From an uncultured Algibacter sp. (GTDB lineage Bacteria; Bacteroidota; Bacteroidia; Flavobacteriales; Flavobacteriaceae), in NCBI RefSeq assembly GCF_947490405.1, contig NZ_CANLGU010000003.1, positions 124,001 to 188,000 on the forward strand: a stretch of 64,000 bases of DNA, given 5' to 3'. Below the pieces are notes generated by a model. It made no database searches. It saw only the letters and a program-made list of their open reading frames with translations, and was not told the origin of the DNA. Below are positions 1-64,000 of the stretch, in pieces. Position numbers and translations under genes: made by a program. Within the stretch, counting starts at the first letter, position 1. Each line of letters starts with the position of its first letter.

Positions 1-79
1 ACAAAGATAATTATAGCTAAGTTATCATTTTATATAAAAACTCCTTAATTTCACAGCCTTAAAAAACAATAACATTTGT

Positions 80-1147
80 ATGAATTCTATTCAAGCCAAT
101 GATAGTATAATTCATTTTAATGATACATGCTACCCTTCTTTAAATCAACATCTTAAAGAGAACAATTTTTCTAAAATATTCATCTTAGTCGATGAAAACA
201 CCCATCAATATTGCTTAGGCAAATTTTTAAAAAAATTAGAAACTACAGTAGCAATAGAAATTATTGAAATAGAATCTGGAGAAATAAATAAAACTATTGA
301 TACTTGCACAGGAGTTTGGAATACGCTTTCTGAACTTGATGCTGACAGGAAAAGTTTGATGATTAATATAGGTGGTGGTGTTATTACAGACTTAGGAGGT
401 TTTGTTGCCTGTACTTTTAAAAGAGGAATTGATTACATAAATGTGCCTACTACCCTTTTATCTATGGTAGATGCTTCTGTGGGAGGCAAAACTGGTGTTG
501 ATTTAGGGCATTTAAAAAACCAAATTGGTGTTATTAGTAATCCTAATTTAGTGCTTATTGATACAGAATTTTTATATACTCTACCTACTGATCAAATGCG
601 TTCTGGTTTAGCAGAAATGCTAAAACATGGATTAATAACTGGTGAGAGCTATTGGAGTAAATTTCAAGACCTTTCAAAGCTTAAATTAGATGATTTAGAT
701 GAATTAATTCATGAATCTGTAGTCATTAAAAAAAATGTTGTTGAACAAGATCCTTTTGAAAATGGATTGAGAAAAACCTTAAATTACGGACATACATTAG
801 GACATGCCATAGAATCATACTTTTTAAGTCATCCAAATAAAAAGACATTGCTTCATGGTGAAGCTATTGTAATAGGTATGATCTTAGCGAGTTATATTTC
901 ATCAGAATTATTGGGTTTCCCTAGAGAAACAACCAACGGTATAAAAGATTTGTTTATTGGCTACTACGAAAAGGTTAAGTTTGATGAAGCTGATTATCCT
1001 GCAATAATTGAATTGCTTAAATATGACAAAAAGAATAATCATGGTAATATTAATTTTGTACTTCTTGAGCAAGTAGGGAAATGCAAAATTGATTGTTTAG
1101 TTGATAATCGTGTGATTTTTGATGCTTTTGAATTTTATTCTAAATAA
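80..1147 (+). CDS. aroB: 3-dehydroquinate synthase
   Basis: Converts DAHP to 3-dehydroquinate, the second step of the shikimate pathway, in the cytoplasm with NAD+ and a divalent metal. The 355-residue protein has the family's normal length. Visible motifs are the NAD-binding GGG at residues 98-100 followed by TDLGGF, the PTTLLSMVDASVGGKTG block at 123-139, and the metal-site segments GLAEMLKHG and LNYGHTLGHAIE. It stands alone, converging on the symporter gene with a shared hairpin terminator between them. I saw no clear TAnnTTTG promoter in the 79 bases before it, so the promoter may lie outside the window. The identification is firm. Confidence 0.97.
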   Translation: MNSIQANDSIIHFNDTCYPSLNQHLKENNFSKIFILVDENTHQYCLGKFLKKLETTVAIEIIEIESGEINKTIDTCTGVWNTLSELDADRKSLMINIGGGVITDLGGFVACTFKRGIDYINVPTTLLSMVDASVGGKTGVDLGHLKNQIGVISNPNLVLIDTEFLYTLPTDQMRSGLAEMLKHGLITGESYWSKFQDLSKLKLDDLDELIHESVVIKKNVVEQDPFENGLRKTLNYGHTLGHAIESYFLSHPNKKTLLHGEAIVIGMILASYISSELLGFPRETTNGIKDLFIGYYEKVKFDEADYPAIIELLKYDKKNNHGNINFVLLEQVGKCKIDCLVDNRVIFDAFEFYSK

Positions 1148-1239
1148 TGTTTAATTTTAGTAAATGGCTATACTTAAAAAAGGTTGGTAATACCATTCTT
1201 CAAATTACCTAGATTTTCCTTTTGCGTTATTTTAAACTT

Positions 1240-1268
1240 AAAAGACACCACTAGGTGATGCCTTTTTA
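1240..1268. terminator. Bidirectional intrinsic terminator between aroB and sglT
   Basis: An imperfect hairpin with A-rich and T-rich flanks (AAAAG ... CTTTTT, two internal mismatches) lies between two convergent genes. It would give a U-run on the + strand and a shorter one on the minus strand. Confidence 0.6.
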
Positions 1269-1287
1269 TAAAATTAATAAATTAAAT

Positions 1288-2916
1288 CTACCAGAATAAG
1301 GCATATAAAACTGTTAGTAGAATACAAATTGTTATTGATCCAATATTAAATAATGGAGTAGTTTTAAATAAGTTCTTACTAACCTCAATACCTTTAGGGT
1401 CATCAGCTCCCTTGTTTTGAATATTACTCATAATAATAATGATTACCATAGTAAGTAAAGCTGTAATTCCCATTTGATGCATCCAAGGCTCAAAAGCAGG
1501 AATAGGTAGAAATTTAAGTGCCACTGCAATTGGTATAGATAAAATTGCTCCCCATATAGCCGCATTATTTGTTGTTTTTTTCCAAAACAAACCTAAAATG
1601 AATACAGCTAATATACCTGGACTTACTATACCTGTGTATTCTTGTATGAATTGAAAGGCTTGGTCTATACCCCCTAAAAGTGGTGCTACAACAACAGCAA
1701 TTATTAATGATACAGCTGCTGAAATACGACCAACATTAACTGTAGTTTTATCATTAGCATTTTTATTAAAATACTGCTTATAAATATCCATTGTAAATAT
1801 TGTTGATGTAGAATTCAACATTGACGCTAAGGAAGATACTACAGCAGCTGCTAATGCTGCAAAAGCTACTCCTTTAAGCCCTGTAGGTAAAAACTGTAAT
1901 AACCAGGGGTATGCTTTGTCAGCTTGTTCCGTAGAAGGCGTATTCAACATTCCTATTTCTCCTAAATTTGCCATGATTGATGGGTCGTTAACCATAACAT
2001 AAGCAGCAATACCAGGTATTACTACAATTAAAGGAATAATTAACTTTAAGAAAGCGGCTAATAAAATACCTTTTTGAGACTCTTTCAATGATTTAGCTGC
2101 TAAAGTTCTTTGGATGATATATTGATTGAATCCCCAATAGTAAAGGTTTGCTACCCATAACCCTCCAACAAGTACCCAAATACCTGGAAGATTAATATAA
2201 TTTTCATTACTTTCCTCAAGAATCATATGAAGCTTTTCTGGTGCTGCTTCCCATACTTTGGAGAAACCGGCTAAAACACCTTCTCCTCCTGAAACCGTAT
2301 TCAAAGCTAAATACGTAGTAACTAAACCTCCTAAAACTAAAAACACAACTTGAATAACATCAGTCCATGCAACTGCTGATAATCCACCATATAATGAATA
2401 TGCGGCAGCAAATAAGGCTAACCCTATTATTGCATATATCATATCAATACCCATAATTGTTTCTATAGCTAACCCTCCTAAATAAAGTACTGAAGCTAGA
2501 TTAACAAAAATGTAAAGCCCTAGCCAAAATACTGCTAATATGGTTTTTAAATTAGTTGAAAAACGTTTTTCAACAAACTCAGGGATAGTGTATAGGCCTT
2601 TTTCAATAAAAATTGGTAAAAAATATTTACCCACTATTATTAATGTTAATGCGGCCATCCATTCGTATGATGCTATAGCTATGCCTAATGCAAATCCAGA
2701 ACCAGACATACCTATAAACTGTTCTGCCGATATATTTGCTGCTATTAACGATGTTCCTATAGCCCACCATGGTAATGATTTACTTGCCAAAAAATAGTCT
2801 TCAGCGTTTTTTTGATGTCCTTTTTTATCTCTAGATACCCATAATCCTACACCTAGTATCAAAATGGCGTAGGCTATGAATACTACATAGTCCCACATAT
2901 GAAAGCCTTCGGTCAT
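1288..2916 (-). CDS. sglT: Sodium/galactose symporter (SSS family, vSGLT-like)
   Basis: An inner-membrane sodium:solute symporter of 542 residues with about 14 hydrophobic helices. Long stretches match the Vibrio vSGLT galactose transporter as I remember it, for example SLIAANISAEQFIGMSGSG near residues 57-75, the NLYYWGFNQYIIQRTLAAKS block and VSSLASMLNS, which carries serines of the Na+ site. This, with the divergent galM-galK pair, points to galactose as the substrate. The first Met is used; Met7 (MWDYVVF) is a possible alternative. A TATATTTG promoter element lies about 40 bases upstream. The family is certain and the galactose specificity very likely. Confidence 0.93.
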   Translation of the reverse strand: MTEGFHMWDYVVFIAYAILILGVGLWVSRDKKGHQKNAEDYFLASKSLPWWAIGTSLIAANISAEQFIGMSGSGFALGIAIASYEWMAALTLIIVGKYFLPIFIEKGLYTIPEFVEKRFSTNLKTILAVFWLGLYIFVNLASVLYLGGLAIETIMGIDMIYAIIGLALFAAAYSLYGGLSAVAWTDVIQVVFLVLGGLVTTYLALNTVSGGEGVLAGFSKVWEAAPEKLHMILEESNENYINLPGIWVLVGGLWVANLYYWGFNQYIIQRTLAAKSLKESQKGILLAAFLKLIIPLIVVIPGIAAYVMVNDPSIMANLGEIGMLNTPSTEQADKAYPWLLQFLPTGLKGVAFAALAAAVVSSLASMLNSTSTIFTMDIYKQYFNKNANDKTTVNVGRISAAVSLIIAVVVAPLLGGIDQAFQFIQEYTGIVSPGILAVFILGLFWKKTTNNAAIWGAILSIPIAVALKFLPIPAFEPWMHQMGITALLTMVIIIIMSNIQNKGADDPKGIEVSKNLFKTTPLFNIGSITICILLTVLYALFW

Positions 2917-2952
2917 AATTGTAATATTTTTATTTGGTTAAAAATTCAGAAC

Positions 2953-2960
2953 CAAATATA
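2953..2960 (-). promoter_or_regulatory. -7 promoter element (TATATTTG) for sglT
   Basis: On the minus strand this reads TATATTTG, an exact match to the Bacteroidota -7 consensus TAnnTTTG, 37 bases before the symporter start. The rest of the 292-base divergent region to galM is AT-rich; I saw no convincing operator in it. Confidence 0.55.
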
Positions 2961-3208
2961 TAATTTAAAATTTTAAAGGAAATAGATATTATTGTTGCTA
3001 AACACCTTGTTTAGCAAAACATAAACTAGTATGAGTTGCTAGGTTTTTTTTAAAATCCCCATATATTTACAACATACTATGATATAAATTATATATAATT
3101 AAGATTAAGCATTGAGAAAAAGTAGAGTTACTCATAATTCTATAAGATAAAATTTACTTTAAATAAATACATATAAAAATTTGAAATAGAGCAATTTAAA
3201 ATAAACAC

Positions 3209-4099
3209 ATGTTCAAAATTAATCACAATAAAGACTTAAATGTTTTAGAAATAAAAGATTCCAAAAAACAACTATTTGGTAAAATACATTTAAATGATGG
3301 CGCTAGTTTACAAGAATTAACTTTAGGTGGTCATGAAATAATAAAAGATTTGTCACCTTTAAGCTATGAGACTACCTACGCCTCTTCTATCCTATTTCCA
3401 TTTGCAAATAGAGTTAAAGATGGCTATTATACTTTTAATGAAAAGAAATATCAGCTAGAAACTAATCATGAAGAGGAACAAAACGCTTTACATGGCTTTG
3501 TATTCAACAAGACATTTAAAAAAATCAAACAAGATGTTTCTGAAACTTTCGCTGAAGTTGTTTTAGAGTACATTGAAGAAAATAAATCTATAGGGTTTCC
3601 ATTTACTTATAGTATTCAAATCACTTATAAATTTTATAAAGATAATTTGAGCTTAAGTTTATTCGTTAAAAATACGGATACTAACACTTTCCCATTTACT
3701 ATTGGTTGGCATCCTTATTTTTTAAGCAAAAATTTACACGAGAGTTCGCTACGCTTTGATAGTGACCAAAAACTTAAAATTGGGAAAAGAAATATTACAA
3801 CAGGAATAAAAAAATTTGATTCAAGTGATCCATTTAAAATTAATAATCAACAACTTGATGATTGTTGGGTACTAAATTCAGAAATTATTCACTTCTATAC
3901 ACCCAACTACAAAATAGCCATAAACTCTTCAGAAAAGAATAACTTTTTGCAATTATACACCCCTCCAAAACCAAACAATATTGCTATTGAGCCTACAACA
4001 GGTGTTTCTGATAGTTTTAATAATAAAATTGGTTTGCAGACTCTAAATCCAAATCAATCTTATAAAATAACATGGGGTTTAAAAATATCAGAAAACTAA
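3209..4099 (+). CDS. galM: Aldose 1-epimerase (mutarotase) family protein
   Basis: Interconverts the anomers of galactose so that galactokinase receives alpha-D-galactose. The 296-residue protein shows the mutarotase histidines in ALHGF (around residue 94) and GWHPYF (around 170), and the catalytic-base region IEPTTGVSDSFNN near the end. It has no signal peptide, so it acts in the cytoplasm. It lies 7 bases before galK and is surely co-transcribed with it. The protein is shorter than typical GalM (about 340-380) and belongs to the shorter YihR/YeaD-like branch, so the substrate is inferred from context. Confidence 0.88.
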   Translation: MFKINHNKDLNVLEIKDSKKQLFGKIHLNDGASLQELTLGGHEIIKDLSPLSYETTYASSILFPFANRVKDGYYTFNEKKYQLETNHEEEQNALHGFVFNKTFKKIKQDVSETFAEVVLEYIEENKSIGFPFTYSIQITYKFYKDNLSLSLFVKNTDTNTFPFTIGWHPYFLSKNLHESSLRFDSDQKLKIGKRNITTGIKKFDSSDPFKINNQQLDDCWVLNSEIIHFYTPNYKIAINSSEKNNFLQLYTPPKPNNIAIEPTTGVSDSFNNKIGLQTLNPNQSYKITWGLKISEN

Positions 4100-4106
4100 A
4101 TTAATT

Positions 4107-5255
4107 ATGAGTGCTTCATTAATAAAAGATGTAAAGAAAACATTCATTGAAAAATTTAAGTCTAAACCATTATTGATTTTCTCTCCAGGAAGAATAAATA
4201 TTATTGGAGAGCATACAGACTATAATGATGGATTTGTTTTTCCTGCAGCAATTGATAAAGGAATTGCTGCTGCTATTCAAAAGAGTGCTTCAAGTAGTTG
4301 TACTGCTGTTGCTCTAGATTTAGATAGCACAATTAAATTTGAATTGGATAAAATAAAACCCTCGAAGGAAGGTAGTTGGGAAAACTATGTTCTAGGTGTT
4401 GTTGCAGAAATACAAAACAAAAATAAGGTAGTAGGCAATTTTAATATTGTTTTTAAAGGGAATATTCCAGGAGGTGCAGGCATGTCTTCATCGGCAGCTT
4501 TAGAAAATAGTGTTGTTTTTGGTTTAAATGAATTATTCGAATTAAAGTTAACTAAAGAAGAAATGATACTGATTTCTCAAAAGGCAGAACATAATTATGT
4601 AGGTGTTAACTGTGGTATTATGGATCAATACGCTAGTATGTTTGGCAAAAAGGAGCATGCCTTACATCTAGATTGTAGAAACAATGAAGCTAAACCATAT
4701 AAAATTGATTTTAAAGACCATCAATTAATACTTATAAATACCAATGTAAAGCACAGTTTGTCTGATAGCGCTTATAATGATAGACGCGCTGCATGCGAAA
4801 GTATTTCAAAACTATTAAACATCAAAGCTTTAAGAGATGCCACAGAGGCCGATTTAAAAAAAGTAATCGATAAAGTACCCCCGTCAAATTATCAGAAAGC
4901 ATTATTCGTAATTCAAGAGAACTCAAGAACATTAAAAGCTGCAAAAGCTATTGAGGATAATGATCTGAAGAAATTAGGAGCACTAATATATCAGTCTCAC
5001 CAAGGGCTCTCAAATCAATACAAAGTTAGTTGCGATGAGTTAGATTTCCTTGTAAACCAAACAAAGAAAAACAAACATGTATTGGGCGCTAGAATGATGG
5101 GTGGCGGTTTTGGTGGATGCACCATTAATCTTATTGCCAAAAGCGAAGCTAAAGCTTTCATCGAAACGGTTTCTAAGGTATACAAAAATAAATTTAACAA
5201 AGCATGCTCTACTTACCTCATAAAATTAGAAAAAGGAACACACATAGTAAAATAA
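4107..5255 (+). CDS. galK: Galactokinase
   Basis: Phosphorylates galactose to galactose-1-phosphate with ATP, the first committed step of the Leloir pathway. The 382-residue GHMP kinase has the galactokinase signature PGRINIIGEHTDYNDG near residues 27-42, the ATP-binding GGAGMSSSAALE near 126-137, and the third GHMP motif MMGGGFGGCTI near 332. It is the second gene of the galM-galK operon, opposite the galactose symporter. No galT or galE is present in the window. Confidence 0.97.
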   Translation: MSASLIKDVKKTFIEKFKSKPLLIFSPGRINIIGEHTDYNDGFVFPAAIDKGIAAAIQKSASSSCTAVALDLDSTIKFELDKIKPSKEGSWENYVLGVVAEIQNKNKVVGNFNIVFKGNIPGGAGMSSSAALENSVVFGLNELFELKLTKEEMILISQKAEHNYVGVNCGIMDQYASMFGKKEHALHLDCRNNEAKPYKIDFKDHQLILINTNVKHSLSDSAYNDRRAACESISKLLNIKALRDATEADLKKVIDKVPPSNYQKALFVIQENSRTLKAAKAIEDNDLKKLGALIYQSHQGLSNQYKVSCDELDFLVNQTKKNKHVLGARMMGGGFGGCTINLIAKSEAKAFIETVSKVYKNKFNKACSTYLIKLEKGTHIVK

Positions 5256-5423
5256 CCTAACTATGTAATTCAAATCTATTTGGTTACTAAATATTAGAGT
5301 AATTAACCATAAATATTCTAAAAAAACCTCATATAATACATAGGCTTTTTAAATTTTAATTCTATTATAATAAAATGTAACTTCAAAAGTTATATTTTTA
5401 GCCAATTAAACCAAAGCTTTCAA

Positions 5424-6986
5424 ATGAAACGTTATTTATACTTTACAATCACTTTAGGTTTTTTAATACTATGGAGTTCTTGCAGAAAAGATTTTGAGTT
5501 TTCTCCAAGCACAGGCAGCCTTCAATTCTCAAGAGACACTGTTTATTTGGATACTGTATTTACAAACATTGGCTCAAGTACTTATAATTTAAAAGTTTAT
5601 AATAAAAGTGATGATGATATTGTAATCCCATCTCTTGGTTTAGCAGGTGGTGAGGCTTCAAATTATAGATTAAGTGTAGATGGTATTTCAGGGAAGCGTT
5701 TTGAAGATATAGAGCTATTAGCTGAGGATAGTTTGTTCATTTTTATTGAATCAACTATAGATATAAACAATTTTACAAACCTTGATGGCACATATTTATA
5801 CACAGATCAAATTGAGTTTGATTCAGGTTCTAATCTTCAAAAAGTAGAATTAGTAACCCTTGTACAAGATGCTGTTTTTATTTTCCCTGATAGAGATGAT
5901 GATAATATTATTGATAGATTAACTCTCGATATTGGTAGTGATTTTGGTGAAGTACAATTTCTTGGTCGTGAATTAGAACCCTCAGAACTTACCTTTACCA
6001 ATGAAAAACCATACGTTATTTATGGGTTTGCCACAGTACCTAGTGGTGAAACTTTAACTATTGAAGCTGGTACTCGTCTACATTTTCATGAGAACTCTGG
6101 CATCATTGTTTCTAATAACGCCTCAATTAATGTAAATGGTGCCTACAGTAACGATAGAGATTTAATGGAAAACGAAGTGATTTTTGAAGGGGATCGATTA
6201 GAACCAAATTTCTCTGAAGTTCCTGGGCAATGGGGTACTATTTTACTAGTTGAAGGTAGTATAAATAATACTATAAATTACACGACTATAAAGAATTCTC
6301 TAATTGGAATTTGGTCTATTGGCAATCCAAATGAAACTAACGATAAACTTACTATAACAAACACTCAAATTTATAACTCTAGTAGCTTTGGTATTCTTGG
6401 AAGAAACACCTCTATTTCTGGAGAAAATGTGGTTATCAATAATTCTGGTCTTTCTTCATTTGCCGGAACATTAGGAGGTAAATATAATTTTACACATTCT
6501 ACAATAGCTAATTACTGGGATAATGGCTTTAGACAATTCCCTTCTGTGTTACTAAATAATTTTATTGTAGACGAAAATAACGTTGCTACCTTAGCTGATT
6601 TAACAGAAGCTAATTTTAACAATTGTATTATCTACGGAAATGATAATCCTGAAATTCTTTTAGATGAAGTTGAAGATGCATCTGTTGTATTTAATTTCAA
6701 GTTCACCAATTGCTTGATTCGTTTTGATGATAATAGTAATAATTTTACTGGAGCTAACTACGATTTTAATGATACATCGAAATATGAAGGCAATATTTTT
6801 AATCAAGACCCAAATTTTAAAGATGTTGATTTAAATGAACTAATTATTGGTGATGAATCTGCTGCTAACGGACAAGGTCTAGCATCTTTTGCATCTCAAG
6901 TCCCTTTTGATATTTTGAATGTTAATAGAACCAGTTCTCCAGACTTAGGCGCATATCAACATGTTACTTTTGAAGAAGAGGATTAA
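5424..6986 (+). CDS. Exported lipoprotein with beta-helix-like region, function unknown
   Basis: A 520-residue protein that begins with a signal peptide ending in a lipobox (LILWSSC, Cys20), so it is a lipoprotein of the cell envelope. Residues 30-130 look like an Ig-like or ASPM-type beta domain (FTNIGSSTYNLKVYNKS). The middle, about residues 200-420, has the repeating short strands and Asn ladders of a right-handed parallel beta-helix (for example SGIIVSNNASINVNGAY). The C-terminal part reads NVNRTSSPDLGAYQH, an ending common in such proteins. No catalytic residues can be assigned. It is transcribed with or just before the NTF2-like gene, 71 bases away. Confidence 0.8.
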   Translation: MKRYLYFTITLGFLILWSSCRKDFEFSPSTGSLQFSRDTVYLDTVFTNIGSSTYNLKVYNKSDDDIVIPSLGLAGGEASNYRLSVDGISGKRFEDIELLAEDSLFIFIESTIDINNFTNLDGTYLYTDQIEFDSGSNLQKVELVTLVQDAVFIFPDRDDDNIIDRLTLDIGSDFGEVQFLGRELEPSELTFTNEKPYVIYGFATVPSGETLTIEAGTRLHFHENSGIIVSNNASINVNGAYSNDRDLMENEVIFEGDRLEPNFSEVPGQWGTILLVEGSINNTINYTTIKNSLIGIWSIGNPNETNDKLTITNTQIYNSSSFGILGRNTSISGENVVINNSGLSSFAGTLGGKYNFTHSTIANYWDNGFRQFPSVLLNNFIVDENNVATLADLTEANFNNCIIYGNDNPEILLDEVEDASVVFNFKFTNCLIRFDDNSNNFTGANYDFNDTSKYEGNIFNQDPNFKDVDLNELIIGDESAANGQGLASFASQVPFDILNVNRTSSPDLGAYQHVTFEEED

Positions 6987-7057
6987 CAATCTATTAACAA
7001 GTAATCCACTCAAATACAGCTATTTTAGTTTTTACTAATAATCAAAAAACGTAAAAC

Positions 7058-7510
7058 ATGAAAAAGCTACCCATCCTAGTCATTCTCTTTTTAAGTATAT
7101 CTTTTACTTATGCTCAAACTGAAGCAGATAAAAAAGGGGTTGAAAAAGCCTGTATGAACTATATTGAAGGTTTCTATGAAGGTGACGAAAATAAACTTAA
7201 AAAAAGCCTACAACCTACCCTCAATAAATTTGGATTTTGGAAAGATAAAGATTCGGGAGAATATAAGCAGCGAGATCACTTGTCTTATACTAAAGCCTTA
7301 GCTTATGCTCGAGGTGTTTTAGAAAAAAAGCGATTTGCAAACCCTGATGCTCCAAAAAAAGTTGAAGTTTTTGATATTGGAAATGTAATTGCCTCTGCTA
7401 AAGTCACTGCTAGATGGGGTATAGATTATATACTACTCTCTAAACGTGGAGACAAGTGGATGATTGAACAGGTTATTTGGGAAGGCCCCTTGGAGAAGCC
7501 TGCTCATTAA
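7058..7510 (+). CDS. Secreted NTF2-like (putative lumazine-binding family) protein
   Basis: A 150-residue protein with a clear signal peptide (MKKLPILVILFLSISFTYAQ). The mature part looks like the SnoaL/NTF2 fold, with an N-terminal helix containing ACMNYIEGFYEGD and a C-terminal hydrophobic sheet ending DKWMIEQVIWE. This resembles the Bacteroidota putative lumazine-binding family (PF12893 type). It is periplasmic or secreted and its function is unknown. A dispersed repeat starts 27 bases after the stop codon. Confidence 0.75.
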   Translation: MKKLPILVILFLSISFTYAQTEADKKGVEKACMNYIEGFYEGDENKLKKSLQPTLNKFGFWKDKDSGEYKQRDHLSYTKALAYARGVLEKKRFANPDAPKKVEVFDIGNVIASAKVTARWGIDYILLSKRGDKWMIEQVIWEGPLEKPAH

Positions 7511-7536
7511 ACTAAACTTAATGTCACAACTTACTT

Positions 7537-7630
7537 GCGTTAGGGATTGTAGTGGATAGCCCACAGCTTTTGCGCCCTAGCGCAGAAGCGAGGACTTGTA
7601 ACAGAAAGCCCGACCCCTTGTGGGTAACGC
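7537..7630. repeat. Dispersed repeat A, copy 1 (GCGTTA...TAACGC ends)
   Basis: A 94-bp element bounded by the inverted hexamers GCGTTA and TAACGC. It is more GC-rich than its surroundings and closely matches the reverse complement of 10509-10602 over its full length. Other copies lie at 16700-16787 and 25367-25469. It may be a REP-like or MITE-like element; no transposase is nearby. Confidence 0.85.
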
Positions 7631-7637
7631 GCAAAAA

Positions 7638-7666
7638 AAAACCCTGAGGCAAAACCTCAGAGTTTT
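7638..7666 (-). terminator. Intrinsic terminator of glyA
   Basis: The stem CTGAGG/CCTCAG with a CAAAA loop is flanked by an A-run that becomes a U-run on the minus strand, 32 bases after the glyA stop. Confidence 0.8.
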
Positions 7667-7697
7667 CTATGTAATTAACACTAGATTTGATTTAGGG

Positions 7698-8969
7698 CTA
7701 TACGAACAAAGGTTTGTCCTTCATCATGGTATTTACTTTTGTTTTAACTGCTTCAAGAGTCGCATTGTCTTCAAAGTTAGTAATAACTTCATCAATTAAC
7801 TCCACTATAGCTAGCATATCATTTTCTTTTAAACCACGAGTGGTAACTGCAGCTGTTCCCAAACGGATACCAGAAGTTACAAATGGTGACTTATCATCAA
7901 ACGGTACCATATTTTTATTAGCAGTAATATCAGCTTTTACTAAAGCTTGTTCTGCATCTTTACCAGAAACGTTTTTATTACGTAAATCAATTAACATCAT
8001 ATGATTATCTGTACCACCAGAAATAATGTTATACCCCTTAGCTACTAATGCATCAGCCATTGCTGCTGCATTTTTCTTAACTTGCAATTGGTAATGTAAA
8101 AAATTATCAGTTAAAGCTTCTCCAAAAGCAATTGCTTTTGCAGCAATAATATGCTCTAAAGGTCCTCCTTGATTTCCTGGAAATACTGCAGAATCTAAAA
8201 GTGAAGACATTTTACGTAAGTTTCCATTTTTAAGTTTTATACCAAATGGGTTTTCAAAATCTTTTCCCATCATAATCATACCACCTCTTGGACCTCTTAA
8301 GGTTTTATGCGTTGTGGTAGTAATGATATGACAGTGTGGAAGCGGATCGTTTAAAATACCTTTAGCAATTAATCCTGCTGGATGCGAAATATCAGCTAAT
8401 AATATAGCACCAACACTATCTGCAATAGTTCTAAAACGTTTAAAATCGATATCTCTTGAGTATGCTGAAGCACCAGCAATAATTAATTTTGGTTGCTCTT
8501 TAGTAGCTATCTCTTGAATTTTATCATAGTTTAAAACTCCTGTTTCTTGCTCTACCCCATAAAATACAGGATTGTACAACTTACCAGAAAAATTTACTGG
8601 AGATCCGTGAGTTAAATGTCCACCATGTGACAAATCAAAACCCAATATAGTATCTCCTGGCTTTAAACAGGCATGATACACGGCTGTATTAGCTTGACTA
8701 CCAGAGTGCGGTTGTACGTTTACATAAGCTGCGCCAAACAAGGTTTTAGCTCTATCAATAGCAATTTGCTCTACTTCATCAACAACTTCGCAACCGCCAT
8801 AATAACGTTTTCCAGGGTAGCCTTCGGCATATTTATTAGTTAACACAGAGCCTGCAGCTTCCATAACTTGTGAGCTAACAAAATTCTCTGATGCAATAAG
8901 CTCTATACCATGTAGTTGGCGTTCTTTTTCTGCTTGAATAAGTTCAAAAATTTGTTCGTCGCGTTGCAT
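7698..8969 (-). CDS. glyA: Serine hydroxymethyltransferase
   Basis: A PLP enzyme that converts serine and tetrahydrofolate to glycine and methylene-tetrahydrofolate in the cytoplasm. The 423-residue protein has normal length. It shows the N-terminal IELIASENF block, the PHSGSQAN phosphate-binding region near residue 87, [11 protein letters not shown] with the PLP-ring Asp near 193, and the Schiff-base lysine K222 in [14 protein letters not shown]. It is transcribed alone, with its own TAnnTTTG promoter upstream and a strong terminator downstream. Confidence 0.98.
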
Positions 8970-8997
8970 AAAAATGAAATTCTTTTTTAATGATGTG

Positions 8998-9005
8998 CAA
9001 AAATA
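8998..9005 (-). promoter_or_regulatory. -7 promoter element (TATTTTTG) for glyA
   Basis: The minus-strand sequence TATTTTTG matches TAnnTTTG and lies 29 bases before the glyA start. Confidence 0.5.
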
Positions 9006-9103
9006 GGAAATAGATTAGTTATTAGCTTTAAAAAAAGGAGATTTCAGCTTAAGTTTTCAACGGTTTATTAACCATTAAAATTAATGCAGATTTTATACTA
9101 TTT

Positions 9104-9136
9104 TTTGAATTAAAATAAAAAAAATATGTAGGTTTG
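9104..9136 (+). promoter_or_regulatory. Promoter of fahA (TTTG-21-TAGGTTTG)
   Basis: A -33 element TTTG at 9104-9107 and a -7 element TAGGTTTG at 9129-9136 are separated by 21 bases, within the usual Bacteroidota spacing. The predicted start lies about 30 bases before the fahA ATG. Confidence 0.55.
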
Positions 9137-9170
9137 ATAAGAATTCAATAATCTAAAAAAAAAAGTAGTT

Positions 9171-10451
9171 ATGCCATTATCCGCTAACAATCCAGATAGA
9201 ACATCATGGTTACACGTTGATAAAAATTCAGACTTTCCCATACAAAATATTCCTTTTGGAGTATTTTTAACCCGCGATGATATTATTACCATAGGAACTC
9301 GTATTGGAGACACTGCAATAGATCTTGGCGCGTTGCACCAACTAGGGTATCTTGATGGGATCCCTCTTACTGATGATATTTTTCTTCAAGATTCTTTAAA
9401 CGATTTTATTGCAGATGGTAGGCAAACATGGCGCGCCGTTAGAAATAGAATTGCTGAAATTTTTGACTCGAAAAACGAGGCCTTAAAGAAAAACACTAAG
9501 GTTAAAGAAATTATTTTATTTCGTTTGGATGAAATTGAAATGCAGCTTCCTGTCCAAATTGGTGATTATACCGATTTTTACTCTAGTATAGAGCATGCTA
9601 CCAATGTAGGAACCATGTTTAGAGACCCAGATAACGCATTGCTACCTAACTGGCTGCATATACCTGTAGGTTATCATGGTAGAAGTAGTTCTATTATCCC
9701 TTCAGGAATTCCAGTTCATAGACCGCAAGGACAAACTTTACCAAACGGCGTTAAAGAACCTGTTTTTGGTCCAAGTAAATTAGTGGATTTTGAATTAGAG
9801 ATGGCCTTCATCACCACAGACGCGAATGATTTAGGTGAACCTATTCCTATTGAAGAGGCAGAAGAATACATATTTGGACTTGTGTTGTTAAACGATTGGA
9901 GTGCTCGCGATATTCAAAAATGGGAATATGTACCTTTAGGTCCATTTTTAGCTAAAAACTTTGCAACATCAATCTCACCATGGATTGTAACTTTAGATGC
10001 TCTTGAACCTTACCGCGTTGAAAGCCCAAAACCTAAAAAAGAACAGTTACCATATTTAAAATATAAAGGAAAAAAGAGTTACGATATTAACTTAGAGGTT
10101 GCTATACAACCAGAAAATGCTAAAGAAACTGTAGTAAGTAACTCCAATTTTAAATATCTGTACTGGAATATGGTACAACAATTAGCACATCATACTGTTA
10201 ATGGTTGCCCTGTTAATTCTGGTGATATGATGGGAAGCGGCACTATTTCTGGACCTACCAAAGATAGCTACGGCTCCATGTTAGAACTTACTTGGCGAGG
10301 CGAAAAACCTATTAAAATGAAAGATGGTAGCGAGCGTAAATTTATAAACGATAACGATACTGTAATTATGCGCGGGTATTGTGAAAACGATGGCACTCGC
10401 ATTGGTTTTGGTGAGGTTTCTACGAAACTACTCCCTGTTTACAGCAAATAA
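9171..10451 (+). CDS. fahA: Fumarylacetoacetase
   Basis: Hydrolyses fumarylacetoacetate to fumarate and acetoacetate, the last step of tyrosine breakdown. The 426-residue protein matches the usual length. It has an N-terminal domain (residues 1-120) followed by the FAH fold. Motifs include DFYSSIEHATNVGTMFR (metal Asp near residue 128 and catalytic His near 135), YHGRSSSI, FELEMAF, LLNDWSARDIQKWEYVPLG, KNFATSISPW and the late GSGTISGP. The first ATG lies 34 bases after the predicted -7 element. No other tyrosine-catabolic genes are adjacent. The gene ends with its own terminator. Confidence 0.96.
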   Translation: MPLSANNPDRTSWLHVDKNSDFPIQNIPFGVFLTRDDIITIGTRIGDTAIDLGALHQLGYLDGIPLTDDIFLQDSLNDFIADGRQTWRAVRNRIAEIFDSKNEALKKNTKVKEIILFRLDEIEMQLPVQIGDYTDFYSSIEHATNVGTMFRDPDNALLPNWLHIPVGYHGRSSSIIPSGIPVHRPQGQTLPNGVKEPVFGPSKLVDFELEMAFITTDANDLGEPIPIEEAEEYIFGLVLLNDWSARDIQKWEYVPLGPFLAKNFATSISPWIVTLDALEPYRVESPKPKKEQLPYLKYKGKKSYDINLEVAIQPENAKETVVSNSNFKYLYWNMVQQLAHHTVNGCPVNSGDMMGSGTISGPTKDSYGSMLELTWRGEKPIKMKDGSERKFINDNDTVIMRGYCENDGTRIGFGEVSTKLLPVYSK

Positions 10452-10473
10452 AACATCTTAATAATACAAATAT

Positions 10474-10499
10474 AAAATCCTGCCTAGTGCGGGATTTTT
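10474..10499 (+). terminator. Intrinsic terminator of fahA
   Basis: The stem AAAATCCTGC / GCGGGATTTT (one G:T pair, loop CTAGT) is followed by T-rich sequence, 22 bases after the fahA stop codon. Confidence 0.8.
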
Positions 10500-10508
10500 A
10501 ATTTTTAG

Positions 10509-10602
10509 GCGTTACCCACAAGGGGTCGGGCTATCCGTTACAAGTCCTCGCTTCTGCGCTAAGGTGCAAAAACTCTGGGCTATCCACTAATATCCCTAAC
10601 GC
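10509..10602. repeat. Dispersed repeat A, copy 2 (inverted relative to copy 1)
   Basis: A 94-bp element with GCGTTA and TAACGC ends, almost identical to the reverse complement of 7537-7630. Copies 1 and 2 therefore bracket the glyA-fahA segment in opposite orientation. Between it and the next gene (10603-10795) I see only AT-rich DNA and no clear promoter. Confidence 0.85.
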
Positions 10603-10795
10603 GAGCAAATCTGCTAAAACCTTTTCTTAATCCAATCCTTTTAGCAGATTTGTCAAGACTAATTTTTATAAACTTATTCCTTCAAATAAAAACAGTTAAA
10701 TACACTTTATCGAATATATTGGTATTTCATAGATATTCATTGTATTTTGGCATCACTATTGAAACTACTACCCAAATAACCAAAACAGTAGACCC

Positions 10796-11980
10796 ATGAA
10801 AAAAATACTACTCATATTCGTATTAAGCCTATTTATAATGGCCTGTAATACTAGAAAGCAAGTTGAAAAAGCTGTAAACTCTGGTAATTACAATCAAGCC
10901 ATAAATACAGCATTAAAAAAACTTAGAGCAAATAAAGACAAAAAACGTAATTACGATTATGCTTTAATGCTTCAAGATGCTTACTATAAAGTTACAGAAC
11001 GCGATATAGAAAATATAGCACATCTTAAAAAGGATAATAATCCAGAAAACTACAGAACCATTTTTGAAATGTATTTAGATTTAGATGCACGCCAAAATGC
11101 TATAAAACCTATTCTTCCGCTTAAAGTCAATGGAAAAAATATAACATTCAATTTCAACAATTACAGTGATGCCATTTTAGATTCTAAAAACAAGGTTTCA
11201 GACTACACCTACGAAAAAGGTTTAGAATTATTAGAGTCTGATGACAAAAGCGTAATAAGAGAAGCGTATTCTGAGTTAAGCTACCTAGAGCGTATTAACC
11301 CAAATTACGAAAACACACGAGAATTACTAGAAGAAGCGCACCAACGGGGTAAAAACTATATTTTGGTGTCATTAAATAATGATACGCAACAAATTATCCC
11401 AAGCCGTTTAGAAGACGATTTACTAAACTTTAACACCTACGGATTAAATAAATTTTGGAGCGAATACCATGTTAATAAATTAGAAAACCTAAATTACGAT
11501 TACGCAATGCAGCTTAATCTAAAAGGCATTAATGTATCTCCAGAGCGCATAAACGAACGTGAGTTTATAAGAGAAAAAGAAGTGGTTGATGGTTGGGAAT
11601 ACAAAAAAGACCGCAATGGCGAAGCTATAAAAGATAGCTTAGGCAAATACATTAAAATAGATAAACTAGTTAATGTAAAAGCAAGATACATGGAAACCAT
11701 TCAAACAAAATCCTCTCATGTAATTGGAGATGTGGTGTATTTAGATTTAAAATCAAATCAATTGCTAGACGCTTTCCCTATTGATAGTGAGTTTGTTTTC
11801 GAATATGTATTTGCGAGATATAGAGGTGATAAGCGTGCATTAAATGCCAACGACATCGCGCTTATAAACAACAGACGTGTCCCCTTCCCTACTAACGAAC
11901 AAATGGTTTATGATACTGGTGAAGATTTAAAACTACAACTCAAGGATATCATAAACTCTTATGCTATAAATAGACTTTAA
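10796..11980 (+). CDS. Conserved lipoprotein of unknown function
   Basis: A 394-residue protein with a lipobox signal peptide (LFIMACNTRKQ, Cys17). Residues 18-190 are helical, with short TPR-like pairs such as AVNSGNYNQAINTALKKLRANK and LMLQDAYYKVTERD. The rest is alpha/beta and rich in charged residues, with no catalytic motif that I recognise. It is predicted to sit in the envelope and probably mediates protein contacts, which is inference only. It is a single-gene unit ended by a strong hairpin terminator. Confidence 0.8.
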   Translation: MKKILLIFVLSLFIMACNTRKQVEKAVNSGNYNQAINTALKKLRANKDKKRNYDYALMLQDAYYKVTERDIENIAHLKKDNNPENYRTIFEMYLDLDARQNAIKPILPLKVNGKNITFNFNNYSDAILDSKNKVSDYTYEKGLELLESDDKSVIREAYSELSYLERINPNYENTRELLEEAHQRGKNYILVSLNNDTQQIIPSRLEDDLLNFNTYGLNKFWSEYHVNKLENLNYDYAMQLNLKGINVSPERINEREFIREKEVVDGWEYKKDRNGEAIKDSLGKYIKIDKLVNVKARYMETIQTKSSHVIGDVVYLDLKSNQLLDAFPIDSEFVFEYVFARYRGDKRALNANDIALINNRRVPFPTNEQMVYDTGEDLKLQLKDIINSYAINRL

Positions 11981-11988
11981 AAATGAAA

Positions 11989-12017
11989 ACTCCCAAATAG
12001 TTTTGGGAGTTTTTTTA
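11989..12017. terminator. Intrinsic terminator after the 10796 lipoprotein gene
   Basis: The stem ACTCCCAAA / TTTGGGAGT is followed by TTTTTT. A weaker T-run on the minus strand could also stop transcripts of the convergent GH9 gene. Confidence 0.85.
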
Positions 12018-12075
12018 TTTTGACTAACGCTATCATTTTACATTTTTATAAATCAAAAATATAAAAACAACTTTT

Positions 12076-14037
12076 CTACTGCTTTAGTAACTTTTTAGTG
12101 TACGTCCTGTTATCTTCAGTAGTGATTTTTAAAATATAAAGTCCGTTTTGAATATTCGGCAAACTAATCTGTACTGATGATGAAGTATGCACAACTTTAC
12201 CAAGCGTATTGTAAACTACTACATAAGCTATTTTTTTTCTAGTTTTAATTTGAATTATACCTTCTGTAGGGTTAGGATATACGGATATCGTTTCAGACGC
12301 CAATGCATAATCATTAATACTTAATGCAGTGCCATTTTGATAAAAATTAAGGGCATTTAATGCATACGCCAAAGGTGCATTCCAATTGATGGTTACTTCA
12401 TTTGATGCGTAAGAGCACCAATCATCTACATACGAACCCGCATTAGAGGTATTTATATATCCAGAACATCCATCTTGACGTCCAGGATTAGGTCCACCAC
12501 ATAGCATACCAGGAATTGGCGCAGCAATACCATCGGCATCAGATATTCTATGATGTGGGTTTACAGGTGAAATTTCTCCAAAGCCCGAAACATAAGAGTA
12601 GCCTGTACCATTTCTACCTAATAAATAATCCATACCAATATATGCAGCATCTAAATATGTATCATCATTAGTCATTTCGTAAGCCCTAACTAATAGCATA
12701 ATTTGATTTGCAGCTACACTATTACTACCCCAAACATAATCCCAATTAGAAACTCCCATAGATATATTCATTGCAGAGTTTTCTATTTGGTTTTTTAAAT
12801 CATCCGCAGTACTTATAAATGTGCTTCTGGCAGTGTTAATAGTGCTTGAAGGAAATGAAGTATCATGATATAACATTGAAATTAAAGCTAAAGGATCTGT
12901 ATACTGCCAACTTGGTGTACCATTACCAATACTAGACACAACAATATCATTACTATAATTCACATTGTTTGTAGTAATAAATAGTTCTACCGCAGCCCAT
13001 TGAAATTCGTCACTAACATTGCTATCGCCATATTCACCTGTGTTAACACCATTAGGGTTTGTAAAATAATCGGTAGGGTTTGCCTCAGCCCAAGCGTAAG
13101 CTGCTTCTGCAGCACTTAAAAGTGTATCGCTATAGCCAGGTAATTCACTCTCATAATTTGCATAAATTCGTGAAGCCATTGCCATAACTGCGGCAAAATT
13201 TAAAGTTGCTGATGTACTTTTCTTTATCACATATCGTGTTGCTGTATAAGCATTTGGCATTATTCTGCCTGAAAAATTTAATCCAGTTAATTTGTGATAC
13301 ACACCACCATCTGAAGGCTCTTGCATTGTAAGCATCCAATCTAAATTCCACTTTACCTCGTCTAATAAGTCTGGTAAATTTCCACCAGTTTCAGGAATAT
13401 CTATGGCTTTTGCTTGGTAGTAGCTTTCAAAATGTTCGTAAGCTGCTAAAAGCGTATATGTTGAAATACCACTATTTACAATATATTTATTATAATCACC
13501 AGCATCATACCATCCTTTTGGTGAAGAAATAATAGTATTCGTAGGTCTTGCAGGGGATGCTGCTGAACTATGTACACGAACACTTGTGTCTGGATGCCCC
13601 ATACTTCTGGCATAAATACCGCCATAAGTTGACGAAATTGCAGTTGAAGCTCTATTGAAATAGTAATATTTTAAACTAGCATCAGAAATGGCTTGGTAAA
13701 CATCTGCACCAATATTAAATGAAACTTCCTCACCTCCAACCTGAAGCCTATATGTACCAGATGTAGTGATAGATGACACATCTATTTTTGACACGTACTC
13801 TTGGGCGTCCGACCAGTAATTTACAGCAGCTGAAGTTCCTGAAAGCACAACATTGTCATCAGCATCTAAAACAATAAATGCTTGTGGAGAAAAGGTGGTA
13901 TTAGCAACTAGACTAATCACTTTACCTCTATCATTAAAATACCCTATTTGATTGTATCTAACGTCAATAGCTTGAGATACACATACCAGTGAGTTCAGCA
14001 GTAAGACTGCTAAAAGTAATTTTGATTTCATATTCAT
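12076..14037 (-). CDS. Secreted glycoside hydrolase family 9 (cellulase-like) with T9SS sorting tail
   Basis: A 653-residue endo-beta-glucanase-type enzyme. The start was moved to the Met that opens a normal signal peptide (MNMKSKLLLAVLLLNSLVCVSQA), 16 codons inside the longest frame. It has an N-terminal cellulase Ig-like domain (VRYNQIGYF at the mature end), then the GH9 (alpha/alpha)6 domain with catalytic aspartates in GWYDAGDYNKY (about residues 175-185), the NPHHR motif, and the catalytic Glu in NEVTINWNAPL. The C-terminal 75 residues form a type IX sorting domain (VYPNPTEGIIQI ... YTKKLLKQ), so it is exported across the outer membrane. All key residues are present. No SusCD pair or other cellulolytic gene is nearby. 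Confidence 0.93.
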   Translation of the reverse strand: MNMKSKLLLAVLLLNSLVCVSQAIDVRYNQIGYFNDRGKVISLVANTTFSPQAFIVLDADDNVVLSGTSAAVNYWSDAQEYVSKIDVSSITTSGTYRLQVGGEEVSFNIGADVYQAISDASLKYYYFNRASTAISSTYGGIYARSMGHPDTSVRVHSSAASPARPTNTIISSPKGWYDAGDYNKYIVNSGISTYTLLAAYEHFESYYQAKAIDIPETGGNLPDLLDEVKWNLDWMLTMQEPSDGGVYHKLTGLNFSGRIMPNAYTATRYVIKKSTSATLNFAAVMAMASRIYANYESELPGYSDTLLSAAEAAYAWAEANPTDYFTNPNGVNTGEYGDSNVSDEFQWAAVELFITTNNVNYSNDIVVSSIGNGTPSWQYTDPLALISMLYHDTSFPSSTINTARSTFISTADDLKNQIENSAMNISMGVSNWDYVWGSNSVAANQIMLLVRAYEMTNDDTYLDAAYIGMDYLLGRNGTGYSYVSGFGEISPVNPHHRISDADGIAAPIPGMLCGGPNPGRQDGCSGYINTSNAGSYVDDWCSYASNEVTINWNAPLAYALNALNFYQNGTALSINDYALASETISVYPNPTEGIIQIKTRKKIAYVVVYNTLGKVVHTSSSVQISLPNIQNGLYILKITTEDNRTYTKKLLKQ

Positions 14038-14195
14038 TTTTTTTTGATATCTCTTGACACTATTAACCTCTATCCTTAGAAACATCTAATATACAAAATC
14101 AATAACTTTTAAGATAAAGCTTAATAAAGACTATAGTACTTTACCTAAACAACTCAATCATGAATACTTAACTCGTAAATCATTTCACAAAAGCA

Positions 14196-15887
14196 CTAAA
14201 AAGGCGCCTCACAAATCATATCTAAAACTTTAAGCGTTACAGGGTGGATAAACGTCAATTGCGCCGCATGTAAATATAGACGCTCTCCTTTTACACCATA
14301 AAGATCATCACCAATAATGGGCGTATTCAATCCATCAACATGTGCTGCATGCACCCGTAACTGGTGTGTTCTACCAGAAATTGGATAAAAATGTATACGT
14401 GTTTTTCCAGCTACGACGTCAACCACCTCATATTTGGTTTTAGCAGGTTTTCCATGTTCATAACATACCAATTGCTGCGGTCTGTTATCTAAATCTACTC
14501 GTAATGGCAAATCTATAATACCTTCTTTTTTAGAAATTTCCCCATCTAAAACCGCAACATATCGCTTTTTTACTGAACGTTCAATAAACTGCTTTTGCAA
14601 TTTTTTATAAGTTCTTTCATTTTTAGCAACTAATAATAAACCAGATGTAGACATATCCAATCTATGCACCAACAAAGGGCCTTTGGCATTTGGTAAATAT
14701 TGCTTCATTTTGGTGTAAACAGAATCTAAAGTTGTTTTTCCAGGCACCGATAAAAAATCATGAGGTTTATTAACCAATAATAAATAGTCATCTTCATAAA
14801 CAATTTCAAGTGGTTGATTATGACTTTTAACCTCTAAAATTGGATTATTTTCAACATCCAAACCTTTCATCATATGCCCAAGAATAGGCTCGCATTTACT
14901 TCTACAGGATGGATAAAATTGCTTGTGCTTTCTAACCTCAGATTTTGGGGAAGCACCCCACCAAAACTCAGCCATAGCTATTGGTTTTAATCCACACTCA
15001 TAAGCATACTGAAATAATTTTGGCGCAGCACATTCGCCAGATGCTGCTGGTGGTATAGGTGAAGCTGTATCCTTGAAAATATCTAGTAAATCTTTAGTTT
15101 CTCCTTTAGCGTTCAAAAAGCGATATTGCTCATGCAAACGTTTTTGTAATGATGCAGATAATTTGGCACGTTTCGCTTTTAAAACTTCAATTGGCGCTTC
15201 AAAGTGTTTAATTTTTAGTTTAAGCGTTTCAATAGTATTACTCCAATACGCTTTCAAATCTCTTAACCTTAGATTATAATGAATACTCTGCTGTTTTAGC
15301 GTATCATCAAGCAGTTTGTATTCGTCTTCAGAAAATAACTCAAGTGCTTGTTCTCGCTCTAACTTACGGGCATGTTTTTTGGCCTTAATTAAAGTTTTTA
15401 AGTCCAGTAATGCCTTATCATAACCTAAGTAAGATGCGTTTAAATCATATTTTAAAGACTTAAATTCATGTGCTTGTTCCAGGAATTCAATCTCAGAACT
15501 TAATCTATTCAATTCAGCTTCACCTTTTTTATAAAACCCGTTTTTATCCAAAGTATCATAAACTGTTGGCACAAAACCTTTGTGGTGATTATTCTCTGCA
15601 AGTTTACCTGAAAACGCAGCTAAATAACCTATTTCTCTAGCGGTATTTTGTACCACCATCACACCAAACATCTTCCCAATTTGCAAGCCTTTCATTTTAG
15701 GGTGTAAGCCAAAATTATGCTTGAAATCGGATTGCATCTCTAAATAACGCTGCAAATCTTCCGCTGCAAGAACACTCAATTTATGGGGTTCGTAGTAAAA
15801 TGGAAAAGTAAATTGTTTAGGTAGTGTAACATCCTTAACAACCTCAAACTCGTGAAAAAATGTATCGGTAAATTTAGTTTTTGGCAT
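14196..15887 (-). CDS. RluA-family pseudouridine synthase with long N-terminal extension
   Basis: Predicted to convert uridine to pseudouridine in rRNA or tRNA. The C-terminal 220 residues form the catalytic domain, with the RluA signature VHRLDMSTSGLLLVAK near residue 407; its Asp is the catalytic residue. GRTHQLRVH follows near the end. The first 330 residues are unusual for RluA: a helical, lysine- and glutamate-rich coiled-coil region and a short cysteine-containing stretch (SCRSKCEPILG), a layout found in a long RluA-like subfamily. Its start overlaps the end of the upstream gene by 14 bases, so the two are translationally coupled. Confidence 0.88.
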   Translation of the reverse strand: MPKTKFTDTFFHEFEVVKDVTLPKQFTFPFYYEPHKLSVLAAEDLQRYLEMQSDFKHNFGLHPKMKGLQIGKMFGVMVVQNTAREIGYLAAFSGKLAENNHHKGFVPTVYDTLDKNGFYKKGEAELNRLSSEIEFLEQAHEFKSLKYDLNASYLGYDKALLDLKTLIKAKKHARKLEREQALELFSEDEYKLLDDTLKQQSIHYNLRLRDLKAYWSNTIETLKLKIKHFEAPIEVLKAKRAKLSASLQKRLHEQYRFLNAKGETKDLLDIFKDTASPIPPAASGECAAPKLFQYAYECGLKPIAMAEFWWGASPKSEVRKHKQFYPSCRSKCEPILGHMMKGLDVENNPILEVKSHNQPLEIVYEDDYLLLVNKPHDFLSVPGKTTLDSVYTKMKQYLPNAKGPLLVHRLDMSTSGLLLVAKNERTYKKLQKQFIERSVKKRYVAVLDGEISKKEGIIDLPLRVDLDNRPQQLVCYEHGKPAKTKYEVVDVVAGKTRIHFYPISGRTHQLRVHAAHVDGLNTPIIGDDLYGVKGERLYLHAAQLTFIHPVTLKVLDMICEAPF

Positions 15888-16281
15888 CTTTTAGAAAATC
15901 CCCAGATAAAATTCGTTGCTTGTTTTCAATATTCTGGTTGTAAATATACACCCAAGCATCAATAGAATTCCCATTTTCTAAAAAAACAGTAGTAATTTCT
16001 CTTCTAAATAGACTTTCTTCAATATTAGAGTCAATAAAACCTTCATACTCATCCAAAAAGTGTAATATTTCACTAGTAGTATGCAATTTAAATAAGGTAC
16101 CGTAAACCTTTTCAGAAGTATCGGTACTTAAAATCACACCAGGAAACCAAGAAATTTTGTAAAGTCTTCCGTAGATATAACCTTTACCCAAAACATTAGA
16201 ATTTAAGCAAAGAAACTGAGACATATTGTTTTTCGCATCATGCTGCAAAGTCCCATATACAAATAGGTATTCCGTAATCAA
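15874..16281 (-). CDS. Gamma-glutamylcyclotransferase-like (AIG2/GGCT) protein
   Basis: A 135-residue cytoplasmic protein of the GGCT fold. The signature FVYGTLQHD sits at residues 7-15 and a second motif LDEYEGF with the putative catalytic Glu lies near residue 78. Family members release 5-oxoproline from gamma-glutamyl compounds or act on other gamma-glutamyl amines. The substrate cannot be told from sequence. It lies between the ytxJ-like gene (12 bases) and the pseudouridine synthase (14-base overlap) in a three-gene minus-strand operon. Production of 5-oxoproline would fit with the 5-oxoprolinase genes at 22-24 kb, but this is speculation. Confidence 0.82.
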   Translation of the reverse strand: MITEYLFVYGTLQHDAKNNMSQFLCLNSNVLGKGYIYGRLYKISWFPGVILSTDTSEKVYGTLFKLHTTSEILHFLDEYEGFIDSNIEESLFRREITTVFLENGNSIDAWVYIYNQNIENKQRILSGDFLKDAKN

Positions 16282-16293
16282 GGATAGAAAAGT

Positions 16294-16683
16294 TTATACA
16301 AACCTAGATAAGTCCACTGCATTAATCTGTCCATGAGACGCATGTGTAACTACCACACCGTTTTTAATTACCAAAATTTGTGGCGACTCATGCATAACCT
16401 GAAATTTATAACCAACCTCATTGGAAACTTCCCGGTAATTCAACAAATCCAAATAATACAAATCCAAATTATTTTCTGTTAAATCATAAGCATCCACAAA
16501 CTGATTCATTACCATTCTACTAATCCCACAGCGTGTAGAATGCTTAAAAACCACCTGCGTTTTAGTTGCAGACTTTTTTGCTATAACCTCTAATTGCTTC
16601 AAATCATTTAAAGCAATCCATGGCAAAACCTTTTCTTCTTTAGGCTCAGAATTTCCACCAAATAATTTCTTAATCAATCCCAT
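16294..16683 (-). CDS. ytxJ: YtxJ-like bacilliredoxin (bacillithiol system redox protein)
   Basis: A 129-residue thioredoxin-fold protein with a single redox cysteine in HSTRCGISRMVMNQF, matching the TRCGIS motif of the YtxJ family, which acts on protein-bacillithiol mixed disulfides. The start was set at MGLIKKLFGG. The frame extends 21 codons further upstream, but that extension is encoded by a dispersed repeat and is not protein-like. The repeat begins 17 bases before the chosen ATG and would lie in the 5' leader. It is the first gene of a three-gene operon with the GGCT-like and pseudouridine synthase genes. Confidence 0.85.
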   Translation of the reverse strand: MGLIKKLFGGNSEPKEEKVLPWIALNDLKQLEVIAKKSATKTQVVFKHSTRCGISRMVMNQFVDAYDLTENNLDLYYLDLLNYREVSNEVGYKFQVMHESPQILVIKNGVVVTHASHGQINAVDLSRFV

Positions 16684-16699
16684 AACTTTCTTTTTTTTG

Positions 16700-16787
16700 G
16701 CGTTACCACAAGGGTCGGGCTTTCTGTTACAAGTCCTCGCTCCCACCTTCGGGATCGCTGTGGGCTTTCCACTCCAATCCCTAACGC
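16700..16787. repeat. Dispersed repeat A, copy 3 (next to the ytxJ start)
   Basis: An 88-bp, more diverged copy with GCGTTA/TAACGC ends, in the same orientation as copy 2, ending 17 bases before the ytxJ start. From here to clpB (16788-17006) I see only AT-rich DNA, with no clear TAnnTTTG element. Confidence 0.8.
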
Positions 16788-17006
16788 ACCACTGTTGTGT
16801 GCATACTCAAACGCAAAAATAAACCAATTAAAGTTTAAGCATACATACTATCAGTCGAAATCGGTTTCAAAGCTTACAAACCGACAAAAAGTCACTAAAA
16901 ACCTAGCCTAAACAGACATTTTGTCCTCCTAAACCCATTGGTAAGATTATTGACTAAGTATAATCGTAAAAGAAAAATACAACACTCAAAAAAGAAAAAA
17001 ATAAAC

Positions 17007-19613
17007 ATGAATTTTAATAATTATACCATAAAATCGCAAGAAGCCATAGAACAAGCGCAACAAATAGCGCAAGGTTTCGGGCATCAACAAATTGAAAACG
17101 AACACATTTTTAAGGGTGTTTTTGAAGTGGATGAAAACGTATTACCATTCATCTTAAAAAAGCTAAACGTTAATATTTCAATATTAGAACAAGCTTTAGA
17201 TAAGCAACTGGAGAGTTTTCCTAAAGTATCTGGAGCAGAACTTATGCTTTCCAGAGAAACAGGAAAAGCATTAAATGAAGCTGCAATGATTGCTAAAAAA
17301 ATGAAAGATGAGTATATTTCAGTAGAGCATCTCATTTTAGCTGTTTTTAAATCTAATAGCAAAATTGCACAAATGCTAAAAGATCAAGGCGTAACAGAAA
17401 AAGGCTTAAAATCAACTATCGAGGAACTAAGAAAAGGTGATAACGTAACCTCTCAAAGTCAAGAGGAAACCTATAATGCCTTAAATAAATATGCCAAAAA
17501 CCTGAATCAATTAGCAAAAGATGGTAAGTTAGATCCTGTTATTGGTCGTGATGAGGAAATCCGACGAATACTTCAAATTTTATCGCGCAGAACCAAAAAT
17601 AACCCCATTCTTGTTGGAGAACCTGGTACTGGTAAAACTGCTATTGCTGAAGGTTTAGCACATCGAATTATAGATGGTGATATTCCAGAAAATCTAAAAG
17701 AAAAACAAATCTTTGCTTTGGACATGGGAGCACTCATCGCTGGAGCAAAATATAAAGGTGAATTTGAAGAACGTTTAAAAGCAGTAATTAAAGAAGTAAC
17801 TACAAGTGATGGTGATATTGTTCTATTTATAGACGAAATTCACACTTTAGTTGGTGCTGGTGGCGGACAAGGAGCTATGGATGCCGCAAACATCTTAAAA
17901 CCTGCTCTAGCACGTGGCGAATTAAGAGCCATAGGCGCAACAACACTTGATGAATACCAAAAGTATTTTGAAAAGGACAAAGCCTTAGAGCGTCGTTTCC
18001 AAAAAGTAATGGTTGATGAACCTGATACCGAAAGTGCCATTTCAATACTACGCGGTATCAAAGAAAAATATGAAACACACCATAAAGTACGTATAAAAGA
18101 CGATGCCATTATTGGTGCCGTAGAGTTATCTCAGCGCTACATTACCAATCGTTTTTTACCAGACAAAGCCATTGATTTAATGGATGAGGCTGCTTCAAAA
18201 ATGCGTATGGAAATAAACTCAAAACCTGAGGAATTGGATGTTTTGGATAGAAAAATCATGCAATTAGAGATAGAAATTGAGGCTATTAAGCGCGAAAAAG
18301 ATGAAACAAAGTTAAAATCACTTCGTGCCGACTTAGCTAATATCAAAGAGCAACGCAATGATATTTATGCTAAATGGAAGTCCGAAAAAGAAGTAGTAGA
18401 CAATATTCAAAACACAAAACAAGATATTGAAAATTTCAAATTAGAGGCAGAAAAAGCAGAACGTGAAGGTGATTATGGAAAAGTGGCTGAGTTACGCTAT
18501 GGAAAGATCAAAGAGAGCCAAGAACAATTAGAAACTCTCCAAAAACAATTGCAAGAGCAATCTGAAAACTCTTTAATAAAAGAAGAAGTGACTTATGATG
18601 ATATTGCAGAAATTGTTGCAAGATGGACAGGTATTCCAGTCACAAAAATGCTACAAAGCGAACGCGAAAAGCTGTTAAAACTAGAAGATGAATTACACAA
18701 ACGCGTTGTTGGACAGGAAGAAGCTATTGAAGCCGTAAGTGATGCCGTAAGACGAAGTCGTGCAGGCTTACAAAACCCACAGAAACCAATTGGAACCTTC
18801 TTATTCCTTGGAACAACGGGTGTAGGAAAAACAGAACTTGCGAAAGCATTAGCGGAATACTTATTTGATGATGAAAGTGCGATGACACGTATCGACATGA
18901 GTGAATACCAAGAGCGTCATGCAGTAAGCCGGTTAGTTGGAGCACCTCCTGGATACGTTGGCTATGATGAAGGCGGACAATTAACAGAAGCTGTTAGAAG
19001 AAAGCCATACTCTGTAGTGCTTTTAGATGAAATTGAAAAAGCACATCCTGACACCTTTAATATTTTACTACAAGTGCTTGATGAAGGCCATTTAACAGAT
19101 AACAAAGGTCGTGTTGCTGATTTTAAAAATACCATCATCATCATGACATCTAATATGGGTAGCAATATCATTCAAGAGCGTTTTGAGGCTACACAAGATA
19201 TAGATTCTGCTATTGAAGCTGCCAAAGTTGATGTTTTAGCCTTATTAAAACAAACGGTGCGTCCAGAATTCTTAAACAGAATTGATGATACGGTTATGTT
19301 TACACCTTTAAGTAAAGAAAACATTGTAAATATTGTTGGCTTGCAACTAAAAAGTGTAACAAAAATGATTGCACAACAAGGCATTACATTTGATGCAACT
19401 CCAGAAGCGATAAGCTATCTTTCAGAAAAAGGTTATAACCCAGAATATGGTGCAAGACCTGTAAAACGCGTTATACAGAAAGAAGTGTTAAACGCACTGA
19501 GTAAAGAAATTTTATCTGGAAAAGTAACAACAGATAGCATTATTTTGCTAGATGCCTTTGATGATAAGTTAGTTTTTAGAAACCAAGGCGACCTAGTTAC
19601 AGAAGAATTTTAA
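17007..19613 (+). CDS. clpB: ATP-dependent disaggregase ClpB
   Basis: A hexameric AAA+ chaperone that, with DnaK, extracts polypeptides from aggregates in the cytoplasm. The start was set at [14 protein letters not shown], 23 codons inside a frame that opens with TTG, giving 868 residues, the usual size. It has an N-domain with two Clp_N repeats (1-145), a first AAA+ module with Walker A GEPGTGKT and Walker B VLFIDE, the long coiled-coil M domain (about 400-525), a second AAA+ module with GTTGVGKT and VVLLDE, and the C-terminal small domain. The gene is single and ends at a strong hairpin. No HrcA/CIRCE-type operator was seen upstream. Confidence 0.97.
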
Positions 19614-19677
19614 AAGTTAATAGATTTCTTTGTAACATATTCTTTAACAAAGAGTCTATTAAGTGGTTGGTTAGTTG

Positions 19678-19720
19678 AAAAGCAACATGAATCTCTCTAC
19701 AGAGATGAGTGTTGCTTTTT
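19678..19720 (+). terminator. Intrinsic terminator of clpB
   Basis: A stem AAAAGCAACA / TGTTGCTTTTT with a second inner stem (ATCTCT/AGAGAT) is followed by a T-run, 65 bases after the clpB stop codon. Confidence 0.85.
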
Positions 19721-19725
19721 ATATT

Positions 19726-19763
19726 TATAACAAAAATATACCAATTGGTATATTTTTGTTATA
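19726..19763. promoter_or_regulatory. 38-bp perfect palindromic operator at the tetR promoter
   Basis: Every base from 19726 to 19763 pairs with its mirror around the centre 19744/19745. The core is ATACCAATTGGTAT. A second core, ATACCGATTGGTAT, lies at 20391-20404. The palindrome overlaps the -7 element TATATTTG at 19760-19767, so a bound regulator would block the promoter. Confidence 0.85.
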
Positions 19764-19767
19764 TTTG
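19760..19767 (+). promoter_or_regulatory. -7 promoter element (TATATTTG) for tetR
   Basis: An exact TAnnTTTG match 8 bases before the tetR ATG, so the leader would be very short. It is overlapped by the palindromic operator. Confidence 0.6.
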
Positions 19768-19774
19768 CTTCATC

Positions 19775-20371
19775 ATGACAACTAAAGCTGAATTAACATC
19801 ACAATACATCATAGAAACTGTTGCTCCAATTTTTAATAAGAATGGATATGCTGCCACTAGCATGCTTGATATAACTAAAGCTACAGGTTTAACTAAAGGT
19901 GCTATATACGGTAATTTCAAAAATAAAGAAGAACTTGCTTATGCGGCATTCAAGTACATGGTTAGATCTCTAATGAAACCATTATCAATTCATTTAGAGC
20001 AAAGTAATTCTCCAATTAAAAAACTTTATCTAATTTCTGATTTTTATCGGAATTATTATCCATTTAGCAAACAACTTGGTGGTTGTCCTGTACTTAATAT
20101 TGGTGTAGATTCAAATAATAGTAATTCAGGTTTGCTTACTAAAGTTAGAGACACCATTCAACGAATACAAGATAAATTATGTAGTATCATAGAAAATGGT
20201 ATTGAATGTGGAGAAATCTCAACAGAAATTAATGCGATGCAATATGCTAAGCGAATAGATACAGTAATTCAAGGTGCCATTTTTATGACTTACACCATGA
20301 ATGATGAGTCTTACATGAAGGATACCATGAATTACATAGACCAAATGATTACTAACGAATTGAAACTATAA
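19775..20371 (+). CDS. TetR/AcrR-family transcriptional repressor
   Basis: A 198-residue regulator. The start is the ATG at 19775 (MTTKAELTSQYIIE); the longer frame would read through the promoter. The N-terminal helix-turn-helix is clear at about residues 10-56 (IFNKNGYAATSMLDITKATGLTKGAIYGNFKNKEELAYA). The C-terminal ligand domain has a GGCPVLNIG segment found in the YcdC/QacR-like branch. It probably represses its own gene and the thioesterase gene downstream, since the same operator core occurs before both. The ligand is unknown; a fatty acyl or aromatic acyl compound would fit the neighbour. Confidence 0.9.
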   Translation: MTTKAELTSQYIIETVAPIFNKNGYAATSMLDITKATGLTKGAIYGNFKNKEELAYAAFKYMVRSLMKPLSIHLEQSNSPIKKLYLISDFYRNYYPFSKQLGGCPVLNIGVDSNNSNSGLLTKVRDTIQRIQDKLCSIIENGIECGEISTEINAMQYAKRIDTVIQGAIFMTYTMNDESYMKDTMNYIDQMITNELKL

Positions 20372-20390
20372 TATTTTTTTAACTAATAAT

Positions 20391-20404
20391 ATACCGATTG
20401 GTAT
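20391..20404. promoter_or_regulatory. Second TetR operator core (ATACCGATTGGTAT) before the thioesterase gene
   Basis: This matches the central 14 bases of the palindrome at 19726-19763 with one change and lies 18 bases before the thioesterase ATG. Confidence 0.7.
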
Positions 20405-20421
20405 AAATTAAATTTTTAAAC

Positions 20422-20916
20422 ATGAATACACTTTCAAAAACCCTAACTAGCAAAGCAAAAATTAGATTTCAAGATTGTGATCCTTTCAACCACCTAAATA
20501 ATGGTAATTATATTAATTACTTTATGAATCATAGAGAAGATGTCCTAATTGAGCATTATAACTTAGACATATACAAAATAGCAAAACTTGAAGGTAAGAG
20601 TTGGGTATCAACTACTAATCAAATAGCTTACTTAAAGCCAGCATTACTAATGGAAACTATTGTGCTTGAATCTCAATTAATAAACTATGATGAAAGCAAT
20701 TTGCAGGTTGAAATGCGTATGTATAATTCAGACAAAAGCCATCTAAAATCAGTAATATGGTGTGGTTTTGCTCATTTTAATTTGCTAACTCAAAAAAGAG
20801 AAATACATACTCAAGATTTAATAAAACTATTTGAAACTGTAAACAACCCTATTACTACAAATAGTTTTGAAGAACGCATTAGTCACTTGAAACCTAAATT
20901 TTTGCAAAAACTATAA
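20422..20916 (+). CDS. Acyl-CoA thioesterase (hotdog fold, 4HBT type)
   Basis: A 164-residue cytoplasmic hotdog-fold protein predicted to hydrolyse an acyl-CoA thioester. The 4HBT signature FQDCDPFNHLNNGNYINYFM is at residues 14-33 and carries the catalytic Asp and the H-x2-N pattern. The length is typical. It follows the TetR gene and has its own copy of the operator core upstream, so it is the likely controlled target. The substrate is unknown. Confidence 0.86.
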   Translation: MNTLSKTLTSKAKIRFQDCDPFNHLNNGNYINYFMNHREDVLIEHYNLDIYKIAKLEGKSWVSTTNQIAYLKPALLMETIVLESQLINYDESNLQVEMRMYNSDKSHLKSVIWCGFAHFNLLTQKREIHTQDLIKLFETVNNPITTNSFEERISHLKPKFLQKL

Positions 20917-21125
20917 ACCAAATGTACTTTTTTACCGTATATCTAGTTATTAGTTAAAATGTTTTACCGTTAATCTAAAATTCAACTTTTTATGTAGGTT
21001 AATTCATTTTAATTAATAATTTAGCTATGGATGTAAGCCCTAAATATTACATTTAATTAAACAAATTTTAGATTTTTTTCCTCCTCAAGAAATTAATCTT
21101 TTTAACAAAAAACCTACTTATATCA

Positions 21126-21878
21126 ATGGAAATCAGCAACTATATTGAATACACTTTACTAGAACCCACTGCTTCAGAACGCGATATTATGAACTTGTGT
21201 GATGAAGCAAAGTCTAATGATTTCTACAGTATATGTATTAACAGTTGTTATGTTCCATTAGCTAAACAATTACTGGTAGGTTCAGAAGTAAAGATTTGTA
21301 CAGTAATAGGATTCCCTTTGGGCGCAATGTCCACACAAGCAAAAGTTTTTGAAGCAGAAAAAGCTATCGAAGATGGTGCGGATGAAATTGATATGGTTAT
21401 TAATTTAGGCTATTTAAAAAGCAGAAATTACGTATCGGTTTTAAAAGATATTAGTGATGTAAAACTAGCCATTAGAAAAATACCTTTAAAAGTAATTCTT
21501 GAAATTTCTGAGTTAAATAAAAATGAAATTATTAAAGCCTCTGAAATTTGTTTAGATGCTAAAGCAGACTTTATTAAAACATCTACAGGATTTTCTAAAA
21601 GTGGTGCTACATTAACCGCTGTGAAAATCATTAAAAAAACCGTTAGAAATAAGGCTAAAATTAAAGCCTCAGGAGGTATTGGAGATTTTGATACTGCTAT
21701 CAAATACATTGACGCTGGTGCAGATAGAATCGGTACATCAACAGCTATTAAGCCTAAGAATAATAGACGTCAAATAAGAAATACTAAAATTTACAAAGAC
21801 TATATTAAAACGGTTCTGAATTCCGATACTCAACAGACTACAAAAAATATAAAAGAAACGTATTCTAAAGACATTTAA
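21126..21878 (+). CDS. deoC: Deoxyribose-phosphate aldolase
   Basis: Cleaves 2-deoxyribose-5-phosphate to glyceraldehyde-3-phosphate and acetaldehyde, feeding deoxynucleosides into glycolysis. The 250-residue class I aldolase shows DEIDMVIN near residue 87, the Schiff-base lysine in ADFIKTSTGF (about 152-161) and KASGGI near 181. Some usually conserved spots differ: the N-terminal block reads IEYTLLEPTA where the family has D/H-T-LLKPTA, and RIGTSTAI replaces RIGTSSG. The catalytic lysines remain, so it is likely active. The last 14 bases overlap the convergent pxpC gene. Confidence 0.93.
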   Translation: MEISNYIEYTLLEPTASERDIMNLCDEAKSNDFYSICINSCYVPLAKQLLVGSEVKICTVIGFPLGAMSTQAKVFEAEKAIEDGADEIDMVINLGYLKSRNYVSVLKDISDVKLAIRKIPLKVILEISELNKNEIIKASEICLDAKADFIKTSTGFSKSGATLTAVKIIKKTVRNKAKIKASGGIGDFDTAIKYIDAGADRIGTSTAIKPKNNRRQIRNTKIYKDYIKTVLNSDTQQTTKNIKETYSKDI

Positions 21879-22710
21879 ACTGTAGTTTATCACCTGTTAT
21901 TTTTTGAGCTAGAGAATGTATTGCAGATTCAGATAATTGTAACACCCTTGGATAACCTCCAGTAGTTTGACAATCTTTCATTAAAATTATTAGTTTTCCT
22001 GAAGGTGTTAATTGTATAGTTCCTGGCAATACAGGAGCTGTAATAATGCTGTCAAGATTGTTGGCTAAAACTTCTTCTAGCTGATAAGCCATTCTGTTAT
22101 TATATTTTGAAATAGTAAATCTTGAACTCAATATTTTTTTTTGATTTGATACTGAAAGATATTTAAACTCTGGTCCTCTATACACTTCTAAAGTTAAATT
22201 ATCAATATATGATGTATTGACCCTTAAATTTGAATGATGCATCTTATAATTAAAAGTACTATTTTTAATAGCCAGTTGATCTCCTTTTTTTATAGAAGAC
22301 TGTTGAGTAATGTTTTGATACATACTCCTACTGTTCATAACCATTTCTACGTTAAATCCTCCTAATACTGCAAGATAACATCGAAATCCGCTATCTAATT
22401 TCCCAAAGGATAACACATCATCCTTTTTTACATTAAAAATCTTGTTATTGGGTATGTAATTTTTATTTATTTGCGGATTCATACTAGCTCCAGATAAACA
22501 TATTAAAGTGTCACATTCAAACTTTAATTTAGGTCCAGTCATGGTTATTTCTAAAACAGCATTATTCTCATGATTTCCTAATAATGTATTGGCTATTGTA
22601 GCAGCTTGTTTATCCATAACACCAGAATATGGCACACCATAATCTTGATACCCAAATCTACCTATATCTTGAATGGTAGAGTAAAATCCTGATTGCAATA
22701 CTTTAATCAT
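21865..22710 (-). CDS. pxpC: 5-oxoprolinase subunit C (biotin-dependent carboxyltransferase-like)
   Basis: With PxpA and PxpB it forms the bacterial ATP-dependent 5-oxoprolinase, which opens 5-oxoproline to glutamate. The 281-residue protein is the AHS2/KipA-type domain (YSTIQDIGRFGYQDYGVPYSGVMD at residues 9-32), with the late ITAPVLPGTIQLTPSGKLIILMKDCQTTGGYPR block typical of the family. Its start overlaps the end of pxpB by 8 bases. Last gene of a four-gene minus-strand operon. Confidence 0.94.
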   Translation of the reverse strand: MIKVLQSGFYSTIQDIGRFGYQDYGVPYSGVMDKQAATIANTLLGNHENNAVLEITMTGPKLKFECDTLICLSGASMNPQINKNYIPNNKIFNVKKDDVLSFGKLDSGFRCYLAVLGGFNVEMVMNSRSMYQNITQQSSIKKGDQLAIKNSTFNYKMHHSNLRVNTSYIDNLTLEVYRGPEFKYLSVSNQKKILSSRFTISKYNNRMAYQLEEVLANNLDSIITAPVLPGTIQLTPSGKLIILMKDCQTTGGYPRVLQLSESAIHSLAQKITGDKLQFKCL

Positions 22711-23431
22711 AAATCATCTCGCTTTCAATTATATAGGTATTGTTTTCTACTTGAGATTTAATCTTATTGTAGGTATTAACTTTTACAGGAACAAATTGGA
22801 TTTGATCTCCTGTTTTAGCAAAACATGGTGGATTATTTTTGGCATTAAAAAACTGAATTGGAGAGTTTCCAATAACATTCCAACCTCCAGGACTTTCAAT
22901 AGGATACACCCCAGTTTGATTCCCTCCAATAGCCACTGCACCCTTTTCAATTTTTAAACGAGGAGTTGATTTTCTGGGTATTTCTAAGTCTTCATCTAAG
23001 CCTCCTAGGTATAAAAAACCTGGTAAAAATCCGATGAAATAAACAGTATAAACTACTTCTGAATGTTTTTTAATTATCGCTTCTATAGATAGTTCTTTAG
23101 CGTTCGATATATATTGTAAATCTAGAGCAAAATGTTCTTCATAACAAACAGGTATTTTCCATAATCTGCTGTTTAAACTAGTTTCTGTCGAAACTCTTGA
23201 GTAAATAGCTATTAAAGCTTCTTTTTCAGCTTTAAAATGTACTGATTCCTTATAAATAATTAACAACGAATTATAAGCAGACCTTAACTCTTGTCTATTA
23301 CTATCATTATCTGATATAATCTTAGCTTTAAAAAGAATAATATCACGCAAGATATATTTATCAATTTTTGAGGGCCACTCAACTATAATAGCACGATCAT
23401 GATAAGATTTATATTCTAATTGAAACTTCAT
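22703..23431 (-). CDS. pxpB: 5-oxoprolinase subunit B (KipI-like)
   Basis: The AHS1/KipI-type subunit of 5-oxoprolinase. The 242-residue protein has IPVCYEEHFALDL near residue 95, the YFIGFLPGFLYLGGLDEDLEIPRKSTPR block at about 132-158, and GVYPIESPGGWNVIG near 178-192, all hallmarks of the subunit. It lies 3 bases after pxpA and overlaps pxpC. Confidence 0.94.
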   Translation of the reverse strand: MKFQLEYKSYHDRAIIVEWPSKIDKYILRDIILFKAKIISDNDSNRQELRSAYNSLLIIYKESVHFKAEKEALIAIYSRVSTETSLNSRLWKIPVCYEEHFALDLQYISNAKELSIEAIIKKHSEVVYTVYFIGFLPGFLYLGGLDEDLEIPRKSTPRLKIEKGAVAIGGNQTGVYPIESPGGWNVIGNSPIQFFNAKNNPPCFAKTGDQIQFVPVKVNTYNKIKSQVENNTYIIESEMIYD

Positions 23432-23434
23432 AAA

Positions 23435-24175
23435 TTAACGTACGCTTATACCTTCTGATTTTAAACGATTCACCAAAGCTTTTAAAAGTTCAACAGACCT
23501 AGTGTTATCTCCATGAATACAAAATGTTTCAGCCTTAATACTTTTGTAATTGTGCGCCTCCGTTTTCACTTTCCCTTTGAAAAACATCGAACTCACATGC
23601 TCAAACATAGCATTAGCATCATCAATCATAGCATTCCTTTCTGATCTTGAAACTAAAGTTAAATCATCGTTATAGTTTCTATCGGCAAAAACTTCATAAA
23701 CGATTGGAATATTATTTTTTATAGCTAAATCTGATATAACAGAATTATAAGGCACGTAGAGTTTTGTGTGAGACATTGAAGTCTTCATTACTTCTATAAT
23801 AACATTTGCTGTTTTTTCATCCATAGCTGCTAAGTTATACAGAGCACCATGAGGCTTTACATGATGTAATGGCATATGCAAGTCATCCAAGACATGAACT
23901 AACATTTTTATTTGCTCTAGAATTGAAGTGTATAGTGCTACACAAGACATTTCCATAATACGTCTACCAAAATTCAAGCTATCAGGGAATGATGGGTGCG
24001 CTCCAACTTTTACATGATGCTTAACAGCAAGTTCTACAACCGTTTTTATGGTATCTATATCTCCAGCATGTCCGCCACAGGCAATATTACAGGACGAGAT
24101 ATATGGCATTAATTGGGCTTCATTGCCTAAACCCTCGCCAACATCTGCATTAATATCAATAATTCTATTTTGCAC
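23435..24175 (-). CDS. pxpA: 5-oxoprolinase subunit A (LamB/YcsF family)
   Basis: The 246-residue LamB/YcsF subunit of 5-oxoprolinase. The N-terminal signature DINADVGEGLGNEAQLMPYISSCNIACGGHAGD (residues 7-39) is clear, as are KVGAHPSFPD near 57 and HHVKPHGALYN near 103-113. The late FCIHGDN motif (about residues 216-222) is also present. It sits 4 bases after the DUF2891 lipoprotein gene. Confidence 0.95.
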   Translation of the reverse strand: MQNRIIDINADVGEGLGNEAQLMPYISSCNIACGGHAGDIDTIKTVVELAVKHHVKVGAHPSFPDSLNFGRRIMEMSCVALYTSILEQIKMLVHVLDDLHMPLHHVKPHGALYNLAAMDEKTANVIIEVMKTSMSHTKLYVPYNSVISDLAIKNNIPIVYEVFADRNYNDDLTLVSRSERNAMIDDANAMFEHVSSMFFKGKVKTEAHNYKSIKAETFCIHGDNTRSVELLKALVNRLKSEGISVR

Positions 24176-24179
24176 AATT

Positions 24180-25301
24180 CTAAATTAACCATTCTCTAGC
24201 AGAGTTCAATGCATAAATTGCAAAACTACCTAACCAATGCCCACCTTCATACCTATCTCCAAATATGGCAGGCAACGAATAATTAATATGAATATTAGCT
24301 ATATTTTCTAGATGTTTATATTCTGGTAACCCTTCAGCAATTTTATACAAACTCCAAGCACGAGAAAAATTAACACCATCTAAATGTACCAAATGACCAT
24401 CTGTTCTATCAGACACAATGCCAACTTCCAGATTAAAATTCACATCTTTTAATTGTGGCAAAAAACTATCTAACCAAGCCTTAAAATCTACAGAATCCAA
24501 TAAGCGTTTCATTAAAGCTGCTTCTTCTAAACAAGGTGATAAAAAATCACTTCCACTGGGCTCCCAGGTAATTGGGCAGCTTTTATCATGCTTATAAAAA
24601 TACAAGGCACGCGCTTTAATAGCATGTTTTAATTCATCATGGTTTAAAGCCTCAGCATAATCATAAGCAAAAGATAAACTAAAAGCAGTGTTAGTATGTG
24701 TTCCTACACGCTGTGGATAATTTAATTTTGGTAAAAACTCTATATACTTCCCTACTATTAAATTGGTTAATGGCTGTAAATTGCTTTCCAATTGTCTTGC
24801 AGTTTCATCATCCCAAGTGTGTAATTCTTCTGCGAGTTTTAGTAACCACGCCCAACCATAAGTACGCTCGTAAGATTTGTTATGCTTCCCATAAAAATAA
24901 GCAACTTCCGATTCAATGTTTTGTTTTGAAATATTATTGAGTAACTTTTGTTTGATAACATCAGCATTATCAATATTTGGAAACGATTTTAATAAACTTA
25001 CTAAACTCCAATGCCCGTGAACAGATGAATGCCAATCAAAACACCCATAAAATGCAGGATGTAATTCAGTTGGAGATTTCAAGTCTTCGTCTCCACCTAA
25101 AGTTTGAGATAAGCGGTTTGGATATTCTGTATTTATGCAATGTAATGGTAAATGGGCTAGCTTATTGGCTTGCTCTAAGTTTAAAATCGGAGGTTCAACA
25201 ATTTCAATAGTAGGTTCAATTTTAATTTCTTTTTTATCATCTTTCGAAGAATTGCAGCTAAAAATTAGTAATACAACTAAAACGGTTATCATTTTTTTCA
25301 T
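24180..25301 (-). CDS. DUF2891-family lipoprotein
   Basis: A 373-residue protein with a lipobox signal peptide (LLIFSCNSS, Cys16), so it is anchored in the envelope. The mature part is all-helical, with HPAFYGCFDWHSSVHGHWSL near residue 83-102, which is the most conserved block of the DUF2891 family and has the His/Asp/Trp density of an alpha/alpha-barrel active site. The function of the family is not known to me. It is the first gene of the operon with pxpABC, separated from pxpA by 4 bases. Confidence 0.85.
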   Translation of the reverse strand: MKKMITVLVVLLIFSCNSSKDDKKEIKIEPTIEIVEPPILNLEQANKLAHLPLHCINTEYPNRLSQTLGGDEDLKSPTELHPAFYGCFDWHSSVHGHWSLVSLLKSFPNIDNADVIKQKLLNNISKQNIESEVAYFYGKHNKSYERTYGWAWLLKLAEELHTWDDETARQLESNLQPLTNLIVGKYIEFLPKLNYPQRVGTHTNTAFSLSFAYDYAEALNHDELKHAIKARALYFYKHDKSCPITWEPSGSDFLSPCLEEAALMKRLLDSVDFKAWLDSFLPQLKDVNFNLEVGIVSDRTDGHLVHLDGVNFSRAWSLYKIAEGLPEYKHLENIANIHINYSLPAIFGDRYEGGHWLGSFAIYALNSAREWLI

Positions 25302-25366
25302 CCTATAAAAATATTAAATAATAACCTTAAACTACTTAATCGTTAATATTGAATGTAATTATTTGG

Positions 25367-25469
25367 GCGTTACCTATATCCTGAATTTATTTCAGGACCT
25401 AGATCGGGCTTTCACTACTCAACCCCTCCTGTGTAGGGGATTTCGAATATGCCGTACAATCCCTAACGC
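25367..25469. repeat. Dispersed repeat A, copy 4
   Basis: A 103-bp copy bounded by GGGCGTTA (25365-25372) and TAACGCCC (25464-25471), an 8-bp inverted repeat. It shares GATCGGGCTTTC and AATCCCTAACGC with copy 3, but the inner part differs and carries its own small hairpins. Confidence 0.75.
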
Positions 25470-25605
25470 CCTTGTTTGCTGAATGCTTTTTTGAATTCTT
25501 AGAATTTGGTGAGTTTGCTGAGTTTAATTCTATTGTTTGTAATATACTTTAATATGATAAACTTCAAAGAACAAAATAGATATTTTTTGAGACTTACTTA
25601 TGACG

Positions 25606-25630
25606 CCACTAGTTACAAACTAGCGGTAGC
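25606..25630. repeat. Left inverted repeat of the small-gene island
   Basis: A 25-bp sequence that matches the reverse complement of 26983-27007 at 24 of 25 positions. It contains an inner hairpin CTAGTT-ACA-AACTAG. Confidence 0.85.
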
Positions 25631-25780
25631 GGGGTTATATATTTTCTTAATTTCAATTTCTTTTACTGATTTACAAAACCCTGTAATAGTTTCTGTTTCT
25701 AAATTAATGTGTTGTTTGAAAGTCATTTCTTATATTCGTTTATAATAAATAGTATAAAAAATTAAAAAGTTTAAAAAAAT

Positions 25781-26089
25781 ATGACATTAGATAATTTTCT
25801 AAAAAAGCATACTTGCTTATTTACCCAGGCAAGATTTAACAGTACTTATTCCTGTAATATTTATTGCTTTGAAAAAGACTCTCAAATAGCAAATTTCCAA
25901 ACTTTACCAATTAGAGAATCATCGAGAATTTACAATGATATTGAAGCTGTTGGTACTGATAGAAATCTTGAAGATTACGTAACACAAAAAAAACGTGATT
26001 TACTTTTACAAGTTGTAGAAGCTTTTGAAATTGAAAATTTTAATCCTAATGAAGCTGATATAATTGATATTAATTCCTTTTTTAATTAA
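25781..26089 (+). CDS. Small hypothetical protein (102 aa) of the island
   Basis: An unrecognised, soluble, acidic protein with four cysteines, two of them in SCNIYCFEK (about residues 24-32). The ATG at 25781 is preceded by an A-rich stretch, as is usual in this genome. It is followed after 4 bases by a small membrane protein gene, so the two form a pair. It lies within a segment bounded by 25-bp inverted repeats. No function can be assigned. The gene pair could be a two-gene accessory or toxin/immunity-type unit, but nothing in the sequence proves that. Confidence 0.6.
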   Translation: MTLDNFLKKHTCLFTQARFNSTYSCNIYCFEKDSQIANFQTLPIRESSRIYNDIEAVGTDRNLEDYVTQKKRDLLLQVVEAFEIENFNPNEADIIDINSFFN

Positions 26090-26093
26090 AATA

Positions 26094-26579
26094 ATGAAGA
26101 AAAAAAACGAAATAAAATATCAAGAATGGTCTGAACATTTAACTAATACTAAAGAAAAATCAGATTATTCTTTAAAAAGAATGGATTTACTTGTAATAAG
26201 TATAAGTGGCGGTGGTTTATATGTTCTTTTTGAAACTCTTCGAGAATTTAAAACTGGGAATATAATAATTGAAGATACTAGATTACTATTGTGGACTGGA
26301 ATAACATTACTATTAGCAATTCTTATAAATTTTGGTTCTCAACTAAGTGCATATTATGCAAATCATTTTGAAGAAGAATATATTCAAACAGAACTTAAAA
26401 TACTTGAGGATGAAAAAATTAAAAAAAAGAAAAAACTTGAATTAGAATGTGAACAAAAAAAATACGATAATAAAATTAAACGTTATAATTTAGTTACTGA
26501 TATTTTCAATGCTATTTCAATTTTATCAATGATAATTGGTTTAAGCTTATTAACCTATTTTAGTTATTCTATTTTTTAG
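26094..26579 (+). CDS. Small membrane protein with charged coiled coil (161 aa) of the island
   Basis: The start was set at MKKKNEIKYQEW, 4 bases after the stop of the preceding gene; the longer frame adds 10 unlikely residues that overlap it. Three hydrophobic helices are visible at about residues 34-52, 65-85 and 137-157. Between helices two and three is a highly charged coiled coil (EEEYIQTELKILEDEKIKKK). No family is recognised. The coupling to the 102-residue protein and the flanking inverted repeats suggest an accessory module. The stop overlaps the end of the antisense small gene at 26569-26718. Confidence 0.6.
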   Translation: MKKKNEIKYQEWSEHLTNTKEKSDYSLKRMDLLVISISGGGLYVLFETLREFKTGNIIIEDTRLLLWTGITLLLAILINFGSQLSAYYANHFEEEYIQTELKILEDEKIKKKKKLELECEQKKYDNKIKRYNLVTDIFNAISILSMIIGLSLLTYFSYSIF

Positions 26580-26718
26580 GTCTTGTACCTGTTTTCAAAC
26601 CTTTATTATTTTCAGCCCCTTTTCTGTCAATTTTAAGACCAATATATTTTGATTCATTATTACTATTGGAAGAATTACTATCTGATTGATTCCCTGTCTT
26701 TTTGTTTTTATCACACAT
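26569..26718 (-). CDS. Tiny KGLKTGTRPKK-tail protein, intact copy (49 aa)
   Basis: A 49-residue frame (MCDKNKKTGNQ... ending KGLKTGTRPKK), polar and basic, and too short to be found by length alone. It is supported by a second, closely related frame directly upstream at 26728-26867. The two share the SDKNKK-like start, the YxGxKIxRKGA centre and the KGLKTGTRPKK end despite different DNA. Such protein-level similarity implies selection on coding. The function is unknown; the basic tail could bind nucleic acid. Confidence 0.55.
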   Translation of the reverse strand: MCDKNKKTGNQSDSNSSNSNNESKYIGLKIDRKGAENNKGLKTGTRPKK

Positions 26719-26727
26719 AATATATTT

Positions 26728-26867
26728 TTATTTCTTAGGTCTAGTACCAGTTTTCAAACCTTTAGTACCATCAGCACCTTTTCTTACTATTTTTTGACCT
26801 ACGTATTTTACACTTTTTTTTACTAGCTTTTTAGAACCAGCTATCTTTTTTTGTTTTTATCACTCAC
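26728..26867 (-). pseudogene. Tiny KGLKTGTRPKK-tail protein, frame-shifted copy
   Basis: A paralogue of 26569-26718. Translation starts at GTG (VSDKNKK...) and runs into TAG after a run of seven A. A shift of -1 within the run AAAAAAAG restores a frame that ends YVGQKIVRKGADGTKGLKTGTRPKK. The span is 140 bases, one short of whole codons. It is either a recent pseudogene or expressed by slippage on the A-run, which contains the known slippery heptamer AAAAAAG. Confidence 0.5.
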
Positions 26868-26982
26868 AATTTAAATTAAAAGTAGTTGTTTGTAAGAACT
26901 ATATGTATTTATATATAGTGTTTTTATTAACAGTTATTTGTTAATTTAAAACAGTTTTATTCAATTTTCAAATAATTCCCCA

Positions 26983-27007
26983 GCTACTGCTAGTTTGTAA
27001 CTAGTGG
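26983..27007. repeat. Right inverted repeat of the small-gene island
   Basis: The inverted partner of 25606-25630 with one mismatch, containing the same CTAGTT/AACTAG hairpin. The segment between the two copies is about 1.35 kb and holds four small genes. Confidence 0.85.
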
Positions 27008-27028
27008 TATTCTGAGTAAATATGAAAA

Positions 27029-27050
27029 GATTCCTGCATTCGCTGGAATT
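27029..27050. repeat. Short hairpin repeat D (GATTCCTGC-type)
   Basis: A short imperfect hairpin, ATTCCTGC...GCTGGAAT, related to those at 50534-50557 and 51645-51667. It lies just after the comM stop (minus strand). Confidence 0.55.
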
Positions 27051-28586
27051 TTACCCCAACCACCCCTCACGATCCAAACTACGATACTGAATCGCTTCGC
27101 TAATATGAGAGCCATTCACGTGTTCTGAACCTTCTAAATCTGCAATGGTTCTTGACACTTTCAAAATCCTGTCATAAGCTCTTGCTGATAGGTTTAAACG
27201 CTCCATAGCCGTTTTTAATAACTCTTTTGAGGCGTCATCCAAAACGCAGTATTTACGAATTTGCTTCACATTCATTTGCGCGTTATAATGCACGGTTTCA
27301 GAATCTTCAAAACGCTTGCTTTGAATATCTCTTGCTGCCGTCACCCGTTTTCTAATATCTACAGAAGTTTCTCCTTTTCTATCATCACTCAATTTATCAA
27401 ACGGTACAGGCGTCACTTCAATATGAATATCAATACGATCCAACAACGGACCAGAAATCTTTCCTAAATACCGTTGCATTTCAGCAGGACTCGATGTTAC
27501 TGGTGCATCAGGATCGTTAAAATATCCTCCCGGGCTTGGGTTCATACTGGCTACCAACATAAAGGACGACGGATAGGTTACCGTAAATTTTGCTCTAGAA
27601 ATAGTCACTTCCCTATCTTCCAAAGGTTGACGCATGACTTCTAAAACTTCACGCTTAAACTCTGGTAATTCATCTAAAAACAAAACACCATTGTGCGACA
27701 ATGAAATCTCTCCAGGTTGTGGATAACTACCACCACCAACTAAAGCCACGTTAGATATGGTGTGGTGGGGACTACGAAACGGACGCTGCGCCATTAATCC
27801 CGTATCTTTCACTCTACCTACCACAGAATGAATTTTTGTGGTTTCCAAAGCTTCATGCAAGGTCATAGGCGGTAAGATACTTGGTAAGCGTTTCGCTAAC
27901 ATCGTTTTTCCTGCTCCTGGAGGCCCAATTAAAATAATATTATGGCCACCTGCTGCTGCAATTTCCATACAGCGCTTTATCCCTTCTTGCCCTTTAACAT
28001 CCGAGAAATCAAACTCTGGATAGTTCAAATTCTTCTCGAATTCTTTTCTTGTATCAATAATGGTTTGCTCTAAAGGTTCTCCCTTATCAAAATAATTAAT
28101 GACTTGCTCTATATTTTCTACACCATAAACTTCCAAATCATTTACAATAGCAGCTTCCTTAGCATTTTGAGAGGGTAAAATAAAGCCTTTAAAACTCTCT
28201 TCCCTAGCTTTAACCGCAATGGGTAATGCACCTTTTATAGGTTGTAAACTGCCATCAAGAGATAACTCGCCCATAATTAAATAGCGGTCTAAATCTTCAG
28301 CTTTTATCTGACTTGAAGACGCCAAAATTCCAATAGCCAACGTTAAATCGTAAGCACTTCCCTCCTTTCGTAAATCGGCGGGGGACATATTGATGATAAT
28401 TTTCTTTCCTGGAATTCTGTAACCGTTATTCTGAAGTGCCGCGGCTATACGGTAATTACTCTCTTTTATAGCATTATCTGGCAAACCTACTAAATGGTAT
28501 CCAACGCCTTTATCTACATTTACTTCAACAGTCACAGTTGAAGCTTCCACACCAAAAACGGCACTTGCAAAAACTTTTTTAAGCAT
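27051..28586 (-). CDS. comM: YifB/ComM-family Mg-chelatase-like AAA+ ATPase
   Basis: A hexameric helicase of the ComM (YifB) family, which promotes branch migration during natural transformation in other bacteria. The 511-residue length is typical. It has an N-terminal Lon-protease-like domain with IIINMSPADLRKEGSAYDL near residue 63-81, the Mg-chelatase AAA+ core with Walker A GPPGAGKTMLAKRLP (about 222-236), Walker B GVLFLDELPEF, LVASMNPSPGG, and the C-terminal Mg_chelatase_C region with LSARAYDRILKVSRTIADLEGS. It is transcribed alone. Confidence 0.93.
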   Translation of the reverse strand: MLKKVFASAVFGVEASTVTVEVNVDKGVGYHLVGLPDNAIKESNYRIAAALQNNGYRIPGKKIIINMSPADLRKEGSAYDLTLAIGILASSSQIKAEDLDRYLIMGELSLDGSLQPIKGALPIAVKAREESFKGFILPSQNAKEAAIVNDLEVYGVENIEQVINYFDKGEPLEQTIIDTRKEFEKNLNYPEFDFSDVKGQEGIKRCMEIAAAGGHNIILIGPPGAGKTMLAKRLPSILPPMTLHEALETTKIHSVVGRVKDTGLMAQRPFRSPHHTISNVALVGGGSYPQPGEISLSHNGVLFLDELPEFKREVLEVMRQPLEDREVTISRAKFTVTYPSSFMLVASMNPSPGGYFNDPDAPVTSSPAEMQRYLGKISGPLLDRIDIHIEVTPVPFDKLSDDRKGETSVDIRKRVTAARDIQSKRFEDSETVHYNAQMNVKQIRKYCVLDDASKELLKTAMERLNLSARAYDRILKVSRTIADLEGSEHVNGSHISEAIQYRSLDREGWLG

Positions 28587-28657
28587 ATTTTTTGTTTACT
28601 GCTTAAATGTAAGAAATGTATTTGAATTTGGATAATTATTTATCCGTCATTAATATA

Positions 28658-29695
28658 TCAAATACTGGTACCTATTTGCGTATTCGCTCTTACAACTTTT
28701 ATATTGTATGATACAACAACATCCTTGTTTACCATAAAATGAACAGTATAATTACCTCTTTTATTAAAACGGTATTTCATTTCTATAATGCCGTTATCAT
28801 AATTTGAAGGCTTTACTTTCAATCTTTCACTTCTTAAACCGCTATTCAAGACAAGTTGCATATATTCTATATCCCATTTATCGCGGATTTTAAACCTAAA
28901 CATAACCTCTTCACCAACAGCTATTCTTGATAATAAAGTGTTTGGTGTTACAGGTATTACACCATATTTAAAGGTACTTCCATAAGTTACTGGTAAATTA
29001 ACAAATTGCTTCAAATCAATTTCATCTTTAGTTAATAACCACTTTTTTTCAAGAGGAAAGTACTTAGTTGCGTATAGTTTTGGGGCTGCTAAAAAATAAC
29101 CATCATTATAACTTTTAACAAATTTTTGTTCATCTACATTATAGTAACCACTAGCCAAAGTTGCATCAACTAGATACCACTTTCCATTAAGTTTTACAGT
29201 ATTCCATGAATGGTTTGGAATATCTATACTACCAATATTATGCTTGGTGGTTCTACTGTAACCATTTATTATTTCACATTCTATATCAACTAAGTTCGCT
29301 AATTCTCTAACCAAATAAGCATAGCCTGTACAAATCGTTTTTTTCTGCTTTAAAAGCCGTTTAAAGAACCTAGGCTTTACTTCCCTATTCCAATTTGTAA
29401 AGGCTATACTATCATTTTTAAACCTTCTTCGTTTTTTTAATGTGAGTTCTCCAAAACTATGATCACTTTCAATATTAGAACATACCCAAGTATAAATAGC
29501 CCTAAACTTTTCTACTTGGGTGTTCAAATTATGTGTCAGATTATATGCCAATAAAGGAAGGTTTTCTAGAGTATAATCTTGATACATATCTGTAAATGCA
29601 TCAGCCTTTTTAAAATTAATATGTTTGAAATCAGACTTTTGAGCTTGATTAGAGATACTAAATAAAAAGACAAGTATGATAATATATCTTTTCAT
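28658..29695 (-). CDS. Secreted transglutaminase-like protein
   Basis: A 345-residue protein with a signal peptide (MKRYIIILVFLFSISNQAQ). It has a transglutaminase-like cysteine protease fold with the triad Cys in KTICTGYAYLVRELA (about residue 119), His in IPNHSWNTVKLNGKWYLVDATLA (about 159) and the Asp of LVDA (about 174). The organisation resembles the kyphoscoliosis-peptidase group. A beta-rich C-terminal domain (residues 230-345) follows. Its ATG begins directly after the stop of the upstream gene, so the two are co-transcribed. The substrate is unknown. Confidence 0.85.
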   Translation of the reverse strand: MKRYIIILVFLFSISNQAQKSDFKHINFKKADAFTDMYQDYTLENLPLLAYNLTHNLNTQVEKFRAIYTWVCSNIESDHSFGELTLKKRRRFKNDSIAFTNWNREVKPRFFKRLLKQKKTICTGYAYLVRELANLVDIECEIINGYSRTTKHNIGSIDIPNHSWNTVKLNGKWYLVDATLASGYYNVDEQKFVKSYNDGYFLAAPKLYATKYFPLEKKWLLTKDEIDLKQFVNLPVTYGSTFKYGVIPVTPNTLLSRIAVGEEVMFRFKIRDKWDIEYMQLVLNSGLRSERLKVKPSNYDNGIIEMKYRFNKRGNYTVHFMVNKDVVVSYNIKVVRANTQIGTSI

Positions 29696-30418
29696 TTAAA
29701 AAATATTCTTAATTCTTTGCCAAAACGTGGGCTTGGATTTATAAACTTCATTCACTTCAACCTCACCCATTAAAAAACATGATAAGTCTTCTTTCATATT
29801 AATATTTAATTCAGCATTCAATATAGTTTGCTCTTTTTTAATTACTATTTCCTGTGTTGCATAGCCCAAAAAACTAATTACCAAAACATCTCCTTCTTTT
29901 AATACTTTTGGGAATTCAAATTCACCATCAAAATCAGTTGATGTACCGATCGCTGTTCCTTTTAAAATAATATTTGCACCTGGAAGCGGACCTGATGCAT
30001 CTGCGACTATACCTGTTAGTAAAGATTGTTGTGATTCGCTTTTATGGCTTTGACTATCTTTTAATTGATTTTCATTTTGAACAACCTCTGTTTTATGCTT
30101 TTGCTCTTGAGCTTGAATATGATGAAGGGATGACAAGGATAGTAAAGCAATTGCTGCAACTCTAAAAAATTTAAATTGAGTAGATTGTTTAAACTTTACT
30201 TTACCAATCGTTCTATTTATTTGAGAAGTATCAAAATAACCACACGTATTTCCTTTATTATTATTAAAGTATTTGACGATTTGTTCATCACTCAAATTTC
30301 TAAAATCAACAACTTCTTTTTTGCATGAATTACAAAAGCCACCAGTTGGTGTTTGCTTAAACTTATTAAACTTTTCTGAGCATGGTTTTGCAATTGTAAG
30401 ATTGAATTTTTGTTCCAT
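29696..30418 (-). CDS. Membrane protein with CarboxypepD_reg-like domain
   Basis: A 240-residue protein. The N-terminal 60 residues are cytoplasmic, with a GGFCNSCKKEVVDF motif and a later Cys that could bind zinc. One membrane helix follows (about residues 86-105, FFRVAAIALLSLSSLHHIQA). The outside part contains a carboxypeptidase-regulatory-like beta domain (TGIVADASGPLPGANIILKGTAIGTSTDFDGEFEF, about 134-168) common in Bacteroidota TonB systems. Similar architectures occur beside transglutaminase-like genes. The role is unknown. Confidence 0.78.
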   Translation of the reverse strand: MEQKFNLTIAKPCSEKFNKFKQTPTGGFCNSCKKEVVDFRNLSDEQIVKYFNNNKGNTCGYFDTSQINRTIGKVKFKQSTQFKFFRVAAIALLSLSSLHHIQAQEQKHKTEVVQNENQLKDSQSHKSESQQSLLTGIVADASGPLPGANIILKGTAIGTSTDFDGEFEFPKVLKEGDVLVISFLGYATQEIVIKKEQTILNAELNINMKEDLSCFLMGEVEVNEVYKSKPTFWQRIKNIF

Positions 30419-30524
30419 AATATTTGTTTTTAGTTACATCGAAACTACTAGCTATCCTAAGTTAAAACAATCTATATTGAGTAAACATGTACTTTGAATT
30501 AGTTAACGTGACTTTTAAAAAATG

Positions 30525-30556
30525 AATAAAAAAAATCCCGCCTAAGGCGGGATTCA
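30525..30556 (-). terminator. Intrinsic terminator of the porin/nrt operon
   Basis: The stem AATCCCGCC / GGCGGGATT with a TTA loop is followed by seven T on the minus strand, about 80 bases after the porin stop codon. Confidence 0.85.
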
Positions 30557-30633
30557 TAAATTGGAATATCAAACTAATTAACACTAAAATGAAAATTATA
30601 TCCAATTCACGATGAAAAAAATCATCTATATTA

Positions 30634-31869
30634 TTAATTGATAAATTTAGGTTTGATGATTAACATTGCCCATGCCCAGTTTTGGGTACTTTTTACTCCT
30701 GGCAAATCTGAAATTTCACTTGGTTCAAAGAAATGAGAATAACCTCCTACTAACTTAAACTCTTTAAATTTCTTAGCAATTACTAAATCTATCTCAGAAC
30801 CTAAATCTTTACCATCAAAACCATCAACATCTTCTACTTCAGTAAAGTAATGTCCTGTTAGAGTAACTGCTAAACCAGAAATTTTAGTAGCAAGAGATAC
30901 TTGTAAATCATTTAAACCACCTGCATTTCCATGATTCCCAACATAAAATCTATCGATTAAACCATTAAAAGCGTGGTTTGTACCGTATAATGGGAAGAAT
31001 GCTGCAGAATCATCTTTTCTACCAGAAATACTTTCGTAACCAGCTCCTAAAGTTAATTTATCAGAAACTTTATACTTTGCTAAAATACTTGCTAAAAGTG
31101 CTCCTTTTACATCAACACCTCCTACTCGTTCTCCTTCTTGAAGGTATAAGTTTGCAGCTAATGATAATGCACCAGTTTTATAATCTGCATGCGCACCTGC
31201 TGTAAGTAAACTAGATTTATTAGAACCATCTACAGCAGAATCTTGGAATGTATTTAATAAAGCCAAGAAAGAAATATTGAATTTTTCTCCTTTGTTATTT
31301 ACTCTGGCAAACACCATATCTCTATAAGAAAATAATGCCGAAGTATTATAAACTTCATCTAAAGTTGTATTTAAAGCACCACCAATATCTAAGCTTAGTT
31401 TATTTTTCTTGTACATGTAAACTGCTGCATCATGCGTTCTTGCTTGTTGTGCCCATCCTAGTCCTCCTAGAATTCTTTGGTCATCATAAGATAATGGCTG
31501 ACGCCCTAATTTTAAACTAGAAAATTCTCCAAGTTTCAAATCGGCCCAAGCTTCTTGAACTCTAAAGTTTCCATTACCTGCTGTAGAGATTTGAGGTCTG
31601 TCCCCAAAAGCAAATACTTCTTGAAAACTCGTATATACTGAATAGGTTTCAGCTTTATACTTAGCAATTATAGCTGCTCTTACTGTAGTTCTTATAAAGC
31701 CTTCATCAGCATCTGTAGCAGTTTGTGCTGGAAAAGATCCTCCTGTAAAATTACCTCCGTTTCCAAAATATTCCGAACGTGGTCTAAATTCTCCTTCTAG
31801 TGTAAACTGCGCTTGTGCAAATTGAATCATCAAAGCCATCAAGCCTATTAATGCATATTGTTTTTTCAT
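30634..31869 (-). CDS. Outer-membrane porin of the alginate-export family, linked to nitrate uptake
   Basis: A 411-residue outer-membrane beta-barrel. The start is at MKKQYALIGLMALMIQFAQAQ, which gives a normal signal peptide; the longer frame runs through the promoter. The mature protein starts FTLEGEFRPRSEYF and has alternating strands to the end, with GRQPLSYDDQRILGGLGWAQQ (about residues 120-140), typical of the alginate_exp (PF13372) family. It follows the nitrate ABC transporter genes and has its own promoter with an FNR-like box. A role in passing nitrate or nitrite across the outer membrane is inferred only from this context. Confidence 0.85.
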   Translation of the reverse strand: MKKQYALIGLMALMIQFAQAQFTLEGEFRPRSEYFGNGGNFTGGSFPAQTATDADEGFIRTTVRAAIIAKYKAETYSVYTSFQEVFAFGDRPQISTAGNGNFRVQEAWADLKLGEFSSLKLGRQPLSYDDQRILGGLGWAQQARTHDAAVYMYKKNKLSLDIGGALNTTLDEVYNTSALFSYRDMVFARVNNKGEKFNISFLALLNTFQDSAVDGSNKSSLLTAGAHADYKTGALSLAANLYLQEGERVGGVDVKGALLASILAKYKVSDKLTLGAGYESISGRKDDSAAFFPLYGTNHAFNGLIDRFYVGNHGNAGGLNDLQVSLATKISGLAVTLTGHYFTEVEDVDGFDGKDLGSEIDLVIAKKFKEFKLVGGYSHFFEPSEISDLPGVKSTQNWAWAMLIIKPKFIN

Positions 31870-31942
31870 TGTTCTTTGTTTTAAGTTTGAATTTTTATTC
31901 GATTTTATTGAGTTTGTAATCATTTTTAATTCTATTTTGATG

Positions 31943-31985
31943 CAAATATATGGGTGCAAAAACCCCAGGATTATGATATTTCTCA
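31943..31985 (-). promoter_or_regulatory. Porin promoter: -7 TATATTTG with degenerate FNR-like box upstream
   Basis: The minus-strand -7 element is at 31943-31950. A box TGAT-ATTT-CTCA (one change from TGAT-N4-ATCA) is centred at 31979.5, 36.5 bases upstream of the last base of the -7 element. This is the same geometry as at nrfH and nearly that at moeA. Confidence 0.55.
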
Positions 31986-32027
31986 TGTTTCATAACCTAT
32001 AAAAAATAAATATGTCTTTTTTTAAAA

Positions 32028-32855
32028 TTAGTGCTCTAAGAAGTCTATTAAGTGTTTTCTGTATTTATAATAATCGTCGTGTTCCAAAACGGCTTTACGG
32101 GTTCTAGGTCTTTCAAAATCTATATCTAGAACATCGCCAATTTTAGCACGAGGTCCGCTAGTCATCATCACAACACGATCTGCTAAAAATATCGCTTCAT
32201 CCACATCGTGAGTAATCATTACAGCTGTAATTTTTTCTTTATTCCAGATATCAATTAAGGTATCTTGCAATTCGCCTCGCGTTAGGGAATCTAACATTCC
32301 AAAAGGCTCATCCAGTAATAACACTTTTGGCTTTATCGCAAATGCACGAGCAATACCCACACGTTGTTGCATTCCTTGCGATAAGTCTGAAGCTCGCTTA
32401 TTAAACGCATCCTCTAAGCCTACCTTCTGTAAATAATATTTAGCAATATCGTTACGTTGGTTTTTGGTAGCATGAGGAAATACTTGGTTTACACCCAACA
32501 TTACATTCTGTAAAGCTGTCATCCAAGGCATCAAGCTCGGTGCCTGAAAAATAACACCTCTGTCTGGTCCTGGTCCTTTAATATGCTTTCCTAATACCGA
32601 AATGTTTCCTCCAGAAATCGGATTCAGTCCTGCAATCATAGACAACATAGTCGTTTTACCACATCCAGAATGGCCAATAATGGTAACAAACTCTTCTTTT
32701 TTAATTTGAAGGTTTAAATGTTCTAATACCACATAATCCCCTTTTGGTGTTGGATATACTTTTTTTAAGTCTTTTAAATCTAGCATCACATCTCTAGAAG
32801 GAAACCCAGAAGTATCAGTAATAATATTTGCTTTATTTTCAATTATTGTACTCAT
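32028..32855 (-). CDS. nrtD: Nitrate ABC transporter ATP-binding protein (NrtD-like)
   Basis: One of two ATPases that would drive nitrate import through NrtB. The ATG at 32855 (MSTIIENKANII) is chosen, 7 bases after the stop of the preceding gene; the longer frame overlaps that gene. The 275-residue protein has Walker A GHSGCGKT, a Q-loop FQAPSLMPWMT, a signature LSQGMQQRV in which Gln replaces the usual Gly, and Walker B VLLLDEP. TTC/CmpD-type features include ERPRTRKAVLEHDDYYKYR near the end. Confidence 0.9.
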   Translation of the reverse strand: MSTIIENKANIITDTSGFPSRDVMLDLKDLKKVYPTPKGDYVVLEHLNLQIKKEEFVTIIGHSGCGKTTMLSMIAGLNPISGGNISVLGKHIKGPGPDRGVIFQAPSLMPWMTALQNVMLGVNQVFPHATKNQRNDIAKYYLQKVGLEDAFNKRASDLSQGMQQRVGIARAFAIKPKVLLLDEPFGMLDSLTRGELQDTLIDIWNKEKITAVMITHDVDEAIFLADRVVMMTSGPRAKIGDVLDIDFERPRTRKAVLEHDDYYKYRKHLIDFLEH

Positions 32856-32862
32856 GATATGC

Positions 32863-33711
32863 TTATCTAAATTGGTTAACAAAATCTTTTGGTGCTAAAT
32901 CTGGAAGCACAAACTCTTCAGAAACTTGAGATTTACGCTCCTCCCCAATATCCATTAAATACTCAATAATAGCATTTCTGGTTTTTTTATAATTTGGGTT
33001 ATCGTTCATTTCTGTCTTATCGCGTGGGCGCTCAATATCAATCTTAAATTCAGGCCCTAGAGTCGCATTTGGACCTGGGCGTAACGGTATAATACGGTCT
33101 GCCATATAAATCCCTTCATCTACATCGTTAGTAATCAATAATGCTGTGCGCTTATCCTTTCCCCAAATATTTAAAATCTGATCTTGAAGCGTTCCTCTAG
33201 TTAAAGCGTCTAACGCCCCTAAAGGTTCATCCATAATAATCATATCAGGTTTCATAGATAATGCTCTGGCCACCGCCACACGTTGGCGCATCCCACCCGA
33301 TAATTCTTTAGGCAATTTATTAATAGCAGGAGTTAAACCAACCATATCAATGTAGTACGCTGCTTTTCGTTTATAAACCGCTTTTTCACGTTTCGGGAAA
33401 GCCTCTTTCACAGCCATTAATACATTTTGCTCAACCGTTAACCAAGGCAATAACGAGTAATTCTGAAAAATCACACCACGCTCATGGCTCGTACCCTCAA
33501 CAGGTTTCCCCTTAAACAACACCTCGCCTTTGGTAGGCTCAAGCAATCCGTTTATCAAATTTACCAACGTGGTTTTTCCACTTCCAGTAAACCCTACGAT
33601 TGCCACAAACTCGCCTTCCTCTATCGACAAATTAATATTAGATAGCACCTCGGTTGCGTTCTCATCTGTTCCGTAGGTTTTGTAAATATTTTTTAATTCT
33701 AAGTATGCCAT
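32863..33711 (-). CDS. nrtC: Nitrate ABC transporter ATP-binding protein (NrtC-like, no solute-binding extension)
   Basis: A 282-residue ABC ATPase with Walker A GFTGSGKT (about residues 40-47), FQNYSLLPWLTVEQNV, signature LSGGMRQRVAVARAL and Walker B MIIMDEP. The C-terminal part (FKIDIERPRDKTEMNDNPNYKKTRNAI) is typical of nitrate/taurine-type ATPases. Unlike cyanobacterial NrtC it lacks the extra C-terminal NrtA-like regulatory domain. It likely forms a heterodimer with the next ATPase. A 10-bp hairpin separates it from nrtB. Confidence 0.9.
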   Translation of the reverse strand: MAYLELKNIYKTYGTDENATEVLSNINLSIEEGEFVAIVGFTGSGKTTLVNLINGLLEPTKGEVLFKGKPVEGTSHERGVIFQNYSLLPWLTVEQNVLMAVKEAFPKREKAVYKRKAAYYIDMVGLTPAINKLPKELSGGMRQRVAVARALSMKPDMIIMDEPLGALDALTRGTLQDQILNIWGKDKRTALLITNDVDEGIYMADRIIPLRPGPNATLGPEFKIDIERPRDKTEMNDNPNYKKTRNAIIEYLMDIGEERKSQVSEEFVLPDLAPKDFVNQFR

Positions 33712-33743
33712 TTTGTTAGTGTTTAAGTGTTTATTTGTTGATG

Positions 33744-33769
33744 TGTTTAATCGATTCCACGATTAAACA
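33744..33769. other. Hairpin between nrtB and nrtC
   Basis: The arms TGTTTAATCG and CGATTAAACA (10 bp, 6-base loop) lie in the 74-base gap between the two genes. There is no T-run, so it looks like an mRNA processing or stability element rather than a terminator. Confidence 0.5.
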
Positions 33770-33785
33770 TTTAAACAATTCAACA

Positions 33786-34892
33786 TTATATCGCATCTGT
33801 TTTCTCAAAAGACACCGCATTTTGTATAGATAACATTAGGCGATCTAACAAGAAACCAATGATACCAATAACAAACATGGCAACTATAATTTTGGCGTTA
33901 GAGTCGTTTGCACCATTTTGGAATTCCTCCCAAACAAACAATCCTAAACCAGGACTCTGCGCCAAAAGCTCAATAGCAATTAATACCATCCACGCTACAG
34001 ATAAAGTAATTTTTAAACCCGTAAATATTAATGGTAAAGACGATGGTAACACCACTTTAAACACCTTTTGAAAATTTCCTAATTTTAAAACCTTAGCAAC
34101 GTTTATATAATCTTTATCTACCGATGAAACACCCATAGACGTGTTTACCAATGTGGCCCACATAGAACATAAACCAACTGCTATAAACGAAATACTAAAT
34201 GAGCTATCCTCACTAGAATCAATCAATAAAGTTTTTACAATCATAAACACTAACAAGTACCAAACTACAGGCGATACAGGCTTAAAAATCTGGATAAACC
34301 AGTTAAACGCACTTTTTAAAGTTGGACTCAATCCTATAAAAATTCCAAGAGGCACAGCAATAAGTAATGCTAAAAAGAACCCCGCAAATACTGTTTTTAA
34401 ACTTCTAAAGATTTGATCAACGAATGAAGGACGACCTGTATAAACAATTGGATCTTTACCTTCAGCAACTCGTTTTTCATTTAAGGTTGCTGTTTTTTCT
34501 TTAAAAGCAGCTTTATCAGCGCTAATTAAAGCGTGGTCGTTCAACAAAGATTGAAACGAAGCCCAAACCTGAGAAGGCGATGGCAATGTATTTGGCTGGC
34601 AGCTAATATCGCCACTAGCAATACACGCAGCCATTTCATCTGCCGCAACTTGTCCTTGTTCATTTAATGCTTTTTCTATTCTAAATTCAGCTTCAACATT
34701 ATAAAGCGACTTTGCGCCTAAATGCCATAATCCTAAAAATAATAGAACAGAAGCAACAGGTACAATTACTTTACGCAAAAAAGCTTTATAATCTTCCTTT
34801 TCTAGCTTCCCCGTGAATAGATCTTTAAATGTACTTAAAAAGCCTAATCCCATAAATTTGGTTACTTTTCCTAATGTTACACTTTGCTTCAT
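33786..34892 (-). CDS. nrtB: Nitrate ABC transporter permease
   Basis: The inner-membrane channel of the nitrate importer. The 368-residue protein has a first helix at about residues 42-60, then about 100 extracytoplasmic residues that include two cysteines (C90, C98), and then the normal permease domain of five helices (about 163-355). The EAA coupling loop NVAKVLKLGNFQKVFKVVLP is present. The inserted outer segment makes it longer than the 270-290 residues of many NrtB proteins. It stands between nrtA and the ATPase genes, separated from nrtA by a REP-like hairpin. Confidence 0.9.
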   Translation of the reverse strand: MKQSVTLGKVTKFMGLGFLSTFKDLFTGKLEKEDYKAFLRKVIVPVASVLLFLGLWHLGAKSLYNVEAEFRIEKALNEQGQVAADEMAACIASGDISCQPNTLPSPSQVWASFQSLLNDHALISADKAAFKEKTATLNEKRVAEGKDPIVYTGRPSFVDQIFRSLKTVFAGFFLALLIAVPLGIFIGLSPTLKSAFNWFIQIFKPVSPVVWYLLVFMIVKTLLIDSSEDSSFSISFIAVGLCSMWATLVNTSMGVSSVDKDYINVAKVLKLGNFQKVFKVVLPSSLPLIFTGLKITLSVAWMVLIAIELLAQSPGLGLFVWEEFQNGANDSNAKIIVAMFVIGIIGFLLDRLMLSIQNAVSFEKTDAI

Positions 34893-34928
34893 AACTCTTT
34901 ATTTAGATAGTGTTTAGTGTTTGTTTAT

Positions 34929-34955
34929 GTCATGCTGAAACTAGTTCAGCATGAC
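34929..34955. repeat. REP-like hairpin between nrtA and nrtB
   Basis: The perfect arms GTCATGCTGAA and TTCAGCATGAC (11 bp, 5-base loop ACTAG) lie 13 bases after the nrtA stop codon. It has no U-run. Its place after the binding-protein gene suits protection of nrtA mRNA or partial stop of transcription. Confidence 0.75.
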
Positions 34956-34967
34956 ATGTGTTTTTAT

Positions 34968-36359
34968 TTACTGTAAAGCTTTGTCCTTATTACCAATTTT
35001 AAAACTGTTTATGTATGCAATAGGATCTTTGGCATCATAAGTTGTTCCATCAATAAAGTCGGCAGTAGCTGGTTTGTATCCATCTGTTGTTGGAATATCA
35101 CTAGCAGGAATATTGCCTTCTTCTACTAAAAGTTTAGCAGCTTTAGTCCAGATATCTGGTCTGTAAATATCCTTTATTGTAGATGCGTACCAATCTGCAG
35201 GTTTAGCTTCAGGAATTTGTCCCCAACGTCTCATTTGCGTTAAAAACCATATACCATCAGAGTAGAATGGATATGTTGCATTGTACTTGTAGAATACGTT
35301 AAAATCTGGCATCTCACGCTTATCACCTTTTTCAAATTCAAACGTACCTGTCATAGAGTTTGCTAATACAGCCTCATCAGCACCTACGTATTGACTCATA
35401 GATAATATTTTTACAGCCTCTGCTCTGTTTCCTGGTTCGTCTAACCATTTACCTGCTCTAATTAATGCTTTAGTTACAGCAATGGCAGTGTTAGGATTTT
35501 CGTCAACAAATTTCTTTGTCATTACAAATACTTTTTCTGGATTATTTTTCCAAATATCATAGTTGGTAGTAACTGGGACACCTATTCCTTTAAATACGGC
35601 TTGCTGATTCCATGGCTCTCCTACACAGTAGCCGTAAATAGTACCAGCTTCAAGCGTTGCAGGCATTTGCGGCGGAGGCGTAACAGATAATAAAACTTCT
35701 GCATCAATTTGTCCTTGTACGTTATCAGCAGTATACATACCTGGGTGAATACCTGCTGCTGCTAACCAATATCTTATTTCGTAGTTGTGTGTAGACACAG
35801 GAAATACCATACCCATTTTAAACGCCTTACCAGAGTTTTTATACTCATTGATAACAGGCTTTAAAGCCTCAGCTTTTATTGGGTGAATTGGCTTACCATC
35901 AGCACCTTTAGGTACATTTGGCTTCATTTTACTCCAAACATCGTTAGATACTGTAATACCATTACCATTTAAATCCATAGAGAATGGCGTTACTAATTCT
36001 GCCTGACGACCAAAACCTGCACCTGCTGCAATTGGCTGACCTGCTAGCATATGAGAACCATCTAATTGACCATCAATAACACGGTCTAATACGTTTTTCC
36101 AGTTAGATTGTGCTTCGACAGAAACAAATAAGCCTTCATCTTCAAAGAATCCTTTTTCTTTAGCAATGGCTAAAGGTGCCATATCTGTTAGTTTAATAAA
36201 CCCAAATGTTAATTGAGGCTTTTCAATTTCTAATGTTTTTGTTGTACTTGCTGGAGTAGCTTCAGCTACAACAGTTTCTTTTTTCTTTTCGCCACCACAA
36301 GCAAATAGTAGAACTGCTACGGGTAAAATCCAAGATGTGCGTTTTAATAGAGATTTCAT
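34968..36359 (-). CDS. nrtA: Nitrate-binding lipoprotein of the ABC transporter
   Basis: The substrate-binding component of the nitrate/nitrite importer, of the NrtA/CmpA type (463 residues). A lipobox (VLLFACGG, Cys21) anchors it to the membrane. The mature protein shows the NrtA family blocks [28 protein letters not shown] (about 50-77), [34 protein letters not shown], and [14 protein letters not shown]. It is the first gene of nrtA-nrtB-nrtC-nrtD. Its promoter carries the 16-bp palindrome TAAGTA-N4-TACTTA shared with the globin operon. Bicarbonate (CmpA-like) is a less likely substrate, given the nitrogen genes around it. Confidence 0.93.
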
Positions 36360-36379
36360 GTTATGTGTTTTTAATTAAC

Positions 36380-36395
36380 TAAGTATAAATACTTA
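36380..36395. promoter_or_regulatory. Palindromic operator TAAGTATAAATACTTA at nrtA
   Basis: Six-base arms with a 4-base spacer, typical of Crp/Fnr sites. It is identical to 40465-40480 and nearly identical to 41398-41413. It lies just downstream of the -7 element, 20 bases before the nrtA start, a position that suits repression. Confidence 0.75.
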
Positions 36396-36403
36396 TTTTT
36401 TGA

Positions 36404-36411
36404 CAAATATA
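36404..36411 (-). promoter_or_regulatory. -7 promoter element (TATATTTG) for nrtA
   Basis: An exact minus-strand TAnnTTTG match followed by TCA, as at the globin promoter. It is 45 bases before the nrtA start. Confidence 0.6.
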
Positions 36412-36866
36412 TAAGTAGTCATAGATTTTATGTATGATGTTAACCATGTAAAAACCTCTTTTTGTCACATATAAAAACCTGTCATAATGCATATTAAATA
36501 CATAACATATTGACAAACAAACAGCTTACACTTAACACAAGGCATGATTATTTACTTAAAATATCTACGTACAAAGCCTTGTTTTTTATAAAAATTTAAG
36601 ACTGTTTTAGTATAAATTGTAAAGGTTAAACAGAAAAAATACATCAAAAAGCGAATAAACTACGTAGTTCTGTACTATTCCACTTTAAAACATTAGTATT
36701 AACTAGATATACAATGATTTATTCGAAAAAAAAATTGAAACATGTTGTTTTTAGGAGATGTTAATTTCATCATTTAGATAAAATTTCGTTTCAATAAAAA
36801 ATGGCAACCGAATAAGCTAAATTTCACTTACTTGACAAAAAAAATAAACACCTATTAAATAAAAAA
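36412..36866. other. 455-bp gene-free region between nrtA and the pentaheme cytochrome gene
   Basis: AT-rich DNA with no frame of note on either strand. It must contain the end of the globin-operon transcript and the upstream part of the nrtA promoter. One TAAGTA half-site lies at 36412-36417. I saw no strong terminator. Confidence 0.5.
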
Positions 36867-37577
36867 TTATTCCACACCTATGGTTTTTAACCATTCTTCT
36901 TGTGATAGTGCGATATACTTTTTATCGGTACCATACGGATCTTCACCTCCATCAAAATAAGCTTGGATGATATGCATAGGAATAGTATCGCTCATTTTTT
37001 CAGGTACATCATACTTGTGATTACCATGAAAATCATGACACTGTATACAAGTAAACCATTGTTCTTTAGCTATGAGAGCTTCGTGAGAGATATCTAAAGG
37101 GTCGTTTTCTACAGTTAAATCTTGGTGGCAATTCATACAATAGTTTATGCTTTCCACAGAAACACGCTCTTCTTTATGCTCCGTATGGCAGGTAATACAT
37201 GTAGTTGCATCAATATGTTTAATAGCATCTTTAAAGCGAGGCTCAGAGAATCGATACGTTGGGTGCCTATCGTTGGGGCGATCGTGACACTGTAAACAAT
37301 TATCTACCGTAACGTCTTGTGTGCCAAATTCTACACCTTCTTCTCTTGCTCCAAAAGTATGTGAGATATTTGATTGCAATTGTTGTATTAAATTGCCTTT
37401 AGCGTCTGCATGACATGCAAAACAGTTTAAAGGTTCATGCCCCACGTTCATTGGACCTATAGATACATAATCTTCAGTTGCGTCAAGTGTAAAAATATAA
37501 AACAAAGACACTCCAAGTATTACCCCAATAATACCACCTATAACTTGTCTTTTTCGTAACGGACTTACCTTAAACAT
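36867..37577 (-). CDS. Membrane-anchored pentaheme c-type cytochrome
   Basis: A 236-residue protein with an N-terminal membrane anchor (about residues 10-30) and five CxxCH heme sites: CFACH at 52-56, CLQCH at 94-98, CITCH at 127-131, CMNCH at 147-151 and CIQCH at 177-181. It also has extra histidines for bis-His ligation. The heme part faces the periplasm. The layout recalls cytochrome c3/NapC-NrfB-like electron carriers, but no substrate site is evident. It is the last gene of the five-gene operon and 9 bases after the flavin reductase gene. It probably receives electrons from the bis-heme membrane protein; the final acceptor is unknown. Confidence 0.88.
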   Translation of the reverse strand: MFKVSPLRKRQVIGGIIGVILGVSLFYIFTLDATEDYVSIGPMNVGHEPLNCFACHADAKGNLIQQLQSNISHTFGAREEGVEFGTQDVTVDNCLQCHDRPNDRHPTYRFSEPRFKDAIKHIDATTCITCHTEHKEERVSVESINYCMNCHQDLTVENDPLDISHEALIAKEQWFTCIQCHDFHGNHKYDVPEKMSDTIPMHIIQAYFDGGEDPYGTDKKYIALSQEEWLKTIGVE

Positions 37578-37586
37578 ATCTTAATA

Positions 37587-38615
37587 TTATATTTCTATGA
37601 CTACTTTTTCGCTTAAAGGATAAGTTACACAGGTAAGTATACCACCATTTTGAACTTCATCTTCAGGTAATATGTGTCCTTCAGTCATTTGAACTTCACC
37701 TTCTAAACACTTGCCTTTACAAGTAGAACACATACCAGACCTGCATGAATAAGGAATTATTATGTTTTGAGACATAGCTTGGTTTAGTATAGATTTATCA
37801 CCTCTTACTTTAAAATTATATTCCTCTCCATTATGCTTTAATGTTACATCACTCAATAAGTTTTTACCTGTTACTTTTACGGTTGGACTTTTAAAAACTT
37901 CTATCTTTATTTTATCTCTGGTAATACCATTATCGGCTAAAACTTCCTTTATTTTTTCCATGTAACCAAAAGGCCCACATATCATATACACATGATTATC
38001 ATAAACCAAACCGTGCTTTAGCATGATTTGATCTATTAAGGTTTTTGTAGCTAATCCTGAATGATAATTCTCTTGAGAGCTTTTGTTTGAAGAAATAATA
38101 TGCTCTACTTTAAATACATTTGGAAATTTACTTTCCAACGTTTTTATCTCATCATGAAAAATAATAGATTCCATGGTTTGGTTGGCGTATATAAGTAATA
38201 CTTTAGAGTCTGGCTCTTCTGTTAAAACCGATTTAGCTATAGAAAACATTGGCGTCACACCACTACCACCAGCAAATAAAATATATTGATTTTTATTACT
38301 TTTTTGGGGTTCTATACAAAAGGTACCAGCTGGATCATCCACTTGAAGTTTATCTCCTATCTTTAACCTATCATGCACATAATTTGAGACTAAACCTTTT
38401 TCTACGCGTTTTACTGTTATTTTTAAATCTTTATCGGTAAAAGGGTTACTACTAAAAGAGTATGCTCGTTTTTGAACAACACCATCAATAGGTACGCTAA
38501 TGGTTAAAAATTGCCCAGGTTTATATTTAAACTTTTTAAACAAACTCCCATTTTTAAGACAAATAGTCATTGCATCCTCAGTTTCCGTTATTATATCCTT
38601 TATCAACAATTTCAT
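37587..38615 (-). CDS. NAD(P)H:FAD/2Fe-2S oxidoreductase (ferredoxin reductase-like)
   Basis: A 342-residue cytoplasmic flavoprotein with no signal peptide. An FAD-binding domain (RAYSFSSNP, residues 50-58) is followed by an NAD(P)-binding domain (LFAGGSGVTPM from 113, MICGPFGYM near 213) and a C-terminal plant-type 2Fe-2S domain with cysteines at 291, 296, 299 and 329. This is the PaaE/Hcr-type architecture. Placed 8 bases after a bis-heme membrane protein gene, it would be the electron entry point from NAD(P)H. Alternatives are an Hcr-like partner for a hybrid-cluster protein, but none is encoded here. Confidence 0.9.
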   Translation of the reverse strand: MKLLIKDIITETEDAMTICLKNGSLFKKFKYKPGQFLTISVPIDGVVQKRAYSFSSNPFTDKDLKITVKRVEKGLVSNYVHDRLKIGDKLQVDDPAGTFCIEPQKSNKNQYILFAGGSGVTPMFSIAKSVLTEEPDSKVLLIYANQTMESIIFHDEIKTLESKFPNVFKVEHIISSNKSSQENYHSGLATKTLIDQIMLKHGLVYDNHVYMICGPFGYMEKIKEVLADNGITRDKIKIEVFKSPTVKVTGKNLLSDVTLKHNGEEYNFKVRGDKSILNQAMSQNIIIPYSCRSGMCSTCKGKCLEGEVQMTEGHILPEDEVQNGGILTCVTYPLSEKVVIEI

Positions 38616-38623
38616 AAATCTTT

Positions 38624-39106
38624 TTATTTATAATAAAACACCATAGTAATATGGAATACCATCATAATTGTAACAACTAAGGATAATGCTACATGTGTAA
38701 TCATCCATCCTTTAAATAGAGCATCGCTATTATTCTTTAATACATCCAAATTAAAATATCCCAGAAGTGTATTTGAAAAAAAGATATATGATAATAACAA
38801 TAAATACCCAAAACCCATACCCATACTATGTATATAAAAAAACAGTGGACTTAATGCACCTAACCATTTATGTATATTTTGCATACCCATAGCACGTGAC
38901 TTCCACTTTTTAACAGTTCTGGTTAAGGATAACAGCCATTGAAAACCAATAAATAATGCCAAAAATAATCCAGACCAACGTTTGTACATTTCCTGTTGCT
39001 GCAATTGAAATAGCCAAGTCCACTCCAGTTTTAAACTGTATTGAACAAAAAAAGCAAAAAGCAAGACCAAGCCTACAATGGTGGATTTATTATTATTTAA
39101 AACCAT
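38624..39106 (-). CDS. Bis-heme ferric-reductase-like membrane protein
   Basis: A 160-residue membrane protein with about five helices. From the ATG at 39106, two helices each carry a pair of histidines with the spacing H-x13-H: His79/His93 and His138/His152. This is the pattern that holds two b hemes in NADPH oxidases and ferric reductases. A GTG start at 39175, 9 bases after the preceding stop, would add 23 mostly hydrophobic residues and cannot be excluded. It lies between the heme lipoprotein and reductase genes, and would carry electrons from the cytoplasmic reductase to periplasmic hemes. It lacks the flavin domain, which is encoded separately next door. Confidence 0.75.
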   Translation of the reverse strand: MVLNNNKSTIVGLVLLFAFFVQYSLKLEWTWLFQLQQQEMYKRWSGLFLALFIGFQWLLSLTRTVKKWKSRAMGMQNIHKWLGALSPLFFYIHSMGMGFGYLLLLSYIFFSNTLLGYFNLDVLKNNSDALFKGWMITHVALSLVVTIMMVFHITMVFYYK

Positions 39107-39184
39107 GAAAAAGGATAAATTAAAAGTTATTGCAACCTGCCCAAAAACAATGGGCAAGATTGCAATACTCAACACTAAACAAAA

Positions 39185-40000
39185 TTATTTTGCCGACGCT
39201 ACTAAATGCTTCATAGTCTCGTAAGATGACAATTTGCGCACACTATCTAAAAAGACTTCTGGTGTTGGTAAATAGTTACCCTCTGCCGGCCATTTATCTC
39301 CTATCTCTGGTTTTTTACTTTTTTCAAAAGCTTTAATTTCATCTAAATATTCCATGTAGATATCTACAGTACCTTTTGCATAAGAATTCAATACAGCTAC
39401 GGTTTCTTTATAAGTTAGAGAATCTTTTGGATACTGCCATGTTGTAGCCCCCATAACATCTCCCAATTTCCAATCGGATTTAGAAGTTTGTGGATGATCA
39501 TTATGACACGTTACACAAGCGCCAGCACTAGCTAAATCTGCAAACATAGCTGTATGCAACTTTTGTTCCTCATCATAGAAAAATTTAGGCTCCTGATTCT
39601 TTTTTATTTCTGTAAATAATTCTGCTTGTTGCCCTTGAAATTTATTGGCTGCATTTATAGGATAGTCAGAACCTAAATACAAGCCAAGTGGTACAGGTCC
39701 TTTTCTAATGCTTGTAGCAACACCTCTAAGAAATAATGCTGGTAGAGGTCCTGCTTCTACATCATCCTTTCTCCAATCTTCATCAAACTTCATTCCTTGT
39801 TTTTTCCCTTTACCTACAATTGCTTTCGTGTATAATGTTCTGGTAACATCATTTTCTTTTGCTACCATTTCTAAAACTTCTTCTACAGCAAAGGCCTTTT
39901 CTTCACTAGCATCAGCAGTTTTTTCTTCTGGAACACCACCACAAGAATTTAAAATAAATATAAGAGCTAAAGCTGATAATTGTTTCATAATAGATTTCAT
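39185..40000 (-). CDS. Tll0287-like (DUF3365) monoheme lipoprotein
   Basis: A 271-residue protein with a lipobox (FILNSC, Cys20) and one c-type heme site CVTCH (162-166) followed by NDHP. The segment ending at the heme (PINAANKFQGQQAELFTEIKK ... FFYDEEQKLHTAMFADLASAGACVTCHNDHP) matches the Tll0287-like family, PAS-like heme domains that also occur as sensor regions. Here it is a free lipoprotein in the periplasm. It could act as a small-gas or redox sensor or an electron carrier. It follows the globin gene by 19 bases. The function is unproven. Confidence 0.85.
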   Translation of the reverse strand: MKSIMKQLSALALIFILNSCGGVPEEKTADASEEKAFAVEEVLEMVAKENDVTRTLYTKAIVGKGKKQGMKFDEDWRKDDVEAGPLPALFLRGVATSIRKGPVPLGLYLGSDYPINAANKFQGQQAELFTEIKKNQEPKFFYDEEQKLHTAMFADLASAGACVTCHNDHPQTSKSDWKLGDVMGATTWQYPKDSLTYKETVAVLNSYAKGTVDIYMEYLDEIKAFEKSKKPEIGDKWPAEGNYLPTPEVFLDSVRKLSSYETMKHLVASAK

Positions 40001-40019
40001 AATTAGAGTTTTTAATTAA

Positions 40020-40433
40020 TTAGTATGCTGCTTCAATCATTACGTTAGACATTACACCGTAAACATCTGCCCAAGCTGTTTTTACTTCTGGTGTAAATTC
40101 ATCGCCTAATCCAGCCTCAAGCGTTCCCAATAAAGCAGCACCAACTGTATCATAATGAGAAGCTTCAACATTATAGTCTACATGGCGCTTTGCTAAACCT
40201 TTTAAAACTGGCACCAAAGCATCTAGATTACTTAGTCCTGCAACTGCAGCTGCTAGCATTGTCATTAACTTATTACCCTGAGATTTCATGGCATCGTCAC
40301 TACTTGGAAATAAAGGCTTAAGTTTTGGATCTAACTCAAACAGTTTAGCATAAAATATCTCTGCAGCTTGTGGTGCAATAGGTTTTACTTTTTCAAAAGA
40401 TTCTTGAACTAATGTTACTGTTTTTGCTTCCAT
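40020..40433 (-). CDS. Single-domain globin (flavohemoglobin-type, probable NO dioxygenase)
   Basis: A 137-residue globin. The start is at MEAKTVTLVQESF; the longer frame covers promoter DNA. It has the proximal histidine in LAKRHVDYNVEASHY (His84), the distal-pocket Tyr28 (IFYAKLF, position B10), Phe42 after the C helix and Gln52 at E7. These are the features of flavohemoglobin-like globins that oxidise NO to nitrate. It has no reductase domain. The flavin reductase encoded in the same operon could serve it. It is the first gene of the operon and is preceded by the TAAGTA-N4-TACTTA palindrome. Confidence 0.9.
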   Translation of the reverse strand: MEAKTVTLVQESFEKVKPIAPQAAEIFYAKLFELDPKLKPLFPSSDDAMKSQGNKLMTMLAAAVAGLSNLDALVPVLKGLAKRHVDYNVEASHYDTVGAALLGTLEAGLGDEFTPEVKTAWADVYGVMSNVMIEAAY

Positions 40434-40464
40434 AATTATATCTGTTTGTTTGTTTATTAAAAAA

Positions 40465-40480
40465 TAAGTATAAATACTTA
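40465..40480. promoter_or_regulatory. Palindromic operator TAAGTATAAATACTTA at the globin operon
   Basis: Identical over all 16 bases to the site at nrtA and placed the same way, 7 bases downstream of the -7 element and 31 bases before the globin ATG. Confidence 0.75.
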
Positions 40481-40487
40481 CTGATGA

Positions 40488-40495
40488 CAAAAATA
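40488..40495 (-). promoter_or_regulatory. -7 promoter element (TATTTTTG) for the globin operon
   Basis: A minus-strand TAnnTTTG match followed by TCA, like the nrtA promoter. Confidence 0.6.
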
Positions 40496-40622
40496 AAATG
40501 TACAACGCTAACTAATTATGAAATAGAACAGTAGAAAATGGTCTTTTTTACCAATAAAAAAACTGATAAAACGCAGGAATTAATATGCTTTATATTAAAG
40601 TAACTCTAAAAACTAAGTACAA

Positions 40623-41357
40623 TTAACTATCTAAGAAATAGTTATGATCGCTAATTTCTTTTTTAAGTGCAAGTGCATCATTAATACCTATCTTTTTGCC
40701 TTGGGCAGTGATAAGTTTTTCCTTCTTTAATGCTGAAAATACACGAATAACTTGTTCTTCTGTCGTGCCAGCATAATCAGCATATTCTCTTCGACTTAAT
40801 GGTAAATTTAGGAAGCTATTTAAATTTCCAAATTTTCTGTGTATGTACAATAAGGAGTCAATAACACGCTCTCTCACCGTCATTTGTGAAATAGACTTTA
40901 CTTTATTTTCACTTCGGTTGAGTTCATTGGCGTAAAACAACATCATATCGAACGCAAACTTGGGATTATTCAATAGCGCTTCTTGCAGGTTTTCCTTAGA
41001 AAAATAGCATAATATGGTATCTTTTAGCGCCACTGCACCTATGGAATAGTACTCCTCGGTACCAAACCCGCGATGACCAATAATTTCGCCCTCTTTGGCA
41101 AAACGCACTATTTGCTCGCGCCCATTAATGCCTGTTCTAAACACCTTTACGGTTCCTTTTAGTATAAAAAAGAGTCCGTTTACTGGTGCGCCTTCCATAA
41201 TAAACTGCTGCCCTTTTTTACAACGCAACGTGCTTTTGTTGTCTACTAACGTGGAATTTTCGAGAATGGAAAGGTTTCTATTTACTATACAATTTGAGTT
41301 ATCGCATGACGCACACGAGGTATCTTTTAAGGAGCGAAATTTTGTATGTGTGGACAT
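40623..41357 (-). CDS. Crp/Fnr-family regulator with FNR-type cysteines
   Basis: A 244-residue activator/repressor. The start is at MSTHTKFRSLKD. Cys15, Cys18 and Cys23 near the N-terminus and Cys117 in DTILCYFSKEN lie where FNR binds its oxygen-labile 4Fe-4S cluster, although the third spacing is one residue shorter than in E. coli FNR. A cyclic-nucleotide-type beta barrel (about 45-125), a dimer helix and a winged helix (LPLSRREYADYAGTTEEQVIRVFSAL, about 180-205) follow. The recognition helix keeps Glu and Arg (E-Q-V-I-R) but has Ile where FNR has Ser. It stands between the globin operon and ccsBA. A TAAGTA-N4-TACTTA palindrome at its own promoter suggests autoregulation. Confidence 0.9.
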   Translation of the reverse strand: MSTHTKFRSLKDTSCASCDNSNCIVNRNLSILENSTLVDNKSTLRCKKGQQFIMEGAPVNGLFFILKGTVKVFRTGINGREQIVRFAKEGEIIGHRGFGTEEYYSIGAVALKDTILCYFSKENLQEALLNNPKFAFDMMLFYANELNRSENKVKSISQMTVRERVIDSLLYIHRKFGNLNSFLNLPLSRREYADYAGTTEEQVIRVFSALKKEKLITAQGKKIGINDALALKKEISDHNYFLDS

Positions 41358-41391
41358 GGCGACTGCGGGCATGTTGTTCAGGTTTACACTT

Positions 41392-41399
41392 CAAAATTA
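41392..41399 (-). promoter_or_regulatory. -7 promoter element (TAATTTTG) for the fnr-like gene
   Basis: A minus-strand TAnnTTTG match 35 bases before the start; it overlaps the near arm of the palindrome at 41398-41413. Confidence 0.5.
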
Positions 41400-41413
41400 A
41401 GTAATAATACTTA
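41398..41413. promoter_or_regulatory. Palindromic operator TAAGTAATAATACTTA at the fnr-like gene
   Basis: The same six-base arms and 4-base spacer as the sites at nrtA and the globin operon, with a different spacer. It touches the -7 element, so binding should repress the gene. Confidence 0.7.
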
Positions 41414-41552
41414 GTTTTAAAATATTGAAAGCCACTTTTATGACCTTGATAAAAAAAGAATACCTTTTTTACTTATCCCTATAAATTAGTTATATAAAAT
41501 TATCAAAAGACTAAAACTAGTACTTATTTTGATTATCGTTACAATATGTAAT

Positions 41553-44500
41553 TCAATGATTTAATGTTATTGATGTCTTTTTATATTTTAAAGCTGCTAA
41601 TACAGCTACAATAATCATGAGTGCTGTTAAAACATATACGAATTTTGGAATAGGCAACGGATCGCCTGCTGCATAACTATGTAAGCCTGATAAATAGTAG
41701 TTAACACCAAAAGAGGTCATGATGATGGACCAAAACGCAAACATACTGGCTACATTAAGTACATACATATTATTCAACTTAGGAATAAAACGTAAATGCA
41801 ATACTATAGCATACACAATAATACTAATTAGTGCCCAAGTTTCTTTGGGATCCCAGGCCCAATAACGTCCCCAAGATTCGTTTGCCCAAACACCGCCTAA
41901 AAAAGTACCAACTGCCAATACAAAAAGCCCTATAGTCATAGCTATTTCATTGATATACGACAACTCTTTTATTTTAATATCTATTACAGTTTTTGTTTTA
42001 CTAGTTTTAAAAATTAATAGCAATAATGCCATAAACCCTAAAATAGCTGATAGAGCTAAAGGCGCATAACTACTTACAATAGTTGCTACATGAATTTTTA
42101 GCCAATAGGATTTTAATACGGGCATTAAATTGGTGATTTCTGGACTTAACCAATCTAGATAACTTACAAACAACAAGGCGCCTGAGAATAAGGTTGCTAG
42201 CGGTAATGAAAAATCTGATTTTCTAAACGTTATTAGCCCACACAGCACCAATACCCAAGCAACAAAAATGAGCATCTCATAGCCATTACTCCAAGGTGCA
42301 TGCTGCGAGACATACCAACGCAACAAAATATTTCCTGTAAAGCATAAAAAGGCTATTAAGGTTAAAATAATAAAGCCATTATTTAAAAATTCTATCCATT
42401 TTTTGTGTATAAACATTTTTACTATGGCTAGAACTAGCAATATTAACCCCAGTGTAAAAAACACCTGAAACAACCAAAAATTGATATTAGCTTTATTATA
42501 CCATAATTCTGCTTCGATACGCTCTGGTGTTGGGATTACTGCTGCTCCTAAAACCTCTTGGTATTTTTTTATATACATGAGCTTCTCATGAGCATTCTCA
42601 TAATTTTTACTTGCTACATCTTTAAAATATGTGGGTAGTATGCTTTTAGCGAATTGTCCATCTTCATCAGGAAAATCTTTGAAATGATGGGTGTAACTAA
42701 ACCACGTATTATTTTCATCATTTTTATTTGGAAAAATCTTTAGATAATTTCCTGAAAAAAGATTGTAAAGAATGTTAAAGCGTTCATCAATCTTTAACAC
42801 TTCTTTATCAAACTCATTACGTTCTGCAGGCTTCTTTTTATTAGCTTCTTCTACTTGGTTGGTAAGTATATACTCGCCTGCTGTGTCTAGTAAGCTTGAA
42901 AATGCTAACAAATTGTTTTTACCTTTTAATACCTCATCAAACAAATCACCTGTTTTTATATAATCTGCCTTTATAATTGGTACATGTTGCCAAATTTGAG
43001 GCGACATATGCATCGCTAAAAAGGTTTGGTTTGCATCTCGTGTTATTTTTTTATCTGATAAAGGATAGCTGAATTTTGATTTTCTAGAAATCTTTCTCAA
43101 AAATTCTGATGCCAATGTATTAATGGGTTTAATACGACCATCTAGATCTTGAACTAATAATCGACCAAAAACCTCAGCATGATATTTATCAACTTCTTGG
43201 TATTCTAAGGGTTTTTCGACGGCAACAGTTAATGAATCAGATTTATTTTGTGCAATCGCACTATTCAAATTAAACAGAATAAGTGCTACAACTGCTACAG
43301 AAGATTTCTTTTTAAGCTGTCCTAATTTTTTATTTATTAATCGAAAACGCGAGGTTTTTCCAAAAAGTGTAAAGAACATCCCTAGCATCATAAGTAAATA
43401 CCCTAAATAGGTAACAAAAGTACCTACCCTATCATGGTTTACTGAAAGCACCGTACCTTTTTCATCGGTATCATAACTGGCTTGAAAAAATCGATAACCT
43501 TTATAATCAAGTACATTATTCATAAAAATTCTAAATGGCGTTTTTTCACCATTATCTAAAATAGTAACCTCGCTAGCATATGCCGATGGGCTTGAAGACC
43601 CAGGATAACGCTCCAATTGAAAGTCATCTAACTGAATTGAAAAAGGTGTTTTTATGGCTTCTGCACCATAAGACAACATAACCTTTGTATCTTCAATTTG
43701 GGTTTGGTGATGCATCGGTAAAAAACCTTGTCGGTACAATATGTTAACAGGTTCCGATTTCCCATTAATCGATAAGTCAACAATTAAAGCATCATCTTTA
43801 GTATTATCATTATCCTTTAATTTTTCGGGATCACTTATCAATTGAAACTTCCCTTTTTCGTGATACACTAAGGGCACAAAAGATATATCGCCATCTCTAT
43901 ACAATGTTCTTAAAGTAATCGCTTGCAAACTGTCTTTAGAAACCTTTCCTGCTTGTTGTGAAGACATGATGAAGAAATCTAAATCATGCGGTGTTTTAAT
44001 ACTAAATGCACCATCTTTTTCTATAATGTTAATTATGCCTTCTTTATTAGAATTAAAACCAATTTCATGTTGGTGTTCGCCTATTTTCTCAATCTCACCA
44101 TTTTTTAAATATACCGTATTTCTTCCGTTTCCAACAGTAACAACCATTTCTAACAAAGGTTCGCCCGAAACTTCATCATGAACCACTTCAGGGATAGCAT
44201 CAGCAATATAATTGTTATAAGAAACGCTTATCGGTTGGTTTTTAAAATCCGTTATAATCGTAAAGTCGTTATTTTTTATTGGAGAAAACGACAGCTTCTT
44301 TTTTACTGTTTTGGTCGTTTCTCCATCAGTTATACTTAGCGTTAAATAATTAGTGTCTGAAATAACAATATTAGAAGAAGCACCTTCTCGAATTCGCATA
44401 ATACCACCATAAGATACATATCTGGTGATGGCTGCACCAAGAACAATAATAATAAATGCTAAATGGAATAACAAAGTTGCCCATTTTTCTTTTCGTAAAA

Positions 44501-44708
44501 GTTTATACTTGAATATGTTAGCCATAAAACAAATTGCTAAGCCTAACATTACCAATTCAAACCACCAAGAGTTGTAAATGGCATCCCAAGCTGTGGCTGT
44601 TCCAAAATCATTTTCAATAAATGTTGCTGTAGCCATAGCTATTGCAAAAATTAAAAGAAGCAGTAAGGCTAAACTTGAAGATGAGAAGAATTTATATAGT
44701 TTTTGCAT
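41553..44708 (-). CDS. ccsBA: Fused ResB-CcsA cytochrome c biogenesis protein
   Basis: A 1051-residue System II cytochrome c synthase, which exports heme and joins it to CxxCH sites in the periplasm. The N-terminal ResB/CcsB part (residues 1-460) has four helices and a large outer domain. A linker of about 220 residues follows, and then the CcsA part (about 690-1051) with the WWD heme-handling motif (WGRYWAWDPKETWALI) and late histidines. It would mature NrfA, NrfH, the pentaheme cytochrome and the heme lipoprotein. It lies downstream of nrfA, behind a strong terminator-like hairpin. Confidence 0.95.
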   Translation of the reverse strand: MQKLYKFFSSSSLALLLLLIFAIAMATATFIENDFGTATAWDAIYNSWWFELVMLGLAICFMANIFKYKLLRKEKWATLLFHLAFIIIVLGAAITRYVSYGGIMRIREGASSNIVISDTNYLTLSITDGETTKTVKKKLSFSPIKNNDFTIITDFKNQPISVSYNNYIADAIPEVVHDEVSGEPLLEMVVTVGNGRNTVYLKNGEIEKIGEHQHEIGFNSNKEGIINIIEKDGAFSIKTPHDLDFFIMSSQQAGKVSKDSLQAITLRTLYRDGDISFVPLVYHEKGKFQLISDPEKLKDNDNTKDDALIVDLSINGKSEPVNILYRQGFLPMHHQTQIEDTKVMLSYGAEAIKTPFSIQLDDFQLERYPGSSSPSAYASEVTILDNGEKTPFRIFMNNVLDYKGYRFFQASYDTDEKGTVLSVNHDRVGTFVTYLGYLLMMLGMFFTLFGKTSRFRLINKKLGQLKKKSSVAVVALILFNLNSAIAQNKSDSLTVAVEKPLEYQEVDKYHAEVFGRLLVQDLDGRIKPINTLASEFLRKISRKSKFSYPLSDKKITRDANQTFLAMHMSPQIWQHVPIIKADYIKTGDLFDEVLKGKNNLLAFSSLLDTAGEYILTNQVEEANKKKPAERNEFDKEVLKIDERFNILYNLFSGNYLKIFPNKNDENNTWFSYTHHFKDFPDEDGQFAKSILPTYFKDVASKNYENAHEKLMYIKKYQEVLGAAVIPTPERIEAELWYNKANINFWLFQVFFTLGLILLVLAIVKMFIHKKWIEFLNNGFIILTLIAFLCFTGNILLRWYVSQHAPWSNGYEMLIFVAWVLVLCGLITFRKSDFSLPLATLFSGALLFVSYLDWLSPEITNLMPVLKSYWLKIHVATIVSSYAPLALSAILGFMALLLLIFKTSKTKTVIDIKIKELSYINEIAMTIGLFVLAVGTFLGGVWANESWGRYWAWDPKETWALISIIVYAIVLHLRFIPKLNNMYVLNVASMFAFWSIIMTSFGVNYYLSGLHSYAAGDPLPIPKFVYVLTALMIIVAVLAALKYKKTSITLNH

Positions 44709-44726
44709 GGTGCTTTTGCGCTAAAA

Positions 44727-44769
44727 AAAAGATAACATTGGCGATTTTTAACCACAAATGTTATCTTTT
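44727..44769 (-). terminator. Terminator/attenuator between nrfA and ccsBA
   Basis: Perfect 13-bp arms (44727-44739 and 44757-44769) around a 17-base loop are followed by a run of T on the minus strand, 28 bases after the nrfA stop and 18 bases before the ccsBA start. It should reduce read-through from nrfHA into ccsBA. Confidence 0.8.
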
Positions 44770-44797
44770 ATTGGTTTAATTATTCTAATAATTTAGT

Positions 44798-46294
44798 CTA
44801 GTTATTCATTGACACACGCTTAGTGTCGTAAGTAGCTTCCCGAGCTTTGGCTTCTTCTAACCATTTTGGAACTAGATTTTCTTTGAATGCTTCTTTTTCT
44901 TTTTTCATTTTCTCTACATCCAAACCAATATATTGTTGAGCTTTTTCTTTAGTTGAAATATCTGGCATAATCACAGGTTTATTATATCCTAAATCAGATA
45001 ACAACCGTGCTAGTTTTAAACGTCCTTCTTGAATAATTGTAAACGCACCTCCCATAACTCTAGCCGTTTCTACTGGAGAGTGAAAAGATGCACCGTGGGC
45101 AGCTGCCGAATAATCCCAACGCCATTGTGCATGACGAATATCCATTAAAATGTCTTTCATCTGTTCTTCTGTAGCACCTAAATCCCATGCCTTTTTAGCT
45201 TCAATATGTGCTTTAACAATGAAGTCTTCCAACTTTAATCTGTTTTCAGTTGCTTTTTTCTGACGCTCGTAAACATTCAGTTTTAATTTATCAGCATCTT
45301 CTCTATGACAAACCTGACATGCATTTGCTACATTATTTAACGGTGATTGGATATGATGATCTGTAAATTTTTGTCCACCTTCACTTTTATACGGCATATG
45401 GCAATCAGCACAAGACACGCCTCTATCGGCATGCACACCAGTTAAATACGTTTCGTAACCTGGATGCTGCGCTTTAAGCATTGGTGCTCTACTTAATTTA
45501 TGAGTCCAATCTTTAAATTCAATAGCATCATAATACTCCTCCATAGCTTCAGCAGTCATACCATTTTTCCAAGGAAATTTTAAATATGGTACACCTTCTT
45601 TTCCTGGTATTTTTTTATCAAAATAATATTCAACATGACATTGCGCACAAACCAATGAACGCATTTCTTGATGCGTAGCTTGATTAATATCTTTCCCCAT
45701 TTCTTGAAATGCTTCTACTAAAGCTGGTCTAGAAATTTTCAATTTCATCGTTTTAGAATCGTGACAATCTGCACAACCTATTGGATTAACTACTTCTGCT
45801 CCTTTATCTGCCCATTTACCAGAATAAAACTCAGCAATACCGTTTTCATTCATTAAACGCGGTACGTCTGGACTTTTACAAGTCCAACATGTAGCTGGCA
45901 TAGGTCCATCTCCTTTTCCTTTTGGTCCTCCTGTTCTCAAAGAATTTCTTAAATCTTCTATAGCATATTGGTGACCTCTACCTTGATTGTAATCCTTAGA
46001 AAAACCATATCCTGCCCAAAGCACAACTAAACGTGAATCTTCATGCAAAACATCTCTCATAGCAGATCCACCTTGTAGAGAAGCAAAATCAGTTTCTTCA
46101 GTTTGTAAAAACGACTGATATTCAGCTGGGAAATTTTTACCCCATTCTTCATTCCTTGGTTCATTTTCACTAATCTCAACTTTGGGTACATATTTGTACT
46201 TCGCCTCATTCTTTCTATTAACGATGCTAGATGCTAACATGCCTAGTAGAAATACAACTACTGCGGTAACGATAAATAATACTTTGTTTTTCAT
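44798..46294 (-). CDS. nrfA: Ammonia-forming cytochrome c nitrite reductase, catalytic subunit
   Basis: Reduces nitrite to ammonium with six electrons in the periplasm. The 498-residue protein has an N-terminal signal/anchor and the full set of hemes: the catalytic CWTCK (136-140, Lys-ligated), CADCH (174-178), CAQCH (216-220), CADCH (295-299) and CQVCH (326-330). It lies 14 bases after nrfH and is co-transcribed with it from a promoter with an FNR-like box. All catalytic features are intact. It may serve nitrite respiration or detoxification. Confidence 0.97.
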   Translation of the reverse strand: MKNKVLFIVTAVVVFLLGMLASSIVNRKNEAKYKYVPKVEISENEPRNEEWGKNFPAEYQSFLQTEETDFASLQGGSAMRDVLHEDSRLVVLWAGYGFSKDYNQGRGHQYAIEDLRNSLRTGGPKGKGDGPMPATCWTCKSPDVPRLMNENGIAEFYSGKWADKGAEVVNPIGCADCHDSKTMKLKISRPALVEAFQEMGKDINQATHQEMRSLVCAQCHVEYYFDKKIPGKEGVPYLKFPWKNGMTAEAMEEYYDAIEFKDWTHKLSRAPMLKAQHPGYETYLTGVHADRGVSCADCHMPYKSEGGQKFTDHHIQSPLNNVANACQVCHREDADKLKLNVYERQKKATENRLKLEDFIVKAHIEAKKAWDLGATEEQMKDILMDIRHAQWRWDYSAAAHGASFHSPVETARVMGGAFTIIQEGRLKLARLLSDLGYNKPVIMPDISTKEKAQQYIGLDVEKMKKEKEAFKENLVPKWLEEAKAREATYDTKRVSMNN

Positions 46295-46308
46295 TTTTTA
46301 GTTGTGGT

Positions 46309-46908
46309 TTATTTGTCTGAAATTTGTTCTTGTAACCAATCTGGAATAACGGTCTCTTGTGTATCTGTAGAAAGCGGCGCTATATTACTTTTAATAGTAG
46401 ATATACCATGAACAGTACCATGTGGCACTTCTTGATGGCAACTCCAACATTGGCGTTCTGTTCTATTTTTGGCATGGTCATCAATCCATCCATCATATTT
46501 AGTTTGTGTAACTTGCTGCACATGGCATCTTATACAGTTGTTCTGAACAACTTGCTGTGACTCTTCACGCATAAACATAACTTCAGGCTCTGCTCTTAAT
46601 GTAAAAACCGAAGCATGAAATAAACCATCCTTAGCCTTAAAATAATATTTATTAAAAACGTTGTTATGTGGTACATGGCAATCATTACAATTAGCCCACT
46701 CTCTATGAGAACTATGCATCCAACTGTTATAAACAGGCGTCATTACATGGCAATTCACACAAGCTTCTGGCTTGTCAGACATGTAGGAGACCAATTCTGC
46801 TTCTTTAGCCATAAAGAAACCTAATCCGATAATAACGGCAATAAAAAAAATAGCTACAGGTCGCCATCTTGATTTTTTTTCTGGTAGGATGTTTTTTTTT
46901 AAGTTCAC
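46309..46908 (-). CDS. nrfH: NrfH tetraheme quinol dehydrogenase
   Basis: The NapC/NirT-family electron donor to NrfA; it oxidises menaquinol at the membrane. The 199-residue protein has one N-terminal helix (about residues 17-34) and four heme sites: CVNCH at 50-54 followed by VM (the NrfH CxxCHxM pattern), CNDCH at 74-78, CIRCH at 125-129 and CWSCH at 154-158. It is the first gene of nrfH-nrfA. Confidence 0.95.
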   Translation of the reverse strand: MNLKKNILPEKKSRWRPVAIFFIAVIIGLGFFMAKEAELVSYMSDKPEACVNCHVMTPVYNSWMHSSHREWANCNDCHVPHNNVFNKYYFKAKDGLFHASVFTLRAEPEVMFMREESQQVVQNNCIRCHVQQVTQTKYDGWIDDHAKNRTERQCWSCHQEVPHGTVHGISTIKSNIAPLSTDTQETVIPDWLQEQISDK

Positions 46909-46972
46909 ACTATTAATTTTCTATCTGGATTTATAACTAAACGCAATGCTTCTTTATCTTCCTTTTGTTCTA

Positions 46973-47015
46973 CAAATTTCAGGCTATTAAAACTTAAATA
47001 AGCTGATATTTATCA
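46973..47015 (-). promoter_or_regulatory. nrfH promoter: weak -7 GAAATTTG with FNR-like box
   Basis: A box TGAT-ATTT-ATCA (47004-47015) is centred 36.5 bases upstream of the last base of a near-consensus -7 element (minus-strand GAAATTTG, 46973-46980). This places the box at about -41 from the predicted start, the class II activation position. Confidence 0.6.
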
Positions 47016-47157
47016 TGTAAATCTATATTTAGACTAAATTTCATATCTAAAAAATCACTATAGTATTTTCTTTTTTACCACTACTCTTAACACAATGATT
47101 TGACGGTAGGGCTTTTATTTCGCAAACAAAAGTCCTGCATTTTCGCAATAAATAATA

Positions 47158-47169
47158 TGATAAATATCA
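47158..47169. promoter_or_regulatory. FNR-like box TGAT-AAAT-ATCA at moeA
   Basis: The palindromic arms (A)TGAT / ATCA(T) with a 4-base spacer resemble the FNR site TTGAT-N4-ATCAA. The centre is 37.5 bases upstream of the last base of the moeA -7 element. Confidence 0.65.
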
Positions 47170-47171
47170 TG

Positions 47172-47201
47172 TTGTAATAAGAAGTCTAATCGTTATATTT
47201 G
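47172..47201 (+). promoter_or_regulatory. Promoter of the moeA operon (TTG-19-TATATTTG)
   Basis: A -33 TTG at 47172-47174 and -7 TATATTTG at 47194-47201 are spaced by 19 bases, a standard Bacteroidota promoter. The FNR-like box lies directly upstream. Confidence 0.65.
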
Positions 47202-47224
47202 CATGGATATAACGAAAAAGATAT

Positions 47225-48403
47225 ATGATTTCTATTACCGAAGCTATTTCTACAGTTAAAACTAACGTAAAACCATTATTACAATCTACTACAAAAAAGG
47301 TTGAAAAAGCTGGTGGCTATCTTTTATTTAGTGATGTGCATTCACCTATTAATATGCCTCCATTTAGGCAGTCGGCTATGGATGGTTACGCTTTAAACTT
47401 ACATGAAGACTTATCATATACATTAATTGGTGAAATAAAAGCTGGCGATGGCGATACATTTGTTTTAAAAAAAGGAGAGGCTGTTAGAATTTTTACGGGT
47501 GCACCTGTTCCTGATACTGCAAATGCAATTATGATGCAGGAGAAAGTTATCGTAAATAACAATAAAATTACCATAGCGCACCAAATAAAATTAGCGCTTA
47601 ACATCAGGCCTTTGGGCGAACAGGTAAAGTCTGGTGATATAGCTTTAAAAAAAGGCACAAAACTAACGCCAGCTGCTATTGGGTATCTTATATCTTTAGG
47701 TATTACTGAAGTATCAGTTTTTAAAAAACCTAATATAGCCATTGTAACTACAGGTAACGAATTGGTTGAGGCTGGTAAAGATTTAACCTATGGAAAAATC
47801 TACGAAAGCAACTCAAAAATGCTTTTGAGCGCACTTTATAATTTGAAGTATTATGATGTGACGCTTTATAAAGTTGAAGATGATTATAACAAAACCGTAA
47901 ATACTTTAAACACAGCAATTAATGCTAACGATTTAGTGATGATTACCGGCGGTATTTCAGTTGGTGATTATGATTTTGTTGGAAAAGCACTCAAAGAATT
48001 ACAAGTTTCAGAGCTATTTTATAAAGTGAAGCAAAAACCCGGAAAGCCGTTATTTTATGGCAAAAAAGAGGACACACAAATATTTGCCCTTCCAGGAAAT
48101 CCTGCTGCTGCTCTATCTTGTTTTTATGTATATGTGTATATCGCTTTGCAACAACTAATGAATCGTAATGTAACTGAATTACCAAGAGTAAAAGCCAAAA
48201 CCTTAAATAGTTTTCATAAGAAAGGCGACAGACCTCAATTTTTAAAAGGCATATACAAAGATGGTCAAGTTGAAGTTTTAGATGGACAAAACTCATCAAT
48301 GTTACAAACCTTCGCACTTTCCAACGCTTTAGTTTACGTACCAGAACATGTTACAAAAATTGAAAAGGGGGATTTTACTGAAGTGATACAATTACCTGTT
48401 TAA
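47225..48403 (+). CDS. moeA: Molybdopterin molybdenumtransferase
   Basis: Inserts molybdate into adenylylated molybdopterin, the last step of Mo-cofactor synthesis. The 392-residue protein has QSAMDGYAL near residue 49, RIFTGAPVPDTANAIMMQE near 91, VTTGNEL, the MoCF-binding GGISVGDYDFV near 242-252 and ALPGNPAAALSCF near 290. It is the first gene of the molybdopterin cluster and divergent from nrfHA. Both sides carry an FNR-like box. Confidence 0.95.
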   Translation: MISITEAISTVKTNVKPLLQSTTKKVEKAGGYLLFSDVHSPINMPPFRQSAMDGYALNLHEDLSYTLIGEIKAGDGDTFVLKKGEAVRIFTGAPVPDTANAIMMQEKVIVNNNKITIAHQIKLALNIRPLGEQVKSGDIALKKGTKLTPAAIGYLISLGITEVSVFKKPNIAIVTTGNELVEAGKDLTYGKIYESNSKMLLSALYNLKYYDVTLYKVEDDYNKTVNTLNTAINANDLVMITGGISVGDYDFVGKALKELQVSELFYKVKQKPGKPLFYGKKEDTQIFALPGNPAAALSCFYVYVYIALQQLMNRNVTELPRVKAKTLNSFHKKGDRPQFLKGIYKDGQVEVLDGQNSSMLQTFALSNALVYVPEHVTKIEKGDFTEVIQLPV

Positions 48404-48412
48404 AAGATTACT

Positions 48413-48751
48413 ATGGGATACAAAATAAAAAGTAGAATTTGGATTGAATCTGACGAAAACGTACTGCTTGGAGAAGGCCGCGTGCATTTATTAAAGGCCA
48501 TTCAAGAAACAGGTTCCCTTTCTAAGGCTGCAAAATCATTACATATTTCTTATAAGAAAGCGTGGCAGTTATTAGACTCTGTAAACAAATCGGCTAAAAA
48601 ACCTGTCACTATAAATAGTATTGGAGGGAAAGGTGGCGGTGGCGCAGAACTAACTGAATATGGGAAATCTTTAGTTAAGGCTTTTGATGAAATCAATAGA
48701 AATTGTTGGAAGTTTTTGGATAAGGAATTAGCTAGAATTGAAAAACTATAA
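48413..48751 (+). CDS. ModE-type winged-helix protein lacking the molybdate-binding domain
   Basis: A 112-residue protein consisting only of the ModE/LysR-like helix-turn-helix domain. LLGEGRVHLLKAIQETGSLSKAAKSLHISYKKAWQLLDSVN spans about residues 18-58 and GGKGGGGAELTEYGKSLV (74-91) is typical of ModE N-domains. The C-terminal TOBE/molbindin part that senses molybdate is absent, so it either senses nothing itself or uses a partner. It lies 9 bases after moeA and may regulate the molybdopterin or nitrate genes. Confidence 0.88.
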   Translation: MGYKIKSRIWIESDENVLLGEGRVHLLKAIQETGSLSKAAKSLHISYKKAWQLLDSVNKSAKKPVTINSIGGKGGGGAELTEYGKSLVKAFDEINRNCWKFLDKELARIEKL

Positions 48752-48767
48752 TTAAAATATTAAACGC

Positions 48768-48842
48768 TTGTCATTTCGAACACAGTGAGAAATCTCACTA
48801 GAATAATGAGATGTCTCAATCGTACCTCATTTCGACATGACA
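48768..48842. repeat. Dispersed repeat C, copy 1 (TTGTCATTTCGA...ACATGACAA)
   Basis: A 75-bp element with inverted ends TTGTCAT/ATGACAA. It shares ATGTCTCAATCG and CCTCATTTCGACATGACAA with 50415-50504. It fills the gap between the ModE-like and TauE-like genes. Confidence 0.75.
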
Positions 48843-48864
48843 AAGACTGAATAAATTAACACAA

Positions 48865-49605
48865 GTGCTGCAAACAGAAAACATATACCTATTTCTCATC
48901 ATACTACCCATAGTATCATTTCTCTATTCAAGTGTCGGACATGGTGGGGCGAGTGGCTATTTAGCATTAATGGCGTTGTTTTCTTTTGCTCCAGAAACTA
49001 TGAAACCTACGGCGTTATTGCTTAATATTTTTGTTGCTGGTATTTCGTTCTACTACTATTTTAAAGCAGGGCATTTTAACAAGAAACTATTTATCTCATT
49101 TGCCATAACTTCTATTCCTTTGGCTTATTTAGGAGGTACCATTGAAGTTGACGCCTCAATTTATAAAAAGATTTTAGCACTTTTATTAATCTTCGCTATT
49201 CTTAAAATGTTAAATGTATTTGGAAAAGAAAGTGATAACATAAAGCAAGTTAAACTATGGCAAGGTTTAATTATTGGTGCCATCATTGGTTTCTTTTCAG
49301 GGCTTATTGGTATTGGTGGCGGTATCATTTTAACACCAGTAATCCTTTTACTTCATTGGGGTAAAATGAAAGAAGCGGCTGCGGTTTCTGCATTATTTAT
49401 TTGGGTGAATTCAGCAGCAGCTTTAATAGGACAGTTTAGTATTGGTGTATCAATAGAGAAAGCCTCTTTCGTGCTGGTGGTTATCGCGCTAATTGGTGGC
49501 ATTTTAGGAGGTTACTATGGTAGTAAAAAAATCAACAATCTGCATTTAAGGTATATATTAGCCTTTGTGTTAATTATAGCATGTGCAAAATTATTTTTCA
49601 CCTAA
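48865..49605 (+). CDS. TauE/SafE-family anion transporter
   Basis: A 246-residue membrane protein with about eight helices and the two half-repeats of the TauE/SafE family (SSVGHGGASGYLAL near residues 22-35 and GLIGIGGGIILTPVILLL near 141-158). Members export sulfite or other sulfonate/oxyanion products. Translation starts at GTG; the next Met is 35 residues in and would cut the first motif. Its stop codon runs straight into the mobA start (TAAATG). In this molybdopterin setting it could move molybdate, sulfate or nitrite, which is an open guess. Confidence 0.85.
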   Translation: MLQTENIYLFLIILPIVSFLYSSVGHGGASGYLALMALFSFAPETMKPTALLLNIFVAGISFYYYFKAGHFNKKLFISFAITSIPLAYLGGTIEVDASIYKKILALLLIFAILKMLNVFGKESDNIKQVKLWQGLIIGAIIGFFSGLIGIGGGIILTPVILLLHWGKMKEAAAVSALFIWVNSAAALIGQFSIGVSIEKASFVLVVIALIGGILGGYYGSKKINNLHLRYILAFVLIIACAKLFFT

Positions 49606-50190
49606 ATGATAGATAAAAAGAACATAATAGGTATTATTTTGGCTGGTGGTAAAAGCTCTAGAATGGGTTCTGATAAAGGTTTTTTACAGTTGAATAATAA
49701 GCCTTTTATACAATATAGCATTGAAGCTTTGAAGCCTTTGGTTTCAGAAATTTTAATTGTTTCAGATGATGCTAAATACGACACTTTTGGATTAAAACGC
49801 ATTACTGATTTTACTAAAAATGCTGGTCCTGTTGGAGGTATTTATTCAGGGTTGGAAGCTTCAAAAAGCGAATTGAATTTGATTTTAAGTTGCGATATTC
49901 CTTTAATTACTTCAGACGTTTTACAAAAGCTTATTGACGCGGTTGATGATGCATCAGATATTATTCAAGCTGAAAGTAATGGTAAAACCATGCCGCTCAT
50001 TGCGCTTTATAAAAGGGCTGTAAAAGGCCAATTTAAACGGTTTTTGGAGCAAGATGAACGCCGGTTACGAGTGGTTGTAAAAGGTTGTCGTTACAACACT
50101 ATTGTTTTAGATGAAGCCTTTCAAAATGCAACATTAAACGTGAATACAAAAGAAGAATTAAAACAAATTGAAGATGCTTATAACGATTAA
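49606..50190 (+). CDS. mobA: Molybdenum cofactor guanylyltransferase
   Basis: Attaches GMP to Mo-molybdopterin to form the guanine dinucleotide cofactor used by DMSO-reductase-family enzymes such as Nap or Nas nitrate reductases. The 194-residue protein has the nucleotide-binding GIILAGGKSSRMGSDKG (9-25), NAGPVGGIYSGLEA near 73-86 and the metal-binding LSCDIPLI near 96. It directly follows the TauE-like gene and overlaps moaD by 17 bases. Its presence predicts a bis-MGD enzyme elsewhere in the genome. Confidence 0.94.
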   Translation: MIDKKNIIGIILAGGKSSRMGSDKGFLQLNNKPFIQYSIEALKPLVSEILIVSDDAKYDTFGLKRITDFTKNAGPVGGIYSGLEASKSELNLILSCDIPLITSDVLQKLIDAVDDASDIIQAESNGKTMPLIALYKRAVKGQFKRFLEQDERRLRVVVKGCRYNTIVLDEAFQNATLNVNTKEELKQIEDAYND

Positions 50191-50407
50191 ATATTTTGGT
50201 CAAATAGCAGAAGTGACTCAAAAAGAAGAGGAAGAATTAGAAGTTAATGAAAATTTGGTTTCAGGACTTTTAAATACTTTATGTACGAAGTATTCAGATT
50301 TAGAAAACAAAGATTTTCAAATAGCGCAGAATCAAGAGTTAGTGGATTTAGACACAGAATTAACAGGAGCAGAAATCGCTTTATTGCCACCATTTGCGGG
50401 AGGTTAA
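50174..50407 (+). CDS. moaD: Molybdopterin synthase sulfur-carrier subunit
   Basis: A 77-residue ubiquitin-fold protein ending in the required Gly-Gly (LLPPFAGG), whose C-terminus is thiocarboxylated by MoeB and then gives sulfur to precursor Z. The ATG at 50174 was chosen over the TTG two codons upstream. It overlaps mobA by 17 bases, and its partner moaE lies two genes downstream. Confidence 0.93.
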   Translation: MLITIKYFGQIAEVTQKEEEELEVNENLVSGLLNTLCTKYSDLENKDFQIAQNQELVDLDTELTGAEIALLPPFAGG

Positions 50408-50414
50408 TAGAACG

Positions 50415-50504
50415 TGTCATTTCGACCGAAAGGGAGAAATCACATAATAATTGAAATGAGACCTTTTATGAAATGTCTCAATCGTGCCTCATTTCGACAT
50501 GACA
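50415..50504. repeat. Dispersed repeat C, copy 2
   Basis: A 90-bp element with TGTCAT/ATGACA inverted ends, related to 48768-48842, in the gap between moaD and moeB. Confidence 0.75.
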
Positions 50505-50533
50505 AAATAAAAAACATAAAATTGGTAGGAAGA

Positions 50534-50557
50534 GATTCCTGCCTTCGCAGGAATGAC
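50534..50557. repeat. Hairpin repeat D covering the moeB start codon
   Basis: The stem ATTCCTGC / GCAGGAAT with the loop CTTC (50535-50554) contains the first two bases of the moeB ATG (50553-50555). It is a short dispersed hairpin like those at 51645 and 27029. Confidence 0.8.
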
Positions 50558-51677
50558 AGATAGATACAACAGACATATCATTTTATCAGAAATCGGACAA
50601 GAAGGTCAAGATAAAATTTCCAATGCCAAAGTTTTGGTTATTGGTACTGGTGGTTTAGGATGCCCCGTGTTGCAATACCTAACCGCGGCTGGGGTTGGAA
50701 CTATTGGTGTTATAGATTTTGATGTGGTAGAATTATCTAATTTACAACGTCAAGTACTCTTCGGAACTTCTTCTTTAGGAAAAAATAAAGCCATTGCAGC
50801 CAAAGAACACTTACAGGATTTAAATAATGATATTTCGATTACTGCTTATCCAGAGCCACTCACCTATCAAAATGCCATTAAATTGTTTAAACAATACGAT
50901 ATTATAGTTGATGGTTCTGATAATTTTGAAACACGTTATTTGGTAAATGATGCCTGTATCATCACAAACAAACCACTAGTCTTTGGAGCCATTTATAAAT
51001 TTGAAGGTCAAGTTTCGGTTTTCAATTATAAAAATGGACCAAGTTACCGATGCCTATTCCCTAACCCACCGCAAAAAGATACTGTTCCAAATTGTTCTGA
51101 TATTGGTGTTTTAGGCGTGCTTCCTGGAATAATTGGTAGTATGCAAGCCAACGAAGTTTTAAAACTCATTTTAGGTATTGGCAATGTGCTTTCAGGGAAA
51201 TTGCTTTGTTATAATGCTTTAAATTCTAAAACGTCAACTTTAAAAATAAATAGAAGCGAAACTAGTATTCAATCCGTTTTAGATAAGCAAGATAGTTTTG
51301 AGAGTAAGCATCTCATTATTGACTGTCAAATTGAAGTCATAGAAATTTCAATATCCGAAATGATTTCAGAAAAAAATGTTCAGTTTATTGATGTTAGAGA
51401 GATACACGAACAACCCAAAGTAGACCATTTAAACGTTACCTACATTCCATTAAGTGAACTAGAAACTAGTTTACATAAAATTGATTTATCAAAAAAGAAA
51501 GCACTTTTTTGTAAATCTGGGATGCGCAGTAAACATGCCGTTAAACTATTACAAGAGTTAGGTACTAAAAACTGTTGCAGTATTCCAGAAGGTGCTTCGG
51601 AAATAAAAAATTTTTTAAAAGAACATAGTAAAGTGAATACGGAAGATTTCCGCCTTCGCGGAAATGAAAAAATATAA
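50553..51677 (+). CDS. moeB: Molybdopterin-synthase adenylyltransferase with rhodanese domain
   Basis: Adenylates the C-terminus of MoaD and, with its own C-terminal rhodanese domain, supplies sulfur. The 374-residue protein has an E1-like domain (1-240) with VIGTGGLGCPVLQYLTAAG near residues 28-46, the nucleotide-contacting NLQRQ and the catalytic Cys in VPNCSDIGVLGV. The rhodanese domain (about 270-360) has LFCKSGMRSKHA with the active Cys. The Zn cysteines of E. coli MoeB are mostly missing (SYRC instead of CYRC, and no second CxxC). Both ends of the gene coincide with dispersed hairpins: the start codon at 50553 and the last residues (DFRLRGNE). Confidence 0.92.
   Translation: MTDRYNRHIILSEIGQEGQDKISNAKVLVIGTGGLGCPVLQYLTAAGVGTIGVIDFDVVELSNLQRQVLFGTSSLGKNKAIAAKEHLQDLNNDISITAYPEPLTYQNAIKLFKQYDIIVDGSDNFETRYLVNDACIITNKPLVFGAIYKFEGQVSVFNYKNGPSYRCLFPNPPQKDTVPNCSDIGVLGVLPGIIGSMQANEVLKLILGIGNVLSGKLLCYNALNSKTSTLKINRSETSIQSVLDKQDSFESKHLIIDCQIEVIEISISEMISEKNVQFIDVREIHEQPKVDHLNVTYIPLSELETSLHKIDLSKKKALFCKSGMRSKHAVKLLQELGTKNCCSIPEGASEIKNFLKEHSKVNTEDFRLRGNEKI
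51645..51667. repeat. Hairpin repeat D inside the moeB 3' end
   Basis: The perfect stem ATTTCCGC / GCGGAAAT with the loop CTTC lies in the coding frame and encodes DFRLRGNE just before the stop codon. Confidence 0.8.
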
Positions 51678-51679
51678 TT

Positions 51680-52126
51680 ATGAAAGATAAAAAACCAATG
51701 AAAAGTGTTTTCAAAGAAGGTGCTATAACTTCAGATTTTATAGGGAATTCTATTTATAAACATCAAACAAAAACAAGTATCGGTGCCCATAATATTTTTT
51801 TGGGACAAGTTCGTGCAGATGAGATTGATGGTAAAACAGTTTCCGCAATTGAATATACCGCTTATGAAGATATGGCAAATGAAAAATTCCATGAGATACG
51901 AGAATCAGCTTTTGAAAAATTTGATTTAACCTGCATGCATATTTATCATAGTCTTGGAACTGTAAAAGCAGGTGAAATATGCTTATTTGTATTTGTATCA
52001 TCACCTAGGCGAAAAGTAGTATTTGAAGCTTTAGAATATATAGTTGAAGCAATAAAAGCTGATGTTCCTGTTTTTGGAAAAGAGATTTTTGAGGACGAAA
52101 GTCATCAATGGAAAATAAATAGTTAA
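51680..52126 (+). CDS. moaE: Molybdopterin synthase catalytic subunit
   Basis: With MoaD it converts precursor Z (cPMP) to molybdopterin. The 148-residue protein has GAHNIFLGQVRADEIDGKTV near residues 34-53, the IYHSLGTVKAGE block near 94-105 and the catalytic lysines in AIKADVPVFGKEIFEDESHQW near 122-142. It starts 2 bases after moeB and lies 3 bases before moaCB. Confidence 0.94.
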   Translation: MKDKKPMKSVFKEGAITSDFIGNSIYKHQTKTSIGAHNIFLGQVRADEIDGKTVSAIEYTAYEDMANEKFHEIRESAFEKFDLTCMHIYHSLGTVKAGEICLFVFVSSPRRKVVFEALEYIVEAIKADVPVFGKEIFEDESHQWKINS

Positions 52127-52129
52127 GAG

Positions 52130-53041
52130 ATGGTCGATATTACAAATAAAACCACAACACTAAGAACTGCAGTAGCCCAAGCAGTTGTAATGGTCAGTAA
52201 ACAAGAAACAATTACTGCTATTCAAAATGACACCGTTCCAAAAGGCAACGTATTCGCTATGAGTAAAGCGGCTGGTCTATTAGGTGTTAAGCGCACACCA
52301 GATATTTTGCCAGATTGCCACCCCTTACCTATTGAATTTACAGGGATTGAATATAAAATTGATGGTTTAGAAATTACGGTATTATTTACAGTAAAAACCA
52401 TTTATAAAACAGGGGTTGAAGTTGAAGCGATGCATGGTGCAAGTGTTGTAGCTTTAAATATGTATGATATGCTCAAACCTATTGATAAAGGCATAGAAAT
52501 TCACGCTATTAAACTTTTGAAAAAGAAAGGCGGAAAATCTGATTTCAAAGACACCTTTAGAAAAGACTTAAAAGCAGCCGTTGTGGTGTGTAGCGATACT
52601 ATTTCTGCTGGACATAAAGAAGATAAAGCAGGAAAAGCAATTATTAACAAGTTAGAATCTTGTGATGTGAAAATCTCTGAATATGTAATTATTCCAGATG
52701 AAATTGAAGATATCCAGCAAAAAGCGAAACACTACCAACAACAGGGTATTGATATGGTAATTTATACGGGCGGTACGGGCTTATCTGCAAGAGATGTAAC
52801 ACCTGAGGCTTTACTGCCAATTTTAGATCGTCGTATTCCTGGAATTGAAGAAACCATTAGACATTACGGACAAGGCCGTATGCCGTTTGCAATGCTTTCA
52901 CGAAGTGTGGCTGGCACACTTGGAGACACTTTAGTTTTAGCATTACCTGGTTCTACAAATGGCGCGAAAGAATCTATGGATGCTATTTTTCCAGCTATAC
53001 TTCACAGCTTTAGAATTTTAAAAGGTGCAAGACACGATTAA
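52130..53041 (+). CDS. moaCB: Bifunctional MoaC-MoaB molybdenum cofactor protein
   Basis: A fusion of two pathway enzymes. Residues 1-140 are MoaC (cyclic pyranopterin monophosphate synthase, the step after MoaA), with CHPLPIEFTGIEY near 63-75 and EVEAMHGASVVALNMYDMLK near 97-116. Residues 146-303 are MoaB/MogA (molybdopterin adenylyltransferase), with VVVCSDTISAGHKEDKAG and YTGGTGLSARDVTPEA. No separate moaC or moaB exists in the cluster. The stop codon overlaps the moaA start by one base (TAATG). Confidence 0.95.
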   Translation: MVDITNKTTTLRTAVAQAVVMVSKQETITAIQNDTVPKGNVFAMSKAAGLLGVKRTPDILPDCHPLPIEFTGIEYKIDGLEITVLFTVKTIYKTGVEVEAMHGASVVALNMYDMLKPIDKGIEIHAIKLLKKKGGKSDFKDTFRKDLKAAVVVCSDTISAGHKEDKAGKAIINKLESCDVKISEYVIIPDEIEDIQQKAKHYQQQGIDMVIYTGGTGLSARDVTPEALLPILDRRIPGIEETIRHYGQGRMPFAMLSRSVAGTLGDTLVLALPGSTNGAKESMDAIFPAILHSFRILKGARHD

Positions 53042-54048
53042 TGAAAACAGAACAAAACATATTACAAGATTCACATGGTAGAGATCATGCCTATTTAAGG
53101 ATTTCACTAATTGAGCGCTGTAATTTAAGATGCACGTATTGCATGCCCGAAGAAGGTGTAAAGCTGTCTCCCAAAAGTCATTTAATGACCTATGAGGAGA
53201 TTTACGCTATTGCTAAAACCTTCGTAAAACATGGTGTTACCAAAATTAGATTAACAGGTGGCGAACCCTTAATTAGAAAAGATATTCCTATTATTTTAGA
53301 AAAATTGGCGACACTTCCCGTGGAATTATCCATCACATCGAACGCTGTAATTATTGACAAGTTTATTGATGTACTTAAGGCCAACGGTGTTAAAAAAATT
53401 AATGTAAGTTTAGATTCTTTAGATGCTACAAAGTTTAAACACATTACGCGCCGTCATGAATTCCAAAAAGTATATGACAACATTCTTTTATTAGTTAAAG
53501 AAGGCTTTACAGTAAAAGTAAATGCTGTTTTAATGAAAGGGTTTAATGATAATGAAATTATCAATTTTATCAATTTCACAAAGGATTTACCAATATCAGT
53601 TCGCTTTATTGAATTCATGCCTTTTGATGGCAACAAATGGGATTTGAGCAAAATGGTGTCTTATGCCGAAGTGATGACTTACGTAAATAACGCTTTCGCA
53701 GAAGATAAAGTGGAACGTTTACAAGATGCCCCAAACGATACCTCAAAAAATTACAAAATAAATGGCTATAAAGGTAGTTTTGCTATTATCAGTTCGGTTA
53801 CTAATCCTTTTTGTGATTCGTGCAATAGGCTGCGTTTAACCGCCAATGGGCAACTTAAAAACTGCTTGTTTTCTTCTGGAGAATCTGATTTATTGACTAC
53901 ACTTAGGGCAGGAGAATCCATTGAGCCTATTATTCAAAAAGCAGTACAAGCCAAATTTAAAGTTCGTGGCGATATGGATACTTTAAAAAAATTACAAGAA
54001 CCCAAACTACATAATAATAACAGAAGTATGATTACTATTGGTGGGTAG
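53041..54048 (+). CDS. moaA: GTP 3',8-cyclase
   Basis: The radical-SAM enzyme that starts molybdopterin synthesis from GTP. The 335-residue protein has the N-terminal cluster motif CNLRCTYC (C27, C31, C34) and the second cluster cysteines near the end in NPFCDSCNRLRLTANGQLKNC. The TGGEPLIR SAM motif is near residue 76. It ends in the conserved Gly-Gly (MITIGG). Last gene of the molybdopterin cluster, coupled to moaCB. Confidence 0.97.
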   Translation: MKTEQNILQDSHGRDHAYLRISLIERCNLRCTYCMPEEGVKLSPKSHLMTYEEIYAIAKTFVKHGVTKIRLTGGEPLIRKDIPIILEKLATLPVELSITSNAVIIDKFIDVLKANGVKKINVSLDSLDATKFKHITRRHEFQKVYDNILLLVKEGFTVKVNAVLMKGFNDNEIINFINFTKDLPISVRFIEFMPFDGNKWDLSKMVSYAEVMTYVNNAFAEDKVERLQDAPNDTSKNYKINGYKGSFAIISSVTNPFCDSCNRLRLTANGQLKNCLFSSGESDLLTTLRAGESIEPIIQKAVQAKFKVRGDMDTLKKLQEPKLHNNNRSMITIGG

Positions 54049-54072
54049 AATTAATTGAGCTGTTCTATCATA

Positions 54073-55041
54073 TTAACTTATATAAACTTCTAATAATTTT
54101 GAGCTATTTGAATTGAATACAACATGTTGAGTATTAGCAGGTAAAATTATAGTTTCTCCAGTAATTAATGTTTCTGTTTGCTCTCCTACAGTAATATCTA
54201 CCTTTCCTTCAACACACATAAAAATTATAAATGAATCTAAATGCTTGTAGTTTTTTTCTTGAGTATTGGATAGTTCTAAAATATTTGTTGTAAAGTATTC
54301 ACAATTTACAAGATTTGCCATATCATCTTTTCCAATTACATAATCAGACTTACCATTAGACTCAAATTGTTTGGTGGCTTTTTCTGCTAATTTTGTGTGT
54401 AATTCTCGTTTCTGACCATTATCGTCTTCTCTATCCCAATCATAAACGCGATAAGTAATATCTGATGTTTGTTGAATTTCAGCTGCAAGAACCCCTGCGC
54501 CAATAGCATGAATTTTTCCTGCTGGAATAAAAAAACTCTCCCCTTTAGTTACTTGCTCTCTATTAAAAATAGTATCTAAATTTACAGAAGTAATATGGTT
54601 TAAAACTTCTGGGTTTGTAGTTTTGTCTTTTAGTCCTAAAACTATGTCTGCCCCTTCATCGCTATCCATGATATACCACATTTCAGTTTTTCCAAATGAA
54701 TCATGATACTTTTTAGCCATTTCATTATCTGGGTGCACTTGAACAGATAAGTCTGTTTTAGCGTCTAAAAACTTAATTAATAGAGGAAAATTATAACCGA
54801 AATTCTCAAAATTCTTTACTCCTAGAAAATTTGATTTGTGCTCCTTTATTAATTCTTTTAAGTTGCTTCCTTTGTAAATACCATTGCTAACAACAGATAC
54901 ATTTCCATTTACATCTGAAATCTCCCAACTTTCTCCAACATTTTTCTTGTTGGTGTCTTTTAATAAAACTTGCTTTAACTTATTACCTCCCCAAATTTTT
55001 TCTTTTAAAATTGGATTAAATTTTATTGGATATACTTTCAT
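54073..55041 (-). CDS. manA: Class I mannose-6-phosphate isomerase
   Basis: Interconverts fructose-6-phosphate and mannose-6-phosphate, the entry to GDP-mannose and mannose-containing polysaccharide. The 322-residue protein has the metal-binding QVHPDNEMAKK near residues 101-111, the Glu of GKTEMWYIM near 117-124 and FFIPAGKIHAIGAGVLAAEIQQTSDITYRVYDWDR (about 170-204), as in the short bacterial type. It is the last gene of a minus-strand operon with glycosyltransferase genes, 4 bases after the 167-residue protein gene. Confidence 0.94.
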   Translation of the reverse strand: MKVYPIKFNPILKEKIWGGNKLKQVLLKDTNKKNVGESWEISDVNGNVSVVSNGIYKGSNLKELIKEHKSNFLGVKNFENFGYNFPLLIKFLDAKTDLSVQVHPDNEMAKKYHDSFGKTEMWYIMDSDEGADIVLGLKDKTTNPEVLNHITSVNLDTIFNREQVTKGESFFIPAGKIHAIGAGVLAAEIQQTSDITYRVYDWDREDDNGQKRELHTKLAEKATKQFESNGKSDYVIGKDDMANLVNCEYFTTNILELSNTQEKNYKHLDSFIIFMCVEGKVDITVGEQTETLITGETIILPANTQHVVFNSNSSKLLEVYIS

Positions 55042-55045
55042 GACT

Positions 55046-55549
55046 TTATTTGTTATTATTTAATTCAGGTTGTAAATCAAAAAACTGAATATTAACCTTT
55101 AATTTTTCTAAGTATTCAATTATTGAAAAAACGCTTTGAAATAATGTTTGCTTTATTTCCTTTTTTTTCATGATACTGATATTATACTCCAAAATAATAT
55201 TCTGGTTTTTACTCATAGATTTAATTAAGCTCTTAATACTATATGATTTACTATTGATTAAATTAGTACTTATATAACCTATATGTTGCAAATCAAATTG
55301 ATTAAACATAAATCTAGACCCAGACCTTACCGCCGAAATACCTGATTTAAACTTTTTTATATCTACCAAAGAAACTGTTGTTTCACTCGACTCTTTTATT
55401 TCTTTAAGTAATTGATAAGTATTATCTCTACTAGCATTATTTACTAAACATAGCTCTAAGTTTTTTGTTTGATTTAGATATTCTATAAAAAACTCAGTAT
55501 CAATATCCTTTTCATTATTATGAAATATTATAATGACTCCTATTTTCAT
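55046..55549 (-). CDS. Degenerate GT2-like protein lacking the DxD motif
   Basis: A 167-residue protein that resembles the first half of a family 2 glycosyltransferase. GVIIIFHNNEKDID at the start matches GVVIPCYNEEERL of the next gene upstream, and CLVNNASRDNTYQLLKEI matches CFVNDGSKDKTLKVLREL. The position of the catalytic DxD (GFLDADLSTD in the neighbour) reads GYISTNLINS, so metal and nucleotide-sugar binding are lost. The C-terminal catalytic half is absent. It may be a relic or a partner of the active enzyme. It lies 18 bases after the fusion gene. Confidence 0.7.
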   Translation of the reverse strand: MKIGVIIIFHNNEKDIDTEFFIEYLNQTKNLELCLVNNASRDNTYQLLKEIKESSETTVSLVDIKKFKSGISAVRSGSRFMFNQFDLQHIGYISTNLINSKSYSIKSLIKSMSKNQNIILEYNISIMKKKEIKQTLFQSVFSIIEYLEKLKVNIQFFDLQPELNNNK

Positions 55550-55567
55550 TTCTTACTAATTATTGTA

Positions 55568-56752
55568 TTAAACTACTTTTAATTGGTTAGCTACAATAGT
55601 TTTAGAATTTGCTTTTTTTCCTCTGTATAACCAAGCAATTTGTCCTAACTGCCCAACTATTTTAACAGAATCTTTCATTGAAAGCTTAGAACCATCTGCA
55701 TGAATCCATCTTTTTAATGGTTGTTCACATAACATAGATTTTGCTTGAGATAATCCGAAATACTGGCTCATTCTCTTAAATATTTCAACATCAAATATCC
55801 ATTGTGTTACAAATTTTTCGCTAAAAGCAATGTTTATAACATCCTTATGAAAGATTTTAGCACCACATTGCGTGTCTTTAAAATCCATTTTCAAAATCTT
55901 TCTGATAATAAAATTAATAGTTAAGCTGATGATTTTTCTAGCGGACTCTTTAGTAATATTAGCACCCATTCTTGAAATACGAGAACCACTTACAATCTTA
56001 AATTCAGAATGCTCAATAGTTTTAACCAAGTCATCAAAGTCTGCTAAATCTGTTGATAAATCGGCATCTAAAAAGCCTATATAATCTAAATCTTCTTTTT
56101 TAGCCATGTGTAACATTCCTAAACGAACTGCTTCTGCTTTACCTCCATTTTTTTCACAATCGTATACAGTAATAAAATCTTCCCTACCTTTTTGTAATTC
56201 TCTTAAAACCTTTAGAGTTTTATCTTTACTTCCATCGTTCACAAAACATAAATGGTAACCAGAATTTTTGTCTATATAATCTATAAACTCTTTACTTAGC
56301 AAACGTTCTTCCTCATTATAACATGGGATAACAACTCCTACACACCTTTGTTGAATCATTACATCACTTCTTAATGTTTTATTTTGAATTTCAGGAGCTC
56401 CGATTAATCGTTTTACACGTGCACAAATTTCATTTAAGCTTAAAGGTTTCTTCATATAATCATTAATTCCCAACTCAAAACCCGTTGTAATAATATCATC
56501 TTGAGTATTACCAGATAAAACCATTATTGGTGTATCAGCATTTTTAGAGTTTCTGATATACTTCACAATGTCTAAACCAGAAACACCTGGCATATTAATA
56601 TCTACTATTACTAAATCAGGACTAAACGTATTATAAAGAGAAATACCTTCATTTGCATCTGTTTCAATTTTCACCTCATAACCTAATTCCACTAACCTTT
56701 TTTGTAATGGTAATAAAACTAATTGTTGATCGTCTATAGCTAATATTTTCAT
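55568..56752 (-). CDS. Response-regulator receiver fused to a GT2 glycosyltransferase
   Basis: A 394-residue cytoplasmic protein. Residues 1-118 are a receiver domain with the acidic pair Asp7-Asp8, the phosphoacceptor Asp51 (VIVDINMP) and Lys in MKKP. Residues about 138-370 are a family 2 glycosyltransferase of the Alg5/DPM1 type (VVIPCYNEEERL, CFVNDGSKDKT, the DxD FLDADLSTD near 229-231, KDTQCGAKIF, QWIFDVEIF). No membrane helices are visible. Phosphorylation would be expected to control sugar transfer, perhaps from a nucleotide sugar to a lipid carrier. The gene lies between a lone receiver gene and the degenerate GT2-like gene. Confidence 0.9.
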   Translation of the reverse strand: MKILAIDDQQLVLLPLQKRLVELGYEVKIETDANEGISLYNTFSPDLVIVDINMPGVSGLDIVKYIRNSKNADTPIMVLSGNTQDDIITTGFELGINDYMKKPLSLNEICARVKRLIGAPEIQNKTLRSDVMIQQRCVGVVIPCYNEEERLLSKEFIDYIDKNSGYHLCFVNDGSKDKTLKVLRELQKGREDFITVYDCEKNGGKAEAVRLGMLHMAKKEDLDYIGFLDADLSTDLADFDDLVKTIEHSEFKIVSGSRISRMGANITKESARKIISLTINFIIRKILKMDFKDTQCGAKIFHKDVINIAFSEKFVTQWIFDVEIFKRMSQYFGLSQAKSMLCEQPLKRWIHADGSKLSMKDSVKIVGQLGQIAWLYRGKKANSKTIVANQLKVV

Positions 56753-56777
56753 GATTTAAGTTTTTTAAAATGTTTAA

Positions 56778-57149
56778 TTAATATGTTTGGAAAAAAATAT
56801 TTAATCTTTTAATACGTGCGCAGATTTCATCTAAATTCATTGGTTTTTTTATGTAATCATTAACACCAAATTTGTATGTTTCAGAAATAATATCGCTACT
56901 ATTATTAGCTGATAGCACCATTATTGGAGTTGATGAACGCTTATTTATTCTTATGTACTCTATGAATTCTAACCCAGACATATCTGGCATATTTATATCC
57001 ACAATAACTAGGTCTGGTTTAAACCTATCGTAAAGACCGATACCCTCACTAGCATCAGTGCTTGTCTTTACTTTATAACCTAAGTCTTCTAATTTTTTTT
57101 GTAAGGGCAATAAAACTAATTGTTGATCGTCAATGGCTAATATTTTCAT
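56778..57149 (-). CDS. Stand-alone receiver domain, paralogue of the fused receiver
   Basis: A 123-residue CheY-like response regulator with Asp7-Asp8, Asp51 and the IKKP lysine. My hand alignment gives 78 identities in 118 positions with the receiver of the next gene; the first 18 residues are the same. The two probably arose by local duplication and may compete for the same kinase. No histidine kinase gene is present in the window. First gene of the operon. Confidence 0.9.
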   Translation of the reverse strand: MKILAIDDQQLVLLPLQKKLEDLGYKVKTSTDASEGIGLYDRFKPDLVIVDINMPDMSGLEFIEYIRINKRSSTPIMVLSANNSSDIISETYKFGVNDYIKKPMNLDEICARIKRLNIFFQTY

Positions 57150-57181
57150 TTTTAAATGAATTTTTGTTTTTAAATACAGTA

Positions 57182-57209
57182 CAAATGTACATTTGAAGAC
57201 TCCTTCAAA
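57182..57209 (-). promoter_or_regulatory. Promoter of the receiver/GT2/manA operon
   Basis: The minus-strand -7 element TACATTTG (57182-57189) is preceded by TTTG (57206-57209) at a 16-base spacing. The start lies 33 bases downstream. Confidence 0.5.
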
Positions 57210-57257
57210 ATTAATATTTAGCTTAAGCCATAGACATGTGTAGACGAATGGTAGTTT

Positions 57258-57283
57258 TGCGTAGTTAAATAAAATTATACGCA
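57258..57283. promoter_or_regulatory. Inverted repeat TGCGTA-N14-TACGCA in the divergent region
   Basis: Six-base arms 14 bases apart between the two divergent polysaccharide operons, about 50 bases upstream of the GT-C-like gene. A candidate regulator site; no known family is recognised. Confidence 0.35.
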
Positions 57284-57335
57284 GTAATTAAATTATTTAT
57301 CTTTACCGTGTAGCGATTACCGTTCAAAAAGATAA

Positions 57336-60300
57336 ATGAAAGAAACCTCAAATAAATACTTAATTGTAGCTTTACTTATTGGTATTGCATTTCACGGTAC
57401 ATCTATTTTTTTCACACTAGAAACCACCTACGACGCACTAATCCATTTGTTTTTTGCTGATCATTATGCCAATAGCTGGTTTGAGCCTTGGAATTACAAA
57501 TGGTATACGGGTTTTACTGTAATGAGTTACCCGCCTTTAGTGCATCAATCCATTGCAGCACTTTCATTAATAGGCGGACTGAAGTTTGGTATGTTTACTG
57601 TAGCCTTAATAAGCATTGTGCTTTTTATTACTGGTGTTTATCGCTTTTCGCTACTTATAACATCAAATAAAACGGTAGCTGGTTACGCTGCCATTTTAGC
57701 AGTTTTATCATCCTCTTTTGTAGAAACTTTACATGTATTTGGTCAATTACCTAGTATTATTGGTATTTCTGTTTTAATGCATGCGTTACCAGAAATATAT
57801 TTATGGTTAAAAACAGGGCGATATAAATACCTATTAACATCACTTTCGCTAATATCTGTTACGGTTACTTCTCATCATGTCACGCCCATATTTGGAATGA
57901 TATTCTTCATTTTCCCGTTAATAGGTATGGTTATTATGGATGTATCAAGAGAACAAGTGGATTCGGTTAGAGCCATTACAATCAAGGTATTTATTAATAG
58001 CTTTTTTAAACTTTTTAAACGCATTATAAGTTTTGGAATGCTATCCTTAGTTATTATAGTTGGCTGTATTCTTCCTTATTGGATAAATTCTAAGAATAAC
58101 CCAATAACTCAAGTTCCCATTCCGCATGGGTCTAGAGATAATTTTTTAGAGATTACCTCATCTGGTTTGGTGTTCTTTTTAATTCCGTGGGGCGTTTTAC
58201 TCATTTTATTGCCATACATATTCTATAGATATTACAGTAAGCGTTACTTGTTTTTTGGACTCTCAATAACAATTCTTACCGTTTTAGGAACTGGAGGCAC
58301 CACATTTATTCCACGGTTATTTTTAGGAGAAACAGCTTTTAATATCCTAACATTAGACCGTTTTACATTATGGGCTTCTATTATGTCTTTACCGCTTTTT
58401 GGAGAGTTTGTATATCGTTTTGTTGAAGGCGATTTAAAACAGCTTATTCAAGAAAAGTTTGGTGCTATTTACCATAGACTTATTGGTGGATTGCTAGCTG
58501 GACTTTTTTTATTTATGACCATTTTCACCATGAGTCTCAGCTATTTTAGACCATCGCAACCTCAGCAAATAAAAATGTTGCCTATTATTAATTTCCTTAA
58601 TCAAGATCAGCACGATAATTGGCGGTATATGACTTTAGGTTTTGGAGATCAAATGGCATGGTTATCTGCACAAACTAATGCCATGAGTGTTGATGGTAAT
58701 TACCATTCTGCAAGACGATTACCAGAATTAACAACCCGACCTATAGAACGCTTAGAAAATTCTAAATTTAAAGGGGTTGAAGGTATAGGCTCTTTACAAC
58801 AGTTTTTAACAACACCAGAAAAATATAATTTTAAGTATATTTTTTCTAACGATAAGTTTTACGATCCTATCTTATATTTCTGTGGGTGGCAACGCTTACG
58901 ACAATTAGAAAACGGAATTCAAGTTTGGGAAAAATTAAATGTGCCTCCTGTATCTTCTATTTTACCAAAAGACGATGTTGCAAAATGGCTAAAAATACTT
59001 TGGGGTATTATGCCTTTTTTAACCGTTATTGTCGCATTTATTCTAAATATTCAAATGCTTTGGATACATGCTTTAAAGACAAAAACTACAACTATTCCTG
59101 AATTTTTAAACATCAAGAGTAACTATACTAAATTCTCAAAAGGTGTTTTAAGAATTACTCATATTTGGTCTGTTATTCTAGCTATAATTATATTTTATGG
59201 TATGTATTTGTTCTATATAAAAAATGATTCACATCATTCTCCTGAAAATGCGTTATTAGCTTATTATGACGCCTTAGATTTTAAAGAGTTTGAAACCGCA
59301 CATAGCTTAATAAACCCAAATAGTAATTTGCCAATTGCGCAGTATATGTTGGAAATATCGGTTACTGATGGTTTATTGAGTTCTTATGCTAAACTAGATG
59401 CTATTGAAACCATCGTAACATCAAAAACCGATAGTTTAGCAACTGTAAAAGTGAATACTAAGTGGATTACACCTTTAGAAAAAATTAATAAAACCGATTA
59501 TAAAACTTTAGTAAAACTGAAAGGGAAATGGTATGTAAACCCAGAGGATATTGATTTAGATTTGCCACCAGACCAATTGTATTCTGATAATGTTACTAAA
59601 TATTTTAACCAAGGGCGACGACGCATTACCACAGAACAAACCCACCACGAAGATGTTTTAAAACAACCTGTTTTAGAAATCTTATCAGCAAAACTGGTAA
59701 AACATAATGGTAGTTATGCGCTAATAGGAGAAGTTCAAAATATAGATAATGTTCCGGCCGATGTAGTATTAAAAGGCACCTTATATAATGATGACAATAA
59801 ACAACTTGCTACTTACAATGCTAAATACCATGTAAAGCATAAACTCATGCCTAAGGAAGTAAGTTCTTTTAAAATTAATTTTGAAGGCATTGCATGGTCA
59901 AAAACACAAGATTCTATTCCAAAAACTTTTAATCCAGATGAGTTTACACCTGTTGAATTTGAAGAACAACCCACAAAATTCAACTTACAAGCAGCAGGAA
60001 ATGTTTCAGGATCAGATTTATATAAAGGGACTACCTTGAGTGATTTAGATATTTCAGAAGAAAGCATAAGTGGAAAACTATTTAATTCTGGTTTAGAAGA
60101 AGTTACCATTCCGCAATTGTTATTCACGTATTACGATAAAAATAAAAATATGCTTTGGGTAGATCATCAATTTATTGCAGAAGGTATCAGGCAACAGCGA
60201 CAACAATCGTTTGATTATCCTATGCTTAAAAATGACACGATTCAGGTTATAAACGCAGATATGAAAAACTGTTTCGTGAATGGGTTACCAAACACGTCTA

Positions 60301-60425
60301 TTTCTAACAAAGTTGTTCCAAACAGAATTGAAAATCAAACGCACACCGTTTTGCAACCCATAGAAAATAAAAACTATAGTTTTATTAAAATTGAAATAAA
60401 CACCTATATAGGAAACCCTAATTAA
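57336..60425 (+). CDS. GT-C-like polytopic membrane protein with extracytoplasmic NTF2/FxLYD-like domains
   Basis: A 1029-residue protein. The N-terminal 420 residues form about ten membrane helices with an early outer loop TTYDALIHLFFADHY (Asp33, His37, Asp42), the acidic pattern of GT-C glycosyltransferases that use lipid-linked sugars. Two more helices lie at about 555-575 and 610-630. The C-terminal 400 residues are outside. They start with an NTF2-like domain (SPENALLAYYDALDFKEFETAHSLINP) and continue with FxLYD/CARDB-like beta domains (LVKHNGSYALIGEVQNIDNVPADV). Its stop overlaps the next start. I infer transfer or export of a polysaccharide; the reaction is unknown. Confidence 0.72.
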   Translation: MKETSNKYLIVALLIGIAFHGTSIFFTLETTYDALIHLFFADHYANSWFEPWNYKWYTGFTVMSYPPLVHQSIAALSLIGGLKFGMFTVALISIVLFITGVYRFSLLITSNKTVAGYAAILAVLSSSFVETLHVFGQLPSIIGISVLMHALPEIYLWLKTGRYKYLLTSLSLISVTVTSHHVTPIFGMIFFIFPLIGMVIMDVSREQVDSVRAITIKVFINSFFKLFKRIISFGMLSLVIIVGCILPYWINSKNNPITQVPIPHGSRDNFLEITSSGLVFFLIPWGVLLILLPYIFYRYYSKRYLFFGLSITILTVLGTGGTTFIPRLFLGETAFNILTLDRFTLWASIMSLPLFGEFVYRFVEGDLKQLIQEKFGAIYHRLIGGLLAGLFLFMTIFTMSLSYFRPSQPQQIKMLPIINFLNQDQHDNWRYMTLGFGDQMAWLSAQTNAMSVDGNYHSARRLPELTTRPIERLENSKFKGVEGIGSLQQFLTTPEKYNFKYIFSNDKFYDPILYFCGWQRLRQLENGIQVWEKLNVPPVSSILPKDDVAKWLKILWGIMPFLTVIVAFILNIQMLWIHALKTKTTTIPEFLNIKSNYTKFSKGVLRITHIWSVILAIIIFYGMYLFYIKNDSHHSPENALLAYYDALDFKEFETAHSLINPNSNLPIAQYMLEISVTDGLLSSYAKLDAIETIVTSKTDSLATVKVNTKWITPLEKINKTDYKTLVKLKGKWYVNPEDIDLDLPPDQLYSDNVTKYFNQGRRRITTEQTHHEDVLKQPVLEILSAKLVKHNGSYALIGEVQNIDNVPADVVLKGTLYNDDNKQLATYNAKYHVKHKLMPKEVSSFKINFEGIAWSKTQDSIPKTFNPDEFTPVEFEEQPTKFNLQAAGNVSGSDLYKGTTLSDLDISEESISGKLFNSGLEEVTIPQLLFTYYDKNKNMLWVDHQFIAEGIRQQRQQSFDYPMLKNDTIQVINADMKNCFVNGLPNTSISNKVVPNRIENQTHTVLQPIENKNYSFIKIEINTYIGNPN

Positions 60426-61627
60426 TGACATTGAAACACACATATTTACTTCTTTTTGGATGGACGGTTTTTCTATCAATGCCTTCCTATGGAAATAATG
60501 GAACTATAGAATTGATTACTAAAACCACTCGATTTGAAGCTGGTCAATCTATTACCTTAAAGTTTTCAAATACTGATAATGAGACACCCAGTTTGTATAT
60601 CAGTAATAGTTATGGATCTACTTTAATTAAACCTAGTGTAGCATCTGGAATTCTAAATTATCAAATCCCAAATTCTATAAGTAATAAGGCAGGAGTTGTT
60701 AATTGGAAATTGTTAGCAAATAATTCCCTTTCTGGAGTATTCTCAATTATATCTAAACAAAATGCAGTAGCTCTAGAAACGTATTTAGGACCACCAAGTA
60801 TTCAAGCTGGAGGAACCGATTACTCTATGCTAGTTGTTATTCCAACAGATAATTTAGATAATCCTTTAGCTGACAGTACTCAAGTTACCGTGAAACATCA
60901 ATTTTTAGAAAACCAGAATGAGGAAACTATTCTGGTAAAAAACAGAATTGCATATAAAAATATATATTCAAACATTAAAACGGGCAGAATATTAGTATCC
61001 TCAGAATGTTTAGACTTAAATTCTAAAGAATTTACGCTTAATGTATTACCCGCAATACCAACAGATTTTAGCATTTCGTTTCACAGAAATCATGGGTATG
61101 CTGATGGTAATCAAATTACCACCTTTTCCACATCAATTATTAAAGACAAATACAATAACATAGTTAGCGATGGCACCTATGTTGATTTTTTTATCACAAA
61201 CCGTTCAAACCATATTTTAAAAACTTCTGGCACAACTATAAAAGGTATCGCTATTGCTAAAATGATTCATCCAGATCATGAAGACCATTGGACTATTAAA
61301 GCCTATATAGAAGGTATGGCAGAAAGTAAACCCATTGAATTAGCATACAAACAAATTATCTCAGATTTTAACGTTGATTTTTCAGAAGATAATAGAACGG
61401 TAACCATTGGCCCTTTAAAAAGTTTTATGAATCAAATGGTGCCTGATGGTTTAAAAGTATCACTTACCATTTTTCAAAATGATGTAAAATTAGACACACT
61501 TACTAAGAGTTCTTTTGAAGGTTATGCCACTTTTAAATTAGATAATAACAACTTCCCTAGCACAAACTATACAATCAAAATTAAAACTGCTGGCATTGAA
61601 AAAGCATATCCAAATATAAAACTATGA
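60425..61627 (+). CDS. Exported protein with Ig-like repeats, function unknown
   Basis: A 400-residue protein with a signal peptide (LLLFGWTVFLSMPSYG) and no lipobox. The rest is made of beta-sandwich, Big/invasin-like domains, such as FSISFHRNHGYADGNQITTFSTSIIKDKYNNIVSDGTYVDFFIT (about 215-258). There are no catalytic motifs. It overlaps the GT-C-like gene by one base and the glycoside hydrolase gene by four, so all three are translated together. A scaffold or polymer-binding role outside the inner membrane is plausible but unproven. Confidence 0.7.
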   Translation: MTLKHTYLLLFGWTVFLSMPSYGNNGTIELITKTTRFEAGQSITLKFSNTDNETPSLYISNSYGSTLIKPSVASGILNYQIPNSISNKAGVVNWKLLANNSLSGVFSIISKQNAVALETYLGPPSIQAGGTDYSMLVVIPTDNLDNPLADSTQVTVKHQFLENQNEETILVKNRIAYKNIYSNIKTGRILVSSECLDLNSKEFTLNVLPAIPTDFSISFHRNHGYADGNQITTFSTSIIKDKYNNIVSDGTYVDFFITNRSNHILKTSGTTIKGIAIAKMIHPDHEDHWTIKAYIEGMAESKPIELAYKQIISDFNVDFSEDNRTVTIGPLKSFMNQMVPDGLKVSLTIFQNDVKLDTLTKSSFEGYATFKLDNNNFPSTNYTIKIKTAGIEKAYPNIKL

Positions 61628-63141
61628 CAGGAATAAACAAACACATATTGCGTAGTGTTTTAATGCTGTCTTACATTGCTATTACCGCCTTTATTTTATT
61701 TGGTATTGGCAGTTTATATAGTTATTTAAATACTGGTGCAGACCGAAGCACCATGTTACATACTGAAATTAAAAAAATAGACCAATACTTACCAAAACTG
61801 GAATGGGCACCTTTAAAAAATGAAGGCAGACCAATGGATGCACAAACTTTAGATGCGCTTCAAAATGATTATTTAGACGCTTGGTATGTTAAACATGTAG
61901 CATATAAAACGAATACACTAGCAGGTATTGAAGATTATTATACTGAAAATGCTAGAAAAAACATCATTGGCTTAGTAGCCCAAAACAAATCAAATAATAT
62001 TACTATTGAAGGGACTACACTAGAGCACCATCTTACTCTTGATTTTTTTAGTGAAGATGGACAATTGGCAGTCATTACAGATGAAAAAGTTATTGAATTT
62101 AAACGTGTTTTTGAAAATGACACACTCTTATTAGAAATCACAGAACAATCTACATATAAAATCATTCTTCTTTTAGAAGATGGTTTTTGGCGTATTAGAC
62201 ACATCATAAAAGAACAAAGTAAAGATTATAAAAACGAATTTATTCCAGCTCAAACTGAAGTTACAGAAATTAAGGGTATTAACTATTATCCGCAGGCGTC
62301 GCCTTGGGATATGTATGGCGATAAATTTGATGCTTCGATTATAGCTAAAGATTTTAAAATTATAAGAGATGCTGGTTTAAATTCAATACGGATTTTTGTG
62401 CCATATGAAGATTTTGGTAAAGCAAATGTGAAAGCTAAAAAGCTTGATAAACTTAAACAAATTTTAGATTTAGCTGAAGCTCAAAACTTAAAAGTTGTCA
62501 TCACACTATTCGATTTTTATGGCGATTATTCGGTTTTAAACTGGACACTTAATCAACATCACGCAAAAACTATTGTAAAGGCAGTAAAAGATTATCCTGC
62601 GCTTTTAGCTTGGGATATTAAGAACGAACCCAATTTAGATTTTAAATCACGAACAAAAGCATTAGTTGTTGCATGGTTGGATAATATGATTGCTTTAGTA
62701 AAATCCACAGATACTACACACCCCGTTACCATTGGTTGGTCTAATGCTGAAAGTGCTACAATATTAAAAGATAAACTAGATGTTATTAGTTTTCATTATT
62801 ATGAAGATTTGAACGATTTAGAAGACACTTATAAAAGCTTAAAGTTAGAAATTACAAATAAACCTTTGGCTATCACAGAGTTTGGCATGTCATCTAACAG
62901 AGGATTATGGCATCCTTTTGGAAATTCAGAAGATGATCAAACAGCGTATTATAAACAAGCTCAAGCACTGTTTAAATCGTATCATATTCCGTTTATGTCT
63001 TGGACACTTTACGACTTTACTGAAATACCAAAGGAAGTCGTTGGACGACTTCCTTGGAGAAAACAGACTCAAGAGCATTTTGGGTTTATCGACCAAAACG
63101 GAGAGACTAAGCCTGCTTTTAAATATATTTCTAAAGAATAG
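61624..63141 (+). CDS. Membrane-anchored glycoside hydrolase (GH5-like clan A) with NTF2-like domain
   Basis: A 505-residue protein. It has one N-terminal membrane helix (about residues 11-35), an NTF2-like region (about 75-200, DGFWRIRHIIKEQ) and a TIM-barrel glycosidase (about 215-505). The barrel has the clan A pair: the acid/base Glu in AWDIKNEPN (about residue 340) and the nucleophile Glu in AITEFGMS (about 420), plus SFHYYED between. It acts on the periplasmic side. It may trim or release the polysaccharide made by the cluster. The exact GH family (5 or a related one) cannot be fixed by eye. Its 3' end overlaps the convergent GT4 gene by 11 bases. Confidence 0.83.
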   Translation: MTGINKHILRSVLMLSYIAITAFILFGIGSLYSYLNTGADRSTMLHTEIKKIDQYLPKLEWAPLKNEGRPMDAQTLDALQNDYLDAWYVKHVAYKTNTLAGIEDYYTENARKNIIGLVAQNKSNNITIEGTTLEHHLTLDFFSEDGQLAVITDEKVIEFKRVFENDTLLLEITEQSTYKIILLLEDGFWRIRHIIKEQSKDYKNEFIPAQTEVTEIKGINYYPQASPWDMYGDKFDASIIAKDFKIIRDAGLNSIRIFVPYEDFGKANVKAKKLDKLKQILDLAEAQNLKVVITLFDFYGDYSVLNWTLNQHHAKTIVKAVKDYPALLAWDIKNEPNLDFKSRTKALVVAWLDNMIALVKSTDTTHPVTIGWSNAESATILKDKLDVISFHYYEDLNDLEDTYKSLKLEITNKPLAITEFGMSSNRGLWHPFGNSEDDQTAYYKQAQALFKSYHIPFMSWTLYDFTEIPKEVVGRLPWRKQTQEHFGFIDQNGETKPAFKYISKE

Positions 63142-64000
63142 CTTCTTGAGATTGTATCGTTTCTACTGAAGATTTTCTATCTATTATCGACTCAAAAGTA
63201 TTAATATACATATCTGCAATTCTAGACATTGGATATGCCGTAGCGGCCTTATAATTTGCTTTTTCTAATTCTACTCGGTATAAATTATTTTCTAAAATTT
63301 TCTGTAAAGCAATAGCTAAACTACTTGGGCTTTCAGCATCAAAAAACTCACCTCTATAGCCTTCATCTTGTACTAATAAAGCTAAATCGCCTAAATCTGG
63401 CATAACAACAGCCTTACCGTAACTTCCTGCTTGGTGAAGTACTCCAGAGCTCCCCGTAGTAGATGTATATGGAAATACTACGACAGCACTTTCCTTAAAT
63501 ATTTTTGGTACATCTTCTTCAGCAACATATCCTGTAAATGTTAAGCCTTTAATGTGGCTATATTTTCTTTGTACGCTTTCTAAATATCCAGGAGTATTTG
63601 GGTTATCTGTCCCAGCAATTACTATTTCCATATTTAAATCAGATACGTCTCTAAGCATTTCTACTGCTTCAATCATACCTTCTACTTTTTTATAGGTTCC
63701 AAATTTCCCGAAGGTCATTACTTTAAAAGGTTCTAGAGGTGTTTCGTAATTGGGTTCTTCTAAAATTTCAAACGTACCATGTGGAATTAATTTTACATTT
63801 TCAGCATTATATTTTTTGTTCAAAATATCTACATACTTTTGCATGGTTACAGCAACAGTATCGGCTTGTAAAATCAATCTTGTTAAAGTACTACCAATAA
63901 ACCCATAGATTTTTTGCATGATTTTATTACTTGTAAATCCAGCACTTCCTAAATCTACTTCTTCCATGATATTATGAAGCAATACAATATTTGGAATCTT
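63131..64000 (-). CDS. Family 4 glycosyltransferase (5' end outside the window)
   Basis: The open frame runs through the window edge (upstream codons read KIPNIVLLHNIMEE), so only the C-terminal 290 residues or so are seen. The visible part has KVMTFGKFGTYKKVEGMIEAVEML, the donor-site VVFPYTSTTGSSGVLHQAGSYGKAVVMPD and a C-terminal helix, as in GT-B fold GT4 enzymes. It should belong to the neighbouring polysaccharide cluster. Substrate and total length are unknown. Confidence 0.85.
   Translation of the reverse strand, partial: KIPNIVLLHNIMEEVDLGSAGFTSNKIMQKIYGFIGSTLTRLILQADTVAVTMQKYVDILNKKYNAENVKLIPHGTFEILEEPNYETPLEPFKVMTFGKFGTYKKVEGMIEAVEMLRDVSDLNMEIVIAGTDNPNTPGYLESVQRKYSHIKGLTFTGYVAEEDVPKIFKESAVVVFPYTSTTGSSGVLHQAGSYGKAVVMPDLGDLALLVQDEGYRGEFFDAESPSSLAIALQKILENNLYRVELEKANYKAATAYPMSRIADMYINTFESIIDRKSSVETIQSQEAIL

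Follow-up and report, generated by a model that had tools for sequence, protein, structure and literature searches.

Where do electrons go when a cytoplasmic reductase that would take them from NAD(P)H is encoded together with a small membrane protein, two c-type heme proteins and a globin, next to a nitrate transporter? The question is raised by a locus of an uncultured Algibacter sp., located in a stretch of 64,000 nucleotides that was analysed as a whole (the window; Table 1). The original prediction described five tightly packed minus-strand genes, and all five ORFs proved to be real and intact at the positions listed. The intergenic gaps measure 8-19 bases, with 78 bases ahead of the ATG of mem, for which an alternative GTG start at 39175 is possible. 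The predicted motifs are present as well, namely five CXXCH in c5, two exactly 13-spaced histidine pairs in mem (H79/H93 and H138/H152) and the Pfam domains FAD_binding_6, NAD_binding_1 and Fer2 in red. The window also contains nrfHA near the operon, its NrfH-like ORF being named by inspection.

Table 1. Features of the locus, with position in the window, strand and basis of the assignment.
glb, single-domain flavohemoglobin-type globin	40020..40433	-	PF00042 2.2e-20
tll, Tll0287-like (heme-Cache) monoheme lipoprotein	39185..40000	-	PF11845 match; lipoprotein nature read from sequence
mem, membrane protein with two H-x13-H pairs	38624..39106	-	four invariant His; AlphaFold2 model
red, cytoplasmic FAD/NAD(P)/2Fe-2S reductase, PaaE/Hcr architecture	37587..38615	-	Pfam domains
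c5, membrane-anchored pentaheme cytochrome c	36867..37577	-	five CXXCH
FNR-like Crp-family regulator (crp)	40623..41372	-	cNMP_binding + HTH_Crp_2
NrtA-type substrate-binding protein, neighbouring ABC transporter	34968..36359	-	NMT1_2 2.6e-97
NrtB-type permease	33786..34892	-	TIGR01183 138.8 bits, under its cut-off 209.05
First ATP-binding subunit, NrtAB transporter	32863..33711	-	adjoins nrtAB, conserved with nrtAB; named by inspection
Second ATP-binding subunit, nitrate type	32028..32882	-	TIGR01184 ntrCD 316.3 bits, above cut-off 291.8
Palindrome TAAGTA-N4-TACTTA, operon head	40465..40480	.	pattern search, upstream-region count
Palindrome TAAGTA-N4-TACTTA before nrtA	36380..36395	.	pattern search, upstream-region count
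Palindrome TAAGTA-N4-TACTTA before FNR-like gene	41398..41413	.	pattern search, upstream-region count

The expected recurrence of the five-gene order in other genomes was borne out by all 20 loci on genome contigs, by 29 of the 30 family genomes that have mem and by Flammeovirga, where hemA lies in front of the operon. The two samples overlap, since at least G026 is identical with L009 and G028 with L025. The crp gene and nrtABCD are conserved neighbours at the 20 contig loci; in the seven loci viewed, the ORFs that follow c5 or separate it from nrtA varied. Two genomes depart from the common pattern. In G260, the single order exception, red and c5 form one polypeptide of 571 aa, with the c5 part following the reductase, and tll and mem adjoin, and a search of this genome for such a globin found none. 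The fusion, which is known from G260 only, ties the reductase to c hemes. G244 has kept crp, the globin and nrtABCD; tll, mem, red and c5 are missing in the 18 kb fetched, and neither mem nor tll was found when its genome was searched. Among the genomes tested, tll is present in 3/3 with mem and 0/32 without it. The two exceptions argue for tll, mem, red and c5 as one unit and for the globin as a separable module. The globin's predicted place in the operon is thus upheld by the conserved order, but it is not an obligate one, as G260 without globin and G244 with the globin but without the other four genes document.

These exceptions also bear on the possibility that the locus encodes a split flavohemoglobin, in which the cytoplasmic globin would be the main target of red, with the membrane protein and the c-heme proteins forming a side branch. 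The precedent is Bjgb-Flp of Bradyrhizobium japonicum, a single-domain globin and a flavoprotein proposed to reduce it, which are encoded together with an ABC nitrate transporter in an operon for nitrate assimilation and serve NO protection (PMC4724949). Gene content and the common operator described below likewise place a globin and an FNR-type reductase together in a nitrate-linked operon, and the globin (nearest PDB entry 3s1i, 1.2e-25) retains its active-site residues Y28, Q52 and H84 in 13/13 sequences. However, the description of Bjgb-Flp in PMC4724949, as far as it was available, mentions neither a membrane conduit nor c hemes, whereas the reductase studied here travels with the conduit: it is located between mem and c5 and not beside glb (20 contig loci, 29/30 family genomes), it is fused to c5 in the globin-less G260, and G244 has kept the globin with no reductase beside it. 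On these three grounds a function of red as a globin-only reductase was rejected, and the split flavohemoglobin as a whole appears unlikely.

The membrane protein is the central piece of the putative conduit. All four histidines are invariant in 48/48 aligned sequences, the window protein included (48 distinct rows, 46 distinct across the last 150 residues), so that the H-x13-H pairs are not due to chance; a lack of conservation, named beforehand as a finding that would speak against the prediction, was looked for and not encountered. Both pairs are also present in Flammeovirga, where the protein is still annotated as hypothetical. An AlphaFold2 model based on the 48 sequences (pLDDT 88.6, pTM 0.82) has five long helices; an earlier, weak model from 22 sequences had a pLDDT of 72.9 and retrieved no significant match in a fold search. 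H79 and H138 lie at the positively charged, inner side. By its histidines mem would thus be a di-heme b wire.

Homology of mem with the NOX/FRE families (PF01794), a further element of the original prediction, found no support. The window protein matches no Pfam or NCBIfam family at E 0.001, and its score against PF01794 Ferric_reduct (13.5 bits, E 0.075) is below the curated cut-off of 28 bits. With a ceiling of E 10, this profile matches 21/22 mem sequences of a first set, the best at E 7.2e-5, and 20/23 of a second, and the G260 protein reaches 15.8 bits. A PF01794 search of the own genome with E up to 1 returned a single weak place, which lies elsewhere than in the operon, and missed mem itself. 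Foldseek with the pTM 0.82 model gave no match at E <= 0.001 among PDB or viral models, which does not prove a fold different from that of NOX, STEAP or MsrQ structures, and a profile search against PDB sequences retrieved nothing. A search of 395 genomes of the phylum with mem returned G000 and five weak places. Like NOX/FRE proteins, mem carries four histidines in two helices and has a flavin/NAD(P) dehydrogenase partner; unlike them, it has five helices instead of six, the chains are separate, and a Fer2 domain and c hemes are added. The interpretation of H-x13-H as a NOX/FRE heme signature holds for the arrangement in two helices but not for the spacing, which is 13/13 in mem, 13 and 12 in NOX2 (PMC3591440) and 12 and 12 in SpNOX (PMC11031084).

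A split pair of ferric reductase domain and flavin protein is already known from MsrQ/Fre of E. coli, where a separate cytosolic flavin reductase and a membrane heme b protein deliver electrons to the periplasm as described in PMC11031084. The operon differs in that mem has all four histidines and that a pentaheme c and a heme-Cache protein are added; msrP is absent among its five genes, and an hhalign comparison of the mem profile with ten MsrQ sequences yielded no match (prob 0.1). Another likeness was found in membrane proteins of other Bacteroidota families (L078-L081), which carry two H-x13-H pairs and a last helix resembling that of mem (hhalign prob 93, E 2.9e-7, 30 columns). Their genes adjoin Fe-S and multiheme c ORFs within the about 3 kb fetched of each; in contrast to mem, the proteins have about 280 aa and a ferredoxin-type partner.

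The alignments of the encoded proteins each cover part of the loci (A2 with 19, A3 with 20, A4 with 16, A5 with 13 and A10 with 13 members). The reductase scores 253.6 bits against PaaE (TIGR02160), under the cut-off of 420.8, and so shares the PaaE architecture without being a PaaE equivalog; its Cys 291, 296, 299 and 329 are kept in 19/19. The five CXXCH of c5 are present in 20/20, together with six further invariant histidines. Its Pfam matches are of the cytochrome c3 type, with no NapC/NirT-type family among the five; the NrfH profile gave 22 bits (cut-off 134.2), PDB sequences a weak NrfH similarity (E 8.3e-4), and the search of the 395 genomes G000 and three weak places. The tll protein matches PF11845 (33.9 bits, cut-off 24.1, E 5.1e-8), and a profile search against PDB sequences gave a chance match only. 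It resembles the stand-alone form of sCache_heme proteins (DUF3365/Tll0287), which carry CXXCH in this domain (PMC12889525). The lipobox-like Cys and CXXCH are invariant in 16/16, and the mature protein has no other Cys in 16/16 or in Flammeovirga; unlike the redox-type sCache_heme with Cys/His axial ligation, tll thus offers in none of the 16 a Cys axial ligand like that known from Tll0287.

The link to nitrate is documented by a palindromic operator, TAAGTA-N4-TACTTA with at most one mismatch, for which shuffled controls remained under 1%. It was found upstream of glb in 38/44, of nrtA in 22/23 and of crp in 16/23 regions, and upstream of c5 (0/44), red (0/45), tll (0/45) and nrtB (0/21) in none. 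These counts refer to distinct sequences with near relatives counted apart, and three rows offering fewer than 80 upstream bases (crp L022, nrfA L025, nrfH L010) were left out. The six regions without operator before glb are L005, L022, L023, L061, L066 and L067. The upstream set of nirB comprises nine rows, four of which are true nirB (L018, L019, L020, L030) and five, with 26-28% identity, the NirB-like part of other ORFs; the own-genome nirB carries the operator within one mismatch, and the three other true nirB regions differ at two bases. Two of the seven rows in the nasA set, with 35% identity, are doubtful. The genome has a fifth palindrome, which sits in the beginning of another ORF and was taken as chance; a reversed control pattern occurs at two places. 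In most Flavobacteriaceae with the operon, its operator matches that of nrtABCD and of the FNR-like gene, which places the operon in the nitrate/nitrite assimilation regulon. The FNR-like protein, like a NarL-like regulator a candidate for binding the palindrome, has Cys 20, 23, 28, 51 and 122, and its C-x2-C-x4-C motif is present in 8/8 sequences examined. The Flammeovirga operon has no operator ahead and no annotated nitrate gene within 14 kb, so that the nitrate link may be lineage-specific.

This regulation is pertinent to a second explanation, an assimilatory metal (ferric) reductase that serves the iron demand of nitrate assimilation. The FRE-like architecture would suit such a role, and for some MsrQ-like clusters a function in iron assimilation has been suggested (PMC8238504), but it is crp and nrtABCD that recur next to the operon, and the operator connects it with nitrate genes, which renders a ferric reductase improbable.

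The distribution of nitrogen genes was compared in 80 genomes, 30 with and 50 without mem, seven mem-negative ones (G412, G420, G426, G433, G440, G447, G454) of an initial 87 having been left out before any result was obtained. Full-length NirB is present in 30/30 mem-positive versus 11/50 mem-negative genomes, and NrfA in 18/30 versus 5/50. The predicted co-occurrence with nrfA was thus recovered, but the association with NirB is stronger, and the operator is found before none of nrfA (0/5), nrfH (0/2) and ccs (0/7). The operon is linked to nitrate uptake and NirB more than to nrfA; given the NirB-positive genomes without it, nitrite assimilation does not depend on the operon. An electron donor to the periplasmic NrfA, suggested by the proximity of nrfHA, by nrfA in the stretches fetched for 5/20 contig loci and by its higher frequency in mem-positive genomes, is very unlikely: the NrfH-like ORF, the usual donor, is present, the operator is missing as stated, and 12/30 mem-positive genomes show no NrfA, although one of these is only 76% complete. 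NrfA as an obligate acceptor was rejected accordingly. Periplasmic superoxide production in the manner of NOX, with O2 as acceptor, has the same direction of electron flow and purified Tll0287-type proteins that make superoxide with O2 (PMC12889525) in its favor, but it is highly improbable with a regulator of the FNR type adjoining and five c hemes and a lipoprotein that O2 reduction would not need.

Nitrate had been among the acceptors originally envisaged. The own genome contains just two PF00384 molybdopterin proteins, one extended by a NirB-like NAD(P)H-reductase part and one of the FdhF/YdeP type, which makes nitrate unlikely as a periplasmic acceptor here; it was rejected as a candidate on this basis.

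The operon thus probably encodes a transmembrane electron conduit and a separable globin in the nitrate/nitrite assimilation regulon, with NAD(P)H-driven export of electrons. The predicted split route, which would lead from NAD(P)H to c hemes in the periplasm, is supported by the conserved gene order, the invariant histidines and the red-c5 fusion beside tll and mem. Within red, electrons would pass from NAD(P)H via FAD to the [2Fe-2S] cluster, from there to an inner heme b (H79/H138) and an outer heme b (H93/H152) of mem, and on to the five hemes of c5, which may hand them to the Tll0287-like lipoprotein and/or a periplasmic acceptor. Cytoplasmic reducing power would so reach the periplasm during nitrate or nitrite handling, and the globin would clear NO in the cytoplasm. 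NO or nitrite may be the likeliest periplasmic target, a tentative assignment that could well prove wrong.

Few systems known in bacteria pass electrons from NAD(P)H to the periplasm directly, without quinone. More speculatively, and doubtful at present, mem might found a yet unnamed family of di-heme b wires with five helices, which would be unrelated, or related only very remotely, to the ferric reductase domain and would connect exchangeable cytosolic reductases (of the FAD/2Fe-2S type in this operon, perhaps Fe-S ferredoxin proteins at L078-L081) with multiheme c proteins of the periplasm; in Flavobacteriaceae it would have been taken into nitrate assimilation as a periplasmic branch for NO/nitrite that is driven by NAD(P)H and bypasses the quinone pool. 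The fusion in G260 and the absence in G244 provide clean predictions on which parts work together. If the conduit reading is right, there is a testable claim for a protein annotated as hypothetical in Flammeovirga, and the operon would represent a modular NAD(P)H-to-periplasm system tied to nitrate assimilation in Bacteroidota.

Five open reading frames lie on the minus strand where the original prediction had placed an operon, and the intergenic gaps read from the sequence are small. Family scans identified a globin (glb), a Tll0287-like domain in the monoheme lipoprotein (tll), a FAD/NAD/2Fe-2S reductase (red) and a cytochrome c3-type pentaheme protein (c5), and in the same scans the membrane protein with two H-x13-H pairs (mem) matched no family. 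The scores of red for PaaE, 253.6 bits, and for the NADH oxidoreductase PRK10684, 180.8 bits, are both below cut-off. A search of genome contigs with mem retrieved 20 loci, and the predicted order glb-tll-mem-red-c5 recurs in all of them, one (L023) having its c5 cut by the contig end. The fetched stretches also contain an FNR-like Crp-family gene (crp; 19/20), nrtA (18/20) and nrfA (5/20). Within the family, 30 of 397 genomes harbor mem, 29 of them with the five-gene order, and a sample of 395 genomes of the phylum searched with mem yielded genome G000 and five weak places, but nothing more. Plasmid p1 of Flammeovirga kamogawensis (class Cytophagia) carries hemA-globin-DUF3365-hypothetical-ferredoxin reductase-cytochrome c3 in conserved order, hemA standing at the head as if for heme supply. 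This locus and the scarcity of matches indicate that the unit is rare, yet reaches another class. Searches of open-access PMC articles listed none whose title or abstract opening describes the operon.

Coordinates of the features discussed in the text
Feature	Sequence	Positions	Strand	Remark
Five-gene operon	window	36867-40433	minus
Alginate_exp-type outer-membrane protein	window	30634-31986		450 aa; PF13372 26.5 bits vs 25.2
Molybdopterin-synthesis-like genes	window	47225-54048	plus	beside nrfHA
Two overlapping globin-like ORFs	L023	6202-7127		operon head; identity with the window's globin 37% and 77%
LuxR-type response regulator	L029	12813-13478		beside nasA/nirB genes, own genome
Multiheme cytochrome	L029	13618-14895		425 aa; C554/c7-type matches; adjoins the response regulator
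PilJ-domain histidine kinase	L030	407-2239		beside nasA/nirB genes, own genome
Phosphonate-type binding protein and short Crp-like protein	L071 (G260)	6480-7397 and 9284-9868		near the fusion
crp, globin and nrtABCD	L100 (G244)	7817-13662
hemA (glutamyl-tRNA reductase)	L105 (Flammeovirga)	11170-12432

The globin is separable from the other four genes in two genomes. In G260, a single ORF of 571 aa joins FAD-, NAD- and Fer2 domains to five CXXCH motifs and also contains, as judged by eye, a hydrophobic stretch; tll, with a hydrophobic N-terminus in place of the lipobox (by eye), and mem follow, and the operon's globin profile found no match in this genome. In G244, crp, a 54% identical globin and nrtABCD occur together, tll, mem, red and c5 are all missing from the 18 kb fetched, and a genome search found neither mem nor tll. 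In a test set of 35 genomes (3 mem-positive, 32 mem-negative), the globin profile found matches in the two mem-positive genomes besides G260 and in two of the 32 mem-negative ones (in G244 the globin just named, in G293 a segment of a 447-aa ORF); tll is present in 3/3 and 0/32, respectively. Based on the fusion, the loss and this distribution, we read the operon as two modules, a four-protein conduit plus the globin.

The histidines H79, H93, H138 and H152 of mem are invariant in all 48 aligned sequences, at identities down to 38%, and the Flammeovirga homologue also holds both pairs; two H-x13-H pairs are likewise found in cytochrome b of bc complexes. The mean Lys/Arg count is 4.9 for residues 62-78 and 1.0 for residues 25-39, which by the positive-inside rule would place H79 and H138 near the cytoplasm. 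PF01794 was matched weakly by 21 of 22 mem sequences (best 7.2e-5; 20/23 in a second scan), the window's own copy remaining under the 28-bit cut-off (E 0.075, 13.5 bits). The mem profile showed no similarity to ten MsrQ sequences, and a fold search gave no significant structural match. According to PMC3591440, most short forms of the ferric reductase domain (FRD) lack the inner-heme histidines and few have all four. The AlphaFold2 model of the protein chain alone (pLDDT 88.6, pTM 0.82) has five long helices, whereas PMC11031084 gives six for FRD proteins. The predicted NOX/FRE likeness thus holds for the four histidines, but family membership is not supported: mem may work like a ferric reductase domain, yet PF01794 score, MsrQ comparison, fold search and helix number keep us from filing it as one. 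In the stretches of ~3 kb retrieved from four genomes of other Bacteroidota families (L078-L081), an Fe-S ORF and a multiheme c ORF flank a membrane protein that carries two H-x13-H pairs and whose last helix resembles that of mem. The Fe-S ORF of L078 contains 4Fe-4S domains and a cNMP remnant, and those of L079-L081 were recognized by eye.

Tyr28, Gln52 and His84 of the globin, the flavohemoglobin distal and proximal positions, are kept in 13/13 sequences. All 20 c5 sequences share five CXXCH motifs and six further invariant histidines, which would suffice for bis-His ligation of all hemes and therefore suggest a role in electron transfer rather than catalysis. Via the split conduit, electrons would be exported from NAD(P)H to the periplasm. 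The lipobox and CXXCH hold the sole cysteines of mature tll (16/16), which leaves none to act as the axial ligand known from Tll0287 and from a Pseudomonas putida protein (preprint PMC12889525); the same preprint reports redox-type behaviour of a stand-alone member and NO sensing by a signalling member. A globin-flavoprotein pair within a nitrate assimilation operon of Bradyrhizobium japonicum is described in PMC4724949.

A palindrome, TAAGTA-N4-TACTTA, is common to the upstream regions of glb, nrtA and crp. In the own genome it occurs in five places, four preceding crp, glb, nrtA and nirB and the fifth inside the start of another ORF; the reversed control pattern occurs in two. Allowing one mismatch within 150 bases upstream, this operator precedes glb in 38/44, nrtA in 22/23 and crp in 16/23 cases (base-shuffled controls, 0.1 to 0.6%), but not c5 (0/44), red (0/45), tll (0/45), nrtB (0/21), nrfA (0/5), nrfH (0/2) or ccs (0/7). 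Thus, it marks the head of a single operon and groups it with nitrate uptake, apart from nrfHA-ccs. True nirB has the operator in one of four cases, the own genome's copy, the three Maribacter-type copies differing at two bases, and nasA-like genes in 2/7, the own genome's copy having two mismatches. In G244, exact or one-mismatch operators precede crp and nrtA, and none precedes the globin. A 5-4-5 palindrome has FNR-box geometry, and the cysteines of the Crp-family protein (20, 23, 28, 51, 122) lie near the positions of those that hold the cluster in E. coli FNR. Alternative candidate regulators are the PilJ-domain kinase and the LuxR-type regulator, by arrangement a NarX/NarL-like pair.

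In the ABC transporter encoded next to the operon, one of the ATP-binding subunits scores 316.3 bits, above the ntrCD cut-off of 291.8, and the permease falls below the ntrB cut-off. In many relatives the ABC genes are followed by the Alginate_exp-type gene, whose product is possibly a nitrate porin. The own-genome NirB exceeds its family cut-off, and the adjoining large molybdopterin protein is extended by a FAD/NAD part resembling that of NirB and also has a [2Fe-2S] domain of the BFD type. From architecture and place we call it putatively NasA-type; it is under every NCBIfam cut-off (Fdh-alpha 601.4 vs 666.25, NasC 548.4 vs 1100). A second PF00384 protein exceeds the FdhF/YdeP cut-off, and a PF00384 search of the own genome revealed no third. 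The molybdopterin-synthesis-like run, its first gene MoeA-like by family scan and the remainder named by eye, adjoins crp in some relatives.

Full-length NirB (>1200 bits) is present in 30/30 mem-positive versus 11/50 mem-negative family genomes. The proposed co-occurrence with nrfA is borne out by NrfA counts (>500 bits; 18/30 versus 5/50), but not by a shared operator. Both comparisons are uncorrected for kinship, and 14 of the mem-negative genomes and one of the mem-positive ones are at most 90% complete. The operon is real and conserved, shares its operator with nitrate uptake and is anchored by a natural fusion; it would represent a new variant of the known theme of split electron export from NAD(P)H to the periplasm.
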